Of a stretch of DNA of 64,000 bases, positions 1 through 64,000 are shown in pieces. The notes under the pieces are model-generated. The model was not told the DNA's origin. It ran no database searches and saw only the letters and a program-made list of their open reading frames with translations. The DNA comes from Pseudomonas rubra (lineage in GTDB: Bacteria > Pseudomonadota > Gammaproteobacteria > Pseudomonadales > Pseudomonadaceae), in NCBI RefSeq assembly GCF_028656935.1, contig NZ_JAMDGZ010000068.1, positions 1 through 64,000 of the forward strand, read 5' to 3'. Position 1 is the stretch's first letter; each line of letters begins with the position of its first letter. Both the position numbers and the translations under genes were made by a program.

Positions 1-46
1 GGGCTTGCCCCGCGATGGGATCAGCGCAATGTCGCATCTGGAACAC

Positions 47-676
47 TCACAACAGCTTGTGCTCCATCGCGTACTTCACCAACTCCGCCAGCGAAGTCAC
101 ATTGAGCTTCTGCATCAGCCGCGCCTTGTGGGTGCTGATGGTCTTGTTGCTCAGCGCCAGTTGCTGGGCAATGTCGTTGACGTTAGCGCCTTGGGCCAGG
201 CGCTCGAACACCGAAAACTCGCGCTCCGACAGCAACGAATGCAAGGGCCGGGCATCGGTCAGACCGACCTCGAAAACCATGCGATCAGCCAGGTCCGGAT
301 CGATGTAGCGCCCGCCACCCGCCACTCGCCGAATGGCGGTCAGCAGCAGGGCGGGATCGCTGTCCTTGGTTGCATAACCGGCAGCGCCTATCTTCAGCGC
401 TCGCGCCGCCATCTGCGCTTCGTCATGCATTGACAGCACCAGGATCGCCGGTGGGTTGTTCAGCGCACGAATCCGCGGGATTGCCTCCAGACCATTGACC
501 CCGGGCATGGAGATATCCAGCAGCACTACCTCGCAGTCGGTATGACGCAAGGTTTCAAGCAATTGCTCGCCGTTGCCGGCCTCTCCCGCCACCTGCATGT
601 CCTTGGCCAAGCCGATCAACTGCTTGATGCCTTCGCGGACAATGGTGTGGTCTTCGGCAACCAGTACTCGAATCAC
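47..676 (-). CDS. agtR: LuxR/NarL-type response regulator (AgtR-like)
   Basis: Cytoplasmic response regulator of 209 aa. An N-terminal receiver domain (about 1-120) carries the acidic pair E8/D9 and the phosphoacceptor D54 in LLDISMPG. A C-terminal LuxR-type helix-turn-helix (about 145-205) contains LSEREFSVFERLAQG and NKTISTHKARLMQKL. The gene lies 9 bases downstream of a membrane sensor kinase on the same strand, so the two form a two-component pair. Position next to the lptD-amgK-murU block matches the P. aeruginosa AgtS/AgtR system, known for sensing GABA, 5-aminovalerate and GlcNAc. That assignment is by remembered synteny and architecture, not alignment. DNA targets cannot be read from the sequence. 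Confidence 0.85.
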   Translation of the reverse strand: MIRVLVAEDHTIVREGIKQLIGLAKDMQVAGEAGNGEQLLETLRHTDCEVVLLDISMPGVNGLEAIPRIRALNNPPAILVLSMHDEAQMAARALKIGAAGYATKDSDPALLLTAIRRVAGGGRYIDPDLADRMVFEVGLTDARPLHSLLSEREFSVFERLAQGANVNDIAQQLALSNKTISTHKARLMQKLNVTSLAELVKYAMEHKLL

Positions 677-685
677 GCAACGCTC

Positions 686-3076
686 CTAATCCAGGGGGAT
701 GGCCACGCTCAGGCTAGTGCCCTCGCCCGGTTCGCTTTCCAAGGTCATGCGGCCGCCCAGCATCAGCACCCGCTCGCGCATGCCGACCAGGCCGAATGAG
801 CTTGGCCGGCTTTGTTCCAGGACAAATCCTGCGCCGTCGTCGATCACCGTCAAGCACAGTGCCTGGGCGTCAAGGCTCAGGCTGATTTGCACAGTATGCG
901 CCTGAGCATGACGCATGACATTGGTCAGCGCCTCCTGCAGGATGCGGAACAGGCCAATGGCCTTGGCATCACTCAAGGGTGGCAGGTTTTCCGGCACATG
1001 CACCAGGCAAGGTATCTGCGTACGTGCTTCGAAGCGTCGCGCTTGCCACTCGATGGCCGAAGCGATTCCAGCATCGAGGATCGGCGGGCGCAAGGCGGTG
1101 GCCACATCACGCACCAGTTGAAAAAGCTGGGCGATCAGACGCTTCATGCTGCCCAGGCGCTCGTTGAGGCCTGGGTCCAGTTCAGCGTAGGCCAGTTCGC
1201 ACATGGACGTTTCCAGCTTCAGTACCGTCAGCATCTGTCCCAGTTCATCGTGCACTTCCCGGGCGATACGGGCTTTTTCCTCTTCGCGAACGCTTTCCAG
1301 GTGCGCCGACAGTTCACGCAACTGCTCCTGAGAGCGGGCCAACTCCAGCTCGACACGTTTGCTCTGGCTGATATCCCAGACCACCCCGTCCCAGACCACC
1401 CGGCCATCCGCCAGGGTACGGGTACTGGCCTTGATATCCGCCCAGCGCTGCTCACCCTTGCGGGTCAGGATGCGCCCTTGCCAGGACCAGTCGCTATCGC
1501 TGGCCAGGGCCAGGTCCTGAACCCGGTGGTAATCGGCGCGGTCCTCCGGGTGCACCAGGTTGCGCAGGCCCATGTCCGGATGCTGCAGCGCCACTGGTGT
1601 GTAACCCACCAGTGCTTCACTGCCCTCACTGATATAGGGGAACTCCAGTTCGCCTTCCGCCGGGTTGCGCTCAAGACGAAACACCAGGCCCGGTACGTTG
1701 CCGGCAATGCCCTTGAGCCGCGCCTCGCTCTCGCGCAGCGCTGCCAGCGCACGCCGACGTTCGGTGACATCGGTGAGAAACACCACCAGGTATTCGGCGT
1801 CGCGAAAACGCAGAAAACTCAGCGACACATCCACCGGCAACAGGCTGCCATCAGTACGCAGGCATTGGGTTTCAAAATGCTGGGGGGCTTCATCGCTGGC
1901 CCGGGCGCGCTTCCACAGATCAAGCCAACGGTCCATGTGCAGGTTCGGCTCGAAGTCGATCAACGGCCGGTCAATCAGCGCCCCGCTGGCATAGCCCAGC
2001 ATGCTTTCGGCCGCGCGGTTGGCATAGCGCACATGGCTGTCCCAATTGACCCAGAGAATACCCACAGTGCTCTGGTCGATGGAAAACTGGCTCAGGCGCA
2101 ACGCTTCTTCACGGGCCTGGCGCTGGGCCAGGGTATCGCGGGTGGCCAACAGGCTGTGTTCGAGCTGATGCAATTGTCGACGCTGCCAGATGACGATGGC
2201 CACGCAACTGAGCAGCAGCGCCGCCAGCAGCAGGCCAAGATTCTGCCAAAAGCCCGGTGACTCGCTCAGGCGCGGGTACTTGGGTTCAAGCCAGCGTTGG
2301 TGCAGTTGTTCAAGGTCCTTGGCTGCAATCGCCTGCAGGCCCCGCTCAAGCACTGCGGCCAGTTGCGGCCAATCGCGACGCGAGCCGACTCTGAGCAACT
2401 GCGGCAGACCGATATCCCCGACCACCACCAGCTCGCTGAACTCACTTTCCCGTGACAGGCGGCTCAATTGCGCCTCATCCACCACGGCAAACCTGGCTTG
2501 CTCACTGAGCACCAACTGCAAGGCCTCACGCTCCTGCGGCACACCTTGCAGGTTGAGGTTCGTGTAAGTGGCTCGCAGATAGTCGGCGACGGTGCTGGGC
2601 ATGCGCACGGCCACCCGGTCGGTGCTGGCCAGCTTTTCCAGGTCCACCGCCACGGCGCCAGAACGCGGCCCGACAATCAGTTGCGGCACCCGCATGTACG
2701 GATCACTGAACAACCACAAGCGCAAACTGGCCGGGGTCTGAGTCAGGCCTGGTGCAAGATCGATTTCTCCGGCCTGAAGCGCGTGCTCCAGTGCTGCCTG
2801 GTCGGGGAAGTTGCGCCAGGTGAGGTCCAGGCCCAACGAACGGCCGAGCCAGTTCATCAACTCGACATTGACCCCGTAAAGCTGTTGCAGGCGCCGATCG
2901 AACTGGGCAAAGGGCGCCTGCAGTACCAGGCCGACCCGCAGGCTGCGATGTTGCTCGAGCCACTGCTGCTGGGCCGGCTCCAGCACAACCTGCGCAGGCG
3001 CGACAGTGGAAGCCGCCCACGCGATCAAGGGCGGGCAAAAACAGCCGATAAGTAATAGGCAGCGCAAAAGCTTCAT
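686..3076 (-). CDS. agtS: Hybrid-input sensor histidine kinase with periplasmic solute-binding domain (AgtS-like)
   Basis: Inner-membrane kinase of about 796 aa. Order of parts: signal peptide (about 1-22), periplasmic SBP_bac_3 amino-acid-binding-like domain (about 45-270), one membrane segment (about 283-303), two PAS domains (about 340-440 and 455-580), a HisKA_3 dimerisation domain with phosphoacceptor His in AREVHDELGQ, and a C-terminal HATPase domain ending in EPGEGTSLSVAIPLD. HisKA_3 is the NarX/UhpB type that pairs with LuxR-type regulators such as its neighbour. I chose ATG at 3076, with GAGAG just upstream, because it begins the signal peptide; GTG 3106 and ATG 3088 are alternatives. 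The solute-binding domain suggests a small ligand; 5-aminovalerate or GABA is inferred from AgtS. Confidence 0.83.
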   Translation of the reverse strand: MKLLRCLLLIGCFCPPLIAWAASTVAPAQVVLEPAQQQWLEQHRSLRVGLVLQAPFAQFDRRLQQLYGVNVELMNWLGRSLGLDLTWRNFPDQAALEHALQAGEIDLAPGLTQTPASLRLWLFSDPYMRVPQLIVGPRSGAVAVDLEKLASTDRVAVRMPSTVADYLRATYTNLNLQGVPQEREALQLVLSEQARFAVVDEAQLSRLSRESEFSELVVVGDIGLPQLLRVGSRRDWPQLAAVLERGLQAIAAKDLEQLHQRWLEPKYPRLSESPGFWQNLGLLLAALLLSCVAIVIWQRRQLHQLEHSLLATRDTLAQRQAREEALRLSQFSIDQSTVGILWVNWDSHVRYANRAAESMLGYASGALIDRPLIDFEPNLHMDRWLDLWKRARASDEAPQHFETQCLRTDGSLLPVDVSLSFLRFRDAEYLVVFLTDVTERRRALAALRESEARLKGIAGNVPGLVFRLERNPAEGELEFPYISEGSEALVGYTPVALQHPDMGLRNLVHPEDRADYHRVQDLALASDSDWSWQGRILTRKGEQRWADIKASTRTLADGRVVWDGVVWDISQSKRVELELARSQEQLRELSAHLESVREEEKARIAREVHDELGQMLTVLKLETSMCELAYAELDPGLNERLGSMKRLIAQLFQLVRDVATALRPPILDAGIASAIEWQARRFEARTQIPCLVHVPENLPPLSDAKAIGLFRILQEALTNVMRHAQAHTVQISLSLDAQALCLTVIDDGAGFVLEQSRPSSFGLVGMRERVLMLGGRMTLESEPGEGTSLSVAIPLD

Positions 3077-3170
3077 CTGCACTCTCATCAAGGGTAGGAC
3101 GGCCACCGAGCATGGCCGTCCCGAGCAAATACTATTAGGCTGCCGGTATTAATCTGGCCTGGATCGATCC

Positions 3171-4175
3171 ATGTTCGCACTTTATCGCACGACGCTGCCG
3201 GCGTTATGCCTGTCATTGATACTACCTTGTACCGTACAAGCGGCCGCTGGCGAAACGCCAGAGCCTGCTGCAGACATTAAACCTGCCGCCGTCGAGCGTC
3301 AGCCTTTGGCCGAACGCAGCCAGGAAGATGCCTTGGCCCTCGAACGCCAAGTCCCTCAAGCCGAACAGCAAACCCTGCAGGCTGGCAGCGACAGTTTCCT
3401 GGCCCTGTGGAAACCGGCCAACACCCCCGACCCTGAAGGCGCCCTGATCATTCTTGCCGGCGCGGGAGAGACTGCCGATTGGCCGAAAACCGTCGGCCCA
3501 CTAAGGCACAAGTTTCCCGATGCAGGATGGCACAGCCTGAGCCTGGCTCAGCCGGACTTGCTCGGCGACAGCCCGCAAGCGCGTGTTGAAGCCGCGCCGG
3601 CACCTGCCAAGAAAGCCGAGCAAGGCGAAAGTGCGCCGGTCAAGGACACCCCGGCCAATGCCAATGCCAGCATCGAGCAGGCCACGACGGCCGAGAACGA
3701 AACAAGCGAGAGCACCGAGCAGGCCAAGGCCCCGGTAGAGGATGACAAGGCCGATGCCGAACGTATCTTCGCCCGCCTCGATACTGCCGTCGCCTATGCC
3801 CAACAACACAATGCCCGCAGCATTGTATTGCTCGGCAACGGCACTGGCGCCTATTGGGCAGCCCGCTACCTGAACGAGCGGCAACCGGCGCAGGTGCAGA
3901 AACTGGTGATGGTCGCAGCCCAGACCCCGGCACGCGCCGAACAAGGCCTGGATAGCCTGGCGCCGAGCCTGAAAGTACCCACTGCGGACTTTTTCTACGC
4001 GGCCCTGCCTCCGGCAAAACGCGCGGCCGAGCAACGCCTGCAGGCCAGCAAGCGTTTGAAGGACGCCAACTACCGCCAGATCAGCCTGACCGCCATGCCA
4101 GGCAACAGCGCAGCGGAACAGGAACAACTGTTCCGCCGCATCCGTGGCTGGCTCAGCCCGCAGCAGCTCGACTAG
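3171..4175 (+). CDS. DUF3530 family exported protein
   Basis: 334-aa protein with a clear signal peptide (about 1-24, ending VQAAAG). It matches the DUF3530 family, predicted alpha/beta-hydrolase-like proteins of unknown function. The first conserved block is around residues 70-130 (GALIILAGAGETADWP). A low-complexity Ala/Glu/Lys/Thr linker spans about 145-190. A second block follows with SIVLLGNGTGAYWAARYL, where a nucleophile elbow would be expected but no GxSxG is present. The 3' end touches the convergent J-domain gene, the stop codons sharing bases at 4172-4175. It is divergent from the sensor kinase gene. No function is claimed beyond family membership. Confidence 0.75.
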   Translation: MFALYRTTLPALCLSLILPCTVQAAAGETPEPAADIKPAAVERQPLAERSQEDALALERQVPQAEQQTLQAGSDSFLALWKPANTPDPEGALIILAGAGETADWPKTVGPLRHKFPDAGWHSLSLAQPDLLGDSPQARVEAAPAPAKKAEQGESAPVKDTPANANASIEQATTAENETSESTEQAKAPVEDDKADAERIFARLDTAVAYAQQHNARSIVLLGNGTGAYWAARYLNERQPAQVQKLVMVAAQTPARAEQGLDSLAPSLKVPTADFFYAALPPAKRAAEQRLQASKRLKDANYRQISLTAMPGNSAAEQEQLFRRIRGWLSPQQLD

Positions 4176-4936
4176 AAGCCGCGGCGCTTGCGTATGACAG
4201 CGTAGGCCTGATGCAGCTCGCGGGTACGTTCTGTTGCCTCGCGAACCTGCGCCGGGCTTGCGCCATTGCCCACCAGCTTGTCCGGGTGGTGGCGGCTGAG
4301 CAACCGTCGATAGGCTTGCTTGACCTGCCCGGCTTCGGTATCTGCATCAACCCCGAGCATGCGCAAGGCCTGTGGATAACCCAGAGAGCCGTCGGTGAGT
4401 GCCGCCTTTTGCGGTTCATAGTCCAGAGCCAGTGCCTTAACCTTGGCCGACGACCACCCCAGAGCCTGGCCCCACGCCAGTAGCAACTCACGCTCGTGTC
4501 GACCGGCCTGGCCATCGGCCCAGACCATGCGCCAACAGGCACGCAAAATGCCTTCGGCGGCATGGGGCTGTTGCTTCAGGCGGCGCAGGTGCGCCCCCAA
4601 ACGTTCCTTGCCACGCTTGCCTCGATTGAAGGCGGCAATGGCCCGGCGCCTGGCCGGTTCGCTCATTTCCAGACGTTGCATTTCCACTCGCGCTTGCTGG
4701 ATATGGCCTTCGCCCACCCGCCCGTCGCTCTTGGCCAGGCGCCCGAGCAATACAAACAGTACCTCGTCGTCGCGCATAACCGGCCGCCCGCCCAAGCGCT
4801 CGCGCAAGTGCGCCCAACTGTGCAACTGCAAACGGCGGTCCATCGCCTGACCCAGCAACGCCCCCAGCAAAGCCCCTGGAATACTGGCGATGGCAAAGCC
4901 TGCCCCGGCACCTATCACTGTGCTCGGCCACAACAT
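4172..4936 (-). CDS. DjlA-like membrane co-chaperone (TerB plus J domain)
   Basis: 254-aa protein. An N-terminal hydrophobic Gly/Ala-rich segment (about 5-32) is followed by a TerB-like helical domain (about 50-165, with DEVLFVLLGRLAKSDGRV) and a C-terminal J domain (about 188-254) with the diagnostic HPD in RHHPDK. This is the layout of DjlA, a membrane-anchored DnaK co-chaperone. ATG 4936 follows the murU stop at 4938-4940 by one base, indicating translational coupling; a longer frame to 5026 lies wholly inside murU and is disfavoured. It forms a transcription unit with murU and amgK. Function in cell-envelope stress is inferred from the family. Confidence 0.82.
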   Translation of the reverse strand: MLWPSTVIGAGAGFAIASIPGALLGALLGQAMDRRLQLHSWAHLRERLGGRPVMRDDEVLFVLLGRLAKSDGRVGEGHIQQARVEMQRLEMSEPARRRAIAAFNRGKRGKERLGAHLRRLKQQPHAAEGILRACWRMVWADGQAGRHERELLLAWGQALGWSSAKVKALALDYEPQKAALTDGSLGYPQALRMLGVDADTEAGQVKQAYRRLLSRHHPDKLVGNGASPAQVREATERTRELHQAYAVIRKRRGF

Positions 4937-4937
4937 G

Positions 4938-6631
<1,694 letters not shown>

Positions 6632-6761
6632 TACAAGGGTCTCCGACGGCCCTAGCCGTCAAGCGGGTCATGCTTTATTATCCAGCATCTTTTTCAGACC
6701 ATCGAGAGGCGTGCGGCCCCACACGCGGGCAGATGGCACGCAGGAAGCCCGGACTAATAAG

Positions 6762-9560
6762 ATGGCATTGAAATCCCCCGCGTTTCGTAAAAAATTCCCG
6801 TTGCTGGTCACCGGCGGTTTGCTGGCGATGCAACCTCTGGCCACCCCATACGTGGTTGCCGCTGAGCAGTTCGACTGCCAAGTGTCTGCTGCCGGAGGCT
6901 GGGACTGCAAGCCCAAAACCCCTGCCGCCGCATTGCCGCCGCGCCCGGTGCACGTCGGTGCTGCCGCCAGTTCGTCCGGCGAAACGCCAACCGGCTCCGC
7001 CGAAGTCGCCCAGGAACAGGCTCAAGGTCCTGTGCTGGTCACCGAAGCCGAAGGTCGTGTGTTGAAATCGCGCAGCCCCGATGCCAGCCACCTGGACTGG
7101 GTGCCGCGTGATCAGCTCACCCCGGCCCAGCTCGCCGAAACCGGGCCATATTGCGCCGGTGCCTACATCGAGCCGACCCGTCCGGGCATGACCGATACCA
7201 CGCCCAAAGACGAATCGCCGACCTTCATCGGTGCCAAGGTCTCGCGCTACCAGCAGGAGCAGCAGATTGCCACCCTCGCCGGTGACGTGGTCATGCGCCA
7301 GGGCAGCATGCAGGTCGAAGCCGACGAGGCCAATCTGTATCAGGCCGAGAACCGTGGCGAGTTGAGCGGCAACGTGAAGATTCGCGACAACGGCTCGCTG
7401 GTCGTGGGCGACCATGCCGACATCCAGCTCGACACCGGTGAAGCCAAGGTCGACAACGCCGAATACGTGATGCACAAATCGCGCATCCGCGGCAGCGCCC
7501 TTTACGCCAAGCGTGCTGAGAACGCCATCATCCGCCTCAAGGATGGTACCTACACCACCTGTGAGCCGAACAGCAACGCCTGGCAGCTCAAAGGCAACAA
7601 CATTACCCTGAACCCGGCCACCGGGTTCGGTACCGCGACCAACGTCACCCTGCGGGTCAAGGATGTGCCGGTGTTCTACACACCGTATATCTACTTCCCG
7701 ATCGATGACCGTCGCCAGTCCGGCTTCCTGCCGCCGTCGTTCAGCACCAGCAGCGATACCGGCTTCATGCTGGTCACGCCGTACTACTTCAACCTGGCGC
7801 CGAACTACGACGCCACCTTGTACCCACGCTACATGGCCAAGCGCGGCATGTTGATGGAAGGCGAGTTCCGCTACCTGACCAAGTCCAGCGAAGGGCAGTT
7901 TGGTGGTGCTTACCTGAACGACAAGGACGATGACCGTAAGCTGCAGACGGACTACAAAGATCAGCGCTGGATGGTCAACTGGCAGCACAAGGGTGGCCTG
8001 GATGAGCGCCTGATGACTGAAGTCGATTACACCGACATCAGCGATCCGTTCTACTTCCAGGATCTGGAGTCGGATCAGATTGGTGTTGAAAGCCGTGATT
8101 TCATCAACCAGCAGGGTAAGCTCACTTGGCGCGGCGACGACTACACGGCTGGACTGAATGTTCAATCATTTGAGCTGGCGACCATTTCCCAGATTACACC
8201 GTATGATCGCTTGCCGCAGATCACCTTTAGCGGCCTATTGCCATACCATCCGGGTGGCCTGAATTTTTCTTACGCAACCGAAGCAGTCAGGTTTGATCGA
8301 GACCTAGACAGTGGGTTTGTAAAGAATAAAGACGGCGAACTGGACACAAGCGTCAATGCGTCTGGGCGGAGCATCGACTACAACGTCGCCGGCCTCGCAC
8401 GCGCGAATGGCACCCGGCTGCATGTCGAGCCCTCCGTGAGCCTACCTATGACTTGGAGCTATGCGTTCCTCGTCCCGTCCGTCAAGTACGCTTACACGAA
8501 CTACGACCTCGACCTCGATCAACGTGGCAAGAATACTTTGCTTGCTGATGAGACGTTCCGAAGTTCACAAAACCGCGACGTGCCGATTTTCAGCGTCGAT
8601 AGCGGCCTGTACTTTGATCGTAGTACCCAATGGTTTGGCAAGAACTACAAGCAGACGCTGGAACCACGCTTGTATTACTTGAACGTGCCTTATAAAGATC
8701 AGACTGATATTCCGATCTTTGATACCAGCGAGTCTCTGTTCAATTACGCCTCGTTGTTCCGCGACAACCGCTTCAGCGGCAATGATCGCATCGGTGATGA
8801 GAATAAGTTGTCTCTCGGCGTAACCAACCGCTGGATCGAAGAGAATGGCTTCGAACGCCAACGCTTCAGTATTGGTCAAGCCTATTACTTTAAGGACCGT
8901 AAGGTTCAACTGCCTGGTATCGCTTACAAGGACCGCCAGGACGCACAGTCGGATGTGTCCCCGTACGCTCTCGAGTACGAGTACCGCTTCAACCGCGACT
9001 GGCGCTTCAACTCCGACTTCAACTGGGATCCGGACAGCCGCAGCACCCGTTCGGGCAGCGCCATGTTCCACTACCAGCCTGAAGACAACGTCAACAAGGT
9101 GGTCAACCTCGGTTACCGCTACCGCAATGACATGGTCACCTACAACACCACCACCGGCCGCTGGCAAGTGGGTGGCGGGGACTATGGCAAGCCGGGCGAC
9201 GATAACTATGTGAAGGACTACTACAAAATCCAACAACATGACTTCTCGGTCATGTGGCCGATCGTTCCACAGTGGACCGCGATTGCACGCTGGCAGCACG
9301 ACTACAACCGCAACCGTACCCTGGAAGCCTTCGGTGGTTTCGAATATGACAACTGCTGCTGGAAGCTACGTCTGATCAACCGTTACTGGATTGATTACGA
9401 CGACTTTAGCCAGGCAACTCCACAAAACGAAAAAGGCGACCACGGCGTCTTCCTGCAGATTGTGCTGAAAGGCCTCGGCGGCGTAGTGGGCAATAAGGTC
9501 GAGTCTTTCCTCGACAAGGGCATTCAAGGTTATCGTACTCGTGAAGACCAAGCTTACTGA
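6762..9560 (+). CDS. lptD: LPS-assembly protein LptD
   Basis: 932-aa outer-membrane protein that, with LptE, inserts LPS into the outer leaflet. Signal peptide about 1-33. The periplasmic LptA/OstA-like domain lies around 165-300 and the C-terminal beta-barrel from about 310 on. The adjacent cysteine pair in DNCCWKL near the C-terminus corresponds to the disulfide-forming pair of E. coli LptD; N-terminal cysteines (FDC, WDC) could be partners. ATG 6762 starts MALKSPAF; an upstream in-frame start at 6711 lacks a signal peptide. The 3' end overlaps surA by 20 bases. Codon use in the middle (about 8150-8900) is less GC-rich than in the flanks, with rare codons, suggesting a recombined barrel/loop segment. 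Confidence 0.95.
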
Positions 9561-10860
9561 TTGTCTGCGCCCGCTGTTGCTGGGCGCAGTATTGCTGGGC
9601 GGCGCGGCGCATGCCGCCCCGCAACCTCTGGACAGCGTTGTGGCCATCGTCGATAACGACGTGGTGATGAAAAGCCAGCTGGACAGCCGCGTGCGTGAAG
9701 TCCAGCAGACCATCGCCAAGCGTGGTGGCGGCGCGCCGCCCGCCGGCGCGCTGGAGCAACAGGTGCTCGAGCGCCTGATCGTCGAAAACCTGCAACTGCA
9801 GATCGGCGACCGCTCAGGCATCCGCATCACTGACGAAGAGCTGAACCAGGCCATCGGCACCATTGCCCAGCGCAATGGCATGAGCCTGGAGCAGTTCCGC
9901 GCGGCCCTGGCACGTGACGGCCTGTCGTATGACGATGCCCGCGAGCAGGTGCGTCGCGAGATGATCATCAGCCGCGTGCGTCAGCGCCGAGTCGCCGAAC
10001 GCATCCAGGTTTCGGAGCAGGAAGTGAAGAACTTCCTTGCCTCGGAGCAGGGCCAGATGCAATTGTCGGAAGAATGGCGACTGGCCAATATTCTGATCCC
10101 GACCCCGGAGAGCGCCAACTCGACGCAGATCCAGGCGGCGGCCCAGAAAGCCGGCGAGGTGTACTCGAAACTGAGGAGCGGCGCTGACTTCGCTCGGATG
10201 GCAATCGAAAACTCCGCCAGCGAAAACGCCCTGGAAGGCGGCGAAATGGGCTGGCGCAAAGCCGGTCAGCTGCCACCTGACTTCGCCAGGATGCTCAGCA
10301 GCCTGAGCGTCGGCGAGATTACTCAACCGCTGCGTATTCCTACCGGTTTCATCATCATCAAGATGCAGGAAAAGCGCGGTGGTAGCGAAGCGATGATGCG
10401 CGACGAAGTACATGTGCGCCACATCCTGATCAAGCCGAGCGAAATCCGTAGCGAAGCGGCGACCAAGGAACTGGCCCAACGGCTCTACGACCGCATCCAG
10501 AATGGCGAAGACTTCGCTGAACTGGCGAAGAGTTTCTCCGAGGATCCAGGTTCAGCCCTCAATGGTGGCGATTTGAACTGGGTCGATCCAAGCGCCCTGG
10601 TACCCGAATTCCGCGAGCAGATGGCCAACGCCCAACAAGGTGTGGTGACCAAGCCATTCCAAACTCAGTACGGCTGGCACGTCCTAGAAGTGATGGGCCG
10701 TCGCGCCACCGACAGCACCGAACAAGCCCGCGAGCAACAAGCGATGAACGTGCTGCGTAACCGCAAGTACGACGAAGAGCTGCAGACCTGGCTGCGTCAG
10801 ATCCGTGACGAAGCTTATGTCGAAATCAAACTTCCTGGCGTCGATCAGGCCGCGCAGTGA
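9541..10860 (+). CDS. surA: Periplasmic chaperone/peptidyl-prolyl isomerase SurA
   Basis: 439-aa periplasmic chaperone for outer-membrane proteins including LptD. GTG start at 9541 lies inside the end of lptD (20-base overlap). A signal peptide ends near AHAAPQ (about residue 26). A SurA N-terminal domain with [17 protein letters not shown] is followed by two parvulin rotamase domains (about 175-275 and 290-390; the second contains VRHILIK and [14 protein letters not shown]) and a C-terminal helix. Order lptD-surA-pdxA-rsmA-apaG-apaH is the conserved gammaproteobacterial arrangement. Confidence 0.95.
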
Positions 10861-11846
10861 AACCTCAGCGCTTCGCCCTCACACCCGGCGAGCCAGCCGG
10901 CATAGGTCCCGACCTGTGCCTGCTGCTCGCCGCGCAAGCCCAGCCGCACCCCCTGATTGCCATTACCAGCCGTGACCTGCTCGCCGAGCGGGCCACGCAG
11001 CTGGGCGTGGCAGTCACGCTGCTACCCGTCAGTCTCGACGCGCTCCCCGACCAGCCTGCACCAGCAGGCAGCTTGTACGTCTGGGATACGCCGCTGCACA
11101 AACCGGTGGTAGCGGGTCAGCTGGACAAGGCCAACGCCGCGTTCGTGCTGGACACCCTGACCCGTGCCGGGCAAGGCTGCCTGGACGGGCATTTCGCCGG
11201 AATGATTACCGCCCCAGTGCACAAGGGCGTGATCAACGAAAGCGGCATCGCCTTCTCTGGCCATACCGAGTTCCTCGCCGACCTGACCAGCACCGCGCAA
11301 GTGGTGATGATGCTCGCGACCCGCGGCCTGCGCGTGGCCCTGGTGACCACTCACCTGCCCCTGCGCGAGGTTGCCGACGCCATCACCAGCGAGCGCCTGG
11401 AGCGTGTCACGCGGATCCTGCATGCCGACCTGCAACACAAGTTCGGTATTGCCAACCCGCGCATCCTGGTCTGCGGCCTCAACCCGCATGCCGGCGAAGG
11501 TGGCCATCTGGGCTTTGAAGAAATAGACACTATCGAACCAACATTGGCGCGCTTGCGCCGCGAAGGCATGGACCTTCGCGGCCCGTTGCCCGCCGACACC
11601 CTGTTTACCCCCAAATATCTGGAGCACTGCGATGCAGTGCTGGCGATGTACCACGACCAGGGCTTGCCCGTGCTCAAGTACAAAGGCTTCGGCGCTGCGG
11701 TCAACGTGACCCTGGGCCTGCCGATCATCCGCACTTCGGTCGACCACGGCACCGCCCTGGACCTGGCCGGCAGCGGCAAGATCGACACCGGCAGCCTGCA
11801 AGTCGCCCTGGAAACCGCCTACCAGATGGCCGAGACCCGAAAATGA
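10857..11846 (+). CDS. pdxA: 4-hydroxythreonine-4-phosphate dehydrogenase PdxA
   Basis: 329-aa enzyme of pyridoxal phosphate biosynthesis. It oxidises 4-phosphohydroxy-L-threonine with NAD to feed PdxJ. N-terminal [12 protein letters not shown] and the metal-site segments [10 protein letters not shown] and [15 protein letters not shown] are characteristic. GTG start at 10857 overlaps the surA stop (GTGA). The stop overlaps the rsmA start (ATGA at 11843), so translation of the three genes is likely coupled. Confidence 0.94.
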
Positions 11847-12649
11847 CCGAGCAATACCAACACAAGGCGCGCAAGCGCTTTGGCCAAAACTTCCTGCACG
11901 ACGCCGGGGTCATCGACCGCATCCTGCGCTCGATCCACGCCAAGGCCGGCGAACGCATGCTGGAGATCGGCCCAGGCCAAGGCGCCCTGACGTCCGGCCT
12001 GCTGGCCAGCGGCGCACAGCTGGACGTGGTCGAGCTGGACAAGGACCTGGTACCGATCCTCAACCAGCAGTTCGCTGGCCGCGACAACTTCCGCCTGCAC
12101 CAAGGCGATGCACTGAAGTTCGACTTCAACACCCTCGGCGCAGCACCCAACAGCCTGCGCGTGGTCGGCAACCTGCCGTACAACATCTCCACCCCGCTGA
12201 TCTTCCACCTGCTGGCCAATGCCGAGCTGATCCGCGACATGCACTTCATGCTGCAGAAGGAAGTGGTCGAGCGCTTGGCCGCAGGCCCGGGCGGTGGTGA
12301 CTGGGGCCGTCTGTCGATCATGGTGCAGTACCATTGCCGGGTGGAACACCTGTTCAACGTTGGCCCAGGCGCGTTCAACCCGCCGCCCAAGGTCGATTCG
12401 GCAATCGTACGTCTGGTCCCGCACCAGACCCTGCCGTTCCCGGCCAAGGACCATCGCCTGCTGGAACGCGTCGTTCGCGAAGCCTTCAACCAGCGTCGCA
12501 AGACCCTGCGCAACACCCTCAAGGCCCTGCTCAGCAGCGAAGCCATCGAAGCCGCCGGCGTCGATGGCAGCCTGCGCCCGGAGCAACTGGACCTCGCCGC
12601 GTTCGTGCGCCTGGCCGACAAGCTGGCCGAGCAACAGGGCGCAGCGTAA
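11843..12649 (+). CDS. rsmA: 16S rRNA dimethyladenosine transferase RsmA (KsgA)
   Basis: 268-aa SAM-dependent methyltransferase that dimethylates two adjacent adenines in the 3'-terminal helix of 16S rRNA during small-subunit maturation. [15 protein letters not shown] at the N-terminus, SAM motif [11 protein letters not shown] and catalytic NLPYNIST are all canonical. Start ATG 11843 overlaps pdxA by 4 bases. A perfect 12-bp-arm hairpin follows at 12660-12685. The symbol ksgA is a synonym; it should not be confused with the Csr-family RsmA of Pseudomonas. Confidence 0.95.
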
Positions 12650-12659
12650 GCCTGCCCAA

Positions 12660-12685
12660 GGCCAGTCATGCCCGCATGACTGGCC
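12660..12685 (+). terminator. Strong hairpin between rsmA and apaG
   Basis: Two perfectly complementary 12-base arms (GGCCAGTCATGC and its complement) are separated by 2 bases, just after the rsmA stop. There is no U tract, so it may be a processing or attenuation structure rather than a classic Rho-independent terminator. Confidence 0.5.
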
Positions 12686-12752
12686 TGCCACCCCGCTGAT
12701 AGCCTAGACTGACGCCATCGCCGTATCCGCGTCTGTTGCCAAGGCCCCTTGC

Positions 12753-13133
12753 ATGTCTGATCCCCGCTACCAGATCGACGTCAGCGTCGTGACCCGCTAT
12801 CTCAAAGAACAATCCGACCCCGAAAACGATCGTTTCGCCTTCGCCTATACCATCACGGTGAAGAACAACGGTTCTGTGCCCGCCAAACTGCTGTCACGCC
12901 ACTGGCTGATCACCAACGGTGATGGCCATGTAGAAGAGGTCAAGGGCGCCGGCGTTATCGGCCAGCAACCGCTGATCGAGCCCGGGCAAAGCCATACCTA
13001 CAGCAGTGGCGCGGTGATCAGCACCAAAGTCGGCACCATGCAGGGTAGCTATCAGATGTTTGCTGAAGACGGTAAGCGCTTCGACGCAGTCATCGCGCCT
13101 TTCCGCCTCGCCGTCCCCGGAGCCCTGCACTGA
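12753..13133 (+). CDS. apaG: ApaG protein
   Basis: 126-aa ApaG/DUF525 domain protein with an immunoglobulin-like beta-sandwich ([37 protein letters not shown]). The family gene is almost always linked to apaH and rsmA, as here. Its biochemical role in bacteria is unsettled; effects on Co2+ resistance and Mg2+ efflux are reported in Salmonella. The stop overlaps the apaH start (TGATG). Confidence 0.93.
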
Positions 13134-14008
13134 TGGCGGTATACGCAGTCGGAGACTTGCAAGGCTGCCTGCAGCCACTCAAATGCCTACTTGAGAGGGT
13201 TGCCTTCAACCCGGCAATCGATCGCCTGTGGCTGGTTGGCGACCTGGTCAACCGCGGCCCAGAATCACTGGAAACCCTGCGTTTCCTCTACTCGATCCGC
13301 GAATCGCTGGTGTGCGTGCTGGGCAACCATGACCTGCACCTGCTGGCCGCCTGGCACAACATCGAGCGCCTGAAGAAAAGCGACACCCTGCGCGAGATCC
13401 TCGCCGCCCCCGATGCCGACGAATTGCTCGACTGGTTGCGCCGGCAAAAGCTGCTGCACTACGACGAACAACGCGGCGTGGTCCTGGTGCATGCTGGAAT
13501 CCCACCGCAGTGGACCCTGGGCAAGGCCCTGGAACTGGCAGGTGAAGTCGAGGAAGTGCTGCGCGACGACAACCGCTTCAAGCCCTACCTCGACGGCATG
13601 TACGGCAACGAGCCGAACAAGTGGAGCAAGGACCTGAGCGGCGTTACCCGCCTGCGGGTGATCACCAACTATTTCACCCGCATGCGTTTTTGCACCAGCG
13701 AAGGCAAGCTCGACCTCAAGGGCAAGGAAGGCGCCGACACCGCCCCACCCGGCTATAAGCCGTGGTTCGCGCACAAGGGCCGCCGTTCACGGCATGTGAA
13801 GATCATCTTCGGTCACTGGGCAGCCCTTGAAGGCCGCTGCAAGGAGCCCGGGGTGATAGCCCTGGATACCGGCTGCGTGTGGGGCGGCGCCATGACCCTG
13901 TACAACGTGGATACCGGCGCATTTCATCATTGCGAATGCACCGACCAAGGCACTCCCCGAATACCATCTGCGCCTGCGCAAGCGGCTAGAATGAACGACC
14001 AGTCCTGA
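13133..14008 (+). CDS. apaH: Symmetrical Ap4A hydrolase ApaH
   Basis: 291-aa metallophosphoesterase that splits Ap4A into two ADP and also removes Np4 caps from RNA. The calcineurin-like motifs [16 protein letters not shown] and GNHDLHLLA are seen in order near the N-terminus, and GHWAALEGR and DTGCVWGG near the C-terminus. It is slightly longer than the E. coli protein (about 280 aa). The last 20 or so residues ([18 protein letters not shown]) are a poorly conserved tail. It overlaps the apaG stop by one base and precedes glpE by 14 bases. Confidence 0.94.
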
Positions 14009-14022
14009 AGGAAACCGTCCCC

Positions 14023-14352
14023 ATGAGCGAATTCAAACGCATCCCTCCCGAGCAGGCCCAAGCGCTGCGCGAGCAAGGTGCGGTCGTGGTCGATATTCGC
14101 GACCAGCCAACCTTTGCCGCCGGCCACATCACAGGTTCAAAGCATCTGGACAACCACTCGGTAGCGGACTTCATTCGTGCTGCCGATCTCGATGCACCCA
14201 CCGTGGTGGTCTGCTATCACGGCAATTCCAGCCAGAGTGCTGCCGCCTACCTGATCAGTCAGGGCTTTTCCGACGTCTACAGCCTCGACGGCGGCTTCGA
14301 GCTGTGGCGCAGTACGTATCCTGCAGAAACCGCCCAAGGCACTGCCGAATAA
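14023..14352 (+). CDS. glpE: Thiosulfate sulfurtransferase GlpE (single-domain rhodanese)
   Basis: 109-aa cytoplasmic rhodanese. The active-site Cys is C64 in [14 protein letters not shown], with the CH2A/CH2B motifs [14 protein letters not shown] and DGGFELW. It transfers sulfur from thiosulfate to cyanide or thioredoxin in vitro; the cellular acceptor is uncertain. It is the last gene of the lptD-glpE run. Confidence 0.9.
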
Positions 14353-14369
14353 TTTTTTTCATCTGCCGC

Positions 14370-14390
14370 AGCCCGCGTCCTGAGCGGGCT
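14370..14390 (+). terminator. Hairpin after glpE
   Basis: Inverted repeat AGCCCGC/GCGGGCT with a 7-base loop lies 17 bases after the glpE stop. It has no T run after it. The 281-base space to prkA also holds a TCGGCA/TGCCGA inverted repeat near 14552-14566 and presumably the prkA promoter, which I could not assign. Confidence 0.35.
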
Positions 14391-14633
14391 CGCGCCTGAC
14401 CAGACGAACGGTCACGGCGAACTTCATGTACAACCGCCCTTGACCTCCCGGATTACCAACTATCCTTAAGCCCAGGCCATCCAAAAAGGGGAGAGCCGGT
14501 ACACCGGCGTGCGGGTCATCGGTAGCGAGTTCTAGGTGTTCTGGGGGGTATACAGCAGTCGGCAGTGCCGATTGCATGCCAGCATCAACTGACTGATCCG
14601 GCGTCGGCTCCACGTATCGAGCGAGGTGACGTC

Positions 14634-16556
14634 ATGAGTATCTTTAGCCACTTCCAACAACGTTTCGAGTCCACCCGTCAGGAAGAACTTTCGCTGCAAG
14701 AGTACCTTGAGCTCTGCAAAAGCGATCGCAGCGCTTATGCCTCGGCGGCCGAACGCCTGTTGATGGCTATCGGCGAGCCTGAGCTGGTCGACACCTCGAA
14801 CAATTCCAGGCTGTCGCGCATCTTCTCCAACAAGGTGATCCGCCGCTATCCAGCCTTTGAAGACTTCCATGGCATGGAAGAATGCATTGACCAGATCGTT
14901 TCCTACTTCCGCCATGCGGCCCAAGGCCTGGAAGAGAAGAAGCAGATCCTTTACCTGCTTGGCCCGGTAGGGGGTGGTAAATCCTCCCTGGCTGAAAAGC
15001 TCAAGCAATTGATGGAGAAGGTACCCTTCTACGCCATCAAGGATTCACCCGTATTCGAGTCTCCGCTAGGGCTGTTCAACGCCACCGAAGACGGCGCCAT
15101 TCTCGAAGAGGATTTCGGCATACCACGGCGTTACCTGAACACCATCATGTCGCCTTGGGCAACCAAGCGGCTTGCCGAATTCGGGGGCGACATCAGCCAG
15201 TTCAAGGTGGTCAAACTCTACCCGTCGATTCTCAACCAGATCGCCGTAGCCAAAACCGAACCGGGCGATGAGAACAACCAGGATATTTCCGCCCTGGTGG
15301 GCAAGGTCGATATTCGCAAGCTCGAGGAATACCCGCAGAACGACGCCGATGCCTACAGCTATTCGGGCGCACTGTGCCGGGCCAACCAAGGCCTGATGGA
15401 ATTCGTCGAAATGTTCAAGGCGCCTATCAAGGTGCTGCACCCGTTGCTGACAGCAACGCAGGAAGGCAACTACAACAGTACCGAAGGGCTCGGGGCGATC
15501 CCCTATTCCGGGATTCTGCTCGCCCACTCCAACGAATCGGAATGGCACACCTTCCGCAATAACAAGAACAACGAAGCCTTCATCGACAGGATCTACATCG
15601 TCAAAGTACCGTACTGCCTGCGGGTAAGTGACGAGATCAAAATCTACGACAAACTGTTGTTCAACAGCTCACTGGCCAAGGCTCACTGCGCGCCCGACAC
15701 CTTGAAAATGCTGGCCCAGTTCACCGTGCTGTCGCGCCTGAAAGAACCGGAAAACTCGAATATCTACTCGAAAATGCGCGTCTATGACGGGGAGAACCTC
15801 AAAGACACCGATCCAAAAGCCAAGTCGATACAGGAATACCGCGACTCCGCAGGGGTCGATGAGGGGATGAATGGCCTGTCGACCCGTTTCGCCTTCAAGA
15901 TCCTGTCGAAAGTATTCAACTTCGACCCACATGAAATTGCCGCCAACCCGGTGCACCTGCTTTATGTGCTGGAACAGCAGATCGAACAGGAACAGTTCCC
16001 GGCCGAAGTACGCGAACGCTATCTACGCTTCCTGAAAGAGTACCTGGCACCGCGCTACATCGAGTTCATCGGTAAGGAAATCCAGACCGCTTACCTGGAG
16101 TCCTACAGCGAGTACGGGCAGAACATCTTCGACCGCTACGTGCTGTACGCCGACTTCTGGATCCAGGACCAGGAGTACCGCGACCCGGAAACCGGCGAGA
16201 TCCTCAATCGCATCGCCCTCAACGAAGAGCTGGAGAAGATCGAGAAGCCGGCCGGCATCAGCAACCCGAAGGATTTCCGCAACGAGATCGTCAACTTCGT
16301 GTTGCGCGCCCGGGCCAACAACAACGGCAAGAACCCGACCTGGCTCAGCTACGAAAAACTTCGGGTGGTTATCGAGAAAAAAATGTTCTCCAACACCGAA
16401 GACCTGCTGCCGGTCATCAGCTTCAACGCCAAAGCCAGCAAAGAGGATCAACAGAAACACAACGACTTCGTCACCCGAATGGTGGAACGCGGCTACACAG
16501 ACAAGCAAGTTCGGCTGCTCTCGGAATGGTACCTGCGGGTCAGGAAATCGCAGTAA
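14634..16556 (+). CDS. prkA: PrkA family serine protein kinase (YeaG)
   Basis: 640-aa protein with an N-terminal AAA-type ATPase (Walker A GPVGGGKSS at about 110-118) and a C-terminal kinase-like PrkA domain. The family (E. coli YeaG, Bacillus PrkA) is linked to stationary-phase and nitrogen-starvation responses. ATG 14634 is preceded by GAGGTGA at good spacing; an upstream in-frame start at 14565 is rejected for lack of a ribosome site. It heads the conserved prkA-yeaH-spoVR operon (yeaG-yeaH-ycgB in enterics). Confidence 0.93.
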   Translation: MSIFSHFQQRFESTRQEELSLQEYLELCKSDRSAYASAAERLLMAIGEPELVDTSNNSRLSRIFSNKVIRRYPAFEDFHGMEECIDQIVSYFRHAAQGLEEKKQILYLLGPVGGGKSSLAEKLKQLMEKVPFYAIKDSPVFESPLGLFNATEDGAILEEDFGIPRRYLNTIMSPWATKRLAEFGGDISQFKVVKLYPSILNQIAVAKTEPGDENNQDISALVGKVDIRKLEEYPQNDADAYSYSGALCRANQGLMEFVEMFKAPIKVLHPLLTATQEGNYNSTEGLGAIPYSGILLAHSNESEWHTFRNNKNNEAFIDRIYIVKVPYCLRVSDEIKIYDKLLFNSSLAKAHCAPDTLKMLAQFTVLSRLKEPENSNIYSKMRVYDGENLKDTDPKAKSIQEYRDSAGVDEGMNGLSTRFAFKILSKVFNFDPHEIAANPVHLLYVLEQQIEQEQFPAEVRERYLRFLKEYLAPRYIEFIGKEIQTAYLESYSEYGQNIFDRYVLYADFWIQDQEYRDPETGEILNRIALNEELEKIEKPAGISNPKDFRNEIVNFVLRARANNNGKNPTWLSYEKLRVVIEKKMFSNTEDLLPVISFNAKASKEDQQKHNDFVTRMVERGYTDKQVRLLSEWYLRVRKSQ

Positions 16557-16680
16557 GCGGCAAGTGACGAGCCGCAAGCTGCAAGTTGCTCAGCACCGTC
16601 CCTGAGGCCGGTGCACCAGCTTGCAGCGGCGGTGGCTGCTCTTTCTTGCAGCTTGAAGCTTGAGGCCTGTAGCTGCATCC
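16557..16680. repeat. REP-like repeat block between prkA and yeaH
   Basis: About 120 bases rich in the words GCAAGCTGCAAG, AGCTTGCAGC and GCAGCTTGAAGCTTGAGGC, with internal complementarity (CTGCAAG against CTTGCAG). Such sequences are scattered between genes in Pseudomonas genomes as REP-type elements. It separates two genes of one operon and may form mRNA stem-loops that stabilise the upstream transcript. Copy number elsewhere cannot be judged here. Confidence 0.6.
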
Positions 16681-16696
16681 AGTCACCGGAGGGACC

Positions 16697-17968
16697 ATGA
16701 GCTACGTAATCGACCGACGCCTGAACGGTAAGAACAAGAGCACGGTCAACCGCCAGCGCTTTTTGCGGCGTTACCGTGACCACATCAAGAAAGCCGTCGA
16801 GGAGGCCGTGAGCCGCCGCTCCATCACCGACATGGAGCATGGCGAACAGATCAGCATCCCCGGCCGCGACATCGACGAACCGGTGCTGCACCATGGCCGC
16901 GGCGGCAAACAGACCGTGGTACACCCGGGCAACAAGGAATTCACCGCAGGCGAACATATCGCCCGTCCACAAGGCGGCGGCGGCGGAGGCGGCCGTGGTA
17001 AAGCCGGTAATTCCGGTGAGGGCATGGATGAGTTCGTCTTCCAGATCACTCAGGAAGAATTCCTCGAGTTCATGTTCGAAGACCTCGAACTGCCCAACCT
17101 GGTCAAGCGTCACCTGACCGGCACCGACACCTTCAAGACCGTACGCGCCGGCATCAGCAATGAAGGCAATCCGTCGCGGATCAACATCATCCGCACCCTG
17201 CGCTCGGCCCATGCCCGACGCATCGCCCTGTCCGGCAGCAGCCGGGCGAAACTGCGCGTGGCCCAGGAGGAACTGGCGCGACTCAAGCGAGAAGAACCAG
17301 ACAACTTCGGTGATATTCAGGAAATTGAAGGGGAAATCCAACGACTGAGTGCGCGCATCCATCGCGTACCGTTCCTCGACACGTTCGACCTCAAGTACAA
17401 CCTGCTGGTCAAGCAACCCAACCCCAGCTCCAAGGCGGTGATGTTCTGCCTGATGGACGTTTCCGGCTCCATGACCCAGGCCACCAAAGACATCGCCAAG
17501 CGCTTCTTCATCCTCCTGTACCTGTTCCTCAAGCGGAATTACGACAAGATCGAAGTGGTGTTCATCCGCCACCACACCAGCGCCCGTGAGGTGGATGAAG
17601 AGGAGTTTTTCTATTCCCGGGAAACCGGCGGCACCATCGTCTCCAGCGCCCTGAAGCTGATGCAGGAAATCATGGCCGAGCGCTACCCGGCCAATGATTG
17701 GAACATCTATGCAGCCCAGGCATCGGACGGTGACAACTGGAACGATGACTCACCGATCTGCCGCGAAATCCTCACCAATCAGATCATGCCGTTCGTCCAG
17801 TACTACACTTACGTCGAGATTACCCCTCGTGAACATCAGGCATTGTGGTACGAGTATGAGCGTATCGGCGAAGCCTTTGCCGATACGTTTGCCCAGCAGC
17901 AGCTGGTGTCGGCCGGCGATATCTATCCGGTCTTCCGTGAACTCTTCCAGCGCAGGTTAGTGACATGA
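16697..17968 (+). CDS. yeaH: YeaH/YhbH family protein (DUF444, von Willebrand A-like)
   Basis: 423-aa cytoplasmic protein. The N-terminus is basic, with a Gly-rich stretch at about 95-105. The C-terminal half has a VWA-like fold with a MIDAS-type DVSGSM motif ([16 protein letters not shown]). It has GGAGGG before ATG 16697. It is partner of prkA and spoVR in a stress-induced operon; the molecular role is unknown. The stop overlaps the spoVR start (ATGA at 17965). Confidence 0.9.
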
Positions 17969-19527
17969 CCGCTAGAGAGCAGAAGCGCCACCCAATCTCC
18001 ACCGGGTCCGAATGGACATTCGAACTGATCCAGGCCTATGACCGGGAAATCAGCCGCCTGGCCGAGCGCTATGCCCTGGACACCTACCCCAACCAGATCG
18101 AAGTGATCACCGCCGAGCAGATGATGGATGCCTATGCATCGGTCGGCATGCCCCTGGGCTATCACCACTGGTCCTACGGCAAACACTTCCTCAGCACTGA
18201 AAAGTCCTATAGCCGCGGCCAGATGGGCCTGGCCTATGAGATCGTGATCAATTCCGATCCCTGCATTGCCTACCTGATGGAAGAAAACACCATCTGCATG
18301 CAGGCGCTGGTGGTCGCTCATGCCTGCTACGGGCACAACAGCTTCTTCAAGGGCAATTACCTGTTTCGCACCTGGACCGATGCCAGTTCGATCATCGACT
18401 ATCTGGTGTTCGCCAAGCAATACATCACCCAATGCGAGGAGCGCCATGGCATCGATGCCGTGGAAGACCTGCTCGACTCCTGCCACGCCTTGATGAACTA
18501 CGGCGTCGACCGCTACAAGCGGCCGTACCCGATCTCCGCCGAAGAGGAGCGGCGCCGGCAGAAGGAACGCGAAGAACACCTGCAAAAGCAGATCAACGAC
18601 CTGTGGCGCACCATTCCCAAGGGCGCCGACAAGAACAGCGATCGCGACAACGCACGTTTCCCGGCCGAACCCCAGGAAAACATCCTCTACTTCATTGAAA
18701 AGCACGCGCCATTGCTCGAACCCTGGCAGCGCGAAATCGTGCGCATCGTGCGCAAGATCGCCCAGTACTTCTACCCGCAACGCCAGACCCAGGTCATGAA
18801 CGAAGGCTGGGCAACCTTCTGGCACTACACCTTGATGAACGACCTGTACGACGAAGGCCTGGTCACCGAAGGCTTCATGATGGAGTTCCTGCAGTCGCAC
18901 ACCAGCGTGGTATTCCAGCCCGGTTTCGACAGCCCCTACTACAGCGGCATCAACCCGTACGCCCTGGGTTTTGCCATGTACCGCGACATCCGCCGCATGT
19001 GCGAACACCCCACCGAAGAGGACCGCCGCTGGTTCCCCGACATCGCCGGCAGCGACTGGCTGTCGACCATCAAGTTCGCCATGAGCAGCTTCAAGGACGA
19101 AAGCTTCATTCTCCAGTACCTGTCACCCACGGTAATCCGCGACCTCAAGCTGTTCAGCATCCTCGATGACGATCAGCGCGAAGACCTGCTGGTGCCGGCG
19201 ATCCACGACGAAAGTGGCTACCGGATCATCCGTGAAACCCTGGCCGCCCAATACAACCTGGGCAATCGCGAACCCAACGTGCAGATCTGGAGTATCGACC
19301 GCCGTGGCGACCGTTCCCTGACCCTGCGCCACCAGCAACACGACCGCAAACCCCTGGGCGACTCCACCGAGGAAGTCCTCAAGCACCTGCATCGCCTGTG
19401 GGGCTTCGATATTCACCTGGAGACCCTGCAGGGCGATCAGGTGATGAAAACCCACCACGTGCCGCCCAGAGGCGAGCATGGCGAAGCGGACTACGGTCGC
19501 CTGGACTTGGCTGTAGTGCACCTCTAG
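17965..19527 (+). CDS. spoVR: SpoVR family protein (YcgB)
   Basis: 520-aa SpoVR/YcgB protein with conserved [16 protein letters not shown] and [18 protein letters not shown], which contain metal-ligand-like His/Glu residues. The family is involved in spore cortex formation in Bacillus; in Gram-negative bacteria it co-occurs with PrkA and YeaH without sporulation. The start overlaps yeaH by 4 bases. Confidence 0.92.
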
Positions 19528-19532
19528 CGCGT

Positions 19533-19576
19533 CCTCCGTTGCTGCCAGACAGGTTATCCTGTGGCATCAACGGAGG
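19533..19576 (+). promoter_or_regulatory. 5' UTR hairpin sequestering the cca Shine-Dalgarno
   Basis: CCTCCGTTG (19533-19541) is perfectly complementary to CAACGGAGG (19568-19576), which contains the GGAGG ribosome binding site six bases before the cca ATG at 19583. Inner bases extend the stem (TGCC..ACAGG against CCTGTGGCA, with a small bulge and a TTAT loop). When folded, the ribosome site would be fully paired. An RNA thermometer, a protein-binding operator or simply a terminator-like stem are all possible; there is no U tract. Confidence 0.55.
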
Positions 19577-19582
19577 TTTCAC

Positions 19583-20812
19583 ATGCAGATCTACAAAGTC
19601 GGCGGCGCCGTACGCGACCGTCTGCTCGGCAGGCCGGTCAGCGATATCGACTGGGTCGTCGTCGGCGCTACAGCCGAACAAATGCAAGCCTTGGGTTATC
19701 GACCGGTCGGTGCGGATTTCCCGGTGTTCCTGCACCCCCAAAGTGGCGAGGAATACGCCCTGGCCCGTACTGAGCGCAAAAGCGGACGGGGCTATGGCGG
19801 CTTCACCTTTCACGCCAGCCCCGAAGTCACCCTGGAAGAAGACCTGATCCGCCGCGACCTGACCATCAATGCCATGGCCGAAGATGAACAGGGGCAGGTT
19901 TACGATCCGTATAACGGCAAGAAGGATCTAAATGACCGTATCTTGCGCCATATATCCCCGGCGTTCGCCGAAGATCCTCTGCGCGTACTCCGTGTTGCCC
20001 GCTTTGCCGCACGGTACGCCAGCCTGGGCTTTAGCGTGGCCCCGGAAACCCTCGAATTGATGCACCAACTCAGCGAATCGGGCGAGCTGCAGGCCCTGAC
20101 CGCCGAGCGCAACTGGAAAGAAATTGCCCGAGCCCTGATGGAAGATCAACCGCAGGTGTTCATCCAGGTTCTGCGTGATTGCGACGCCCTCAAGCAGTTG
20201 ATGCCGGAGCTCGATGCGCTATTCGGCGTGCCGCAGCCGCCAGCCCATCATCCAGAAATCGACAGCGGCGTCCACACCCTCTCGGTGCTCGAACAAGCAG
20301 CCCTGCACCAACAGCCCCTGAGCGTGCGCTGGGCGTGCTTACTGCATGACCTGGGCAAGGGGCTGACCCCTGTAGAGGAATGGCCAAGGCACATCGCTCA
20401 CGAGCAACGCGGGCTGAAGCTGATCAAGACAGTCAACCAGCGCTTCAAGGTACCACGCGAATGCCAGGAGCTGGCTTTGCTGGTGGGCGAGTACCACACC
20501 CACTGCCATCGGGCACTGGAACTGAGGGCCTCGACACTGCTCGAACTGCTGCAAAGCTTCGACGTGTACCGGCGGCCGCAGCGTTTCGAGGAGTTTATCG
20601 CTGCCTGCGAGATGGACGCCCGGGGCCGCAAAGGGCTGGAGCAGCGTGAGTACCCACAGGCGGAGTATCTGCGCGGCGCAGCAGCAGCGGCACGGGCAGT
20701 TCAGGTCCAACCACTGGTTCAGAGGGGATTGACCGGGCAGGCGCTGGGCGAGGCGCTCAAGGGCGAACGGCTGAAGGCGTTGAAGGCTTACAAGGACAGC
20801 GCCAAGCGTTGA
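19583..20812 (+). CDS. cca: CCA tRNA nucleotidyltransferase (with HD domain)
   Basis: 409-aa class II enzyme that adds or repairs the 3' CCA of tRNAs. N-terminal [20 protein letters not shown] has the catalytic acidic pair D21/D23, followed by the nucleotide-recognition segment [12 protein letters not shown]-terminal HD phosphohydrolase domain carries [11 protein letters not shown] near residue 255, as in E. coli. GGAGG lies 6 bases upstream of ATG 19583, inside the predicted hairpin. Confidence 0.95.
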
Positions 20813-20859
20813 GGCCATCGCGGGGCAAGTCGGATCGCCGCATCGCCCCGCGATTGAAA

Positions 20860-21369
20860 CTAAAGACCGGTCAGTTGCTGCCCGCACCACTCGAACGGTA
20901 CCGGCGCCAGCACCTGCTCGATCTGCGCCTCGGCCCACAGCTGGCCCATGGTTTTACAGGCCCCCGGATGCATCAGCTGCGGCGCAATCAACGCCAGCGG
21001 CCACAACACAAATGCATTTTTGAGAATCTCCGCCCGCGGCAACACCAGCCCGTCAAAGCTGCCATGCAGATCGTTGTACATCAGCACATCGATATCCAGC
21101 GGCAGGCCCTTGCGCTCTGGTGCGTAGCGGCCATTATCGGCCTCGATGAACTTGAGCCGACGGTCCAGCTCCATCAATGGCATATCGGTCAGCCCGGTCA
21201 CCACCAGATTGAAGAACGGGCCGCTTTTGATTCCCACAGCCTGGCTTTCGAACACTGCCGAACACTGCAGGTCCTGGAGAAAACCAGCCAGCGCATCCAG
21301 CCCCGCCGTCAAATGCCGTTCACGCTCGACATTGCTGCCAAGGCCAAGGTAAACCCTGTTCAGAGACAT
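20860..21369 (-). CDS. folK: 2-amino-4-hydroxy-6-hydroxymethyldihydropteridine pyrophosphokinase FolK
   Basis: 169-aa HPPK of folate synthesis, transferring pyrophosphate from ATP to 6-hydroxymethyl-dihydropterin. N-terminal RVYLGLGSNVERERHL and the catalytic-loop region RYAPERKGLPLDIDVLMYND match the family, although the classical GPRTLDLDI is altered to ERKGLPLDID. That points to the Pseudomonas folB-linked HPPK variant. It overlaps folB by 10 bases on the same strand. Confidence 0.88.
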   Translation of the reverse strand: MSLNRVYLGLGSNVERERHLTAGLDALAGFLQDLQCSAVFESQAVGIKSGPFFNLVVTGLTDMPLMELDRRLKFIEADNGRYAPERKGLPLDIDVLMYNDLHGSFDGLVLPRAEILKNAFVLWPLALIAPQLMHPGACKTMGQLWAEAQIEQVLAPVPFEWCGQQLTGL

Positions 21370-21713
21370 CCGCGCTCGATCTCCACACCCACCCCGCTGG
21401 CAGCAGGCACTGCGCCCGGCTTGGTCAGTTTCAGACGCAACCAGGGAATCTGGAACTCGCTCATCAGCACCGCCGCCAGACGTTCGGCGAAGGTTTCCAC
21501 CAACTGGAACTCGGATTGCTCGGCAAACGCCTGGATACGCGCCGAAACACTGGCATAGTCCAGCGCCAGGGTCAGGTCGTCACCGGCCGCTGCCGGACGG
21601 TTGTCCCAGGCGAAACTTAGGTCCAGACGCAGGCACTGGCGAATTCCGCGCTCCCAGTCATAGGCGCCGATCACGGTATCGACTTCCAGCCCCTCGATGA
21701 ACACTCTGTCCAA
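21360..21713 (-). CDS. folB: Dihydroneopterin aldolase FolB
   Basis: 117-aa DHNA aldolase/epimerase converting dihydroneopterin to the FolK substrate. The sequence [21 protein letters not shown] and the catalytic-lysine region [11 protein letters not shown] are typical. I chose TTG 21713, preceded by GGAGAG at 6-base spacing, which gives the usual 117-aa length; a TTG at 21737 would add eight atypical residues. It is divergent from plsY. Confidence 0.9.
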
Positions 21714-21787
21714 GCACTTCTCTCCACAGCACGACAAGGGCGACTTGCGCCGCTAGAATCAGGGCGTCCTCGCCCGGAATGGTTAGC

Positions 21788-22357
21788 ATGTTTTGGTTAC
21801 TGGCGCTGTGCGCCTACCTGCTCGGCTCTCTGTCCTTTGCCATTGTCCTCAGCCGCCTCAATGGCAGCCCGGACCCGCGCATGAGCGGTTCTGGCAATGC
21901 CGGTGCAACCAACATGCTGCGCCTGGCCGGCCGCAAACTGGCGGTCCTGACCTTGCTTGGCGACCTGTGCAAGGGCCTGTTGCCCGTGCTGATCGCCAAT
22001 CTTGCTGGCCTCGACCTGCAGCAACAGGCCTGGATCGGCTTGTGCGCAGTGATTGGCCATCTGTTCCCGGTGTACTTCCGCTTTCGCGGCGGCAAAGGTG
22101 TCGCCACCGCCGCCGGCATGCTGCTGGGGCTTTACCCGCCAGCCGCCCTGCTGGCCATCGGCGCCTGGCTGCTGACCTTCTACCTGACCCGTACCAGCTC
22201 GCTGGCGGCACTGATCGCAACACCCCTGACCCTGCCGTTGCTGGCCTGGCGCGAGCCGGAAGCGCTGTTGCCGATCAGCGTGCTGACCGTGCTGATCGTC
22301 TGGCGTCACCGCGGCAATCTACGCGACCTTTTCGCCGGACGCGAACGGCATTTCTGA
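21788..22357 (+). CDS. plsY: Glycerol-3-phosphate acyltransferase PlsY
   Basis: 189-aa integral membrane enzyme with about five hydrophobic helices. It transfers acyl groups from acyl-phosphate to glycerol-3-phosphate in phospholipid synthesis. Active-site loops [11 protein letters not shown] and [12 protein letters not shown] are present. ATG 21788 (MFWLLAL) fits the family start; ATG 21779 adds three residues. It is convergent with tsaD, 25 bases apart. Confidence 0.92.
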
Positions 22358-22382
22358 ATCCCGCGCATGAGCGGCACTCACC

Positions 22383-23408
22383 TTAAAGCGGTGCCAACTG
22401 CTCCATCGGCCAACGCGCCTGCACGCTGATCGCCAGGCTCTCCTTTTGCCCGGCAGCCAGTCGTTGGCAGCCAGCGTAGGCAATCATGGCGCCGTTGTCG
22501 GTGCAAAACTGTGGCCGGGCGTAATACACATTGCCCTTGAGGCCCGTCAGCATGTCTTCCAGCGAGGCACGCAAGGCCTTGTTGGCGCTGACGCCTCCCG
22601 CAATCACCAGACGCTTGAGGCCAGTCTGCTTGAGGGCACGCTTGCACTTGATGGTCAAAGTCTCCACCACCGCGTGCTGGAAGGCTAGCGACACGTCGCA
22701 ACGCGTTTGCTCACCGTCATCTCCAGCGCTCTGGCACTGCTGCCAGGTGTTGAGGGCGAAAGTTTTCAGGCCGCTGAAGCTGAAATCCAGCCCCGGACGG
22801 TCGGTCATCGGCCGCGGGAAGACAAAACGCCCCGGCACGCCCTGGATCGCCAGTCGGGCGATCTCCGGGCCGCCCGGGTAGGGCAGACCGATCAGCTTGG
22901 CAGTCTTGTCGAACGCTTCGCCAGCGGCGTCGTCGAGGGTCTCGCCGAGCAGCTCGTACTGGCCAATGCCGTCGACACGCACCAGTTGGGTATGCCCGCC
23001 CGACACCAACAAGGCGACGAACGGAAATTCCGGCGGCTGCTCTTCGAGCATCGGCGCCAGCAGGTGGCCTTCCATGTGATGCACGCCAAGGGCCGGGATG
23101 CCCCAGGCAAATGCCAAGGCCTGGGCGCAGGATGCGCCCACCAGCAAGGCGCCTACCAGGCCGGGACCTGCAGTGTAGGCGATAGCATCGATCTCGGTGG
23201 CGACGCAGTCGGCTTCAGCCAGCACCTGGCGGATCAACGGCAACATACGCTTGACGTGATCACGCGAGGCCAGCTCCGGCACCACCCCGCCATAGACACG
23301 GTGCAGGTCGATCTGACTGAACAACGCATCGGCCAAAAGGCCGCGCTCGCTGTCGTATAATGCGACGCCGGTTTCGTCGCAGGATGTTTCCAATCCCAGT
23401 ACTAGCAT
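22383..23408 (-). CDS. tsaD: tRNA N6-adenosine threonylcarbamoyltransferase TsaD
   Basis: 341-aa enzyme of the TsaBDE complex that transfers threonylcarbamoyl to A37 of ANN-decoding tRNAs. The metal motif [10 protein letters not shown] lies around residue 110. The ASKHA-type nucleotide-binding segments [26 protein letters not shown] and [13 protein letters not shown] are intact. It is adjacent and divergent to rpsU, the usual proteobacterial arrangement. Confidence 0.95.
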
Positions 23409-23511
23409 GGGTCCGTGCCTTGTTGAGGCTGAATTCGAAGGCGCGCATGATAGTCCCCACTCCCGACGCCGACCAGCGGTTTTCGATCAGAGGCTTTGCA
23501 TTCCGGTCAGC

Positions 23512-23536
23512 TAAGGGTTAACATCCGCAACCCTTA
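23512..23536. promoter_or_regulatory. Inverted repeat in the tsaD-rpsU intergenic region
   Basis: Perfect 8-base arms TAAGGGTT and AACCCTTA with a 9-base spacer lie about 75 bases upstream of rpsU and 105 bases upstream of tsaD. It could be an operator for the rpsU-dnaG-rpoD operon or a leader hairpin; it is seen only as symmetry. Confidence 0.35.
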
Positions 23537-23609
23537 AAAACCGACGTTCTCCAGCGCACATTTTTGCCACGAGTTCGTTGACCCCGGTAATGAATGAAGG
23601 TAGCTCTGG

Positions 23610-23825
23610 ATGCCAGCCGTCAAAGTTAAAGAGAATGAACCCTTCGACGTAGCTCTGCGTCGTTTCAAGCGCTCCTGCGAAAAAGCCGGTGTTCTGGCTG
23701 AAGTTCGTAGCCGCGAATTTTACGAGAAGCCGACTTCTGAGCGTAAGCGCAAAGCAGCAGCCGCTGTTAAACGTCACGCCAAGAAAGTTCAGCGCGAACA
23801 GCGCCGCGCCGTTCGTCTGTACTAA
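23610..23825 (+). CDS. rpsU: 30S ribosomal protein S21
   Basis: 71-aa basic protein ([20 protein letters not shown], ending [14 protein letters not shown]) that is the full length and sequence type of bS21. It binds near the anti-Shine-Dalgarno end of 16S rRNA and aids initiation. It is first gene of the rpsU-dnaG-rpoD macromolecular synthesis operon. Confidence 0.97.
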
Positions 23826-23854
23826 TACAGACGTTCGTCGCAAGCTTCTGCCTC

Positions 23855-23873
23855 GCCCGGCCTAAAGCCGGGC
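23855..23873 (+). terminator. Attenuator-type hairpin between rpsU and dnaG
   Basis: GCCCGGC/GCCGGGC stem with a 5-base loop lies 29 bases after rpsU. No T run follows. In E. coli a partial terminator separates rpsU from dnaG to keep S21 output high, and this hairpin sits in the equivalent place. The rest of the 304-base spacer to dnaG shows a CTGCT/AGCAG repeat and no credible gene. Confidence 0.5.
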
Positions 23874-24129
23874 TGCCGGCAGTCGCTGCTTGAACCTTTG
23901 GCCTTCGGGCCCGAGGCGTCCTGCTGCCTAGCAGCATGGACAACCTGCCTGAATCGTCAGAACTGGCCGCAACGCCAGCTGTGCACGTCCTTCCTGACGA
24001 GCCCTCACCGGCTGCAGACGAGCACGTCTTTCCGTATTTTTTGTTACGCCATTCGACACCGCTCGAATGCGCAGCCGTTCCCGCCGCATTAGCGATTACA
24101 CTTGTTTATCGCCTGATGATGAGAATGCC

Positions 24130-26088
24130 ATGGCCGGGCTGATTCCCCAGAGCTTTATCGACGACCTGCTAAACCGCACCGACATCGTCGATGTGGTGAG
24201 TTCGCGCGTGCAGCTGAAAAAAGCTGGCAAGAACCACACCGCCTGCTGCCCGTTCCACAAGGAAAAAACCCCGTCTTTCAGCGTCAGCCCCGACAAGCAG
24301 TTCTACTACTGCTTTGGCTGTGGCGCTGGCGGCAATGCCCTTGGCTTCATCATGGACCACGACAACCTGGACTTTCCCCAGGCCGTCGAGGAACTGGCCA
24401 AGGCTGCCGGCATGGAGGTACCCCGCGAAGAAAGCGGGCGCGCCCACAAACCCCGACAACCCGTCGACTCGCCGCTGTACCCGCTGCTTGAAGCGGCCGC
24501 CGAGTTCTATCGCCAGGCACTGCGCAGCCACCCGACACGCAAATCGGCCGTCGACTACCTCAAGGGCCGCGGCCTGTCCGGTGAGATTGCCCGCGACTTT
24601 GGCCTGGGTTTCGCCCCGCCCGGCTGGGACAACCTGTTCAAGCACCTGAGCAGCGATACCCTGCAGCAAAAGGCCATGATCGACGCCGGGCTGCTGATCG
24701 AGAACGCCGATTCCGGAAAACGCTACGATCGCTTTCGCGACCGGGTGATGTTTCCGATCCGCGACAGCCGCGGCCGGGTCATCGCCTTCGGTGGCCGGGT
24801 ACTGGGTGATGACAAGCCCAAGTACCTGAACTCCCCGGAAACCCCGGTATTCCACAAGGGCCAAGAGCTGTACGGGCTGTACGAGGCGCGCAAGTTCAAC
24901 CGCAATCTCGACGAGATCATCGTGGTCGAAGGCTACATGGACGTCATCGCCCTCGCGCAGCAAGGCCTGCGCAACGCGGTAGCGACCCTGGGCACGGCGA
25001 CCAGCGAAGAACACCTCAAGCGCCTGTTTCGCGTAGTGCCCAGCGTGCTGTTCTGCTTCGATGGCGACCAGGCCGGCCGCAACGCCGCCTGGCGCGCCCT
25101 GGAAGCAACGCTTTCGAGCCTGCAGGACGGGCGCAAGGCACGTTTTCTGTTTTTGCCCGAAGGCGAAGACCCCGACACTCTGGTACGCGCCGAGGGCACC
25201 GACGCCTTCCGTGCCCGCATCAACCAGCATGCGCAACCGCTGGCCGATTATTTTTTCCAGCAGTTGACCGAGGAAGCCGACCCGCGCTCGCTAGAGGGCA
25301 AGGCGCACATGGCCACCCTCGCCGCACCGCTGATCGAAAAAGTGCCCGGGGCCAACCTGCGCGCATTGATGCGCAATCGCCTCAAAGAAATCACCGGGCT
25401 GGACAACCAGCAGGTCGAGCAACTGGCGCACAGTGCGCCGGCCGAAGCGCCGCCCAGCTATGACCCCGGCATCGATTACGACGCCATTCCCGACTACACG
25501 CCGGATTACAGCGATTTTCACCAGCCCGAGTACACGCCGCCGCAACAGCAGTGGACGCCGAACAAGGGTGGCAAGAAAAAATGGGACGGCAAACCCTGGG
25601 ACAAGAAGGGCAAACCTTGGGAGCGCAAAGACGCACCAGCACGGACTCCTATCTCGGTCGAACCGCCCATAATTACGGCCCTACGCTCCATTCTCCACCG
25701 CCCCCAGCTGGCCACGAAGGTAGAAGATGCCAGCCATTTTGCGGCGGAAGAGCATCGCTACTCACAATTGCTTGTGGCACTACTCGAGGCGTTGCAGAAA
25801 AATCCTGGGCTACGCTCTTTACAGCTGATCGCTCGCTGGCATGGCACAGAACAGGGGCGATTACTACGTGCTCTCGCGGAAAAAGAGTGGTTGATTGACG
25901 CCGAAAACCTTGAACAACAGTTTTTAGACACCATAACTAGATTATCAGCCCGCCAACGCGAGCAGAGGCTGGATAATCTACTTATGAAAGCGAATGTGAG
26001 CGGGCTGACGGCAGACGAGCAAAAACAGCTGCTTGACCTGTTAAGCCGTAATGTTCCCGCACAAACCCCGACCTCAACTGGCGCGTGA
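24130..26088 (+). CDS. dnaG: DNA primase DnaG
   Basis: 652-aa primase that makes RNA primers at the replication fork with DnaB. The N-terminal CHC2 zinc site uses C40, H43, C61 and C64 (CPFHKEKTPSF, FYYCFGCG). Next come the Toprim core (EGYMDVIALAQQGL, CFDGDQAGRNA), a Pro/Lys/Trp-rich linker (about 455-525), and the C-terminal DnaB-interacting domain. ATG 24130 begins MAGLIPQSF; an upstream start at 24067 is unlikely. The last third of the gene is less GC-rich than the rest. Confidence 0.96.
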   Translation: MAGLIPQSFIDDLLNRTDIVDVVSSRVQLKKAGKNHTACCPFHKEKTPSFSVSPDKQFYYCFGCGAGGNALGFIMDHDNLDFPQAVEELAKAAGMEVPREESGRAHKPRQPVDSPLYPLLEAAAEFYRQALRSHPTRKSAVDYLKGRGLSGEIARDFGLGFAPPGWDNLFKHLSSDTLQQKAMIDAGLLIENADSGKRYDRFRDRVMFPIRDSRGRVIAFGGRVLGDDKPKYLNSPETPVFHKGQELYGLYEARKFNRNLDEIIVVEGYMDVIALAQQGLRNAVATLGTATSEEHLKRLFRVVPSVLFCFDGDQAGRNAAWRALEATLSSLQDGRKARFLFLPEGEDPDTLVRAEGTDAFRARINQHAQPLADYFFQQLTEEADPRSLEGKAHMATLAAPLIEKVPGANLRALMRNRLKEITGLDNQQVEQLAHSAPAEAPPSYDPGIDYDAIPDYTPDYSDFHQPEYTPPQQQWTPNKGGKKKWDGKPWDKKGKPWERKDAPARTPISVEPPIITALRSILHRPQLATKVEDASHFAAEEHRYSQLLVALLEALQKNPGLRSLQLIARWHGTEQGRLLRALAEKEWLIDAENLEQQFLDTITRLSARQREQRLDNLLMKANVSGLTADEQKQLLDLLSRNVPAQTPTSTGA

Positions 26089-26102
26089 GGTCCTAGCTCG
26101 GG

Positions 26103-26108
26103 TATAAT
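26103..26108 (+). promoter_or_regulatory. Candidate -10 box upstream of rpoD
   Basis: TATAAT, preceded by CTCGGG, lies in the 67-base dnaG-rpoD gap, 47 bases before the rpoD ATG. No good -35 is visible at 17-base spacing. It is a plausible internal promoter giving rpoD extra transcription. Confidence 0.35.
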
Positions 26109-26155
26109 CCTCGGCTTGTTTTTTGCCCGCCAAGACCTTCAGTGGATAGGGTGTT

Positions 26156-28003
<1,848 letters not shown>

Positions 28004-28012
28004 TGACGAACC

Positions 28013-28036
28013 CCGGCCCAGGCCGGGGTTTTTCTT
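28013..28036 (+). terminator. Rho-independent terminator of rpoD
   Basis: CCCCGGCCC/AGGCCGGGG stem followed by TTTTTCTTT begins within 10 bases of the rpoD stop. Confidence 0.9.
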
Positions 28037-28130
28037 TCCGGCGAACGGCGCTTTTAAGCCTTTGCCCACTACCCCGACGCTTGAATGCCCGTCTACACTC
28101 GAATCACTCCACCTGTGTGACGAGGCCGTT

Positions 28131-31100
28131 ATGCCCCGAATGCCGGCCCTTCTGTTGGCTCTCCTACTCGTCTGGAGTGCAACGGCCGGCGCCCTGACCC
28201 TGACTGACGAAGAACAAGCCTGGCTCAGCGCGCATCCGCAGCTGCGTCTAGGCATCGATGCATCCTGGCCACCTTTTGAATACCGGGACCAGGACGGTCG
28301 CTACCAGGGATTGGCCGCCGACTACATTGCCCTTATCCAGGAACGCCTGGGTGTGCAGTTCAAGCCGATCGAACCGATCAGCTGGACCGCCGTGCTCGAG
28401 CAGGCACGTCAGAACAAGCTCGACCTGCTGCCCGGCATCATGTCGACCCCCGAGCGCCAGAGTTTCCTGGCCTTTACCCGCCCCTACCTGGATTTCCCGA
28501 TCGTTATCCTGGCCCATGAAGGTGGCCCGCAACCGCGCACGATCAAAGACCTGTACGGTTTGAAAATCGCCGTGGTGGAAAACTACGCGCCCCATGAACT
28601 GCTGCGCACCCATCACCCTGACCTCAACCTGGTGGCCCTGCCCAACGTCAGTTCGGCGTTGCAGGCACTGGCGACCGATGAAGTGGACGCTGTGGTGGGC
28701 GATCTGGCCTCAAGCATCTGGAGCCTGCGCCAGCTCAAACTCGACGGCCTGTACGTCAGCGGCGAAACACCCTACCGCTATCAACTGGCAATGGCTGTGC
28801 CACGCCCGCAGAAAATCCTTGTCGGTATCCTCGACAAGGTCATGGCCGACATGACCCCTGAAGAAATCAGCAATATTCAGGAGCGCTGGGTCGGCAAGGT
28901 TCTCGATCACCGCACGCTCTGGTACGACCTATTGATCTATGGCCTGCCGGCCTTGCTGCTGATGGTTGCGATACTGGCCGCAGTAATCCGCGTCAATCGC
29001 CGCCTGAGTTCGGAAATCTCCCGGCGCATTGCCCTGGAGCAGGAACTGCGCAGCAGCGAATATCACTACCGCGGGCTGATCGAAAGCCTTTCGGCCATTG
29101 CCTGGGAAGCCGACGCCAACGATTTCACCTACAACTACGTCTCGCCCCATGCCGAAGACCTGCTGGGCTACCCCTTGAACCAATGGCTGCGCCCGGGCTT
29201 CTGGCGCAGCATCATTCACCCGGACGACGCGCTCTGGGCCCAGGCCTATTGCGACAGCGAGACTGCCGCCGGTCGCGACCACAGCCTGGACTACCGGGTG
29301 ATTCGCGCCGATGGTCGCAGCCTGTGGGTACGTGACATCGTCAGCCTGATCGAGCACGGACACAAACCGGTGATGCGCGGGCTGATGATCGATATCAGTG
29401 AAACCAAGAATGCCGAGGAAGCCCTGCGCCTGTCAGAACAGAAGTTCGCCTCGGTTTTCCAGCAATGCCCGGACATCCTGCTCATCGCCCGCCTCAGCGA
29501 CGGTTGCTTGCTGGAGGTCAACGAAGCCTTCGAAGAGCAGATTGGCCTGAGCCCGGCGCAAGTGCTGGGCCGCACTGCGACCGAGCTGAATATCTGGGGG
29601 ATCGACGGTGTTGGCCCCGACCTGCTCAAGCGCTTGCAGGCAGGCAGCATCCGCAACCTGGAAATGCTCTTCCGGCGTAGCAACGGCCAAGTGTTCACTG
29701 GCCTGACCTCTGCCGAGACCTTCCAGCTCGACAGCACCCCCGCACTGGTTGTAGCAGTACGCGATATCAGCCAGCTCAAAGAGACCCAGGAGCAGTTGCA
29801 AACCTCCGAAGAGAAGTTTGCCAAAGCCTTTCACGCCTCCCCCGACGGTCTGCTGCTGTCGCGCCAGAGCGATGGGCTGCTGATCGAAGTGAACGAAGGC
29901 TTCTGCCGCCTGACCGGCTTCGACACCCACATGTCGCTGGACCACACTGCGCTGGACCTGGGCATCTGGGTCGACCTCAACGAACGTCGCCGACTGCTGG
30001 AGATGCTCCAGCGCGATGGTTTCGTACGTGACTTCAGCTGCCATATCCGCCGCAGTGACGGTCAGATCCGCCTGTGCGAACTGTCTGCCAGACCGCTACC
30101 GATCGCCGGCGTCGACTGCATGCTGACCATTGCCAGGGATATTACCGAACGCCATCTGATGCAAGAAAAGCTGCAACTGGCTGCCACGGTATTCGAGAAC
30201 ACCGCCGAGGGCGTGTTGATCACCGACACCGACCAGCGCATCAGTGCAGTCAACCGTGCCTTTAGCGAAATCACTGGCTACAGCGAGTTCGAAACCCTGG
30301 GCCAGACCCCGCGCCTGCTGGCGTCTGGTCAGCATGACAGCGCCTTTTATGTGGCCATGTGGCACCAACTGACCGCTGAAGGTCATTGGCAAGGCGAAAT
30401 CCACAATCGCCGCAAGAACGGCGAGATCTACCCCAGCTGGCTCACCATCAGCGCAGTGCGTAACACAGAGCGGGTCATTACCCACTTTGTCGCGGTGTTC
30501 GCCGATATTTCCAGCCTCAAGCATGCCCAGGCCAAGCTCGACTACCAGGCCCATCATGACCCGCTCACCGGCCTGCCCAACCGCACGCTGTTCGAAAGTC
30601 GCCTTCAGGCCGCGCTCAATTGTGCCCAGGCGTCGCAGCGCCAGGGTGCAGTGCTGTTTCTCGACCTTGACCGCTTCAAGCACATCAACGACAGCCTCGG
30701 CCATCCGGTCGGCGACCTGCTGCTCAAGGGGATCGCCCAGCGTCTCAAGGAGCAGGTGCGCGACATCGACACCGTGGCACGCCTGGGTGGCGACGAGTTC
30801 ATCATTCTGCTGCCCGGCCTGCACCAGCCCAGCGACGCCGAGCACATCGCGCACAAGCTGCTGGCCTGCTTCGGTGCGCCTTTCCAGGCCGGCGAGCACG
30901 AGTTTTTCACCAGCGCCAGCATCGGCACCAGCCTTTATCCACAGGACGGCACCGACGTCGCCTCGCTGATTCGCAACGCCGATGCGGCCATGTACCGCTC
31001 CAAAGCCAAGGGGCGTAACCGGGTCGAGTCCTACACCCGTGACCTGACCGCCCAGGCCAGCGAACGCATCGCCCTGGAGCACGAACTGCGCCGGGCTATC

Positions 31101-31874
31101 GAGCGCAATGAGCTGAGCCTGTGCTACCAACCCAAGTTCAGCCTCAAGACCCAGAGCCTGGTAGGTGCCGAAGCGCTGATCCGCTGGAGCCACCCGACGT
31201 TTGGCGACGTGCCACCGGAGCACTTCATCCCACTGGCCGAAGAGAACGGCATGATCCTGCTACTGGGCGACTGGGTGCTGGAACAGGCCTGCCGGCAAAT
31301 GCAGGACTGGAAACACCACTACCTGGCGTTTGGCCCGCTATCGGTCAACCTGGCTGGCGCCCAACTGCGCCAGCCAAGCCTGGTCAAGCGCATCGAACAG
31401 CTGCTCAGGACCCACCAGCTCAAGGCTGGCGACCTGCAACTGGAGATCACCGAGAACTTCATCATGAGCCAGGCCGAAGAAGCCCTGGCCATCCTCCATC
31501 AACTCAAACACCTGGGGGTGCAACTGGCGATCGACGACTTTGGCACCGGCTACTCCTCACTGAGCTACCTCAAGCGTCTGCCACTGGACATCCTCAAGAT
31601 CGACCAGTCGTTCATCCGCGGCCTGCCCGACGACCCTCACGACGCCGCCATCGCCCGCGCCATCATTGCCCTGGGGCGCAGCATGCAGCTGACCATCATT
31701 GCCGAAGGGGTCGAAAGCCAGGCCCAGCAGAAATTCCTCGCCGCCGAGGGCTGCGAGCAGATCCAGGGGTACATCGTCAGCCTGCCGCTGCCGGCCAGTG
31801 AATTTGCCGCGACGTTCCTTCGCATAGCACTTTCAGATCTTTCGGATAGCACAGCCTGGAAACCCTCGTTATAA
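28131..31874 (+). CDS. rmcA: RmcA-like multi-PAS GGDEF-EAL c-di-GMP enzyme with solute-binding domain
   Basis: About 1247-aa inner-membrane protein. It has a signal peptide (about 1-22) and a periplasmic SBP_bac_3 domain (about 25-262). One membrane helix follows (about 267-290), then four PAS domains (about 310-800). A diguanylate cyclase domain has intact LGGDEFIILLPG (near 885), and an EAL phosphodiesterase domain has GAEALIRW, ENFIMS, DDFGTGYSSLSYL and IDQSFI. Both catalytic motifs look complete. Position just after rpoD and the domain order match P. aeruginosa RmcA (PA0575), a redox-responsive c-di-GMP-degrading protein that controls biofilm structure. ATG 28131 is chosen because it starts the signal peptide; the reading frame stays open into rpoD upstream, but that part is not real. 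Confidence 0.88.
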   Translation: MPRMPALLLALLLVWSATAGALTLTDEEQAWLSAHPQLRLGIDASWPPFEYRDQDGRYQGLAADYIALIQERLGVQFKPIEPISWTAVLEQARQNKLDLLPGIMSTPERQSFLAFTRPYLDFPIVILAHEGGPQPRTIKDLYGLKIAVVENYAPHELLRTHHPDLNLVALPNVSSALQALATDEVDAVVGDLASSIWSLRQLKLDGLYVSGETPYRYQLAMAVPRPQKILVGILDKVMADMTPEEISNIQERWVGKVLDHRTLWYDLLIYGLPALLLMVAILAAVIRVNRRLSSEISRRIALEQELRSSEYHYRGLIESLSAIAWEADANDFTYNYVSPHAEDLLGYPLNQWLRPGFWRSIIHPDDALWAQAYCDSETAAGRDHSLDYRVIRADGRSLWVRDIVSLIEHGHKPVMRGLMIDISETKNAEEALRLSEQKFASVFQQCPDILLIARLSDGCLLEVNEAFEEQIGLSPAQVLGRTATELNIWGIDGVGPDLLKRLQAGSIRNLEMLFRRSNGQVFTGLTSAETFQLDSTPALVVAVRDISQLKETQEQLQTSEEKFAKAFHASPDGLLLSRQSDGLLIEVNEGFCRLTGFDTHMSLDHTALDLGIWVDLNERRRLLEMLQRDGFVRDFSCHIRRSDGQIRLCELSARPLPIAGVDCMLTIARDITERHLMQEKLQLAATVFENTAEGVLITDTDQRISAVNRAFSEITGYSEFETLGQTPRLLASGQHDSAFYVAMWHQLTAEGHWQGEIHNRRKNGEIYPSWLTISAVRNTERVITHFVAVFADISSLKHAQAKLDYQAHHDPLTGLPNRTLFESRLQAALNCAQASQRQGAVLFLDLDRFKHINDSLGHPVGDLLLKGIAQRLKEQVRDIDTVARLGGDEFIILLPGLHQPSDAEHIAHKLLACFGAPFQAGEHEFFTSASIGTSLYPQDGTDVASLIRNADAAMYRSKAKGRNRVESYTRDLTAQASERIALEHELRRAIERNELSLCYQPKFSLKTQSLVGAEALIRWSHPTFGDVPPEHFIPLAEENGMILLLGDWVLEQACRQMQDWKHHYLAFGPLSVNLAGAQLRQPSLVKRIEQLLRTHQLKAGDLQLEITENFIMSQAEEALAILHQLKHLGVQLAIDDFGTGYSSLSYLKRLPLDILKIDQSFIRGLPDDPHDAAIARAIIALGRSMQLTIIAEGVESQAQQKFLAAEGCEQIQGYIVSLPLPASEFAATFLRIALSDLSDSTAWKPSL

Positions 31875-31876
31875 TC
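31871..31876 (+). promoter_or_regulatory. -10 box of the tRNA-Ile promoter
   Basis: TATAAT 12 bases before the mature tRNA 5' end overlaps the end of the rmcA gene. A GC-rich stretch (CCGCGTCC) follows, resembling a stringent-type discriminator. No clear -35 is seen. Confidence 0.5.
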
Positions 31877-31888
31877 CGCGTCCACTGG

Positions 31889-31965
31889 GGCCTATAGCTC
31901 AGTTGGTTAGAGCAGGGGACTCATAATCCTTTGGTCCACGGTTCGAGTCCGTGTGGGCCCACCAG
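31889..31965 (+). tRNA. ileX: tRNA-Ile (CAU anticodon, Ile2), chimeric at an island junction
   Basis: 77 nt including encoded CCA. Acceptor stem GGGCCTA pairs with TGGGCCC. The D arm is GCTCAGTTGGTTAGAGC, the anticodon loop CTCATAA (CAT), the T arm CACGG-TTCGAGT-CCGTG. The GACTCATAATC context is that of Ile2 tRNA, whose C34 is modified to lysidine to read AUA, rather than Met tRNA. It is the attachment site of the island: the 3' half differs from the displaced native half at 49816-49862 (one anticodon-stem base and several T-stem bases). The anticodon stem here has G27.U43 and G28.U42 wobbles, whereas the displaced half would restore G28-C42. Confidence 0.93.
31919..31930 (+). other. attL core (anticodon-loop identity block)
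   Basis: The 12-base word GACTCATAATCC is identical at 31919-31930 and 49816-49827. To the right of it the two tRNA 3' halves diverge with compensatory T-stem changes, so strand exchange most likely fell within this block. Tyrosine integrases commonly cross over at anticodon loops. Confidence 0.7.
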
Positions 31966-32024
31966 TTAATTCAAGGGCTGCAGCGCTGCTGCAGTTTCGA
32001 GAGGGTGTTTTGGAATGCTCCCGA

Positions 32025-32045
32025 GGTACAGTTTCGGTACAGTCC
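32025..32045 (+). repeat. Candidate left arm-type integrase repeats
   Basis: GGTACAGT occurs at 32025-32032 and again at 32036-32043 (within CGGTACAGTCC), an 11-base period, between the tRNA and the integrase start. The word CGGTACAGTCC and the same 11-base pairing recur near the right end (49679-49699). Confidence 0.5.
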
Positions 32046-32070
32046 GTGCCGATGTCCTTCGGAGAACAGC

Positions 32071-33135
32071 ATGGCAACTCTCGTAAAAACCCCATCAGGT
32101 ACGTGGAAAGCAGTCATTCGAAAAACCGGATGGCCAACAGCTTCCAAAACCTTCCGCACCAAACGCGACGCAGAGGACTGGTCACGTCGAGCCGAAGACG
32201 AGATGGTCAGAGGCGTCTATATCCAGCGGAGCGGATCAGAGCGCATGACCCTCGAGGCGGCGCTGAAGCGTTATCTGTCCGAAGTGACTCCCACCAAAAA
32301 GCCTTCAACTCAGCGTGGCGAAGCGAACAAGGCGAAGAAACTTATCACCGAGCTGGGTAAATACTCGCTGGCGGCCCTCTCTAGCGAGATCATCGCAGCT
32401 TACCGTGACAAACGGCTGTCTCAGCCCGCAGCCCGAAAGTGCACACTGACCAGCAATAATACAGTTCGGCTTGAGCTGGCTCTCCTCGGTCATCTTTACT
32501 CAACAGCAATCAAAGAATGGGGCCTCGGCCTCACCTTCAACCCTGTTGCGAGCGTTCGAAAGCCTAAACCTGGAAAAGGTCGTGAGCGACGTTTCGTGGA
32601 TGACGAAGAGGACCGGTTATTGAACGCGGTTGACGCACACAGCAACCCAATGCTCGGTTGGATCGTGCGGATCGCCTTAGAGACGTCCATGCGCTCGTCC
32701 GAGATAGCAACGTTACCGCTCTCTCAAGTTGATCTCAAAAAGCGTGTAGCCCGCCTTCCTGACACCAAAAATGACACCTTTCGGACCGTTCCCCTGAACA
32801 AGTCCGCGACAGATGCGATGCAAGCGGCGGTGGATAACCCCCTCAGACCGAAAGGCTGCCAGCTCATCTTCTTCGGTGAACCAGGCAAAGATGGCAAGCG
32901 TCGGCCCTATGCCTTCAGTAAAGTTTGGGCGACGCTGAGAGAGCAGCTCGGGATGAAAGACTTTCGCTTTCACGATCTAAGACATGAGGCCGTCAGCCGA
33001 TTTGTCGAATTAGGCCTTTCCGATCAGGAGGTTTCTGCGATCAGCGGACATAAATCGATGCAGATGCTCAAACGGTACACTCATCTACGCGCCGAGGATC
33101 TGGTCGAAAAGCTCGATAGAATCGAAAAAGACTAG
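32071..33135 (+). CDS. int: Tyrosine-type integrase of the island
   Basis: 354-aa tyrosine recombinase expected to catalyse integration and, with a directionality factor, excision at the tRNA-Ile site. It has an N-terminal arm-binding-like region (KTPSGTWKAVIRKTGWPTAS), a SAM-like core-binding domain (about 65-165), and a catalytic domain with Arg in ETSMRSSEIATL, HDLRHEAVSRFVELG, SGHKSMQMLKRYTH (GH and the Tyr nucleophile). ATG 32071 has GGAG 6 bases upstream; earlier codons in frame run back into the tRNA and are rejected. It lies 105 bases from the tRNA, reading inward. Confidence 0.92.
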   Translation: MATLVKTPSGTWKAVIRKTGWPTASKTFRTKRDAEDWSRRAEDEMVRGVYIQRSGSERMTLEAALKRYLSEVTPTKKPSTQRGEANKAKKLITELGKYSLAALSSEIIAAYRDKRLSQPAARKCTLTSNNTVRLELALLGHLYSTAIKEWGLGLTFNPVASVRKPKPGKGRERRFVDDEEDRLLNAVDAHSNPMLGWIVRIALETSMRSSEIATLPLSQVDLKKRVARLPDTKNDTFRTVPLNKSATDAMQAAVDNPLRPKGCQLIFFGEPGKDGKRRPYAFSKVWATLREQLGMKDFRFHDLRHEAVSRFVELGLSDQEVSAISGHKSMQMLKRYTHLRAEDLVEKLDRIEKD

Positions 33136-33146
33136 GCTTATGTAGG

Positions 33147-33180
33147 CTAGAAAAGATTCAGCATGCGAAAACTTTTCTAG
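33147..33180 (+). terminator. Inverted repeat after the integrase gene
   Basis: Perfect 9-base arms CTAGAAAAG and CTTTTCTAG with a 16-base spacer start 12 bases after the int stop. The second arm supplies a TTTT run. A second short stem (CGGGG-CAG-CCCCG, 33279-33291) lies nearer the next gene. Confidence 0.4.
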
Positions 33181-33346
33181 CCCTCTTTACTCTGCGCCTA
33201 CCGTGCACTCCGACTAAGCAGCGCGAAGGATTGTTGAGCGCCCCCCCTCCCAATTCGAATTTTTTTCCGATTCTTCTCCGGGGCAGCCCCGAAAAAGCTA
33301 AAAATGGAGCAGTCCCTTTCCACTATTACAGTCATCAACCTGAATC

Positions 33347-33595
33347 ATGGATATCCAGATGACTGCAAGCAACGCCCGTTTTGAGCAACAGCTCATTGAC
33401 CGATACGGCCCACTGTTAACAAAGAAGCAGCTGGCAGAGCTGCTACACAGAAGTGAAAAAGGACTGGACTACACCATTGCGCACCCGGCCGAAAGCGAGT
33501 TCGCTGCCTCGCTAAATGCCATGAAGCTTCGGCTTGGCCGCCTGATCTATTTCCGTGCGGCTGATATCGCAACGTTGCTGGCTGGAGATGAGTGA
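33347..33595 (+). CDS. Small predicted HTH DNA-binding protein
   Basis: 82-aa protein. The centre (YGPLLTKKQLAELLHRSEKGLDYTI) looks like the first helices of an AlpA/MerR-type winged helix, followed by RLGRLIYFRAADIATLL, the usual wing and target-site segment. Such proteins next to integrases act as excisionases or as repressors of replication genes. The stop overlaps the repA start region (TGATG), so it is co-translated with repA. A second in-frame ATG at 33359 is possible. No specific family is claimed. Confidence 0.65.
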   Translation: MDIQMTASNARFEQQLIDRYGPLLTKKQLAELLHRSEKGLDYTIAHPAESEFAASLNAMKLRLGRLIYFRAADIATLLAGDE

Positions 33596-34503
33596 TGCCA
33601 ATAGACCTTAGGTCAGTGTTCGTCACCCCACCTCCTGCATTGGACTATGTGTTCGGAAGCTTTGTAGCAGGGACAGTTGGCGCATTCGTCGCACCCGGGG
33701 GAACAGGGAAAAGCTTCTGGGCTCTGCAGACAGCAATCGCAGTGGCTTGTCATGTACCCGAAGGAAACCTTGCTGGAATCGCCCCTCCCTCGAATGGTCC
33801 GGTGTTATACCTCGCTTTGGAAGATAGCGAGCAGGTTCTCGCTCACCGGATACATGCCATCGGTCGATGCATACGGAAACGATCAAAGTACCCGGACGAT
33901 GCCGCTGAAGCATTAGATGCCATAGCAGCGAATCTGATGATCGAACCGATGATGGGCAAGCGGCTGGACGTTATGACCGATAAAGGTATGGAAGCGGTCT
34001 TAAAGCTCCAAGAAGCCCCCCGACTAATCGTCCTCGACACCGTAAGCCGCATTCATGGCCTAGATGAGAACAGCAACAGGGACATGTCTCTTCTGATCTC
34101 GCGACTGGAAGAGCTGGCCACCAAAAGCGGCGCGGCAGTACTTCTCATTCACCACGTAAGCAAAGCCAGCAGACGGGATGGTCAACTCGATCAGTACTCC
34201 TCTCGCGGAGCTTCAGCATTGATTGATAACGCTCGATGGTGTGGCTACCTCACGCAAATGACCGAGGATGAAGCCAAGCGCTTGATCGAAGGCTCCCGGT
34301 TCTCAACTCCGCTGACTGGGCTACATAGCCAGTATGTTCGCCTAGGCGAGAGTAAGCTCAATTATGGATCTGCCGTACTTGAGCAGCAGTGGTTCAAACG
34401 CTCGGAAGGCGGGGTGCTGTTACCGGCTCTGATCAGCGAAGCGAAGTCGCGCGCGACAAGTATGAGGCCTCGAAAAGGACGGGAGGCAGCAAATGCGGTC
34501 TGA
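33595..34503 (+). CDS. repA: IncQ-type replicative helicase RepA (RecA-fold ATPase)
   Basis: 302-aa AAA/RecA-fold ATPase of the RSF1010 RepA helicase family. Walker A GGTGKS at residues 35-40 (APGGTGKSFWAL), Walker B RLIVLDTVSRIHG, and the DnaB-like segment VLLIHHVSKASRRDG are in family order and spacing. RepA is the homohexameric 5'-3' helicase loaded at the IncQ vegetative origin. ATG 33595 overlaps the preceding stop; GTG 33592 is the alternative. It overlaps repC by 11 bases. The pairing with repC makes a replication role much likelier than a generic ATPase. Confidence 0.82.
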   Translation: MPIDLRSVFVTPPPALDYVFGSFVAGTVGAFVAPGGTGKSFWALQTAIAVACHVPEGNLAGIAPPSNGPVLYLALEDSEQVLAHRIHAIGRCIRKRSKYPDDAAEALDAIAANLMIEPMMGKRLDVMTDKGMEAVLKLQEAPRLIVLDTVSRIHGLDENSNRDMSLLISRLEELATKSGAAVLLIHHVSKASRRDGQLDQYSSRGASALIDNARWCGYLTQMTEDEAKRLIEGSRFSTPLTGLHSQYVRLGESKLNYGSAVLEQQWFKRSEGGVLLPALISEAKSRATSMRPRKGREAANAV

Positions 34504-35344
34504 GATTCGTGGTAAGGACGTCATATACACACTTCTAGACCCGGCTTTGGCTGCCGCGTCACTATTCCGGGCTTTCAAATCCGGTCAGCGACCGGTCGGG
34601 CTTGCTGTCGAACACAAGCACGACAACACACATTTCTTGTTCACCTGCTATGAGTGGCTAGATGTCCGAGATCAATCAATCCTTCTGGCCATTGTAGGCT
34701 TGGCCGGACTTGGCCGCGATCTGTTAGGGGCAGAAAACGACTCACTAATAGCTCGGCAGCTTTGGTCAGAACTGCACCCCTTGCGCGATGCACTAGAAGG
34801 TAGAGCTTTAGTACTCACAACGACGTGCTACCGACTGTTGATGGCCGCCAATCTTCCCACTCGCTCCGACGATTACGGTCGCCTGAAAGACTCCCTTTAT
34901 AGGCTTTCTCAGGTCGGCTGCCGGGCCAGAAGGGATGGTTTTGATTGGTCCATGCGCTTACTTAGCGTCGCAACAGCACCAAACGGAGAGATCCTCATTG
35001 CGCTCAACTCTCGATTCGTCCAGGCGCTATTATTTGATGGGCAGTATGTAAAAGTATGCTTAAAGGAGCGCAGGAAGCTAAACGGCGATCCCGCTAAGCT
35101 GCTTCATGCGTGGTTATCGGCCACCATCCGTGAAGGCAGCGAATGCTACTGGACAGGTTTAGATACTGTGTCGCAAAGAGTCTGGGGCCCAATAAGCGTC
35201 GTACCGACAACACAGAGGTGGCGTCGCGCACAAAGTCGCAAAGCACTAGTTGAAATTAGCCAAATTGGTTGGCGCCTCAAATTTCGCGGCGAGGGCATAC
35301 GGTCCCACTTCCAGATTTATCGACCTCGAATCAGATCCGACTGA
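34493..35344 (+). CDS. repC: IncQ-type replication initiator RepC
   Basis: 283-aa protein that aligns by eye with RSF1010 RepC. Both have LFRA(L/F)K.G.R near the N-terminus. Both have the later chain: a G-x-L-Y/I-VALN block, a Q-x-V-(R/K)-(I/V) block, a KLLHAWL-like block, and DT(L/V)..-V(W), R-(R/K)-R-x-(R/K)-AL...I/LGW. RepC binds iterons and opens the origin. ATG 34493 has GGGAGG upstream and lies within the end of repA. Iteron-like 22-bp-period repeats begin immediately after its stop. I see no RepB primase gene, which IncQ plasmids need for priming at ssi sites. Confidence 0.8.
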   Translation: MRSEIRGKDVIYTLLDPALAAASLFRAFKSGQRPVGLAVEHKHDNTHFLFTCYEWLDVRDQSILLAIVGLAGLGRDLLGAENDSLIARQLWSELHPLRDALEGRALVLTTTCYRLLMAANLPTRSDDYGRLKDSLYRLSQVGCRARRDGFDWSMRLLSVATAPNGEILIALNSRFVQALLFDGQYVKVCLKERRKLNGDPAKLLHAWLSATIREGSECYWTGLDTVSQRVWGPISVVPTTQRWRRAQSRKALVEISQIGWRLKFRGEGIRSHFQIYRPRIRSD

Positions 35345-35348
35345 CACG

Positions 35349-35403
35349 TTTTCACCAACAACATATCGCGCTTTCACCAACAGGCTGTCGCGCTTTCACC
35401 AAC
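35349..35403 (+). repeat. Three iteron-like direct repeats (putative oriV)
   Basis: TTTCACCAAC occurs at 35350-35359, 35372-35381 and 35394-35403, an exact 22-bp period; copies 2 and 3 extend left to CGCGCTTTCACCAAC or GCGCTTTCACCAAC. A degenerate CACCAAC recurs near 35547-35553. Position directly after repC and the 20-22 bp spacing are as in IncQ origins. The rest of 35345-35708 holds no gene; it contains a GATCTC/GAGATC hairpin around 35483 and otherwise nothing I can name. Confidence 0.7.
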
Positions 35404-35708
35404 GGAGAAACATAGCTATGTTGCTGGCGAGCCACGAAATACGGGGGTTTCAGACTAACCAAGATTTTGCTTACTAGGAGATCTCTATGAGATCCCTACA
35501 CGTCGGCCCCTCATACGCCGAGGCGGCCTTGTGAGCTTACTAACTATCACCAACGGCGATCGGTACCGAAGCACATCCATCGCCCTGCTGCTTTTTTCTA
35601 ATCAGAGGCTTTCATTCTGCCGTCGACGCGGTGACGGAGGATATGCGGGGATAGGAGAATCTAGCGATGGGACTTGGAAACAAGGAAGCTTGTGAGCTGA
35701 CGTTAAAC

Positions 35709-36620
35709 TTAGCGCAGGTAAGTGTCAGTGATCTCTGGACGAAAATGCCCTAACTCTTGGGAGACAATTGCTTTTGCGCGCTGTACCTCGCCTAAACGGG
35801 CTTGAATCTCGCGGTTTCTATCCTGGGCATAGGAGTGTCTCAAGCCATGCGCTCCATTGCTAAAGCCCAGTGCCGAGTTACTCGCCCGAGAGAAGGATTG
35901 AGACCACGCTTGCCCCCCTGCAATATCGTAGAAGCTTCGGTAATGAATTAGACGATCTATGACAATTACAGGCTCATCTAGGCGTCGAGTTTCCAGTTGT
36001 GCAGCCAAGTGACTAGGTAAACTTACTTCGCGAACAAGTCCGCCTTTTCCTACCACAGTATATCGAACACCCTCTCGAAATTTTTCAGGATCCGCAGGAC
36101 GATCATCCATAGGCCTCTCGGACGCTGGAAGCAGTGTCCGTAGTTCGTGAGCCCTCAAGCCTGCTGTTGCAGCTAACTCAGTGCTAAACCCATTTCGTAC
36201 GGTCTGATGAGAAATAATTCTTTGTACTTGGTCTGGCGTATAATTCCGGCTTCTAAGACTCTGTGGCTTTTCCGCCTTGATTACATTCAAACGCTGCTTA
36301 TCATTTAACTTTCCAATTTGGCGTAGCACAGCTTGGAGAGCCTGCCTGTCTCTGTCCAAAGTCTTTTGACCTACTTCTCTGGAACGCTCATGCAGATAAG
36401 CTTTAGCTGCCTTTGGAGTAAGTTCGTGCAACGCTCCTCGGCCCGAACTACGGAGCCACTGTGCTGCCAGTTTTAGGCTAGCCTCGTAGCTATGCGAAGT
36501 TCCAAGCCCTGAAATTAGTCCAGAATTGTACATTGACTTACTAAGAATTTTTGCTTGGGTAGATGGCTTGGCAAATGTTCTTCTTTCTTTAGCACCGGAA
36601 CTCTTTGTTTTTCTGCTCAT
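35709..36620 (-). CDS. Second tyrosine recombinase
   Basis: 303-aa tyrosine recombinase on the opposite strand to the rep genes. Catalytic Arg in AGLRAHELRTL, Lys in VVGKGGLVREV, HGLRHSYAQDR, and SQELGHFRPEITDTYLR giving the second His and the Tyr only two residues before the C-terminus. The N-terminal 45 residues are Lys/Ser-rich. The start at 36620 lies within the 3' end of the upstream small gene (32-base overlap), suggesting a two-gene unit. It differs from the island integrase in domain layout and is probably a resolvase-like or nested-element recombinase. Confidence 0.75.
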   Translation of the reverse strand: MSRKTKSSGAKERRTFAKPSTQAKILSKSMYNSGLISGLGTSHSYEASLKLAAQWLRSSGRGALHELTPKAAKAYLHERSREVGQKTLDRDRQALQAVLRQIGKLNDKQRLNVIKAEKPQSLRSRNYTPDQVQRIISHQTVRNGFSTELAATAGLRAHELRTLLPASERPMDDRPADPEKFREGVRYTVVGKGGLVREVSLPSHLAAQLETRRLDEPVIVIDRLIHYRSFYDIAGGQAWSQSFSRASNSALGFSNGAHGLRHSYAQDRNREIQARLGEVQRAKAIVSQELGHFRPEITDTYLR

Positions 36621-37008
36621 TAATCACCTGTAACATTCTAACAATAGAACTCAGAGAGGTTTTCACTCCTTTGGCTCGCAACTCTATAAGAATTTGTTCA
36701 GCACCAAATCCCTTCACATACCGATAATTTTCAATGAGACCAATATATTTGTTCAAGTGTCGACGATAGGTCCGACGCTGCAAACTGGCGTCTACATCGC
36801 TTCGGTAGCGGTCGAAGTCGGAACCTGAAACAGATAGTGAGTGCTGCCTCTGAGTATTTAATGATCTGCGAATCGATCTTGAAATTGCGGAAATACAAAC
36901 ATTTACCTGACGCTGTTCAGAGAGCCAGCGTTGAATCATTCCCAGCGTATAGCTCTGTATCCGCAGAGACAAAATCTCTTCGTGGTGCCCATTCAGTTTG
37001 CTATTCAT
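36589..37008 (-). CDS. Small basic protein paired with the second recombinase
   Basis: 139-aa, Arg/Lys-rich protein. Residues about 10-50 (EILSLRIQSYTLGMIQRWLSEQ, then a segment ending ISAISRSIRR) look like a helix-turn-helix of the transposase/resolvase type, and a second helical region ends in LSSIVRMLQVI. It overlaps the recombinase gene at its 3' end, so the two are probably expressed together. A DNA-binding accessory or recombination directionality role is inference. I recognise no named family. Confidence 0.55.
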   Translation of the reverse strand: MNSKLNGHHEEILSLRIQSYTLGMIQRWLSEQRQVNVCISAISRSIRRSLNTQRQHSLSVSGSDFDRYRSDVDASLQRRTYRRHLNKYIGLIENYRYVKGFGAEQILIELRAKGVKTSLSSIVRMLQVINEQKNKEFRC

Positions 37009-37635
37009 AGGTTTCTTGTAATCCTACTGTAAGTTACAGCAACCACTTTAAACTCTTAAATCTCAGCCGCAACTCAAAAGAGGCGCTCGAAATTCAGGTA
37101 TGTGGTTCCGACATCCAGCGGATGCCTAGCCCCTTTTTAGCAGTGTCGGACTTATCAGGTGCAGATACCGTAGTACCGCACCGATGCGCTTGCGCACTCT
37201 CACTGTTTTGCTTCGCTGTCTACTCGACAGAGTCGAAGGGATGAACCCTTGCCAGGTTTTCGCGCCTGATACAACTCAATTTATTGTCAGAGTTAGACAG
37301 TGGTAGATCAGATGCAAGGTCGAAGCAAACCCCACACCTAGCCAGATGCAACCCCTTATGTTGATGGCCAATCAACTCAGGATAACCAAGCATGCAGATT
37401 GAATCAGCAAACTGATACTTGGGAAGCGAGGCGAGGGCAGCAATAGCTGCCGCATAACCCCGCACCACTCACGGAGACTGAATTAGCAGTCTCGAAAGGG
37501 CGCACGAAATAGCGTGACGTCCTGTGAGGTGAACTCATATAGCTAGTTCGGGTGCAATCTGATCTTGCTACCCACACTAATTAAGGTCAACAGCAAATAT
37601 TGAATGTCACATCAATTTTGCTTTTGATCGCGGGA
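37009..37635. other. Gene-poor, hairpin-rich stretch
   Basis: No convincing gene. Short inverted repeats are visible, for example GGTGC/GCACC around 37157-37182, GCGCTTGCGC around 37187-37196, and CTTCG...CGAAG around 37212-37239. An 82-codon open frame on the minus strand (37220-37468) lacks recognisable content. The stretch continues to 37896 through the hairpin cluster and probably includes the promoter of the gene at 37897. Confidence 0.5.
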
Positions 37636-37740
37636 CGCGGCTCTGTTCATGGTGTTGAGCGTAGCGAAGCACCCTGACAGAGCCGCGTGCTTCGCACGCT
37701 GCAGCGCGTAGAGCGCTGCACGTTCAGCCTAAGCTGAACG
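37636..37740. repeat. Cluster of four consecutive hairpins
   Basis: Four perfect stems run almost back to back: CGCGGCTCTG/CAGAGCCGCG (37636-37645 and 37678-37687, with a further imperfect stem inside), GCGTGC-TTC-GCACGC (37685-37699), TGCAGCGC-GTAGA-GCGCTGCA (37700-37720), and CGTTCAGC-CTAA-GCTGAACG (37721-37740). There is no T tract. Such arrays are typical of single-strand initiation sites, transfer origins, or structured RNAs. Function unknown. Confidence 0.65.
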
Positions 37741-37896
37741 AATGAGGATTTCGATGGCGCTGAGTTTTGTGGGATGTTTTGACTGGTTTACCGCTTACTC
37801 GGTGTGACTGAATTTCGTTGACCCATTTTGAGTTGCGCTTTGCTTTGGTTGCTTCACAGTAGAGCTCCTTACGAATGAAAAGCAGAGGAATCTATA

Positions 37897-38091
37897 GTGA
37901 AGGTACTGAATACTGAGATGAGTAAGCAGAGACTGGCAACGCTAGTCGTTCTGGTTGTTTTATTCACCGCTCTGGAAAATTATGCGTATGCCGAAGCAGG
38001 TCCCGTATGGGCAGCGGTCTTTTTCATCGCTGGAACAGCCTCAGTGTTTTTCGCTGTACCTAGAAAAATTTACTCCAGCATTGAGGCTTGA
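37897..38091 (+). CDS. Small membrane protein
   Basis: 64 aa with two hydrophobic segments (about 14-32 and 36-54). GTG start at 37897 with AGAGGA 7 bases upstream. It is followed after 3 bases by a large membrane protein gene, so the two form an operon. No family recognised. Confidence 0.5.
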   Translation: MKVLNTEMSKQRLATLVVLVVLFTALENYAYAEAGPVWAAVFFIAGTASVFFAVPRKIYSSIEA

Positions 38092-38094
38092 TAC

Positions 38095-39990
38095 ATGGGC
38101 GATTTCGGTAGTTTTGGATGGCTATTCCAAAGCGGTCTAGACGCCATGATTTCATCACTCCTGTCGATGGGGGCGAAGCACGCTGAACTGGCTGATACTG
38201 TCCGTCAGCTAGCCAGATCGGTACCTTTTATTTCCTTAACCTGGATCGTCTGGAACTTAGTGCGTGGTAAGCCAACCAATATTCCGCTTGGAGTTTTCAT
38301 TACCTCGCTCTTGATATTTGTCGCATTACAAAATCAGACAGTGACTTTCCCTGGTCGCGCCGGTATGGAAATGACAAAGGGTCAATCAATCGCGCTCGAA
38401 GTAATTCTCCCTACTTATGAAAAACTAGCACAGGTGTATCGCACCAAGGATAATGAACAGTCAACATTAATGATCGCCGATCTTACCGAGCGGGAAATCA
38501 GTCCTTTCATGGGGAGCGACTTGGCGAACCTCATGAAAGACTATAAGCAATATTGCGAGCCCGGTCCCAACGATAAAGCAAACATCACTGATACTGCTTG
38601 GCAAGCAGTAGGATTACGAGGTGGTGGCGCACTTGGGGTACCGGACTCTCAGGTCTCTGTGTTCAGCAGTGCAACTGCTGATGAGCTTTCAGGTCTTAGC
38701 TTTTCTTGGTTCCCACAGATTCGCCAAGCATTGGCCATAATTGATACTTACAAGGCGGGTGATCGGAGATCTGCAGGCAAAGCTGCGCTTGAGCAGCTCA
38801 GCAGTGATAAATGGCCCACCGGGAAAAGATATCTGTTGCCTAGTGAAACGGGATGGCAGTCTAGACTGTCAGGTGGCGTTGATAAACCTACCGGCTTCTT
38901 GAACCCTTGGAAAGTCGCGAATGGATCGCTAGCGGATCCGGCATTGTTATCCGAGCCATCTGGTGTAGCTAATCGATACTTTGTCCCGGAAAATTGCTAC
39001 GAAGCTTATCAAGCTGCTCAAGCGGGCGCTGAAGAGGGATACCGGGCGGTCGGAGATCGTATTCGCCCTTCTAATTTATCGCCTGACTCAGAGCCATCTA
39101 TTGTGGCTGGAGTCAGAGCGTGGTCAGACGTTGTAAATAAAAGTCTGAGCTCTCTTTACTCTAATTCTGGTGATTCGTCGTTTGCATCAAAGATTCGCGA
39201 AAATGCTTCTGAGGCAGTCGGGGCACTCAATGAAGCGAAAGGTGCTCTCGCAACATTGGATCTCGCGGCGAAGCTTCCATGGTTCGTCTATCTCACAGCA
39301 ATGGGGCAGGCTGTCCTCATCCATATATTTCCATTAGTAGCACTCTTCGCGTGTGTCTTTGGAATCGAAATTTTGCTCTACTGGATAAGGCTGCTTGTAT
39401 TTACCTTCCTATCTTTATTTTTCGCCGAAGGCATTTTGTATTTGCTGGCCAGCCAGCTGGCTAAAATTAGCTTTATACAAGCCGCAACTGCTATAAGCAG
39501 CTCGGGTACGCCTTTAGATATTGATGGTATACGTGGGGTTCTAGCCAGTGGCGCCGGCTTCGTTATTCTGGCCGCGACCTGGGCGGCGGGAGCGCTTTTA
39601 AGGATTCAGTCGTTACCAAAGGCTGACGGTGCTACCAGTTTTACGCAACTCGGGAGCGTCGCGGCATCTATTGCAGGCTCAGTAGTAGGCGGGTTCACTA
39701 AGATGGCGGCAATGAAGACCGCTGGCTTGAAGCAAGACCTACTTCGCGCAAAGATTCAAAAAATTCAAGGTCCCGTGGGATCTCCCGGGGCATCGCCGAG
39801 CGGATCCCCTACTGGCAGTGTGAGTGACACGCCGGCACCTTCTCGCCAAAGCCGTGAGTCTGCCGGTCAGCGTCTGTCTCGGCCAGGCGCTCCCGATCAA
39901 GCAGAATACCAGCAGAAAAATCGGACGACTCGCGCTGACCGTGCCGAAAGGCGTCGTTCACTACTCAGCCCTCCGGACAATAAGTCATGA
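38095..39990 (+). CDS. Large multi-pass membrane protein, possibly transfer-related
   Basis: 631 aa. Two to three hydrophobic helices in the first 85 residues (including FISLTWIVWNLVRG and IPLGVFITSLLIFVAL) are followed by a long soluble, probably periplasmic region (about 90-400), then four hydrophobic segments (about 402-520). The C-terminal tail (about 530-631) is polar, rich in Gly/Ser/Pro then Arg. This resembles the topology of conjugative TraG N-terminal-type or TrbL-like proteins, but no diagnostic motif is seen and no other T4SS gene was recognised. It overlaps the next gene (ATGA at 39987). Base composition is clearly lower in GC than the chromosome. Confidence 0.55.
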   Translation: MGDFGSFGWLFQSGLDAMISSLLSMGAKHAELADTVRQLARSVPFISLTWIVWNLVRGKPTNIPLGVFITSLLIFVALQNQTVTFPGRAGMEMTKGQSIALEVILPTYEKLAQVYRTKDNEQSTLMIADLTEREISPFMGSDLANLMKDYKQYCEPGPNDKANITDTAWQAVGLRGGGALGVPDSQVSVFSSATADELSGLSFSWFPQIRQALAIIDTYKAGDRRSAGKAALEQLSSDKWPTGKRYLLPSETGWQSRLSGGVDKPTGFLNPWKVANGSLADPALLSEPSGVANRYFVPENCYEAYQAAQAGAEEGYRAVGDRIRPSNLSPDSEPSIVAGVRAWSDVVNKSLSSLYSNSGDSSFASKIRENASEAVGALNEAKGALATLDLAAKLPWFVYLTAMGQAVLIHIFPLVALFACVFGIEILLYWIRLLVFTFLSLFFAEGILYLLASQLAKISFIQAATAISSSGTPLDIDGIRGVLASGAGFVILAATWAAGALLRIQSLPKADGATSFTQLGSVAASIAGSVVGGFTKMAAMKTAGLKQDLLRAKIQKIQGPVGSPGASPSGSPTGSVSDTPAPSRQSRESAGQRLSRPGAPDQAEYQQKNRTTRADRAERRRSLLSPPDNKS

Positions 39991-40451
39991 GGGATCCTCA
40001 CCGCGTTTTTGTGGGCGGGGTTCTGGCACGCGGAGCCCCATGCTCGGATGTAGGCTCGTCCCTGAATGAGTGCATCCAGATGAGCTTTACCTTCGATTAC
40101 TACCTGACGGCCACCTACTGCGAAAGCTGGGATAACCCGATCGACCTCAGGTATCTGTTTGATGGCCTCGCCCCTTGGCCGGGATTGGTGTGGGTCATGC
40201 GTGGGGATCAGCAATTCCTGTCGCCACAACTGACCGGGATAAGTGCCTATGAGCGGGAGGAAACTACCCCTATCGAGATACGACTTTTTGAGACACCGTC
40301 GCTGGACGCGTTGACCTGGTACCTGGTGACTGCGGAGCTGAATCGGCGAAATGGCTTCGATGACCGAATGGTTGAAATTCATGAAGTACAGCTTCAAAGC
40401 TTGATCAATGAATTACCCGTGGCGACGGTTGCCTACGTCGGGAGAGCATAA
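39987..40451 (+). CDS. Hypothetical protein coupled to the large membrane protein
   Basis: 154 aa, soluble, acidic and aromatic-rich (SFTFDYYLTATYCESWDNP, then EIRLFETPSLDALTWYLV). It starts in a 4-base overlap with the previous gene; an internal ATG at 40080 (MSFTFDYYL) gives a 123-aa form and better-looking start residues. It is followed after 2 bases by the next small gene. No family recognised. Confidence 0.5.
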   Translation: MRDPHRVFVGGVLARGAPCSDVGSSLNECIQMSFTFDYYLTATYCESWDNPIDLRYLFDGLAPWPGLVWVMRGDQQFLSPQLTGISAYEREETTPIEIRLFETPSLDALTWYLVTAELNRRNGFDDRMVEIHEVQLQSLINELPVATVAYVGRA

Positions 40452-40453
40452 AA

Positions 40454-40696
40454 ATGAGCTATTCACGGATTGTCGTGGCGTGGCTGATTTCTGCGGTCGC
40501 TTTACTTCCCGTGTCTGCTGCATTGCCTCTTGAGGCCCCCTCCACCGCTGCACACAAAGCTTACTTGGCACTCCTGATGCTCTCGACCCTGATCGCAATG
40601 TATGCCGCGCAACGCGGGCGGCGTAAAAAGCTTAGAAATCGGTTCTGGTGGGTCTTATGGGGGCTTGCGGTCGCCTTTCTCTGGAGCTGGTATTAA
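40454..40696 (+). CDS. Small membrane protein
   Basis: 80 aa with three hydrophobic stretches (about 5-24, 35-49 and 65-79) separated by a basic loop RGRRKKLRNR. It starts two bases after the preceding stop. Holin-like size and topology are noted, but nothing else supports a lysis role. Confidence 0.45.
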   Translation: MSYSRIVVAWLISAVALLPVSAALPLEAPSTAAHKAYLALLMLSTLIAMYAAQRGRRKKLRNRFWWVLWGLAVAFLWSWY

Positions 40697-40711
40697 TCAA
40701 AGGAGCTTGTC

Positions 40712-41146
40712 TTGAAGCAGCATCAGAAGGTGCTTTGCGTGTTGGGGTGTTCTGCCCTTGTATTAATGCCTTGGGGGAAGACTCTGGAGATGATTTCTCC
40801 CGATGTGAACGGTTATTACATTAGTGGCGGGGGGTTGAACCCTGGGTACAAGGTACTCAAGGTCGACCGTTCAGGGCACGGGAAGATGTACTCATACGAT
40901 GCGATGTACGGCGGAATCCTGAATTCCTACCCTTTCACATATTCGTCCAGCCTGCTGAGCATCACCCTCAATTTTAGCGACGGGAGCCAGTCGATCCTTT
41001 CTCAAGGCTTGTGGGGACTGGAAGGGTTACTCCACTGTACGGCAGGGAGCTGTGGGGGGATGGGTAATGTCAGCCACGTAGGTGAGAACGAAGCTGATCT
41101 TCCAGAAGGATTTCTCCGCGCCCTATCAAAAACCAATTATAGATAA
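40712..41146 (+). CDS. Small exported protein with Cys pair
   Basis: 144 aa. TTG start at 40712 has AGGAG at 6-base spacing. The N-terminus (KVLCVLGCSALVLMPWG) is a likely signal or anchor segment. The body has NGYYISGGGLNPGYKVLKV, and LEGLLHCTAGSCGGMG near the C-terminus with two Cys four residues apart. The overall pattern (GYY start, strand-rich middle, GL-x-C...C end) loosely resembles the two secreted proteins at 41623 and 41990. Function unknown. Confidence 0.5.
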   Translation: MKQHQKVLCVLGCSALVLMPWGKTLEMISPDVNGYYISGGGLNPGYKVLKVDRSGHGKMYSYDAMYGGILNSYPFTYSSSLLSITLNFSDGSQSILSQGLWGLEGLLHCTAGSCGGMGNVSHVGENEADLPEGFLRALSKTNYR

Positions 41147-41161
41147 ATCAAAATTTGATTA

Positions 41162-41189
41162 TTGACGATAAAGGGCATAGTGCTATCAT
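41162..41189 (+). promoter_or_regulatory. Sigma-70-type promoter
   Basis: TTGACG (41162-41167) and TATCAT (41184-41189) with a 16-base spacer lie 58 bases before the gene at 41247. It is the best promoter match I saw in the island. Confidence 0.5.
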
Positions 41190-41246
41190 CTATCCCGCAG
41201 CGCTTTAGAGTAGTAGAAGGGTAAAATCCAAAAAACTCTGCTGCTG

Positions 41247-41537
41247 GTGATGGGGGGGAAGACCTACGGGCTGCCCCCCTGCTCCAATTCTGATGCGTGG
41301 TCTATGTCCTTAATTTTCGAAGCTGATCTACGGCGATACCTAGCTGCTGGTCTTGTGAATGGTATTTCGGTCCTTCACACGAGCGACGGTTGGTTGCTGC
41401 GTATTCGAATGGGTTCCGAATTGGTGTCGCTGCGCCGGCAGCGCGGTGGCGAACGGATGTTCAAGAGCCTCGACAAGCTAGCGAATTTTATCGCCGAGCT
41501 TGGGCTAGAACAGTTCGATGTCCAGCTTAGGAATTGA
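41247..41537 (+). CDS. Small cytoplasmic island protein
   Basis: Up to 96 aa from GTG 41247; the compact domain from Met 41304 (MSLIFEADLRRYLAAG) is 77 aa and may be the true product. The sequence GLVNGISVLHTSDGWLLRIRMGSE and SLDKLANFIAELGLEQFDVQL suggests a small alpha/beta fold. It reminds me of small partition-associated (ParC-like) proteins on Pseudomonas and Xanthomonas islands, but I cannot confirm this. A promoter lies just upstream. Confidence 0.5.
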   Translation: MMGGKTYGLPPCSNSDAWSMSLIFEADLRRYLAAGLVNGISVLHTSDGWLLRIRMGSELVSLRRQRGGERMFKSLDKLANFIAELGLEQFDVQLRN

Positions 41538-41622
41538 AGAAATCGCACTGAAGGTGCTTCTGCCACACCGCGTAGGCGCCGAGCATGAGCTCTAGCGTCA
41601 TTTTTCCCAGGAGATATTCAGC

Positions 41623-41967
41623 ATGATGTTGAAAAAAGCCACTGGTCTCATTGCCCTCTGCATAGGATTGAGCGGCTGCGGTAACGAGTTTGAGGGTAGC
41701 TACAGAGCTATGGACGGCGTCCTAGGGCCGGTGATCGCTATCGAGGTTAAAGGTGACAAAGCAAACGTGGTAAAGGTCGACCCATTTCGCAAAGTGATAT
41801 TGAGCGACCAAATTTGGGAAGCCGAAGAAAAAGGCGAGAAATTGTTGTTGACCGACCTAAGAGGCAAAACCTTTGCTTTCAAGAGAGCAGTTGACGAAAA
41901 AGGCCTGGATTGCCTGAACTGTGGACTCATGCCCGATTCTTGGCAGCGGTTTGATCCAAATAAGTAA
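41623..41967 (+). CDS. Predicted lipoprotein, paralogous to the downstream secreted protein
   Basis: 114 aa with lipoprotein signal: lipobox LSGC, lipidated Cys at residue 19. The mature part has EGSYRAMDGVLGPVIAIEV, VDPFRKV, then KGLDCLNCGLMPDSW. The same order (G-Y start, PF-x-K, KGL-x-C-x(2-3)-C, W) occurs in the N-terminal half of the next protein, so they are probably paralogues. AGGAG lies upstream of ATG 41623. Function unknown. Confidence 0.6.
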   Translation: MMLKKATGLIALCIGLSGCGNEFEGSYRAMDGVLGPVIAIEVKGDKANVVKVDPFRKVILSDQIWEAEEKGEKLLLTDLRGKTFAFKRAVDEKGLDCLNCGLMPDSWQRFDPNK

Positions 41968-41989
41968 TCACCCGATCCAAGGAAAGGTC

Positions 41990-42742
41990 ATGCATTTTAG
42001 AAAACTAATTTTTACCCTTGCGGCTCTACCGGCGATCGCGCTGGCAGATGTGCACATCTTTGATGGAAATTACTCTGTAGCGGTAGGCCCAGGGCCGCTG
42101 AAAGAACTGTATGTCTTGAGCGTCACCGGGGTCGGCGGCACAATGACACTGGCCAAACCATTTCAAAAGCCTCTACCCGCAAGGGCTGTCAATATTGAGC
42201 AACTTCCTAAACGTATGACGGTTACGTCCGACGAGGACAAGCAACTTAAATTGGTTTTTGAGAAGACAGAGAAAGGTTTGGCCTGCATTGAAGGGTGCAA
42301 CGCCTATAGCAGAAACTGGGAAGATATTCAGTTAGCCAAAGAGATGAGGGATCAACAGGTAAATCCGGCATCCAAAGTCGATTTCGACGCTCTGCCCACA
42401 ACCGACCTCGGAAGCATAGACGGCGCGTGGATACAATCTAAGACTGATCCAGCCGATACCAATGACACCGCCTATGAAATTAAAGGTGAATTTGTTAAGC
42501 GCTATTATTTTCTGTTCGGTCTTTACCCCAAGAGCAGCACCCCCGATGTCCTCCTGATTTCAGGTAACTATTTCAAATACCCCAAGTCAGGCGACAAGGG
42601 TATTCAAGTAAAAAAAATCAGCGACACCAAACTCATCGCTCGATTTCCTCAATCCAAAGATCTGGTCTTCCTCTACAAAGCCAATTCGATAAATTTCACT
42701 GACCTCAAAAAGGCACTCGTCGAAGCTGATCCTAGAACCTGA
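41990..42742 (+). CDS. Secreted two-domain protein, paralogue of the lipoprotein
   Basis: 250 aa. GGAAAGG precedes ATG 41990 and a signal peptide follows (about 1-19, LAALPAIALA). The N-terminal half (FDGNYSVAVGPGPLKELYVLSV, KPFQKPL, KGLACIEGCNAYSRNW) matches the lipoprotein pattern. The C-terminal half begins again with DGAWIQSKTD and ends with strand-rich sequence, so it may be a diverged second copy. The stop overlaps the convergent recombinase gene by 11 bases. Low GC. Confidence 0.6.
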   Translation: MHFRKLIFTLAALPAIALADVHIFDGNYSVAVGPGPLKELYVLSVTGVGGTMTLAKPFQKPLPARAVNIEQLPKRMTVTSDEDKQLKLVFEKTEKGLACIEGCNAYSRNWEDIQLAKEMRDQQVNPASKVDFDALPTTDLGSIDGAWIQSKTDPADTNDTAYEIKGEFVKRYYFLFGLYPKSSTPDVLLISGNYFKYPKSGDKGIQVKKISDTKLIARFPQSKDLVFLYKANSINFTDLKKALVEADPRT

Positions 42743-43694
42743 CCTTGAAGGTTGGTGAGTCCTCTGGCCGCAGTTGCCGACGATCGTAGATGCGGGTCGT
42801 GCTGATGTTGGCATGGCCCAACCAGGCTTGAACCTTGGCGATATCGGCCTCGTGCTCTAGGGCATTAGTGGCCGCCGTTGCCCGCAGACCATGCACGCCC
42901 AGGCCAGCCACATCGATGCCGGCGGCCTCGGCGTAGCCTCCCACCATCGTATAGATGCCATTGGCGGTCATACCGGCGCCGGTTTTCCGACCGCGCAGCG
43001 GCACGAACAATGGCGCCCGAGCGTCCTCCAGGTGATGTTCTGAACACTGCAGATAGGCATAGATGCGTTCGGCCGCAATCGGGTGCAGCGGTAAGTAGCG
43101 CAGCTTGCCACCTTTACCATGGATCTGCAGATGCTTGATACCCCGGCGCTCCTGAATATCGCCCACCATCAGTTGGGCAGCTTCCTCACGGCGCAGGCCG
43201 TGGTACAGCAGCACTGCCAAAATCGCCCGATCACGCAGCCCTTTCAGCGAGTCCGCCGACGGTGCATCGAGCAGCGCTTTGGCCTGATGATCACCAAGTG
43301 CCGGAGTTTTGCCTTCATTGCTTTCGATCTTCGGGCGCTTGACCCCGTGTACCGGGTTTCCGCCGGCCACCGCGTTGCTCTCCAGCAGGTGATCGAACAG
43401 GCTGGCCAGCGCGGCCAACTTGCGCCGGATCGTCGCCCCGGCCAGTCCCCGGGTTTCCAGTTGAGCGCGCCAAGCTAGAACATGCGCCCGGGTTACGGCC
43501 CGGAACTCATCGGCCGCAGTTAATCCAACGAAGCCGCAGAAGTCTTCAAGGTCTCCCTGATAAGCACGTCGGGTGCGCGGGTTATCGATGTTAGCAAACC
43601 ACTCAACCGCCGCTGGCACTGCAGCCAGGTGCTGAAACTCAACCGCAGTCAGCCGACGCTCGCCAGCGCTGCCTGGGGTGACGAACTGGCTCAT
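42732..43694 (-). CDS. Third tyrosine recombinase (XerD-like)
   Basis: 320 aa with an N-terminal SAM-like core-binding domain (about 25-115) and a complete catalytic domain: YHGLRREEAAQL, HGKGGKLRYLPL, VHGLRATAATNAL, WLGHANISTTRIYDRR (Tyr nucleophile near residue 303). The gene is distinctly more GC-rich than its island neighbours, so it was probably acquired separately. ATGA overlap with the GNAT-like gene upstream makes a two-gene unit. A perfect 12-base-arm inverted repeat lies before that unit. Confidence 0.82.
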   Translation of the reverse strand: MSQFVTPGSAGERRLTAVEFQHLAAVPAAVEWFANIDNPRTRRAYQGDLEDFCGFVGLTAADEFRAVTRAHVLAWRAQLETRGLAGATIRRKLAALASLFDHLLESNAVAGGNPVHGVKRPKIESNEGKTPALGDHQAKALLDAPSADSLKGLRDRAILAVLLYHGLRREEAAQLMVGDIQERRGIKHLQIHGKGGKLRYLPLHPIAAERIYAYLQCSEHHLEDARAPLFVPLRGRKTGAGMTANGIYTMVGGYAEAAGIDVAGLGVHGLRATAATNALEHEADIAKVQAWLGHANISTTRIYDRRQLRPEDSPTFKVRF

Positions 43695-44245
43695 AACGTC
43701 TGCCTCGCTTTGAACCCAGCTTCAATCTCAGGCCATTCAGGGGAGGCCATTAGCTCGCGAATCTGCCGTTCGTGTGGGAGCTCGGGCACTAGATGCTGCC
43801 AGCGCAGTTGCTCTTGCAGGAGCTCAGCTGTGCGCAATTCGCCCTCAATATCAGCGCCGGCGGCCTTCAGCCTTAGTCGCGCATTGTTCCAGAAACCATG
43901 GGCTTCGTTTGTGCTGTAGATAGCAACAGGGACAATAGGTAAAGCGTTCTCGCAATGCAGTTGCCATAGCACCGCGAGCGCATACCCCCGGCGCTTGAAC
44001 TCGGGGTGGATTTCGATCTTGTTAATGTACAGCCGATCCCTTAACGGATTGATGGCATAGTCAGTCCGGCCAACGGATTGGCCATCGACGGTGATTTCCG
44101 CGATGAACTTAGGCGCAGGGTAGTAGGCATTCCCGCGCGCAGGCTCGATGTACTCAATCTGTAGGTGAACGGCGGGCAATCTGGCGCTCAACCGCTTGGC
44201 CTGCAGTGGCTGATAAAGGTCGCGAATCGGGTCAAGCCAGTCCAT
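43691..44245 (-). CDS. GNAT-like acetyltransferase fold protein paired with a recombinase
   Basis: 184 aa. INKIEIHPEFKRRGYALAVL looks like GNAT motif A (acetyl-CoA pyrophosphate loop R-R-G-Y-A), followed by VPVAIYSTNEAHGFWNNARLRL (motif B-like). The stop overlaps the recombinase start by 4 bases. Whether it acetylates anything, or serves as an accessory to recombination, is unknown. ATG 44245 has only a weak ribosome site. Confidence 0.55.
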   Translation of the reverse strand: MDWLDPIRDLYQPLQAKRLSARLPAVHLQIEYIEPARGNAYYPAPKFIAEITVDGQSVGRTDYAINPLRDRLYINKIEIHPEFKRRGYALAVLWQLHCENALPIVPVAIYSTNEAHGFWNNARLRLKAAGADIEGELRTAELLQEQLRWQHLVPELPHERQIRELMASPEWPEIEAGFKARQTL

Positions 44246-44261
44246 GGAGCCTGCTTTTTAT

Positions 44262-44291
44262 AATTGGTGATAACGTATTTTATCACCAATT
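44262..44291. promoter_or_regulatory. Perfect 12-bp inverted repeat upstream of the GNAT/recombinase unit
   Basis: AATTGGTGATAA and TTATCACCAATT with a 6-base spacer (CGTATT), 16 bases before the start at 44245. Arm length and spacer would suit a dimeric repressor operator or a Xer-type core site (two 11-12-bp arms around a 6-8-bp crossover). Confidence 0.65.
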
Positions 44292-44309
44292 GTATGGCCG
44301 ACTGCCCCC

Positions 44310-44355
44310 TATCTCGCTGAGAGACAGCCAAGGGCTGTCATAACGCTGCGAGATA
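44310..44355. repeat. Nested hairpin
   Basis: Outer arms TATCTCGC/GCGAGATA and inner arms GACAGC/GCTGTC are perfect and nested. The site lies just beyond the 3' end of the membrane-protein gene at 44383 and is followed by an A run on the plus strand. It may serve as a structural boundary; it does not have terminator polarity for the minus-strand gene. Confidence 0.4.
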
Positions 44356-44382
44356 AAAAACCTAGCTAGATATGGATATTTT

Positions 44383-45669
44383 TTACAGGGGCACTGACAA
44401 TGATAGCAGCAGCTTCATTATCTGCTTTGCCCCTTGACTTAGATAACCTTGAAATATGAACGAGTGGAGCGTTGTTGCAGCGATTGCTGGAATCCAACAA
44501 ATAGCCCTCAGGGCTAGCAATGAACGCTTGAGCTTCCTCTCATTTTCCTTGAGACCGTCAACTGCATCCTCAAGGCACCGCTTCAGATCTGCTGGATATT
44601 GACGCGCGGAACTAAAGTGCGCCGAAAACATCATTCTCCGCGAATGCTTAATACGATCGTACTGAAGTTTCTGCGCTGCCAACGTCTCGGCCAAAAGTGC
44701 AGAAGTAATAGTAAGCCCCGCCACCAGTATTGTGCTCTCGAGTCCGCTGTCAGCTTTAGCGATCGCAATTACCGCCACCAACGAAACTGGAACACTGAGA
44801 ATTTTCCCACTGATATCCCCGACCACTTTTGACATCTGATCAGCAATGGTAATCTGCGCCGTGGCGATTTCCTGCTTTATCTTGTGGAAGGAAAAACCAC
44901 TGAGATAGGTAGCAAGATTATTCTCGTATAACTCAACAAATTTTGACCAAGTTGATACCAGAAGTCTGAAGCGCTCTCTGCCGTCGAAATGCCCAGCCAA
45001 ATGCTCAATCAAACTAGCTCGAAAAATCGCCCTCTCTTTAAGCAAGTGAGGATTCACATCCAGATTGCTACCCTGCAGGCTGTCAACGAGCGCGATCCCC
45101 ACCTCGAACGCAAGTAAGCTTTTATCCAAAAAAGGATAGAGTGTTACCGTTCGCTCGCCTTTACTGGAATCATCTGCAACAAAAACCAGCTTATACTCAT
45201 CGCTCGATTTTTTTTCATCATGAAAATGCGCCAAGTCAGCCAAGCAGACGATCAAACGACAAATCGCCTGCAGGGATTTCACCTGAGGGTCAAGTGGTTC
45301 CTCTGAGGACAGCACATCGTCGTCTAACAAATAAAAATGTGGTGGCAGTGACTGGCGCACATAGCTTTTTGAACGCGCCATCAGCTGTTCAATATTCTTG
45401 AAGACTGGCACCGCCCCTGAGGCATCGAGCACGTAACATAGTTCGATGTTCGACCAAGGATTGGATAGTGTCGCCGCCTGCGGCCTCACCTCCTCACCAT
45501 CGATCAAAAGCTCATCAAATCGACCCGTTTTAGACTCCATCAACGCAAGCACGGCTTCGGCCAGCTCAGCGCTATACGCCCCTGCCTTAAAATGAAAGGA
45601 GTTTCCTGTCGTCAGGACCGGACGTCCCAGCAGGCGATAAGCGCGAACGAACTCAAGGACATCGGCCAT
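44383..45669 (-). CDS. Membrane protein paired with the NdpA-like gene
   Basis: 428 aa. The first 290 residues are soluble with no recognised domain (early ADVLEFVRAYRLLGRPVL, later FHKIKQEIATAQITIADQM). Three hydrophobic segments follow at about 293-308, 314-332 and 385-405, and a further short one may lie at the very C-terminus. Topology suggests a cytoplasmic N-terminal domain anchored at the inner membrane. It starts 6 bases after the NdpA-like stop, a tight two-gene operon. No family recognised; low GC. Confidence 0.6.
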   Translation of the reverse strand: MADVLEFVRAYRLLGRPVLTTGNSFHFKAGAYSAELAEAVLALMESKTGRFDELLIDGEEVRPQAATLSNPWSNIELCYVLDASGAVPVFKNIEQLMARSKSYVRQSLPPHFYLLDDDVLSSEEPLDPQVKSLQAICRLIVCLADLAHFHDEKKSSDEYKLVFVADDSSKGERTVTLYPFLDKSLLAFEVGIALVDSLQGSNLDVNPHLLKERAIFRASLIEHLAGHFDGRERFRLLVSTWSKFVELYENNLATYLSGFSFHKIKQEIATAQITIADQMSKVVGDISGKILSVPVSLVAVIAIAKADSGLESTILVAGLTITSALLAETLAAQKLQYDRIKHSRRMMFSAHFSSARQYPADLKRCLEDAVDGLKENERKLKRSLLALRAICWIPAIAATTLHSFIFQGYLSQGAKQIMKLLLSLSVPL

Positions 45670-45675
45670 ATGCGT

Positions 45676-46794
45676 TTACTCAGCTACAGGCACATCTATT
45701 TTGTCTGCTAGCGCCTGGCGGATGACCTCCACAGCCTGATCAGAAAGGTTGTTAATGATCAGCTTGCGGTCTTGTTCAACAAAACGAATTTCTGCATCGA
45801 CCCCTTCGCCCAACGAGTTACGGTCGAATTTAAGCTGCCAATTATCAGCTTTGTAAAGCACGTGAGTGTATTTATCCAGGGTGACTTTGCTGATCGGGAA
45901 CTCGACAGGAACCCCAACTGCTTCACTGTTCAGATGGCCAGTAAACTCGCTCGCCAGGTCATCAGCTTGCCCTTCCATCTCCGCTGGAAAAAACTGACGC
46001 GCAATTGCTTCCACTTCAGACAGTTTCACCGACAATCCAGTGTCACGCTGCTGTTCCAAGTAGCGCAAAACCTCGTCTTTGAAACGAATTCGATTCGGAT
46101 ACAGATTGGGTCGATCGCGGAAAAACCTAACACTTTCCACGATCAAATTTTTGGTGGCTGCAGCTGACGCCGTCCCCACCGCACAGCCTAGTGCGGTGAC
46201 AAAATACCCGGCTGCCGAGCGGCCGGCACTCTGACTTAGGAAGCTGAGGTAATTAAGTTCCTGTTTGGCTTCGTCATCGGCATCGGCGTACTCTCCAAAC
46301 TTACTGAAGTTTATCCGCGCCGCATGATACAGACTGTTCAAGTCGAGCTCGATTAACTCTTCCGGCTCCAGTTCTTCATTAAGCCGGAGGCCATCACGCT
46401 TCTTCAGCATTGCAATCAGTAAAAACCGTGCATTGCCACTTTCATAATCCACAAAAAGAATGTAACCGCCGGACGCGGCGGTGGCTTTCTTGGCAGCTGC
46501 GTGCAGCTCTCCCATGGCCGAACCCGTGATTTCCAGAAAAGATTTTTCCGAGATCACGATTTTCGTGTAGCCGTCGAATTCTTCCGGAAACTCACTCGCG
46601 GTTTTCTTGGCAAATATCCCGTAGTGGGCCGCATTGTTTTTCTTACCGTAAATCGACGTCGCACCAACTATCAATTTGCTCACGGCAGGTTTGGTAACAT
46701 CAAACACTTTTTGGCGAATGAAGGATGGCTGTATATCTTTGAACTGTTCCTTTCTCAGTTCATGGACTACCGCAAAATTAACTTTGATATCCAT
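45676..46794 (-). CDS. NdpA/YejK-like nucleoid-associated protein
   Basis: 372-aa protein of the 37-kDa nucleoid-associated (NdpA/YejK) family. Visible family features are the N-terminal VNFAVVHELRKEQ, GGYILFVDYESGNARFLLIAMLKKRDG, DLNSLYHAARINFSKF, and YLSFLSQSAGRSAAGYFVTALGC, which is near-diagnostic. It is slightly longer than E. coli YejK (about 335 aa). Chromosomal NdpA is a core gene standing elsewhere; this copy is island-borne and paired with a membrane protein. Its promoter must lie in 46795 and onward. Confidence 0.75.
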   Translation of the reverse strand: MDIKVNFAVVHELRKEQFKDIQPSFIRQKVFDVTKPAVSKLIVGATSIYGKKNNAAHYGIFAKKTASEFPEEFDGYTKIVISEKSFLEITGSAMGELHAAAKKATAASGGYILFVDYESGNARFLLIAMLKKRDGLRLNEELEPEELIELDLNSLYHAARINFSKFGEYADADDEAKQELNYLSFLSQSAGRSAAGYFVTALGCAVGTASAAATKNLIVESVRFFRDRPNLYPNRIRFKDEVLRYLEQQRDTGLSVKLSEVEAIARQFFPAEMEGQADDLASEFTGHLNSEAVGVPVEFPISKVTLDKYTHVLYKADNWQLKFDRNSLGEGVDAEIRFVEQDRKLIINNLSDQAVEVIRQALADKIDVPVAE

Positions 46795-47480
46795 TACCCA
46801 TCCTTGTTCAACGGTCGTTTGGACGGTGAATCTACTTCATGGTGTCGAATAGCCACAAGTGGATTTTCCGCTGACGACCAGCTCAAGCGCCCCGTTAACT
46901 GTATATCCATACAGCCACCCAGACAATACTATCCTCGATCATCCGACGAAGGGCGCTGACGGACTTACCTGAAACCGCAAGCCAGCCAGGAGAGGCAACC
47001 TGGAAGGTCGTAGGGGCTCATGCTGCAAAAGCGGTCATCGTGTTTCGTCGGAATGCGGGCACCTGACGCAGATCATGCTGCGGATGGGTTCAAGCTATTT
47101 AGCTTTAGCAAGGCTCACCGCCAGTAATTGCCGCGCTACAGTAGTCGGATACCACATTATAAAAATTAGGACGATGAGGTGCCGCAGCTTCCTTAGCGGC
47201 GCCCTACCGCACGACGAATTGGGCTCTAATCCAGACCAAGTGCTCTCCGCGGCTATTAACGAGGTTCAGGCCGCTCGGCATGGGTAGCCATTCGCCTCAA
47301 AACTTAGCGCGGCGTTTGTCAGTGAGAACATTCAGCACTACCTACACGTTACCCACGCGACTGAAACCAGCGAATTTTTTGCGGACTTATCGGCTGGGAT
47401 CGATTACCCCAGGAAACGTCGCTGCAATGGCTGACGCGCTCGAACGGTATGTTGTGCACCGGACCCCCTACCCCGCTTGC
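46795..47480. other. Gene-poor stretch with possible remnants
   Basis: No intact gene. One plus-strand frame near 47310-47425 reads ENIQHYLHVTHATETSEFF then FADLSAGIDYPRKRR before a stop, and looks like coding remnant, but I cannot identify it. It presumably also contains the promoter of the NdpA-like operon. Confidence 0.4.
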
Positions 47481-47506
47481 AGCTTTCCATCGGACAATGG
47501 AAAGCT
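47481..47506 (+). repeat. Hairpin upstream of the lipoprotein gene
   Basis: Perfect 10-base arms AGCTTTCCAT/ATGGAAAGCT with loop CGGACA, 73 bases before the ATG at 47579. It could be a terminator of a lost upstream gene or a leader structure. Confidence 0.4.
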
Positions 47507-47578
47507 TGAGCCCTAGCGGTTCATGAGTCCCCGTCGCGCTTTTCGCGCGGCGGTTGCTGTTTCATCTGAGAGGAAAAG

Positions 47579-48382
47579 ATGCGTAAAGTTTTCGTGCTGT
47601 CCGTTATGGCAGGGATGCTCGGCGGTTGCGCCCTGCCACCCCCACCTCCATCACCTTACGAGGCCTACCTGAAACGCGAGACGACAGTCGTTGCGCTGCG
47701 TCCCTACGTGGATTCGACCAAGGTTCCTGTTTTCAGCGACTCATCGAAACTGCTGGATTTCGCCGACAAGATAGGTGGTGGTCAAGGCAAATATGAGACG
47801 GATGCTGTGTATCAGAAGCGCGTCTCGGCGCTCAGCCTGTTTTCGGTGATCTCTACGATCCCTGAGAACAACATCGAATTTGATAAGCAGACCGGTGCCA
47901 TCAAATTCTCGATGATGCTACTGCCCAGCGATTGCTCTGGCGCCAAGAACTACAGCTATATGGCCCCTGTATGTTATGGGTTGTGGCTGCCCGAAGTCCG
48001 CAAGGTGATGGACCACTATGAGGGCCAGAACGGTTACGGCGCCAAGGCCGGCGTGGACGTTATCAAGGTGAAGCGGCCGATGCTGGTACTGCCTCCGGTC
48101 AAACCACCTTCGGCGGTACCTATTGCCCGCATCAATGGTTCTTTGCGCATCACCCCGGAGCAACTGGCCAAAGAGAGAGACGACCTGCGGCTCGCTATCA
48201 ACCTCGAATCGGTCCCCCAGCATCTTCGGATGACCACCAATTACTCGCAAGCGACTGTCCAGAACCAGCGTGAGCTTCTGATCGACAACTACATTTTCGA
48301 CATCAAGATCGCGGGCGTGAGCGTGGTAAACATCAAGACCCATCAGGTCTATTCCGACAAGTTCGACATCAGCATCCGCTGA
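47579..48382 (+). CDS. Predicted lipoprotein of unknown function
   Basis: 267 aa. Lipobox LGGC with Cys 17, then a Pro-rich stretch (ALPPPPPSPYEAY) as found in outer-membrane lipoproteins. The body contains VVALRPYVDSTKVPVF and, at the C-terminus, NYIFDIKIAGVSVVNIKTHQ, strand-like. GAGAGGA precedes ATG 47579. A 27-base palindrome lies 20 bases after the stop. No family recognised. Confidence 0.6.
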   Translation: MRKVFVLSVMAGMLGGCALPPPPPSPYEAYLKRETTVVALRPYVDSTKVPVFSDSSKLLDFADKIGGGQGKYETDAVYQKRVSALSLFSVISTIPENNIEFDKQTGAIKFSMMLLPSDCSGAKNYSYMAPVCYGLWLPEVRKVMDHYEGQNGYGAKAGVDVIKVKRPMLVLPPVKPPSAVPIARINGSLRITPEQLAKERDDLRLAINLESVPQHLRMTTNYSQATVQNQRELLIDNYIFDIKIAGVSVVNIKTHQVYSDKFDISIR

Positions 48383-48401
48383 CCCTCCCTGTCCCCATCT
48401 A

Positions 48402-48428
48402 GTCATGACGCCAACTTGGCGTCATGAC
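48402..48428. terminator. 27-base palindrome after the lipoprotein gene
   Basis: Arms GTCATGACGCCAA and TTGGCGTCATGAC (13 bases each, perfect) around a single central C. It lacks a T tract. It could be a factor-independent stop, or an operator for something reading away from it. Confidence 0.45.
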
Positions 48429-49140
48429 CAGACTTCCTCCCCAGCTGTAGGTCGCCCACGAATTTTCCTGCTGATCAAAGCCAAGATTGCCCCCAGGCTG
48501 GTTGCCGCTGGCCAGAAAGTTTCGCAAATGAGAGTCCATCGATCCGTGAGCACCTTTTTGCACTATTAAGCTATCTATGGTGCAAACGGACAGTGATTTT
48601 GCCTTATTGCTGCAACCGGTGCTTTTAAGGTGTGGCATAGGAAAAGGACAGGGGCATTGAGGGGGGATTAAAGGCAGCTAATGGGTATGTTGCGGGCACG
48701 CTATGTCAGCGGAACGGGCATCTGCTGCGCCCCCGTAGGGGATCATGATCGGGTCAATTCAGGCATTTGAGGGGCGCCAGGGGGTATTTACGGTGGTGTA
48801 GGGGTGCTGTGCGGGCACTAGAGGGGTGACCGCGCCCCCCGCTTGGGTCCAAAGCAGCGAAAATGCTCTCCGAAGCTTAGAAACGATCTGAGTAGACGAC
48901 ATCCCATAATATTTCAGCCATGTATGGCTATTTGCCACCCAGGTTGACGCCCTCAAGCAGCAAACACACTCAGAGAATGAGTCATCGGTATCGGAGAGAA
49001 TTTCAGTTTTCGTTGAAGTCCTTCACTCAGCCCGCAACATCAGCGACCGGTGGCGCTGGTATTACTGCCCAGGTGTACTTTTCTTGGTAGGGAAGCTCCG
49101 GGTTACGTCCGTAATCACGATGTCCACGGAAGGAGGAAAC
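48429..49140. other. Gene-poor, G-rich stretch
   Basis: No intact gene. It includes repeated words, GGGCATTGAGGGG (48652-48664) and GGCATTTGAGGGG (48762-48774), TGCGGGCAC twice (near 48691 and 48812), many G runs of four or more between 48650 and 48840, and a TTTGCAC/GTGCAAA inverted repeat near 48557-48586. The promoter of the gene at 49141 should lie near its end. Confidence 0.45.
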
Positions 49141-49473
49141 ATGTCCACGATATGCTTAGAAGGATTCACTCATGCTGCCAGCAGGGCCTATTTTGAGCGA
49201 AATCAAGAGTGGCCAGACACACCTGAGAATCGCCGCTTGCTGGCCGGCTATGAGGCGACCTCCAGAAACTCATCCAGGTATGCCATAGCTGCGCTGAAGG
49301 CCGAGAGGGAAGAATCGCCCAATATCCAGAAGTGTAAGGCGCAGGCTGCCTACTGGGAGACCGTGGCTGAGACGCTCGAAGCCGTGCTGAGTATGGTCAT
49401 CGCTGGGGGAGCTGAGGAGATTGTGCTTTCGGATCCTTGGTATTACGGGTCGCCGGTATCCAGCCGACAATAA
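49141..49473 (+). CDS. Small hypothetical protein
   Basis: 110 aa from ATG 49141, preceded by a very strong AAGGAGGAAAC ribosome site; ATG 49120 and GTG 49084 are in frame but lack one. The sequence is helical and charged (FERNQEWPDTPENRRLLAGYE, then QAAYWETVAETLEAVLSMVI). Last gene before the right end of the island. No family recognised; it could be a small regulator or accessory factor. Confidence 0.5.
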   Translation: MSTICLEGFTHAASRAYFERNQEWPDTPENRRLLAGYEATSRNSSRYAIAALKAEREESPNIQKCKAQAAYWETVAETLEAVLSMVIAGGAEEIVLSDPWYYGSPVSSRQ

Positions 49474-49613
49474 CCTCGTCATCAGTTATTGTGGTGCGAG
49501 CCAACTGCATCTTGGATCTGTTGCAAAGCAAGACTGGTACGCGAGCCTCGGGCGATTGGGAATTTCGGGGGTCTGTCGGCCTGTCATTTGTCGCCTCCTG
49601 AAAGCCCTTCAGC

Positions 49614-49699
49614 GGTACGTTACGACTAGAAATGACTGCAAACAAACACACTTGAACGCCAGATGCCTACTCGTTGAAGGTACGCTGGCGGTACAGTCC
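49614..49699 (+). repeat. Candidate right arm-type integrase repeats
   Basis: GGTACGTT (49614-49621), GGTACGCT (49679-49686) and GGTACAGT (49690-49697, within CGGTACAGTCC). The last two are 11 bases apart, exactly like the left-end pair at 32025 and 32036. The sequence between here and the attR core has an AACAGGG/CCCTGTT hairpin (49743-49762) and no gene. Confidence 0.5.
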
Positions 49700-49815
49700 C
49701 CAGCCTTACCTAATTTGCCTAATCTAGCAAAAACTCCGTATTAACAGGGGGTTAGCCCTGTTGTACCCTGGCAGCCCCTAGCCTAGACTTATAAGGCCTC
49801 GGGGTGTCATTCGGT

Positions 49816-49862
49816 GACTCATAATCCCTTGGTCGCAGGTTCGAGTCCTGCTGGGCCCACCA
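49816..49862 (+). other. attR: displaced native 3' half of tRNA-Ile(CAU)
   Basis: Starts with the shared GACTCATAATCC, then runs through a variable loop, a self-consistent T arm (GCAGG-TTCGAGT-CCTGC), acceptor strand TGGGCCC and ACCA. No D arm or 5' acceptor strand lies upstream, so it is not a functional gene. The terminator right after it, and its better pairing with the 5' half of the left tRNA, mark it as the original chromosomal end. Confidence 0.85.
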
Positions 49863-49867
49863 CCTTC

Positions 49868-49890
49868 AAAGCCGCGCACTGCGCGGCTTT
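49868..49890 (+). terminator. Original tRNA terminator
   Basis: AAAGCCGCGC/GCGCGGCTTT with a 3-base loop, followed by a T-rich tail (TTTTGTCGTTTTC). It stands 6 bases beyond the displaced tRNA 3' end and would have ended the uninterrupted tRNA transcript. Confidence 0.85.
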
Positions 49891-50000
49891 TGTCGTTTTC
49901 AGGAAAGCTGGAAGGCTGAACGTTTAGCTCCAGTGTCCACAAGGCGTCCACACAGTCGCTTAGCGATTCAGAGGCCTCTGCTTTTTCCGTCACATACCCC

Positions 50001-50405
50001 TCACGCCTCCTGTAAGACTCGAAGCGCAGCTGATGCCAGAAAGCCCGATCGGCTTTTCTGTTCAGGATGATTCTTCACGTAGCTATCGATGCGCTGCAGC
50101 AGGAACTCCGGCAGAGACGCATTGAACCGCACTGACTTGCCCAAGTACGGCGTCACATCAAAATCAACGACTGCCCACACACCGCCCGCGAAGTCGGGAT
50201 TATCGATATGGACATCGATTGCCTGGCCCTGGGGCAGTGGCTCTTCATCTGCGACCAGTGATTCGAAGTGCAGGGCCAAAGCCTCCTGGACATTGTCCAG
50301 TGCTTCCTCGACGGTTGTACCTGAAGAGAAGCAGCCCGCGACATCCGGCACCGTCACGCCATAGTCTGAATCGGGGTCTTTATGAATGACGACTGGAAAT
50401 TTCAT
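50001..50405 (-). CDS. hicB: HicB-family antitoxin-like protein (no HicA seen)
   Basis: 134 aa. N-terminal HicB fold (FPVVIHKDPDSDYGVTVPDVAGCFSSG, TVEEALDNVQEALALHFE) and a C-terminal ribbon-helix-helix-like segment (ASLPEFLLQRIDSYV). HicB proteins neutralise the mRNA-cleaving HicA, usually encoded just upstream. I find no HicA-like frame on either side, so this is an orphan copy. Inverted repeats lie upstream in the promoter region (50443-50485). Confidence 0.82.
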   Translation of the reverse strand: MKFPVVIHKDPDSDYGVTVPDVAGCFSSGTTVEEALDNVQEALALHFESLVADEEPLPQGQAIDVHIDNPDFAGGVWAVVDFDVTPYLGKSVRFNASLPEFLLQRIDSYVKNHPEQKSRSGFLASAALRVLQEA

Positions 50406-50442
50406 GAGCGCTCCTGAAGGAGAAGTGTTCCCCAGCCTCTAC

Positions 50443-50485
50443 GTGTGTACCGCACACACCGTGATAGGCTACTGCAACAGCCTAT
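50443..50485. promoter_or_regulatory. Inverted repeats upstream of hicB
   Basis: GTGTGT/GCACAC around ACC (50443-50457) and the perfect pair ATAGGCT/AGCCTAT with an 8-base spacer (50464-50485) lie 38-80 bases upstream of the hicB start. They are candidate autoregulatory operators for the RHH domain. Confidence 0.45.
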
Positions 50486-50555
50486 ACACACAATACACAA
50501 CGGCATCAACTTAATAGGGGGTCGATTCATCGCCCTTTGCCAACCAGACACACTG

Positions 50556-51353
50556 TCAGCTACGCAGCTCAGCAGCCCACAACCCTGGCGTCTTGCCGTA
50601 GTGGCGCTGAAACAACGCAATGAATGCCGACACCGAGTCGTAGCCCAGCTCGTTGGCCAGCGCCGTGACACTCATGCCCTGGGCCAGCAATGGCAACGCC
50701 GCCAGCAGGCGCAGGCGTTGGCGCCATTCGCGGAACGACAACTGCGTCTGCGCCTGGAACAGCCGTACCAGGGTGCGCCGCGAAGCGCCGACCTGCTGCG
50801 CCCAGTCTTCAATGCTGCGGTTGTCTGCAGGGTCGGCCTGTAAGGCTTCACTGATACGCCGCAAGCGCGGGTCATTGGGCAGCGGCAGGCCGAACGGCGC
50901 TTCAGGCAGTTCGCGCAACTCATCGACCAGCACCTGCAGCAGCCGTGCTTGGGCGCCTTGTGCAGGATATTGCGGCGCAAAGCCGCTGGCCTTGGCGATC
51001 AGCTCGCGTACCAGCGGCGTGACTTGCAGTACGCCACAAGGGCGTTGGTAGCCATTGAGCAGCGAGTCGTCCAGGTACAGCCCGCGAAACTCGATGGCCT
51101 GCTCGCTATAGGCGGTGTGTTCGACACCCGCGGGTATCCACAACGCACATTGCGGCGGCAACAGGTAGCTGTGGTGCTCGGTGACCACCTGCATGATTCC
51201 GGCGCTGGCGTAGGTGAACTGCACCCAGGGATGCCTGTGCATCTGCACCCGATGACCGGCCGGGATGGCAAACATGCGCCGGTAAACCGGGCCCGGCAGC
51301 TGCTGGCAGTCCAGCAGCGGCGGCACTTCACTGGTTTGTCTCGTTGACGGCAT
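50556..51353 (-). CDS. AraC-family transcriptional regulator
   Basis: 265 aa. N-terminal cupin-like sensing domain with HRHPWVQFTYA and PPQCALWIPAGVEHT; C-terminal double helix-turn-helix with RTLVRLFQAQTQLSFREWRQ and LGYDSVSAFIALFQRHYGKTP. ATG 51353 has AAGGAGA upstream. The open frame continues further to 52238 but that part is antisense to panB. It is divergent from the PanB-family gene, the usual place for its regulator; the ligand is unknown. Confidence 0.88.
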   Translation of the reverse strand: MPSTRQTSEVPPLLDCQQLPGPVYRRMFAIPAGHRVQMHRHPWVQFTYASAGIMQVVTEHHSYLLPPQCALWIPAGVEHTAYSEQAIEFRGLYLDDSLLNGYQRPCGVLQVTPLVRELIAKASGFAPQYPAQGAQARLLQVLVDELRELPEAPFGLPLPNDPRLRRISEALQADPADNRSIEDWAQQVGASRRTLVRLFQAQTQLSFREWRQRLRLLAALPLLAQGMSVTALANELGYDSVSAFIALFQRHYGKTPGLWAAELRS

Positions 51354-51437
51354 CACCTGTCTCCTTTGCTCAAGTGAGCCAATAAAGGCCGATGATAGCC
51401 TGCGCCCGGCTTCGTTGAACAACCCTTGGAGAGACCG

Positions 51438-52256
51438 ATGAGCAGCCATGTGCGTGAAAACCGTTTGAGCGTGCCCGCCATCCAGCAGCGCAAAGGCGCT
51501 GGCAACCTGGTGGTACTGACCGCCTACAGCATGCCAATGGCGCGCTGGGTAGATGCCGAGGCTGATGTGATCATTGTTGGCGACTCGGTGGGCATGGTCC
51601 TGTATGGCATGCCCAGCACCCTGGGGGTCACCCTGGACATGATGATCGCCCACGGCCAGGCAGTGATGCGCGGCGCCCAACGTGCCTGTGTGGTGATCGA
51701 CCTGCCATTCGGCAGTTACCAGGCCTCGCCCGAACAGGCGTTTCTCAGTGCCGCCCGACTGCTGCGTGAAACCGCTGCCCAGGGCGTCAAGCTTGAAGGC
51801 GGCGAAGAGTTGGCGGAGACCGTGGAATTCCTCACCCGCCGTGGGATTCCGGTCATGGCCCATGTCGGACTGATGCCGCAGCAGGTCAACTGCCTGGGCG
51901 GTTTCAAGGCCCAGGGCCGCGACGACCAGAGTGCCACGAAAGTGCGCCTGGATGCCCTGGCCATGCAGGCCGCAGGCGCTTTTTCGGTGGTGCTGGAAGG
52001 CATCGCCGAACCTCTGGCCCGGCGCCTGAGTGAGGAGCTGGCAATCCCTACTATTGGTATCGGTGCTTCGCCTGCCTGTGATGGCCAGGTGCTGGTTACT
52101 GAAGACCTGCTTGGCCTGTTCGGCGAATACCAGCCACGCTTCGTCAAACGCTTTGTCGACCTGCAGCCGCAAATTTCCCAGGCCCTGGCAAGCTATGCCC
52201 AAGAAGTGCGCGATGGCAGTTTTCCCCAGTCCGAGCACTGCTTCAAGGCCGGTTGA
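51438..52256 (+). CDS. panB: PanB-family ketopantoate hydroxymethyltransferase (likely second copy)
   Basis: 272 aa, close to PanB length. TIM-barrel enzyme that transfers a hydroxymethyl group from 5,10-methylene-THF to 2-oxoisovalerate for pantothenate. Conserved pieces: [22 protein letters not shown] (metal Asp), [10 protein letters not shown] (metal Asp), [17 protein letters not shown] (catalytic Glu), IPTIGIGAS. It stands alone beside an AraC gene rather than with panC, so it is probably a paralogue with specialised regulation. ATG 51438 has GGAGAG upstream. Confidence 0.85.
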
Positions 52257-52348
52257 GCACGGGCGCCTTGCCCAAGGGTGAGAGCAATGGATAGGCTATC
52301 GCGCTTATTCCATGAGCCGCGCAACGCGGCTCTCGCCAGAGACTGCCC

Positions 52349-52810
52349 ATGTCCGACAGCCGCCCCGTCGCCCTCGACGAAATCGATCGCCAGTTGATCT
52401 CGCTGCTGCAGATCAACGCTCGCGAAAGTGTTGCCACCCTCGCCCGGCAGTTGGGCATCGCGCGCACCACGGTGACCTCGCGCCTGGCCCGTCTGGAAAA
52501 GACCAAGGTCATCAGCGGTTACGGTGTGCGCTTGGGTCAGCGCTTGATCGACGGCGGCCTGCAAGCCTATGTTGGGATCAAGGTGCAACCACGCTCTGGC
52601 AAGGACGTAGTCCGGCGCCTGAGCACCATGGGCCAGGTTCAGCAATTATGCGCAGTCAGTGGCGAATTCGACTACGTCGCCTGGCTGCGCAGTGATTCGC
52701 CCGAGCAACTGGACCAGTTGCTCGATCAGATCGGCAGCGTTGAAGGGGTGGAGAAAACCACCACCTCGATCATTCTCAGCAGCAAGGTGGATCGCGGCCA
52801 GCCGGTTTGA
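52349..52810 (+). CDS. Lrp/AsnC-family transcriptional regulator
   Basis: 153 aa. N-terminal HTH (LDEIDRQLISLLQINARESV, then IARTTVTSRLARLE) and a C-terminal RAM ligand-binding domain (YVGIKVQPRSGKDVV, CAVSGEFDYVAWL). It lies upstream of the lysine-degradation genes davBA, with a toxin-antitoxin pair in between; a role in sensing lysine or controlling davBA is plausible but inferred. Confidence 0.9.
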   Translation: MSDSRPVALDEIDRQLISLLQINARESVATLARQLGIARTTVTSRLARLEKTKVISGYGVRLGQRLIDGGLQAYVGIKVQPRSGKDVVRRLSTMGQVQQLCAVSGEFDYVAWLRSDSPEQLDQLLDQIGSVEGVEKTTTSIILSSKVDRGQPV

Positions 52811-52850
52811 AACACCAGGCAATCATCCACCCGGATGAGCCCTAGCCACA

Positions 52851-52924
52851 CGTATAGGCTGGTTAAAGCCACACCGCTTGACGGTGAGGGATAACACCCA
52901 CAGACTATACGCAGGTAACGTATA
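52851..52924. promoter_or_regulatory. Operator-like repeats at the toxin-antitoxin promoter
   Basis: Inverted repeat TATACG-CAGGTAA-CGTATA (52906-52924) ends five bases before the toxin ATG, and another CGTATA half-site stands at 52851-52856. Overlap with the start region suits repression by the antitoxin. Confidence 0.55.
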
Positions 52925-52928
52925 AAAG

Positions 52929-53267
52929 ATGGAAGCCCTTTTTGCCGAACTACCGGCCTTTGCTCGCTACCGTTGCGATTACCTGGATGACCAGGCTTTC
53001 AGGGCCTTGCAGTTCATCCTGCTGCTCAACCCCCACGCAGGCTCAGTCATTCAGGGCACAGGTGGCCTGCGCAAGATGCGCTTCGCCGATGAGCAGCGGC
53101 ACAAGGGAAAGCGCGGTGGCACGCGGGTGATCTACTACTGGTGGAACAGTGGTCAGCAGTTCTGGTTGTTCACCTTATATGGCAAGGATCAGCAAGACGA
53201 CCTGAGCGCGGCTCAACGCCAGATGCTCAAACAGATGCTCGATCAGGAAATCGAGGCGAGGACATAA
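52929..53267 (+). CDS. RelE/HigB-type toxin
   Basis: 112 aa. The core GTGGLRKMRFADEQRHKGKRGGTRVIYYWW, given here as motifs GGLRKMRF and KRGGTRVIYYW, plus FWLFTLYGKDQQDDLS, is typical of HigB-2/RelE-like mRNA interferases that act at the ribosome. It precedes its antitoxin gene with a single intervening base, the toxin-first order of HigBA systems. Confidence 0.85.
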   Translation: MEALFAELPAFARYRCDYLDDQAFRALQFILLLNPHAGSVIQGTGGLRKMRFADEQRHKGKRGGTRVIYYWWNSGQQFWLFTLYGKDQQDDLSAAQRQMLKQMLDQEIEART

Positions 53268-53268
53268 A

Positions 53269-53583
53269 ATGACGCGCAATATTTTTTCCGAGCTGAACGA
53301 AGGCTTCGATGCCCTTGCCCAGGAACGTCAAGGCAAATTGACCCTGCGCTCGCACAAGCTGCAACTCACCGAACTGATGGACGTTTGCGCCGAAGAGCTC
53401 GTAACAATTCGCGAACGGCTCAACATGTCCCGTGCGGTGTTTGCCATGTACCTGCGCACCAACGTTCGTACCCTGGAAAACTGGGAACAGGGCAGAGCTC
53501 GCCCCAATGCCCAGGCAATGACCTTGATTCGATTGGTGGAAAAATACCCGGAAACCGTCGAGCATTTGGCCGCACTCAGCTGA
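53269..53583 (+). CDS. HTH antitoxin of the HigA type
   Basis: 104 aa. The C-terminal HTH (NMSRAVFAMYLRTNVRTLENWEQGR) is the XRE-like antitoxin domain that binds the operon promoter; the N-terminal part is expected to wrap the toxin. Immediately downstream of the toxin. Confidence 0.85.
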   Translation: MTRNIFSELNEGFDALAQERQGKLTLRSHKLQLTELMDVCAEELVTIRERLNMSRAVFAMYLRTNVRTLENWEQGRARPNAQAMTLIRLVEKYPETVEHLAALS

Positions 53584-53741
53584 TCCGTCATTCAGCAGCA
53601 CTTCTTCGTCATAACGACAAAAATAAAACCAAAACGACGACACTCTGCATCTTAATAACGTAATCCCCACCCCCTAGAATGACCGCCAGCGTTTTCTATA
53701 CTCAAGCTCCGCACCCCGCGCAGCGCCTGGCAAGGTCATCT

Positions 53742-55424
53742 ATGAACAAGAACAATCGCCACCCCGCCGACGGCAAGAAACCCATCACCATTTTTGGCCC
53801 GGATTTCCCGTTCGCTTTTGACGACTGGATCGAACACCCCGCCGGCCTGGGCAGCATCCCGGTTGAACGCCATGGCGAGGAAGTGGCGATTGTCGGCGCC
53901 GGCATTGCCGGGCTGGTGGCAGCCTACGAATTGATGAAACTGGGCCTCAAGCCTGTGGTGTACGAAGCCTCGAAAATGGGCGGCCGCCTGCGTTCGCAAA
54001 CCTTCGAAGGTACCGACGGGATCATTGCCGAGTTGGGCGGCATGCGCTTTCCGGTATCGTCTACGGCGTTCTATCACTATGTCGACAAGCTTGGCCTTCA
54101 GACCAAGCCCTTCCCCAACCCGCTGACGCCCGCCTCCGGCAGCACGGTCATCGACCTGGAAGGCCAGACCCACTACGCAGAAAAACTGTCCGACCTGCCC
54201 AAATTGTTCCAGGAAGTGGCCGACGCCTGGGCCGATGCCCTGGAAGACGGCTCCCGCTTCGGCGATATCCAGCAAGCCATCCGTGACCGTGATGTGCCGC
54301 GCCTGAAAGAGCTGTGGAACACCCTGGTACCGCTGTGGGACGACCGTACTTTCTACGACTTCGTCGCCACCTCCAAAGCCTTCGCCAAGCTCAGCTTCCT
54401 GCACCGCGAGGTGTTCGGTCAGGTCGGCTTCGGCACCGGCGGCTGGGACTCAGATTTCCCCAACTCGATGCTGGAAATCTTCCGCGTGGTAATGACCAAC
54501 TGCGACGATCACCAGCATCTGGTGGTCGGCGGCGTCGAACAGGTACCGCTGGGCATCTGGCGCCACGTGCCAGAGCGTTGCGCCCACTGGCCAGCCGGCA
54601 CCAGCCTGAGCTCGCTGCACCGCGGGGCACCACGCCCTGGGGTGAAGAGCATTGCCCGTGACAGCGACGGGCGCCTGGCGGTTACTGATAACTGGGGCGA
54701 CACCCGCCATTACGCCGCCGTGCTGACCACCTGCCAAAGCTGGCTGCTGACCACGCAGATCGAGTGCGAAGAGTCGCTGTTCTCGCAAAAGATGTGGATG
54801 GCCCTGGACCGTACCCGCTACATGCAGTCGTCGAAGACCTTCGTCATGGTCGACCGGCCATTCTGGAAGGACAAGGACCCGCAGACCGGCCGCGACCTGA
54901 TGAGCATGACCCTGACCGACCGCCTGACCCGTGGCACCTACCTGTTCGACAACGGCGACGACAAGCCTGGAGTGATCTGCCTGTCCTACTCGTGGATGAG
55001 CGATGCATTGAAGATGCTCCCGCATCCGGTGGAAAAACGCGTCAAGCTGGCCCTCGATGCCCTGAAGAAGATCTATCCGAAAGTCGATATCGCCGGGCAC
55101 ATCATCGGCGACCCGATCACCGTGTCCTGGGAAGCCGACCCGCACTTCCTCGGCGCCTTCAAGGGCGCTCTACCCGGCCATTACCGCTACAACCAGCGCA
55201 TGTACGCGCACTTCATGCAGCAGGACATGCCGGCCGAACAACGCGGCATCTTCATTGCCGGTGACGATGTGTCCTGGACCCCGGCCTGGGTCGAAGGTGC
55301 GGTACAGACTTCGCTCAATGCGGTGTGGGGTATCATGAATCACTTCGGTGGGCAGACCCACCCGGACAACCCAGGCCCGGGCGATGTATTCCATGAGATC
55401 GGACCGATCGCCCTGGCCGACTGA
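53742..55424 (+). CDS. davB: L-lysine 2-monooxygenase DavB
   Basis: 560-aa FAD enzyme that oxidatively decarboxylates L-lysine to 5-aminovaleramide, first step of the Pseudomonas aminovalerate route. FAD-binding VAIVGAGIAGLVAAYEL, then YEASKMGGRLRS, ELGGMRFP, and C-terminal GIFIAGDDVSWTPAWVEGAVQTS. The sequence is very close to my memory of the P. putida KT2440 protein (PP_0383), including length and the start MNKNNRHPADGKKP. ATG 53742 is used; a GTG/ATG further up (53679) adds an unusual leader. It is followed after 13 bases by davA. An Lrp-type regulator is nearby. Confidence 0.94.
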   Translation: MNKNNRHPADGKKPITIFGPDFPFAFDDWIEHPAGLGSIPVERHGEEVAIVGAGIAGLVAAYELMKLGLKPVVYEASKMGGRLRSQTFEGTDGIIAELGGMRFPVSSTAFYHYVDKLGLQTKPFPNPLTPASGSTVIDLEGQTHYAEKLSDLPKLFQEVADAWADALEDGSRFGDIQQAIRDRDVPRLKELWNTLVPLWDDRTFYDFVATSKAFAKLSFLHREVFGQVGFGTGGWDSDFPNSMLEIFRVVMTNCDDHQHLVVGGVEQVPLGIWRHVPERCAHWPAGTSLSSLHRGAPRPGVKSIARDSDGRLAVTDNWGDTRHYAAVLTTCQSWLLTTQIECEESLFSQKMWMALDRTRYMQSSKTFVMVDRPFWKDKDPQTGRDLMSMTLTDRLTRGTYLFDNGDDKPGVICLSYSWMSDALKMLPHPVEKRVKLALDALKKIYPKVDIAGHIIGDPITVSWEADPHFLGAFKGALPGHYRYNQRMYAHFMQQDMPAEQRGIFIAGDDVSWTPAWVEGAVQTSLNAVWGIMNHFGGQTHPDNPGPGDVFHEIGPIALAD

Positions 55425-55437
55425 CGGGAGAATCGCC

Positions 55438-56235
55438 ATGCGCATCGCCCTGTTTCAAGGCGAACCGCAACCGCTGGACGTCCCCGGCAATCTCGAGCGC
55501 CTGCACCAGCAGGCGCAACTGGCTGCAGCGTGCGGCGCCGAGTTGCTGGTATGCCCAGAGATGTTTCTCAGCGGCTACAACATCGGCAGCGAAGCCGTAG
55601 CACGCCTGGCCGAGGCCGAAGACGGCCCCTCGGCCATGGCCGTGGTGGAGATCGCCCAGAGTCATCGCATCGCCATTGCCTACGGCTACCCGGAACTGGC
55701 CGAGGACGGCCAGGTCTTCAACAGCGTGCAGTTGATCGACGCCCATGGCAGCAGCCTGTGCAACTACCGCAAGACCCACCTTTTCGGTGGCCTGGACCGG
55801 GCGATGTTCAGCCCCGGGCCAGACCATTTCCCGGTGGTCGAGCTCAATGGTTGGCGCCTGGGTCTGCTGATTTGCTACGACATCGAGTTCCCGGAAAACG
55901 CCCGACGCCTGGCCTTGGCCGGGGCTGAGCTGATCCTGGTGCCGACGGCGAACATGGTGCCCTTCGACTTTGTTGCCCAGGTCACCGTGCGCGCCCGCGC
56001 CTACGAGAACCAGTGCTACCTGGTGTACGCCAACTATTGCGGCAGCGAAGGCGAGATCCACTACTGCGGGCAGAGCAGTATCGTCGGCCCGGATGGCAGC
56101 ATCCTGGCCATGGCCGGCCGCGACAGCGCACTGCTGAGCGCTGACCTGGATCTGCAGCAGGTGCAGCAAGGGCGGGCCAACACCCCCTACCTGCATGACC
56201 TGCGCCCCGAGCTCTACAGTACGAGAGGTCAATAA
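55438..56235 (+). CDS. davA: 5-aminovaleramidase DavA (nitrilase superfamily)
   Basis: 265 aa. Nitrilase-superfamily amidase converting 5-aminovaleramide to 5-aminovalerate. The catalytic triad is E41 (CPEMFLSGYN), K112 (NYRKTHLFG) and C146 (LLICYDIEFPE). ATG 55438 has GGGAG upstream, 13 bases after davB. Product feeds glutarate metabolism, and 5-aminovalerate is a reported AgtS-type signal. Confidence 0.93.
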   Translation: MRIALFQGEPQPLDVPGNLERLHQQAQLAAACGAELLVCPEMFLSGYNIGSEAVARLAEAEDGPSAMAVVEIAQSHRIAIAYGYPELAEDGQVFNSVQLIDAHGSSLCNYRKTHLFGGLDRAMFSPGPDHFPVVELNGWRLGLLICYDIEFPENARRLALAGAELILVPTANMVPFDFVAQVTVRARAYENQCYLVYANYCGSEGEIHYCGQSSIVGPDGSILAMAGRDSALLSADLDLQQVQQGRANTPYLHDLRPELYSTRGQ

Positions 56236-56273
56236 TCCGCTAGCATGACGGCTCTCTTATCTGCGGAACCGTC

Positions 56274-58607
56274 ATGCCCAGCGACATTCGCCTCCTGACC
56301 CTCGACAATGGCCTGCAGGTCAGCCTGCGCCATGCCCCGCAGCTCAAGCGCTGCGCGGCGGCGGTGCGGGTCCGGGCCGGCAGCCATGACGCACCACGGG
56401 CGTGGCCGGGCCTGGCGCACTTTCTCGAGCACCTGTTCTTTCTCGGCAATCAACGCTTCGTACTGGAAGATGGCCTGATGCGCTACGTGCAGCATCACGG
56501 CGGCCAAGTGAATGCCAGCACCCGTGAACGCACCACCGAGTTCTTCTTCGAAGTGCCGCCAGCAGCCTTTGCCGGGGGCCTGGAGCGCCTGTGCGAGATG
56601 CTTGCGCAGCCTTGCTTCGAGCTTGAGCGGCAACTGCGTGAACGGGAAGTGATCCATGCCGAGTTCATTGCCTGGTCACGTAGCTCTCAAGCTCAACGGC
56701 AGTTTGTGTTGCTTCAGAGCGCAGGCAATGAACATCCGCTAAGCGCTTTTCACGCGGGTAACCGTTACAGCTTGCAGGTTCAAAGCCAGGCGTTCCAGGC
56801 GGCGCTAAGGGATTTTCATCAGCGGTTCTATCACGCCGGGCAAATCACCTTGAGCCTGAGCGGACCACAAAGCCTCGAAGCTCTGGAATCGCTGGCGCAC
56901 CAATACGCTCACGTGTTCAGCGCCGGGACGCAAGTGCCGCAATCACTACCGCCGAGCTTCAACAGCCGGGCACCGCTGCGGCTTCACAACGAGCAGCAAC
57001 TGGATTTGCTGTACCCGTGCGAGCACCTTCACGCAGGTGCTGAACACGCCATCGACTTTCTTGCGACCTGGCTAAGCAACACCCAGCCTGGCGGCTTGCA
57101 GGCAACGCTGCGTGAGCGGAATTGGCTGGCGAAGTTCGAGTTTTCATCGCTCTACAGCTTTGCCGGCCAGACCCTGCTGCATGCAGGCCTGACACTCACC
57201 GATGCAGCCGATGCCGAGCAGGCGTATGCGCTGCTGAGCGACTGGCTGGCGTTCTTACGAACGGCTGACTTGAGTAGCATCAATCAGGAATATGGCCGAC
57301 TGCAGCAATGCCGCGAACTCAGCGCCGGCGCGCTGGAACTGGCACGCCGGGATAGCGCCGGGCAACCCTTCCGGGCGCTGGACGAGCAAGGGCTCGCGGC
57401 GCTTGGGCTGTTACTCGAGACAATGCTCGATGGCCAGCTGCACACAGCCAGCGAGCCTTGGCGGCTGCCCCCGGCCAATCCGTTGCTCAACGTTACACCT
57501 GTGACCGTTCCTGCAACCGCCGTTCCCGAGGGCCTGGCCCTCTCCCCACTGTTACCGTCGACACGCCAGCACGCTGTTATCTACTTGCGTTGGCAACTGA
57601 CCTCGGCCTTGCGCGAGCGCCTCTGGCAGGTACTGGATCGCGGGCTGGAAGCCCTGCGCGAACAGGCGGCGCAAGCAGGTGTGCAGGTGCAATTGAGTAG
57701 CTGCGACCGATACTGGCAATTACGCTGTGCCGGCAACGGCGCCGTGGTGGTCGCGGTTGTCGAACAGGCGCTGGCGATTTTGCGGTACCCCTGCAGCCAA
57801 AGCTGGACGCCCGGCACTGCCGAACAGCCTGACGCCATGCCGATACGTGCCCTGCTCCGGCAGCTCCCGGAGCAGCTGCTCGGCCGTGTCGACGAAGCGT
57901 TACCGGCCTACACCATCAGCCAGAGCGATCTTGACGCGCTGTGGGAGTGTTCGACCTGGAACGGGCTAGCGACCGGCTTCAGTGCCACTGAACAATCGGC
58001 ACTGAACCACGCCCTGGGCAAAGTGCCTGGGCGCGCAGGACCGCATCTGCCCGCTAGAATCGAAGCCGTGCGGCGCTGGCAAACCTTGCCGCCAGCCGCC
58101 AGCGAACAGGCACTGCTGCTGTTTTGCCCAGTCGCTGATCACGCCGCAGGCCGGTTGCTTGCACAGCAGTTGCAAGGGCCTTTCTATCAACGGCTGCGGG
58201 TCGAATTGAATCTGGGCTATGCGGTGTTCAGCGCCTTTCGTCAGATCGAGGGCTGCGATGGTCTGCTGTTCGGCGTGCAATCGCCATCCGCCAGCCACGC
58301 TGAAATTGTCGGGCATATCCAGACATTGCTGGATGACCTGGCCGATCAGCTAAGCTGCACTGACACGGATAAACAGGCGCTGGCCGCACAGTTCGACGAA
58401 CCGGCCATGGCCAACCATGACGTAGCCGAATGGGCCTGGCAGGCGCATCTGGCAGGCAATCATCACGCGCAGCTGAGCGATCTGCAGGCAGCGATCCTGG
58501 CACTTGATACGCCACAGCTGCGGCGCTTGGCCCGCCAGACAAGCCAGGGCGAACTAGGCTGGTTGTGTCTGGCCAACGGCCCGGCACCCGGCGCACACTG
58601 GCACTGA
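56274..58607 (+). CDS. pqqF: PqqF zinc protease (M16 family)
   Basis: 777-aa insulinase-family peptidase that, with PqqG or alone, cuts the modified PqqA peptide. Inverted zinc motif HFLEH with H49, E52 and H53, and a downstream Glu in REREVIHAEF. The later half carries the second, inactive M16 repeat typical of PqqF. It lies upstream of pqqA, as in P. putida, and 38 bases after davA. Confidence 0.92.
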   Translation: MPSDIRLLTLDNGLQVSLRHAPQLKRCAAAVRVRAGSHDAPRAWPGLAHFLEHLFFLGNQRFVLEDGLMRYVQHHGGQVNASTRERTTEFFFEVPPAAFAGGLERLCEMLAQPCFELERQLREREVIHAEFIAWSRSSQAQRQFVLLQSAGNEHPLSAFHAGNRYSLQVQSQAFQAALRDFHQRFYHAGQITLSLSGPQSLEALESLAHQYAHVFSAGTQVPQSLPPSFNSRAPLRLHNEQQLDLLYPCEHLHAGAEHAIDFLATWLSNTQPGGLQATLRERNWLAKFEFSSLYSFAGQTLLHAGLTLTDAADAEQAYALLSDWLAFLRTADLSSINQEYGRLQQCRELSAGALELARRDSAGQPFRALDEQGLAALGLLLETMLDGQLHTASEPWRLPPANPLLNVTPVTVPATAVPEGLALSPLLPSTRQHAVIYLRWQLTSALRERLWQVLDRGLEALREQAAQAGVQVQLSSCDRYWQLRCAGNGAVVVAVVEQALAILRYPCSQSWTPGTAEQPDAMPIRALLRQLPEQLLGRVDEALPAYTISQSDLDALWECSTWNGLATGFSATEQSALNHALGKVPGRAGPHLPARIEAVRRWQTLPPAASEQALLLFCPVADHAAGRLLAQQLQGPFYQRLRVELNLGYAVFSAFRQIEGCDGLLFGVQSPSASHAEIVGHIQTLLDDLADQLSCTDTDKQALAAQFDEPAMANHDVAEWAWQAHLAGNHHAQLSDLQAAILALDTPQLRRLARQTSQGELGWLCLANGPAPGAHWH

Positions 58608-58774
58608 CGCTGGCGATTCTTACCGTCCCGGTAACGGCGTTTATCGTAGATTTAACCTTTCAGCACCTGTTTTTTTAGTAAGATAGCGCAATCTCGGCTA
58701 CGGGAACCCCTGATCTGCAGGGTGGACCAAATAAGTAGCTGTCAAACCCAGACTCAACCGGAAGGAGTAATCTC

Positions 58775-58846
58775 ATGTGGACCAAACCTGCTTACACTGA
58801 CCTGCGCATCGGCTTTGAAGTGACCATGTATTTCGCAAGCCGCTGA
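58775..58846 (+). CDS. pqqA: PqqA precursor peptide
   Basis: 23-aa peptide [20 protein letters not shown] followed by ASR. E15 and Y19 (E-V-T-M-Y) are the pair that PqqE cross-links to build PQQ. A strong GAAGGAG ribosome site lies 7 bases upstream. Too short for usual gene finders. A terminator follows immediately, so pqqA is expected to be made in excess over pqqB-E. Confidence 0.97.
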
Positions 58847-58862
58847 GCCTGCTTGCGGTACA

Positions 58863-58892
58863 ACGCCTCGGTCCGCCGGGGCGTTTTTATTT
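58863..58892 (+). terminator. Terminator/attenuator between pqqA and pqqB
   Basis: ACGCCTCGG/CCGGGGCGT stem (one T.G pair) with a 4-base loop followed by TTTTTATTT. Partial read-through would set the known high pqqA to pqqB-E ratio. Confidence 0.8.
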
Positions 58893-58913
58893 CAGGACGC
58901 GGCAGGAGTGGCC

Positions 58914-59825
58914 ATGTATATCCAGATTCTAGGTTCCGCCGCCGGTGGCGGGTTTCCGCAGTGGAACTGCAACTGCGCAAACTGCCAAGGCTTTCGCAAC
59001 GGCAGCTTGCGCGCCTCGGCGCGAACCCAGTCATCGATTGCCCTGTCTGACGACGGTATCCACTGGGTGCTGTGCAATGCCTCGCCGGATATCCGCGCGC
59101 AGCTGCAAGGCTTCGCCCCGATGCAACCGGCCCGCGCCCTGCGCGACACCGGGATCAACGCCATCGTTTTGCTCGACAGCCAGATCGATCACACCACGGG
59201 CCTGCTCAGCCTGCGCGAAGGCTGCCCGCACCAGGTTTGGTGCACCGACATGGTCCATCAGGACCTGAGTACCGGCTTTCCGCTGTTCACCATGCTCAGC
59301 CACTGGAACGGCGGCCTGCAATGGAACCGCATCGAGCTCGAAGGCAGCTTCGTCATCGACGCGTGCCCGAACTTGCGCTTCACCCCCTTCCCGCTGCGTA
59401 GCGCTGCACCGCCCTACTCGCCGCACCGCTTCGACCCACACCCGGGCGACAACCTCGGGCTGATGGTCGAAGACCTGCGCACAGGCGGCAAGCTGTTCTA
59501 TGCCCCGGGCCTGGGCCAGGTCGATGCCAAGCTCTTGCAGATGATGGGCGAAGCCGACTGCCTGCTGGTCGACGGTACCCTGTGGGAGGATGATGAAATG
59601 CAGCGCCGTGGTGTCGGCACCCGCACTGGCCGCGAGATGGGCCACCTGGCGCAGAACGGCCCCGGCGGCATGCTCGAGGTGCTGGACGGCTTCGCGCGTC
59701 AGCGCAAGGTGCTTATCCACATCAACAACACCAACCCGATTCTCGATGAGGATTCGGCTGAACGCGCCGAATGTGAACGCCGCGGCGTCGAAGTCGCCTT
59801 CGACGGCATGAGCATCACCCTCTAG
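58914..59825 (+). CDS. pqqB: PqqB, PQQ biosynthesis metallo-beta-lactamase-fold protein
   Basis: 303 aa, family length. [25 protein letters not shown] at the N-terminus is near-invariant (motif given in parts: [18 protein letters not shown]). Fold of the metallo-beta-lactamase type; it is proposed to hydroxylate the cross-linked Glu-Tyr intermediate. ATG 58914 has AGGAG 5 bases upstream; GTG 58908 is the alternative. Confidence 0.95.
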
Positions 59826-59833
59826 GAGCTGCC

Positions 59834-60589
59834 ATGAGCGCTGCCAAACTGCTGTCCCCCGCCGAGTTCGAACAGGCCCTGCGAGCCAAGGGCGCCTATT
59901 ACCACATCCATCACCCCTACCACGTGGCGATGCATGAAGGTCGCGCCAGCCGTGAGCAGATCCAGGGCTGGGTCGCCAACCGCTTCTACTACCAGGTCAA
60001 CATCCCGATGAAGGACGCGGCGATCCTGGCCAACTGCCCAGACCGAGAGATTCGCCGCGAGTGGATTCAGCGCCTGCTCGACCATGACGGCGCCCCCGGC
60101 GAGGACGGTGGCATCGAAGCCTGGCTGCGCCTGGGGCAGGCGGTCGGCCTGGACCCGGATCAGTTGCGCTCCCAGGAACTGGTACTGCCTGGCGTGCGCT
60201 TTGCCGTGGATGCCTATGTCAACTTCGCCCGCCGCGCCAGCTGGCAGGAAGCAGCCAGCAGCTCGCTGACCGAATTGTTCGCCCCGCAGATCCACCAGTC
60301 GCGGCTGGCCAGCTGGCCACAGCACTATCCGTGGATCGATCCGGCGGGCTATGAGTACTTCCGCACCCGTTTGGGCCAGGCGCGGCGTGACGTTGAGCAT
60401 GGCCTGGCGATCACCCTGCAGCACTACACTACAGTTGAAGGCCAGCAGCGCATGCTGGAGATCCTGCAGTTCAAGCTGGATATTCTCTGGAGCATGCTCG
60501 ACGCCATGAGCATGGCCTACGAACTGAACCGCCCGCCGTATCACAGTGTCACCTGCGAAAGGGTCTGGCACAAAGGAATCGCCCTATGA
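59834..60589 (+). CDS. pqqC: PqqC, pyrroloquinoline-quinone synthase
   Basis: 251-aa cofactorless oxidase catalysing ring closure and eight-electron oxidation of AHQQ to [18 protein letters not shown] and [20 protein letters not shown] hold the His/Arg/Tyr active-site residues. It overlaps pqqD by 4 bases. Confidence 0.95.
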
Positions 60590-60861
60590 GTTTTGATCGC
60601 GCGCAAGTCCCGACATGGCGCCCGGGTTATCGTTTCCAGTACGAACCAGCACAGAAGGCTCACGTCCTGCTATATCCGGAAGGGATGATCAAACTAAACG
60701 AGAGCGCTGCACTGATCGGCGGGCTGATCGACGGCCAGCGCGACGTCACCGCGATCATTACCGAGCTCGACCAGCAGTTCCCCGGCGTACCCGAGCTCGG
60801 TAGTGACATCGAGCAGTTCATGGAGGTCGCCCGTGTCGAACACTGGATCACCCTTGCCTGA
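60586..60861 (+). CDS. pqqD: PqqD, PqqA peptide chaperone
   Basis: 91 aa. RiPP recognition element-type protein (winged helix) that binds PqqA and delivers it to PqqE. Conserved [24 protein letters not shown] and [11 protein letters not shown]. It overlaps pqqC at its start and pqqE at its end (29 bases). Confidence 0.94.
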
Positions 60862-61993
60862 GCTGCCGGCCAGAGCCGAGGTCGGCCTGCCGCTGTGGCT
60901 GCTCGCCGAGCTGACCTACCGTTGCCCCCTGCAATGCCCGTACTGCTCCAACCCCCTGGATTTCGCCGCCCAGGGCCAGGAGCTGAGTACCGAGCAATGG
61001 TTCAAGGTCATGGCCGAGGCGCGAGAGATGGGCGCCGCACAGCTGGGGTTTTCCGGCGGTGAGCCGCTGGTGCGCCAGGACCTCGCCGAGCTGATCGGCG
61101 AAGGTCGGCGCCTGGGCTACTACACCAACCTGATCACCTCCGGCATCGGCCTGACCGAGCAGAAGATCGCCGCCTTCAAGGAGGCCGGGCTGGACCATAT
61201 CCAGATCAGCTTCCAGGCCAGCGACGAGCAGGTGAATAACCTGTTGGCCGGCTCGAAAAAGGCCTTCGCACAGAAGCTGGAAATGGCCCGAGCAGTAAAA
61301 GCCCATGGCTACCCGATGGTGCTGAATTTCGTCACTCATCGGCACAATATCGACAAGATCGACCGCATCATCGAGCTGTGCGTGGCCCTGGAAGCCGACT
61401 TCGTCGAACTGGCTACCTGTCAGTTCTATGGCTGGGCGCACCTCAACCGTGTCGGCCTGCTGCCGACCCGTGCCCAGCTCGAGCGCGCTGAACGCATCAC
61501 CAACGAGTACCGGGCCAAACTGCAGGTCACTGGCAGCCCGTGCAAGCTGATTTTCGTTACCCCGGACTACTACGAAGAACGCCCCAAGGCCTGCATGAAC
61601 GGCTGGGGCAGCGTGTTCCTCACCGTTACCCCGGACGGCACTGCCCTGCCCTGCCACGGTGCTCGACAACTGCCGGTACAGTTTCCCAATGTGCGCGAGC
61701 ACAGCATGCAACATATCTGGTACGACTCGTTCGGCTTCAACCGCTTCCGTGGCTATGACTGGATGCCCGAGCCGTGCCGTTCCTGTGACGAGAAAGAAAA
61801 GGACTTCGGCGGCTGCCGCTGCCAGGCCTTCATGCTCACCGGCGATGCCAGCAATGCCGATCCGGTTTGTGCCAAGTCGGCCGACCACGGCATGATCCTC
61901 AAGGCCCGCGAAGAAGCCGAGCATGCCCATCAGACCATCGACGAGCTGACCTTCCGTAATGAGCGAAACTCCCGTGTCATTGTCCGCGGCTGA
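60833..61993 (+). CDS. pqqE: PqqE, radical SAM PqqA cross-linking enzyme
   Basis: 386-aa radical SAM/SPASM protein that joins Glu and Tyr of PqqA through a C-C bond. C31, C35 and C38 ([10 protein letters not shown]) bind the radical SAM cluster; C-terminal [19 protein letters not shown] holds the auxiliary Fe-S ligands. GTG 60833 has GGAGG 6 bases upstream and lies inside pqqD. Confidence 0.95.
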
Positions 61994-64000
61994 GCGTTTC
62001 AGCGCTGAACAGGCGGTCGCCGCCGGTACCGATTTTGCCGAGCTTCGGGTTGCGGCCCAGGGGCTGTTCTGGAACGAGTTCCGTCCCAGCGACGGCGCCT
62101 GCCGGATCTGGCACTGGCGCGCAGGCCAGGCCCGTTGCCTGACGCCCAATGGCTTCAGCGTGCGCAGCCGGGTTTACGAATACGGCGGCGGCAGCTTCTG
62201 CCTGAGCGACGATGGCCTGGTGTTCGTCAACGAGGCCGACCAACAGCTCTATGCCCAGGACCTCAAAGGCGGGTTACCGCAGTTGCTGTCCGCAGGTCAG
62301 CGCCGTTACGGCGATCTGCGCTGGTCTAACGGACAAGTGCTGGCCGTGGAGGAAAGCCATGGCCCCGGAGCGGTTGAGCATCGCCTGGTTGCCATCGCCC
62401 AAGGCAGCCGTGAAGTGCTGGCCGAAGGCGCCGACTTTTATGCCTCGCCAACCCTGAGCAACGACGGCTCGCGCCTGGCCTGGATTGAGTGGAGCCGCCC
62501 GGAACAGCCGTGGACAGCAACTCGATTGATCTGCTGCCAGCGCCAGGCTGATGGCCAGTGGAGTAAGCCGCGCTGCATCGCCGGTGAACAGGGCCCACAA
62601 CAATCCCTGCAGCAGCCTCACTTTGATGCCGCCGGGCGCTTGTACTGCCTGTCCGATTGCAACGGCTACTGGCAGCCCTGGGGCGAAACCGTCACAGGCT
62701 GGAGGCCGTTGCCGGCCGCCACTGCCGATCATGCTGGCGCGCCCTGGCAGCTGGGAGCCAGCACCTGGCGACCACTGGATCGGCAAGGCTATCTGGCCAG
62801 TTGGTTCGACAACGGCTTCGGCCGCTTGGGCGTTTGTCTGCCTGATGCTTCGGTAGAAAACTACAGCGGCGACTACAGCCGCTTCCGCTGCCTGGACCTG
62901 GACGATCAGCACATCTATGCCATTGCCGCCTCGGCCACGTGCTCACCGGCGGTGATCGCCATCAATCGCCACACCCATGCGGTACAGGTACTGGCGGGGG
63001 GGGGCCCCCCCCCCCCCCCCCCCACGCGCCCCCCACCACCGCTCCCGGGGGGGGGCCCCCCCGGGTTTTTTCCCCCCCAAAAGCCCGCGCGCCCCCCCCC
63101 CCCCCCGGCGGGGTTTTTCTTGGGGTGCCTCCCCTGGGGACCAGCACCCCCAGCCCAATCCCGCGCGCCCCCCGTGCTCACCGGCGGTGATCGCCATCAA
63201 TCGCCACACCCATGCGGTACAGGTACTGGCGGGCGGAGCCCTGCCGCTGCCCGTCGAACGCATCAGCCGTCCGCAAGCACTGCGCTACCCCAGTGGCGAC
63301 GGCATCGCCCATGGTTTTTTCTACCCGGCCATGAACGCTGACGCGCAGCCCCCGCTGCTGGTGTTCATTCATGGTGGCCCGACCTCGGCCTGCTTTCCGG
63401 TGCTCGACCCGCGCATCCAGTACTGGACCCAGCGCGGTTTTGCCGTCGCCGACCTCAATTACCGTGGCAGCAGCGGCTACGGCCGTGATTACCGCCAGAC
63501 CCTGCACCTGCGTTGGGGCGAGGTTGACGTCGAAGATGCCTGTGCCGTGGTTGCGCACCTGGCCGCACGCAAGCTGATCGATCCGCAGCGAGCGTTCATC
63601 CGCGGCGGCAGCGCAGGTGGCTATACCACCCTCTGCGCCCTGGCCTTTCACGCCGTATTCCGTGCCGGCGCCAGCCTCTATGGTGTCAGTGACCCGCAGG
63701 CGCTGGCCCGGACCACGCACAAGTTCGAAGGTGACTACCTGGACTGGCTGATTGGCGATCCAGTTGCCGATGCAGAGCGTTACCAGCGACGCACCCCGTT
63801 GTTGCATGCGGCGAACATCAAGGTGCCGGTGATCTTCTTTCAAGGGGAACTGGATGCCGTGGTGGTACCCGAGCAGACCCGTTCGATGCTGGACGCGTTG
63901 AAGGCCAACGGTGTTCAGGCCGAAGGGCATTTCTATCCTTCAGAGCGTCACGGTTTTCGTACTGCAAGCAACTTGGCGCATGCGCTGGATGAAGAGTGGC
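61959..64000 (+). CDS. S9-family peptidase (PqqH-like), frame-broken by an artefact and cut by the window end
   Basis: N-terminal beta-propeller-like region ([32 protein letters not shown]) and a C-terminal alpha/beta-hydrolase domain with [16 protein letters not shown], the nucleophile motif [15 protein letters not shown], and late [12 protein letters not shown] and ERHGF, in prolyl oligopeptidase order. It overlaps the pqqE end by 35 bases, the position of the pqq-associated peptidase (pqqH). At 62938-63233 a 235-bp insertion breaks the frame; deleting one copy of the flanking 61-bp repeat restores it ([18 protein letters not shown]). The gene runs past the window end. Confidence 0.8.
62938..63233 (+). 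repeat. 61-bp direct repeat flanking a homopolymer-rich insert (probable artefact)
   Basis: The 61 bases at 62938-62998 recur exactly at 63173-63233. Between them are about 175 bases of C and G runs (several of 7 to 20), with odd tracts such as a long C run at 63006-63023. Unit length 235 is not a multiple of three, hence the frame break. Normal Pseudomonas coding sequence resumes on both sides. Confidence 0.85.

Follow-up and report, generated by a model that had tools for sequence, protein, structure and literature searches.

We identified, in an island inserted at a tRNA-Met gene, an IncQ-type repA-repC-oriV module of the kind found in GIsul2, by which the excised circle would probably replicate using RepC, RepA and host priming. 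The island lies in the window, the whole 64-kb stretch of Pseudomonas DNA analysed here, and its features are as follows.

31888–31964, + strand: tRNA-Met, attL and integration target (ARAGORN; empty site in genome G007)
31965–49862, no strand: integrated island, about 17.9 kb (tRNA remnant and G007 empty site)
32071–33135, + strand: tyrosine integrase (frame open from 31951, conserved ATG at 32071; Phage_integrase, E 1e-27)
33347–33595, + strand: 82-aa AlpA/HTH-like protein at the GIsul2 alpA position (HTH_17, E 0.03, below cut-off)
33595–34503, + strand: repA, hexameric-helicase homologue (1g8y, E 7.8e-53; GTG in frame at 33592)
34493–35344, + strand: repC, predicted iteron-binding initiator homologue (PF06504, E 2.2e-29; overlaps repA)
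35350–35403, + strand: three iterons with TTTCACCAAC cores at 35350, 35372 and 35394, 22-bp period (repeat scans; kept in sister islands)
35474–35498, + strand: 11-bp tandem/palindromic element, stem 35478–35496, candidate melting element (TRF period 11; conserved position)
35501–35528, + strand: GC-rich hairpin, candidate single-strand initiation (ssi) site (folding against shuffles)
35709–36620, − strand: second tyrosine recombinase, adjacent to the origin; candidate resolvase of multimers (weak matches to integron integrases and phage integrases)
38095–39990, + strand: conserved 631-aa protein that by eye resembles a membrane protein, at the position of trbL in GIsul2 (no Pfam match)
42732–43694, − strand: XerC/D-like recombinase kept in sister islands (profile match; comparison with sister islands)
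49813–49862, + strand: attR, tRNA-Met 3′ end with a T-arm unlike the host's (tRNA 3′-end remnant)

The original prediction had placed the replicon inside a tRNA island, and both ends of that island could be located as a tRNA-Met/attR pair. Of the genomes searched, the closest was G007 (93% identity at the tRNA), which has the site empty, position 31964 being joined to the sequence from 49863 onward. Because its tRNA directly precedes the terminator found past 49862 in the window, the island was assigned to 31965–49862. The T-arm of the attR remnant is GCAGG/CCTGC, unlike the CACGG/CCGTG found in tRNA-Met at six other Pseudomonas loci, and equals that of tRNA-Met in G1262, a carrier of a related island from another genus of the family; for both reasons we read it as a likely trace of a previous host.

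The two replication proteins belong to IncQ families, as had been predicted. RepA, read in the original prediction as a RecA-fold protein, contained the GGTGKS motif, and its residues 3 to 285 matched RSF1010 RepA (1g8y/1nlf/1olo, E 7.8e-53) in a search of known structures (PDB). Profile searches for the RepC and RepA helicase families, proposed with the original prediction as its check, matched both proteins: RepA to Pfam AAA_25 (E 1.4e-34) and RepC to PF06504 over profile positions 15–272 of 272 (E 2.2e-29; score 102.9 bits, cut-off 22.8). The outcome named as counting against an IncQ-type RepC, the lack of a match to this family, did not occur. RepC was 46–47% identical to RepC of plasmids pKPC-LB887 and pKAM471_4, and its identity with the "IncQ-type" RepC common on enterobacterial plasmids was 32.7–33.1%. 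It had no match in NCBIfam or PDB and no relative among the viral contigs searched, and its structure prediction from a three-row alignment reached a mean pLDDT of only 33. Among the hallmarks of IncQ replicons, the window thus holds a RepA helicase homologue, a RepC initiator homologue and oriV iterons, and lacks a recognisable RepB or MobA-RepB primase.

The three copies of TTTCACCAAC stand directly 3′ of repC at a 22-bp period, exactly as predicted. This was the only 10-mer in the 64-kb window with three copies at one period (11–60), and 10-mer triples at periods 15–30 occurred in none of 40 simulated windows (first-order Markov); TRF described the array as 2.5 copies with a score of 80. 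The absence of the array from homologous repAC islands would have spoken against the prediction, and it was kept in both such islands, with three units in one (G278) and four in the other (G067), two of these with the exact core. The 22-bp period by itself is not diagnostic of IncQ; Rep3-family plasmids are also reported with 22-bp iterons (PMC7885321, in the accessible text).

Past the array, at +75 to +93, lies the palindrome, followed by the GC-rich hairpin. According to the available parts of the respective papers, two palindromes accompany the iterons of IncQ-3 origins, together with GC-rich and AT-rich stretches (PMC7557826), and the 40-nt ssiA site of RSF1010 contains a hairpin (PMC4434180). 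Compared with the AT-rich, two-palindrome layout of IncQ, the window had the palindrome and one GC-rich hairpin; the second, GGCC-type hairpin that we saw by eye in GIsul2-type origins was not recognised in it. Folding of the window's own hairpin region was unremarkable to moderate against shuffles (z −1.89, with 10 of 200 shuffles equally good; z −0.89 on a different cut), and the corresponding regions of the two sister islands gave z −4.92 and −3.63 (0 of 200 shuffles equally good). Over 22 loci, the mean origin folding z was −2.66, versus −0.57 for 48 control segments (p 1.3e-7, uncorrected for kinship).

The position of the palindrome was also conserved. It started 50–85 nt past the array in 17 of 22 loci, with 1.14 expected from shuffles, and a comparable palindrome appeared in 11 of 157 control segments elsewhere in the same loci. 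The 22 loci scanned comprised 18 RepA+RepC elements, one RepA-less RepC-like locus and three plasmids; close kin were among them, and the 17 positives contained 14 distinct palindromes. The strict scan found none in L010, L012, L036, L059 and L060. The count was made without L006 (contig end 60 bp past repC), L031, L011, L013, L038, L024 and L057, and without L061 and L065, which duplicate the RepC rows of L037 and L007.

By gene content and order, the island can be described as a GIsul2-like integrative and mobilizable element (IME), from a tRNA-Met subfamily whose transfer-region gene differs. The genes of GIsul2 were reportedly first described by Harmer et al. in 2017. In the accessible text of two papers, GIsul2 is an IME with int, alpA, repA/C, resG and trb genes (PMC5704250, PMC9376610). 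We assign the window's island to this known kind because GIsul2 has RepA, RepC, the array and the palindrome, and no RepB hit. In the GIsul2 copy of pAB3 (NZ_CP012005), RepA and RepC are IncQ-type by annotation and follow the same int-alpA-repA-repC order, and a 22-bp array at the repC stop is followed, in our reading of the sequence, by a palindrome and a hairpin. Both elements carry one or more transfer-related genes and no recognised relaxase (for GIsul2, as given in the available part of PMC5704250), and in both a tyrosine integrase and att repeats go with insertion at a conserved gene. The differences lie in the target, which is guaA for GIsul2 and tRNA-Met in the window, in the cargo, and in the transfer region, where GIsul2 has TrbJ, TrbK and TrbL genes and the window has the 631-aa protein, not recognised as TrbL. 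RepC was 31% and RepA 37% identical between the two, and the other island proteins showed no similarity at E 0.01. We found no paper describing the iterons of GIsul2; where "iterons" stand beside GIsul2 in the accessible text, they belong to other plasmids. Integration of GIsul2 persists after joint deletion of alpA and repA/C, according to the accessible part of PMC9376610, a result that does not bear on maintenance.

Among plasmids, pKPC-LB887 and pKAM471_4 share with the window the RepC family, a 22-bp array directly 3′ of repC and an AT-rich palindrome at the same distance, but they are mobilizable plasmids with a MobA/RepB primase, and the island has neither of these. The near relatives L001–L003 carry 22-bp arrays. 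IncQ-2 plasmids pR1 and pRAS3-3432 resemble the window in RepA (49%) and in their 22-bp iterons, and differ in an array far from repC, a MOBP relaxase-primase fusion and a RepC only 31.9% identical. SGI1 offers the functional precedent, as a mobilizable island that, according to the accessible text, replicates when excised from iterons downstream of its initiator gene (PMC7433901, PMC7826253); unlike the window, it has a RepA_C/Rep_3-type initiator and 17-bp iterons and needs an IncC activator.

The absence of a primase gene is not peculiar to this genome. Four overlapping genome draws, which are no census (398 genomes for the genus, 390 for the order, 369 for the class and 398 for the family; 1,555 look-ups), were searched at an E threshold of 0.001, with Pfam RepC in the genus draw and the three-row alignment A1 in the others. 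RepC matches were found in 26 genomes, with RepA adjoining in 22. A 22-bp array stood at the repC stop or at most 240 bp from it in 21 of these 22 RepA+RepC loci, the exception being G365, whose contig ends 60 bp past repC, and in two of the four RepA-less RepC loci. The RepB primase family (PF16793) was absent from 20 of the 22 RepA+RepC genomes, and in the window's whole genome it was not found even at E up to 1. The other two had a match: in G365 it lies on the 3.6-kb contig that also carries RepC, and in G1290 it shares a contig with RepC at a distance of 1.1 Mb. Three RepB-bearing plasmids used as positive controls were matched by the same search; PF16793 was present in the IncQ plasmids pKPC-LB887, pKAM471_4, pR1 and pRAS3-3432; pDSM14862_g gave no match. 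Most relatives examined, GIsul2 included, thus appear likewise to carry the module without a primase gene.

Since no RepB primase was detected anywhere in the window's genome, host priming is favoured. The original prediction had left room for priming by an unrecognised island gene, and this part gained no support: among 18 island proteins, Pfam recognised no primase family (37897–38091 and 43691–44245 lay outside that scan). The mechanism that we propose, from excision to the copy number of the circle, is predicted from sequence comparison. The integrase, with the AlpA-like protein, would excise the island; RepC would bind the iterons and open the AT-rich palindrome; RepA would unwind both strands; and the host primase DnaG, instead of RepB′, would start synthesis, perhaps at the hairpin beside the palindrome. 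In RSF1010, DnaG-type priming sites can stand in for ssiA and ssiB. Replication would serve to prevent loss of the excised circle, as shown for SGI1. Counting against the proposal, such RepB-free replication would be a real departure, because IncQ systems as described in the available text rely on RepB′ to prime at their ssi sites (PMC4434180, PMC2200642). An initiator, a helicase and an origin without a primase would allow a direct test of the primase's role and of its replacement by the host. A 2021 article, in its accessible part, stated that plasmid-like replication was unreported for IMEs with RepA/RepC-family genes (PMC7826253), and the origin boundaries given here make IME replication testable, also for relatives of GIsul2, a resistance island tied to the spread of sul2.

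The main rival to host priming is a primase supplied in trans, an IncQ RepB′ or a conjugative-plasmid primase, which would make the island a satellite for replication as well as for transfer. We consider it unlikely, although two observations agree with it. The array-palindrome-hairpin layout of the RepB-less origins recurs in the RepB-encoding plasmids L001 and L002, and the island would need a transfer helper anyway, because Pfam detected neither a relaxase nor a full set of transfer genes among the 18 island proteins scanned. Nevertheless, with no RepB in 20 of 22 carrier genomes, such a helper would be absent most of the time, and the helpers proposed for GIsul2 are IncP plasmids, not IncQ, in the accessible part of PMC5704250.

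The history of RepB can be approached through a RepC tree of 26 rows, four of them RepB-bearing (built without L011, L012, L013, L031 and L038). A single clade of RepB-bearing rows was rejected (AU p 1.1e-4, lnL difference 600), and well-supported branches forced at least three changes of the RepB label, or two without four long-branch rows. When the labels were shuffled, their clustering proved no stronger than chance would give (values as low arose in 102 of 500 shuffles for RepB-minus rows and in 84 of 500 for RepB-plus rows). Plasmid L003 was scored RepB-minus because PF16793 missed it, and it may carry a divergent primase. RepB loss in several lineages appears the simple reading of this tree, in which some joins lie between long branches; gain of RepB by plasmids, or recombination, would also explain the interleaving. 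Tentatively, and with less confidence than for replication of the excised circle by host priming, we suggest that IncQ-type RepA-RepC replicons lost their primase in several lineages on entering integrative elements, forming a widespread class that maintains the excised form by DnaG priming at conserved origin hairpins. The open-access literature, to which our search was confined with subscription papers outside it, returned no description of a primase-less repAC class.

A tyrosine integrase related to that of the window or of G010 lay nearby in 19 of the 22 RepA+RepC loci; those without were G606 (contig edge), G365 (short contig) and G657. Integrases 67–91% identical to the window's adjoin tRNA-Met in G278, G067, G298, G685, G1262 and G1157, the site in G298 being deduced from the neighbouring rpoD and sensor genes, and one of the same type (67–91%) lies near tRNA-Thr in G1290. 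Integrases 87–93% identical to that of G010 accompany GIsul2-like RepC and TrbJ/TrbL in most other loci. On this evidence there are two subfamilies, the tRNA-Met (window) type and the G010 type. RepA, RepC, TrbJ and TrbL of G1014 and G1267 are identical to those of GIsul2, and TrbJ/L matches are also present in G1262 and G1157 of the tRNA-Met subfamily. At locus L020 (6511–10316, G298), an integrase of the same type (75%) and an AlpA-like protein (38%) occupy the same chromosomal place with no RepA of this family, and a 22-bp repeat in 4.4 copies stands after a distant RepC-like protein; this looks like a swapped replicon. A distant RepC-like protein without RepA also precedes 6.9 copies of a 22-bp repeat in G878 (L038/L077), so that such arrays reach beyond the RepA-bearing group.

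A decayed replicon, with the chromosome alone now maintaining the island, would agree with the single integrated copy in the 5.94-Mb assembly. We regard this as improbable in view of the sister islands. A scan of genome contigs gave only two, in Pseudomonas sp. JAI120 (G278) and P. kairouanensis (G067), both at the same tRNA-Met. They share the region from int through the lipoprotein at 41623 and the XerC-like gene, differ in the right-hand cargo, and have no TrbJ or TrbL match. RepC was 87 and 84% and RepA 84 and 83% identical to theirs. The open reading frames are intact, and dN/dS between islands was well under 1 for repA (0.17–0.21) and repC (0.12–0.23), as for int (0.06 versus either sister), so repA and repC are under purifying selection. 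Moreover, the iterons and palindrome are conserved while the flanking intergenic DNA diverges, and the array of L010 gained a unit. Least probable of all is that the two replication proteins and the iterons serve chiefly for regulation or to hinder other plasmids (by iteron titration or incompatibility): interference is plausible as a gain because SGI1 replication destabilises its helper (PMC7433901, accessible part), but that interference itself depends on replication, and titration needs no helicase, yet RepA adjoins RepC in 22 of 26 loci.

The integrase is 90% identical in the two sister islands. The AlpA-like protein is 90–93% identical there and 38–57% identical in L012, L027, L058, L059, L060, L062 and L063; it is likely an excisionase or regulator, with a weak AlpA assignment. 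The second tyrosine recombinase is conserved in L015, and a frame break splits the copy in L014. This divergent recombinase and a 139-aa partner (35709–37008) run convergent to repC beside the origin, a place occupied in G1290 by a different recombinase. The 631-aa protein is 79–80% identical in the sister islands and 25% in G1290. It was rejected as TrbL (PF04610 not found at E up to 1), and its structure prediction from a three-row alignment had a mean pLDDT of only 32. A tblastn search with two plasmid relaxases gave no match, and no MobA-type mobilization genes were found among the 18 island proteins scanned. A cargo pair at 44383–46794, without a PADLOC match, sets a 428-aa protein (phrog_5023) beside an NA37-type nucleoid-associated protein (phrog_3767).

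Outside the island, long C-rich low-complexity runs at 63005–63106, near the contig end, are probably an assembly or sequencing error. At L048 in G006, a genome with no RepC match, similarity to the window passes tRNA-Met into the integrase region as far as 32322, so that another island occupies that tRNA-Met. Between attR and host DNA, about 650 bp (49902–50550) are absent from G007, and within them we noted by eye a HicB-like frame at 50001–50405.
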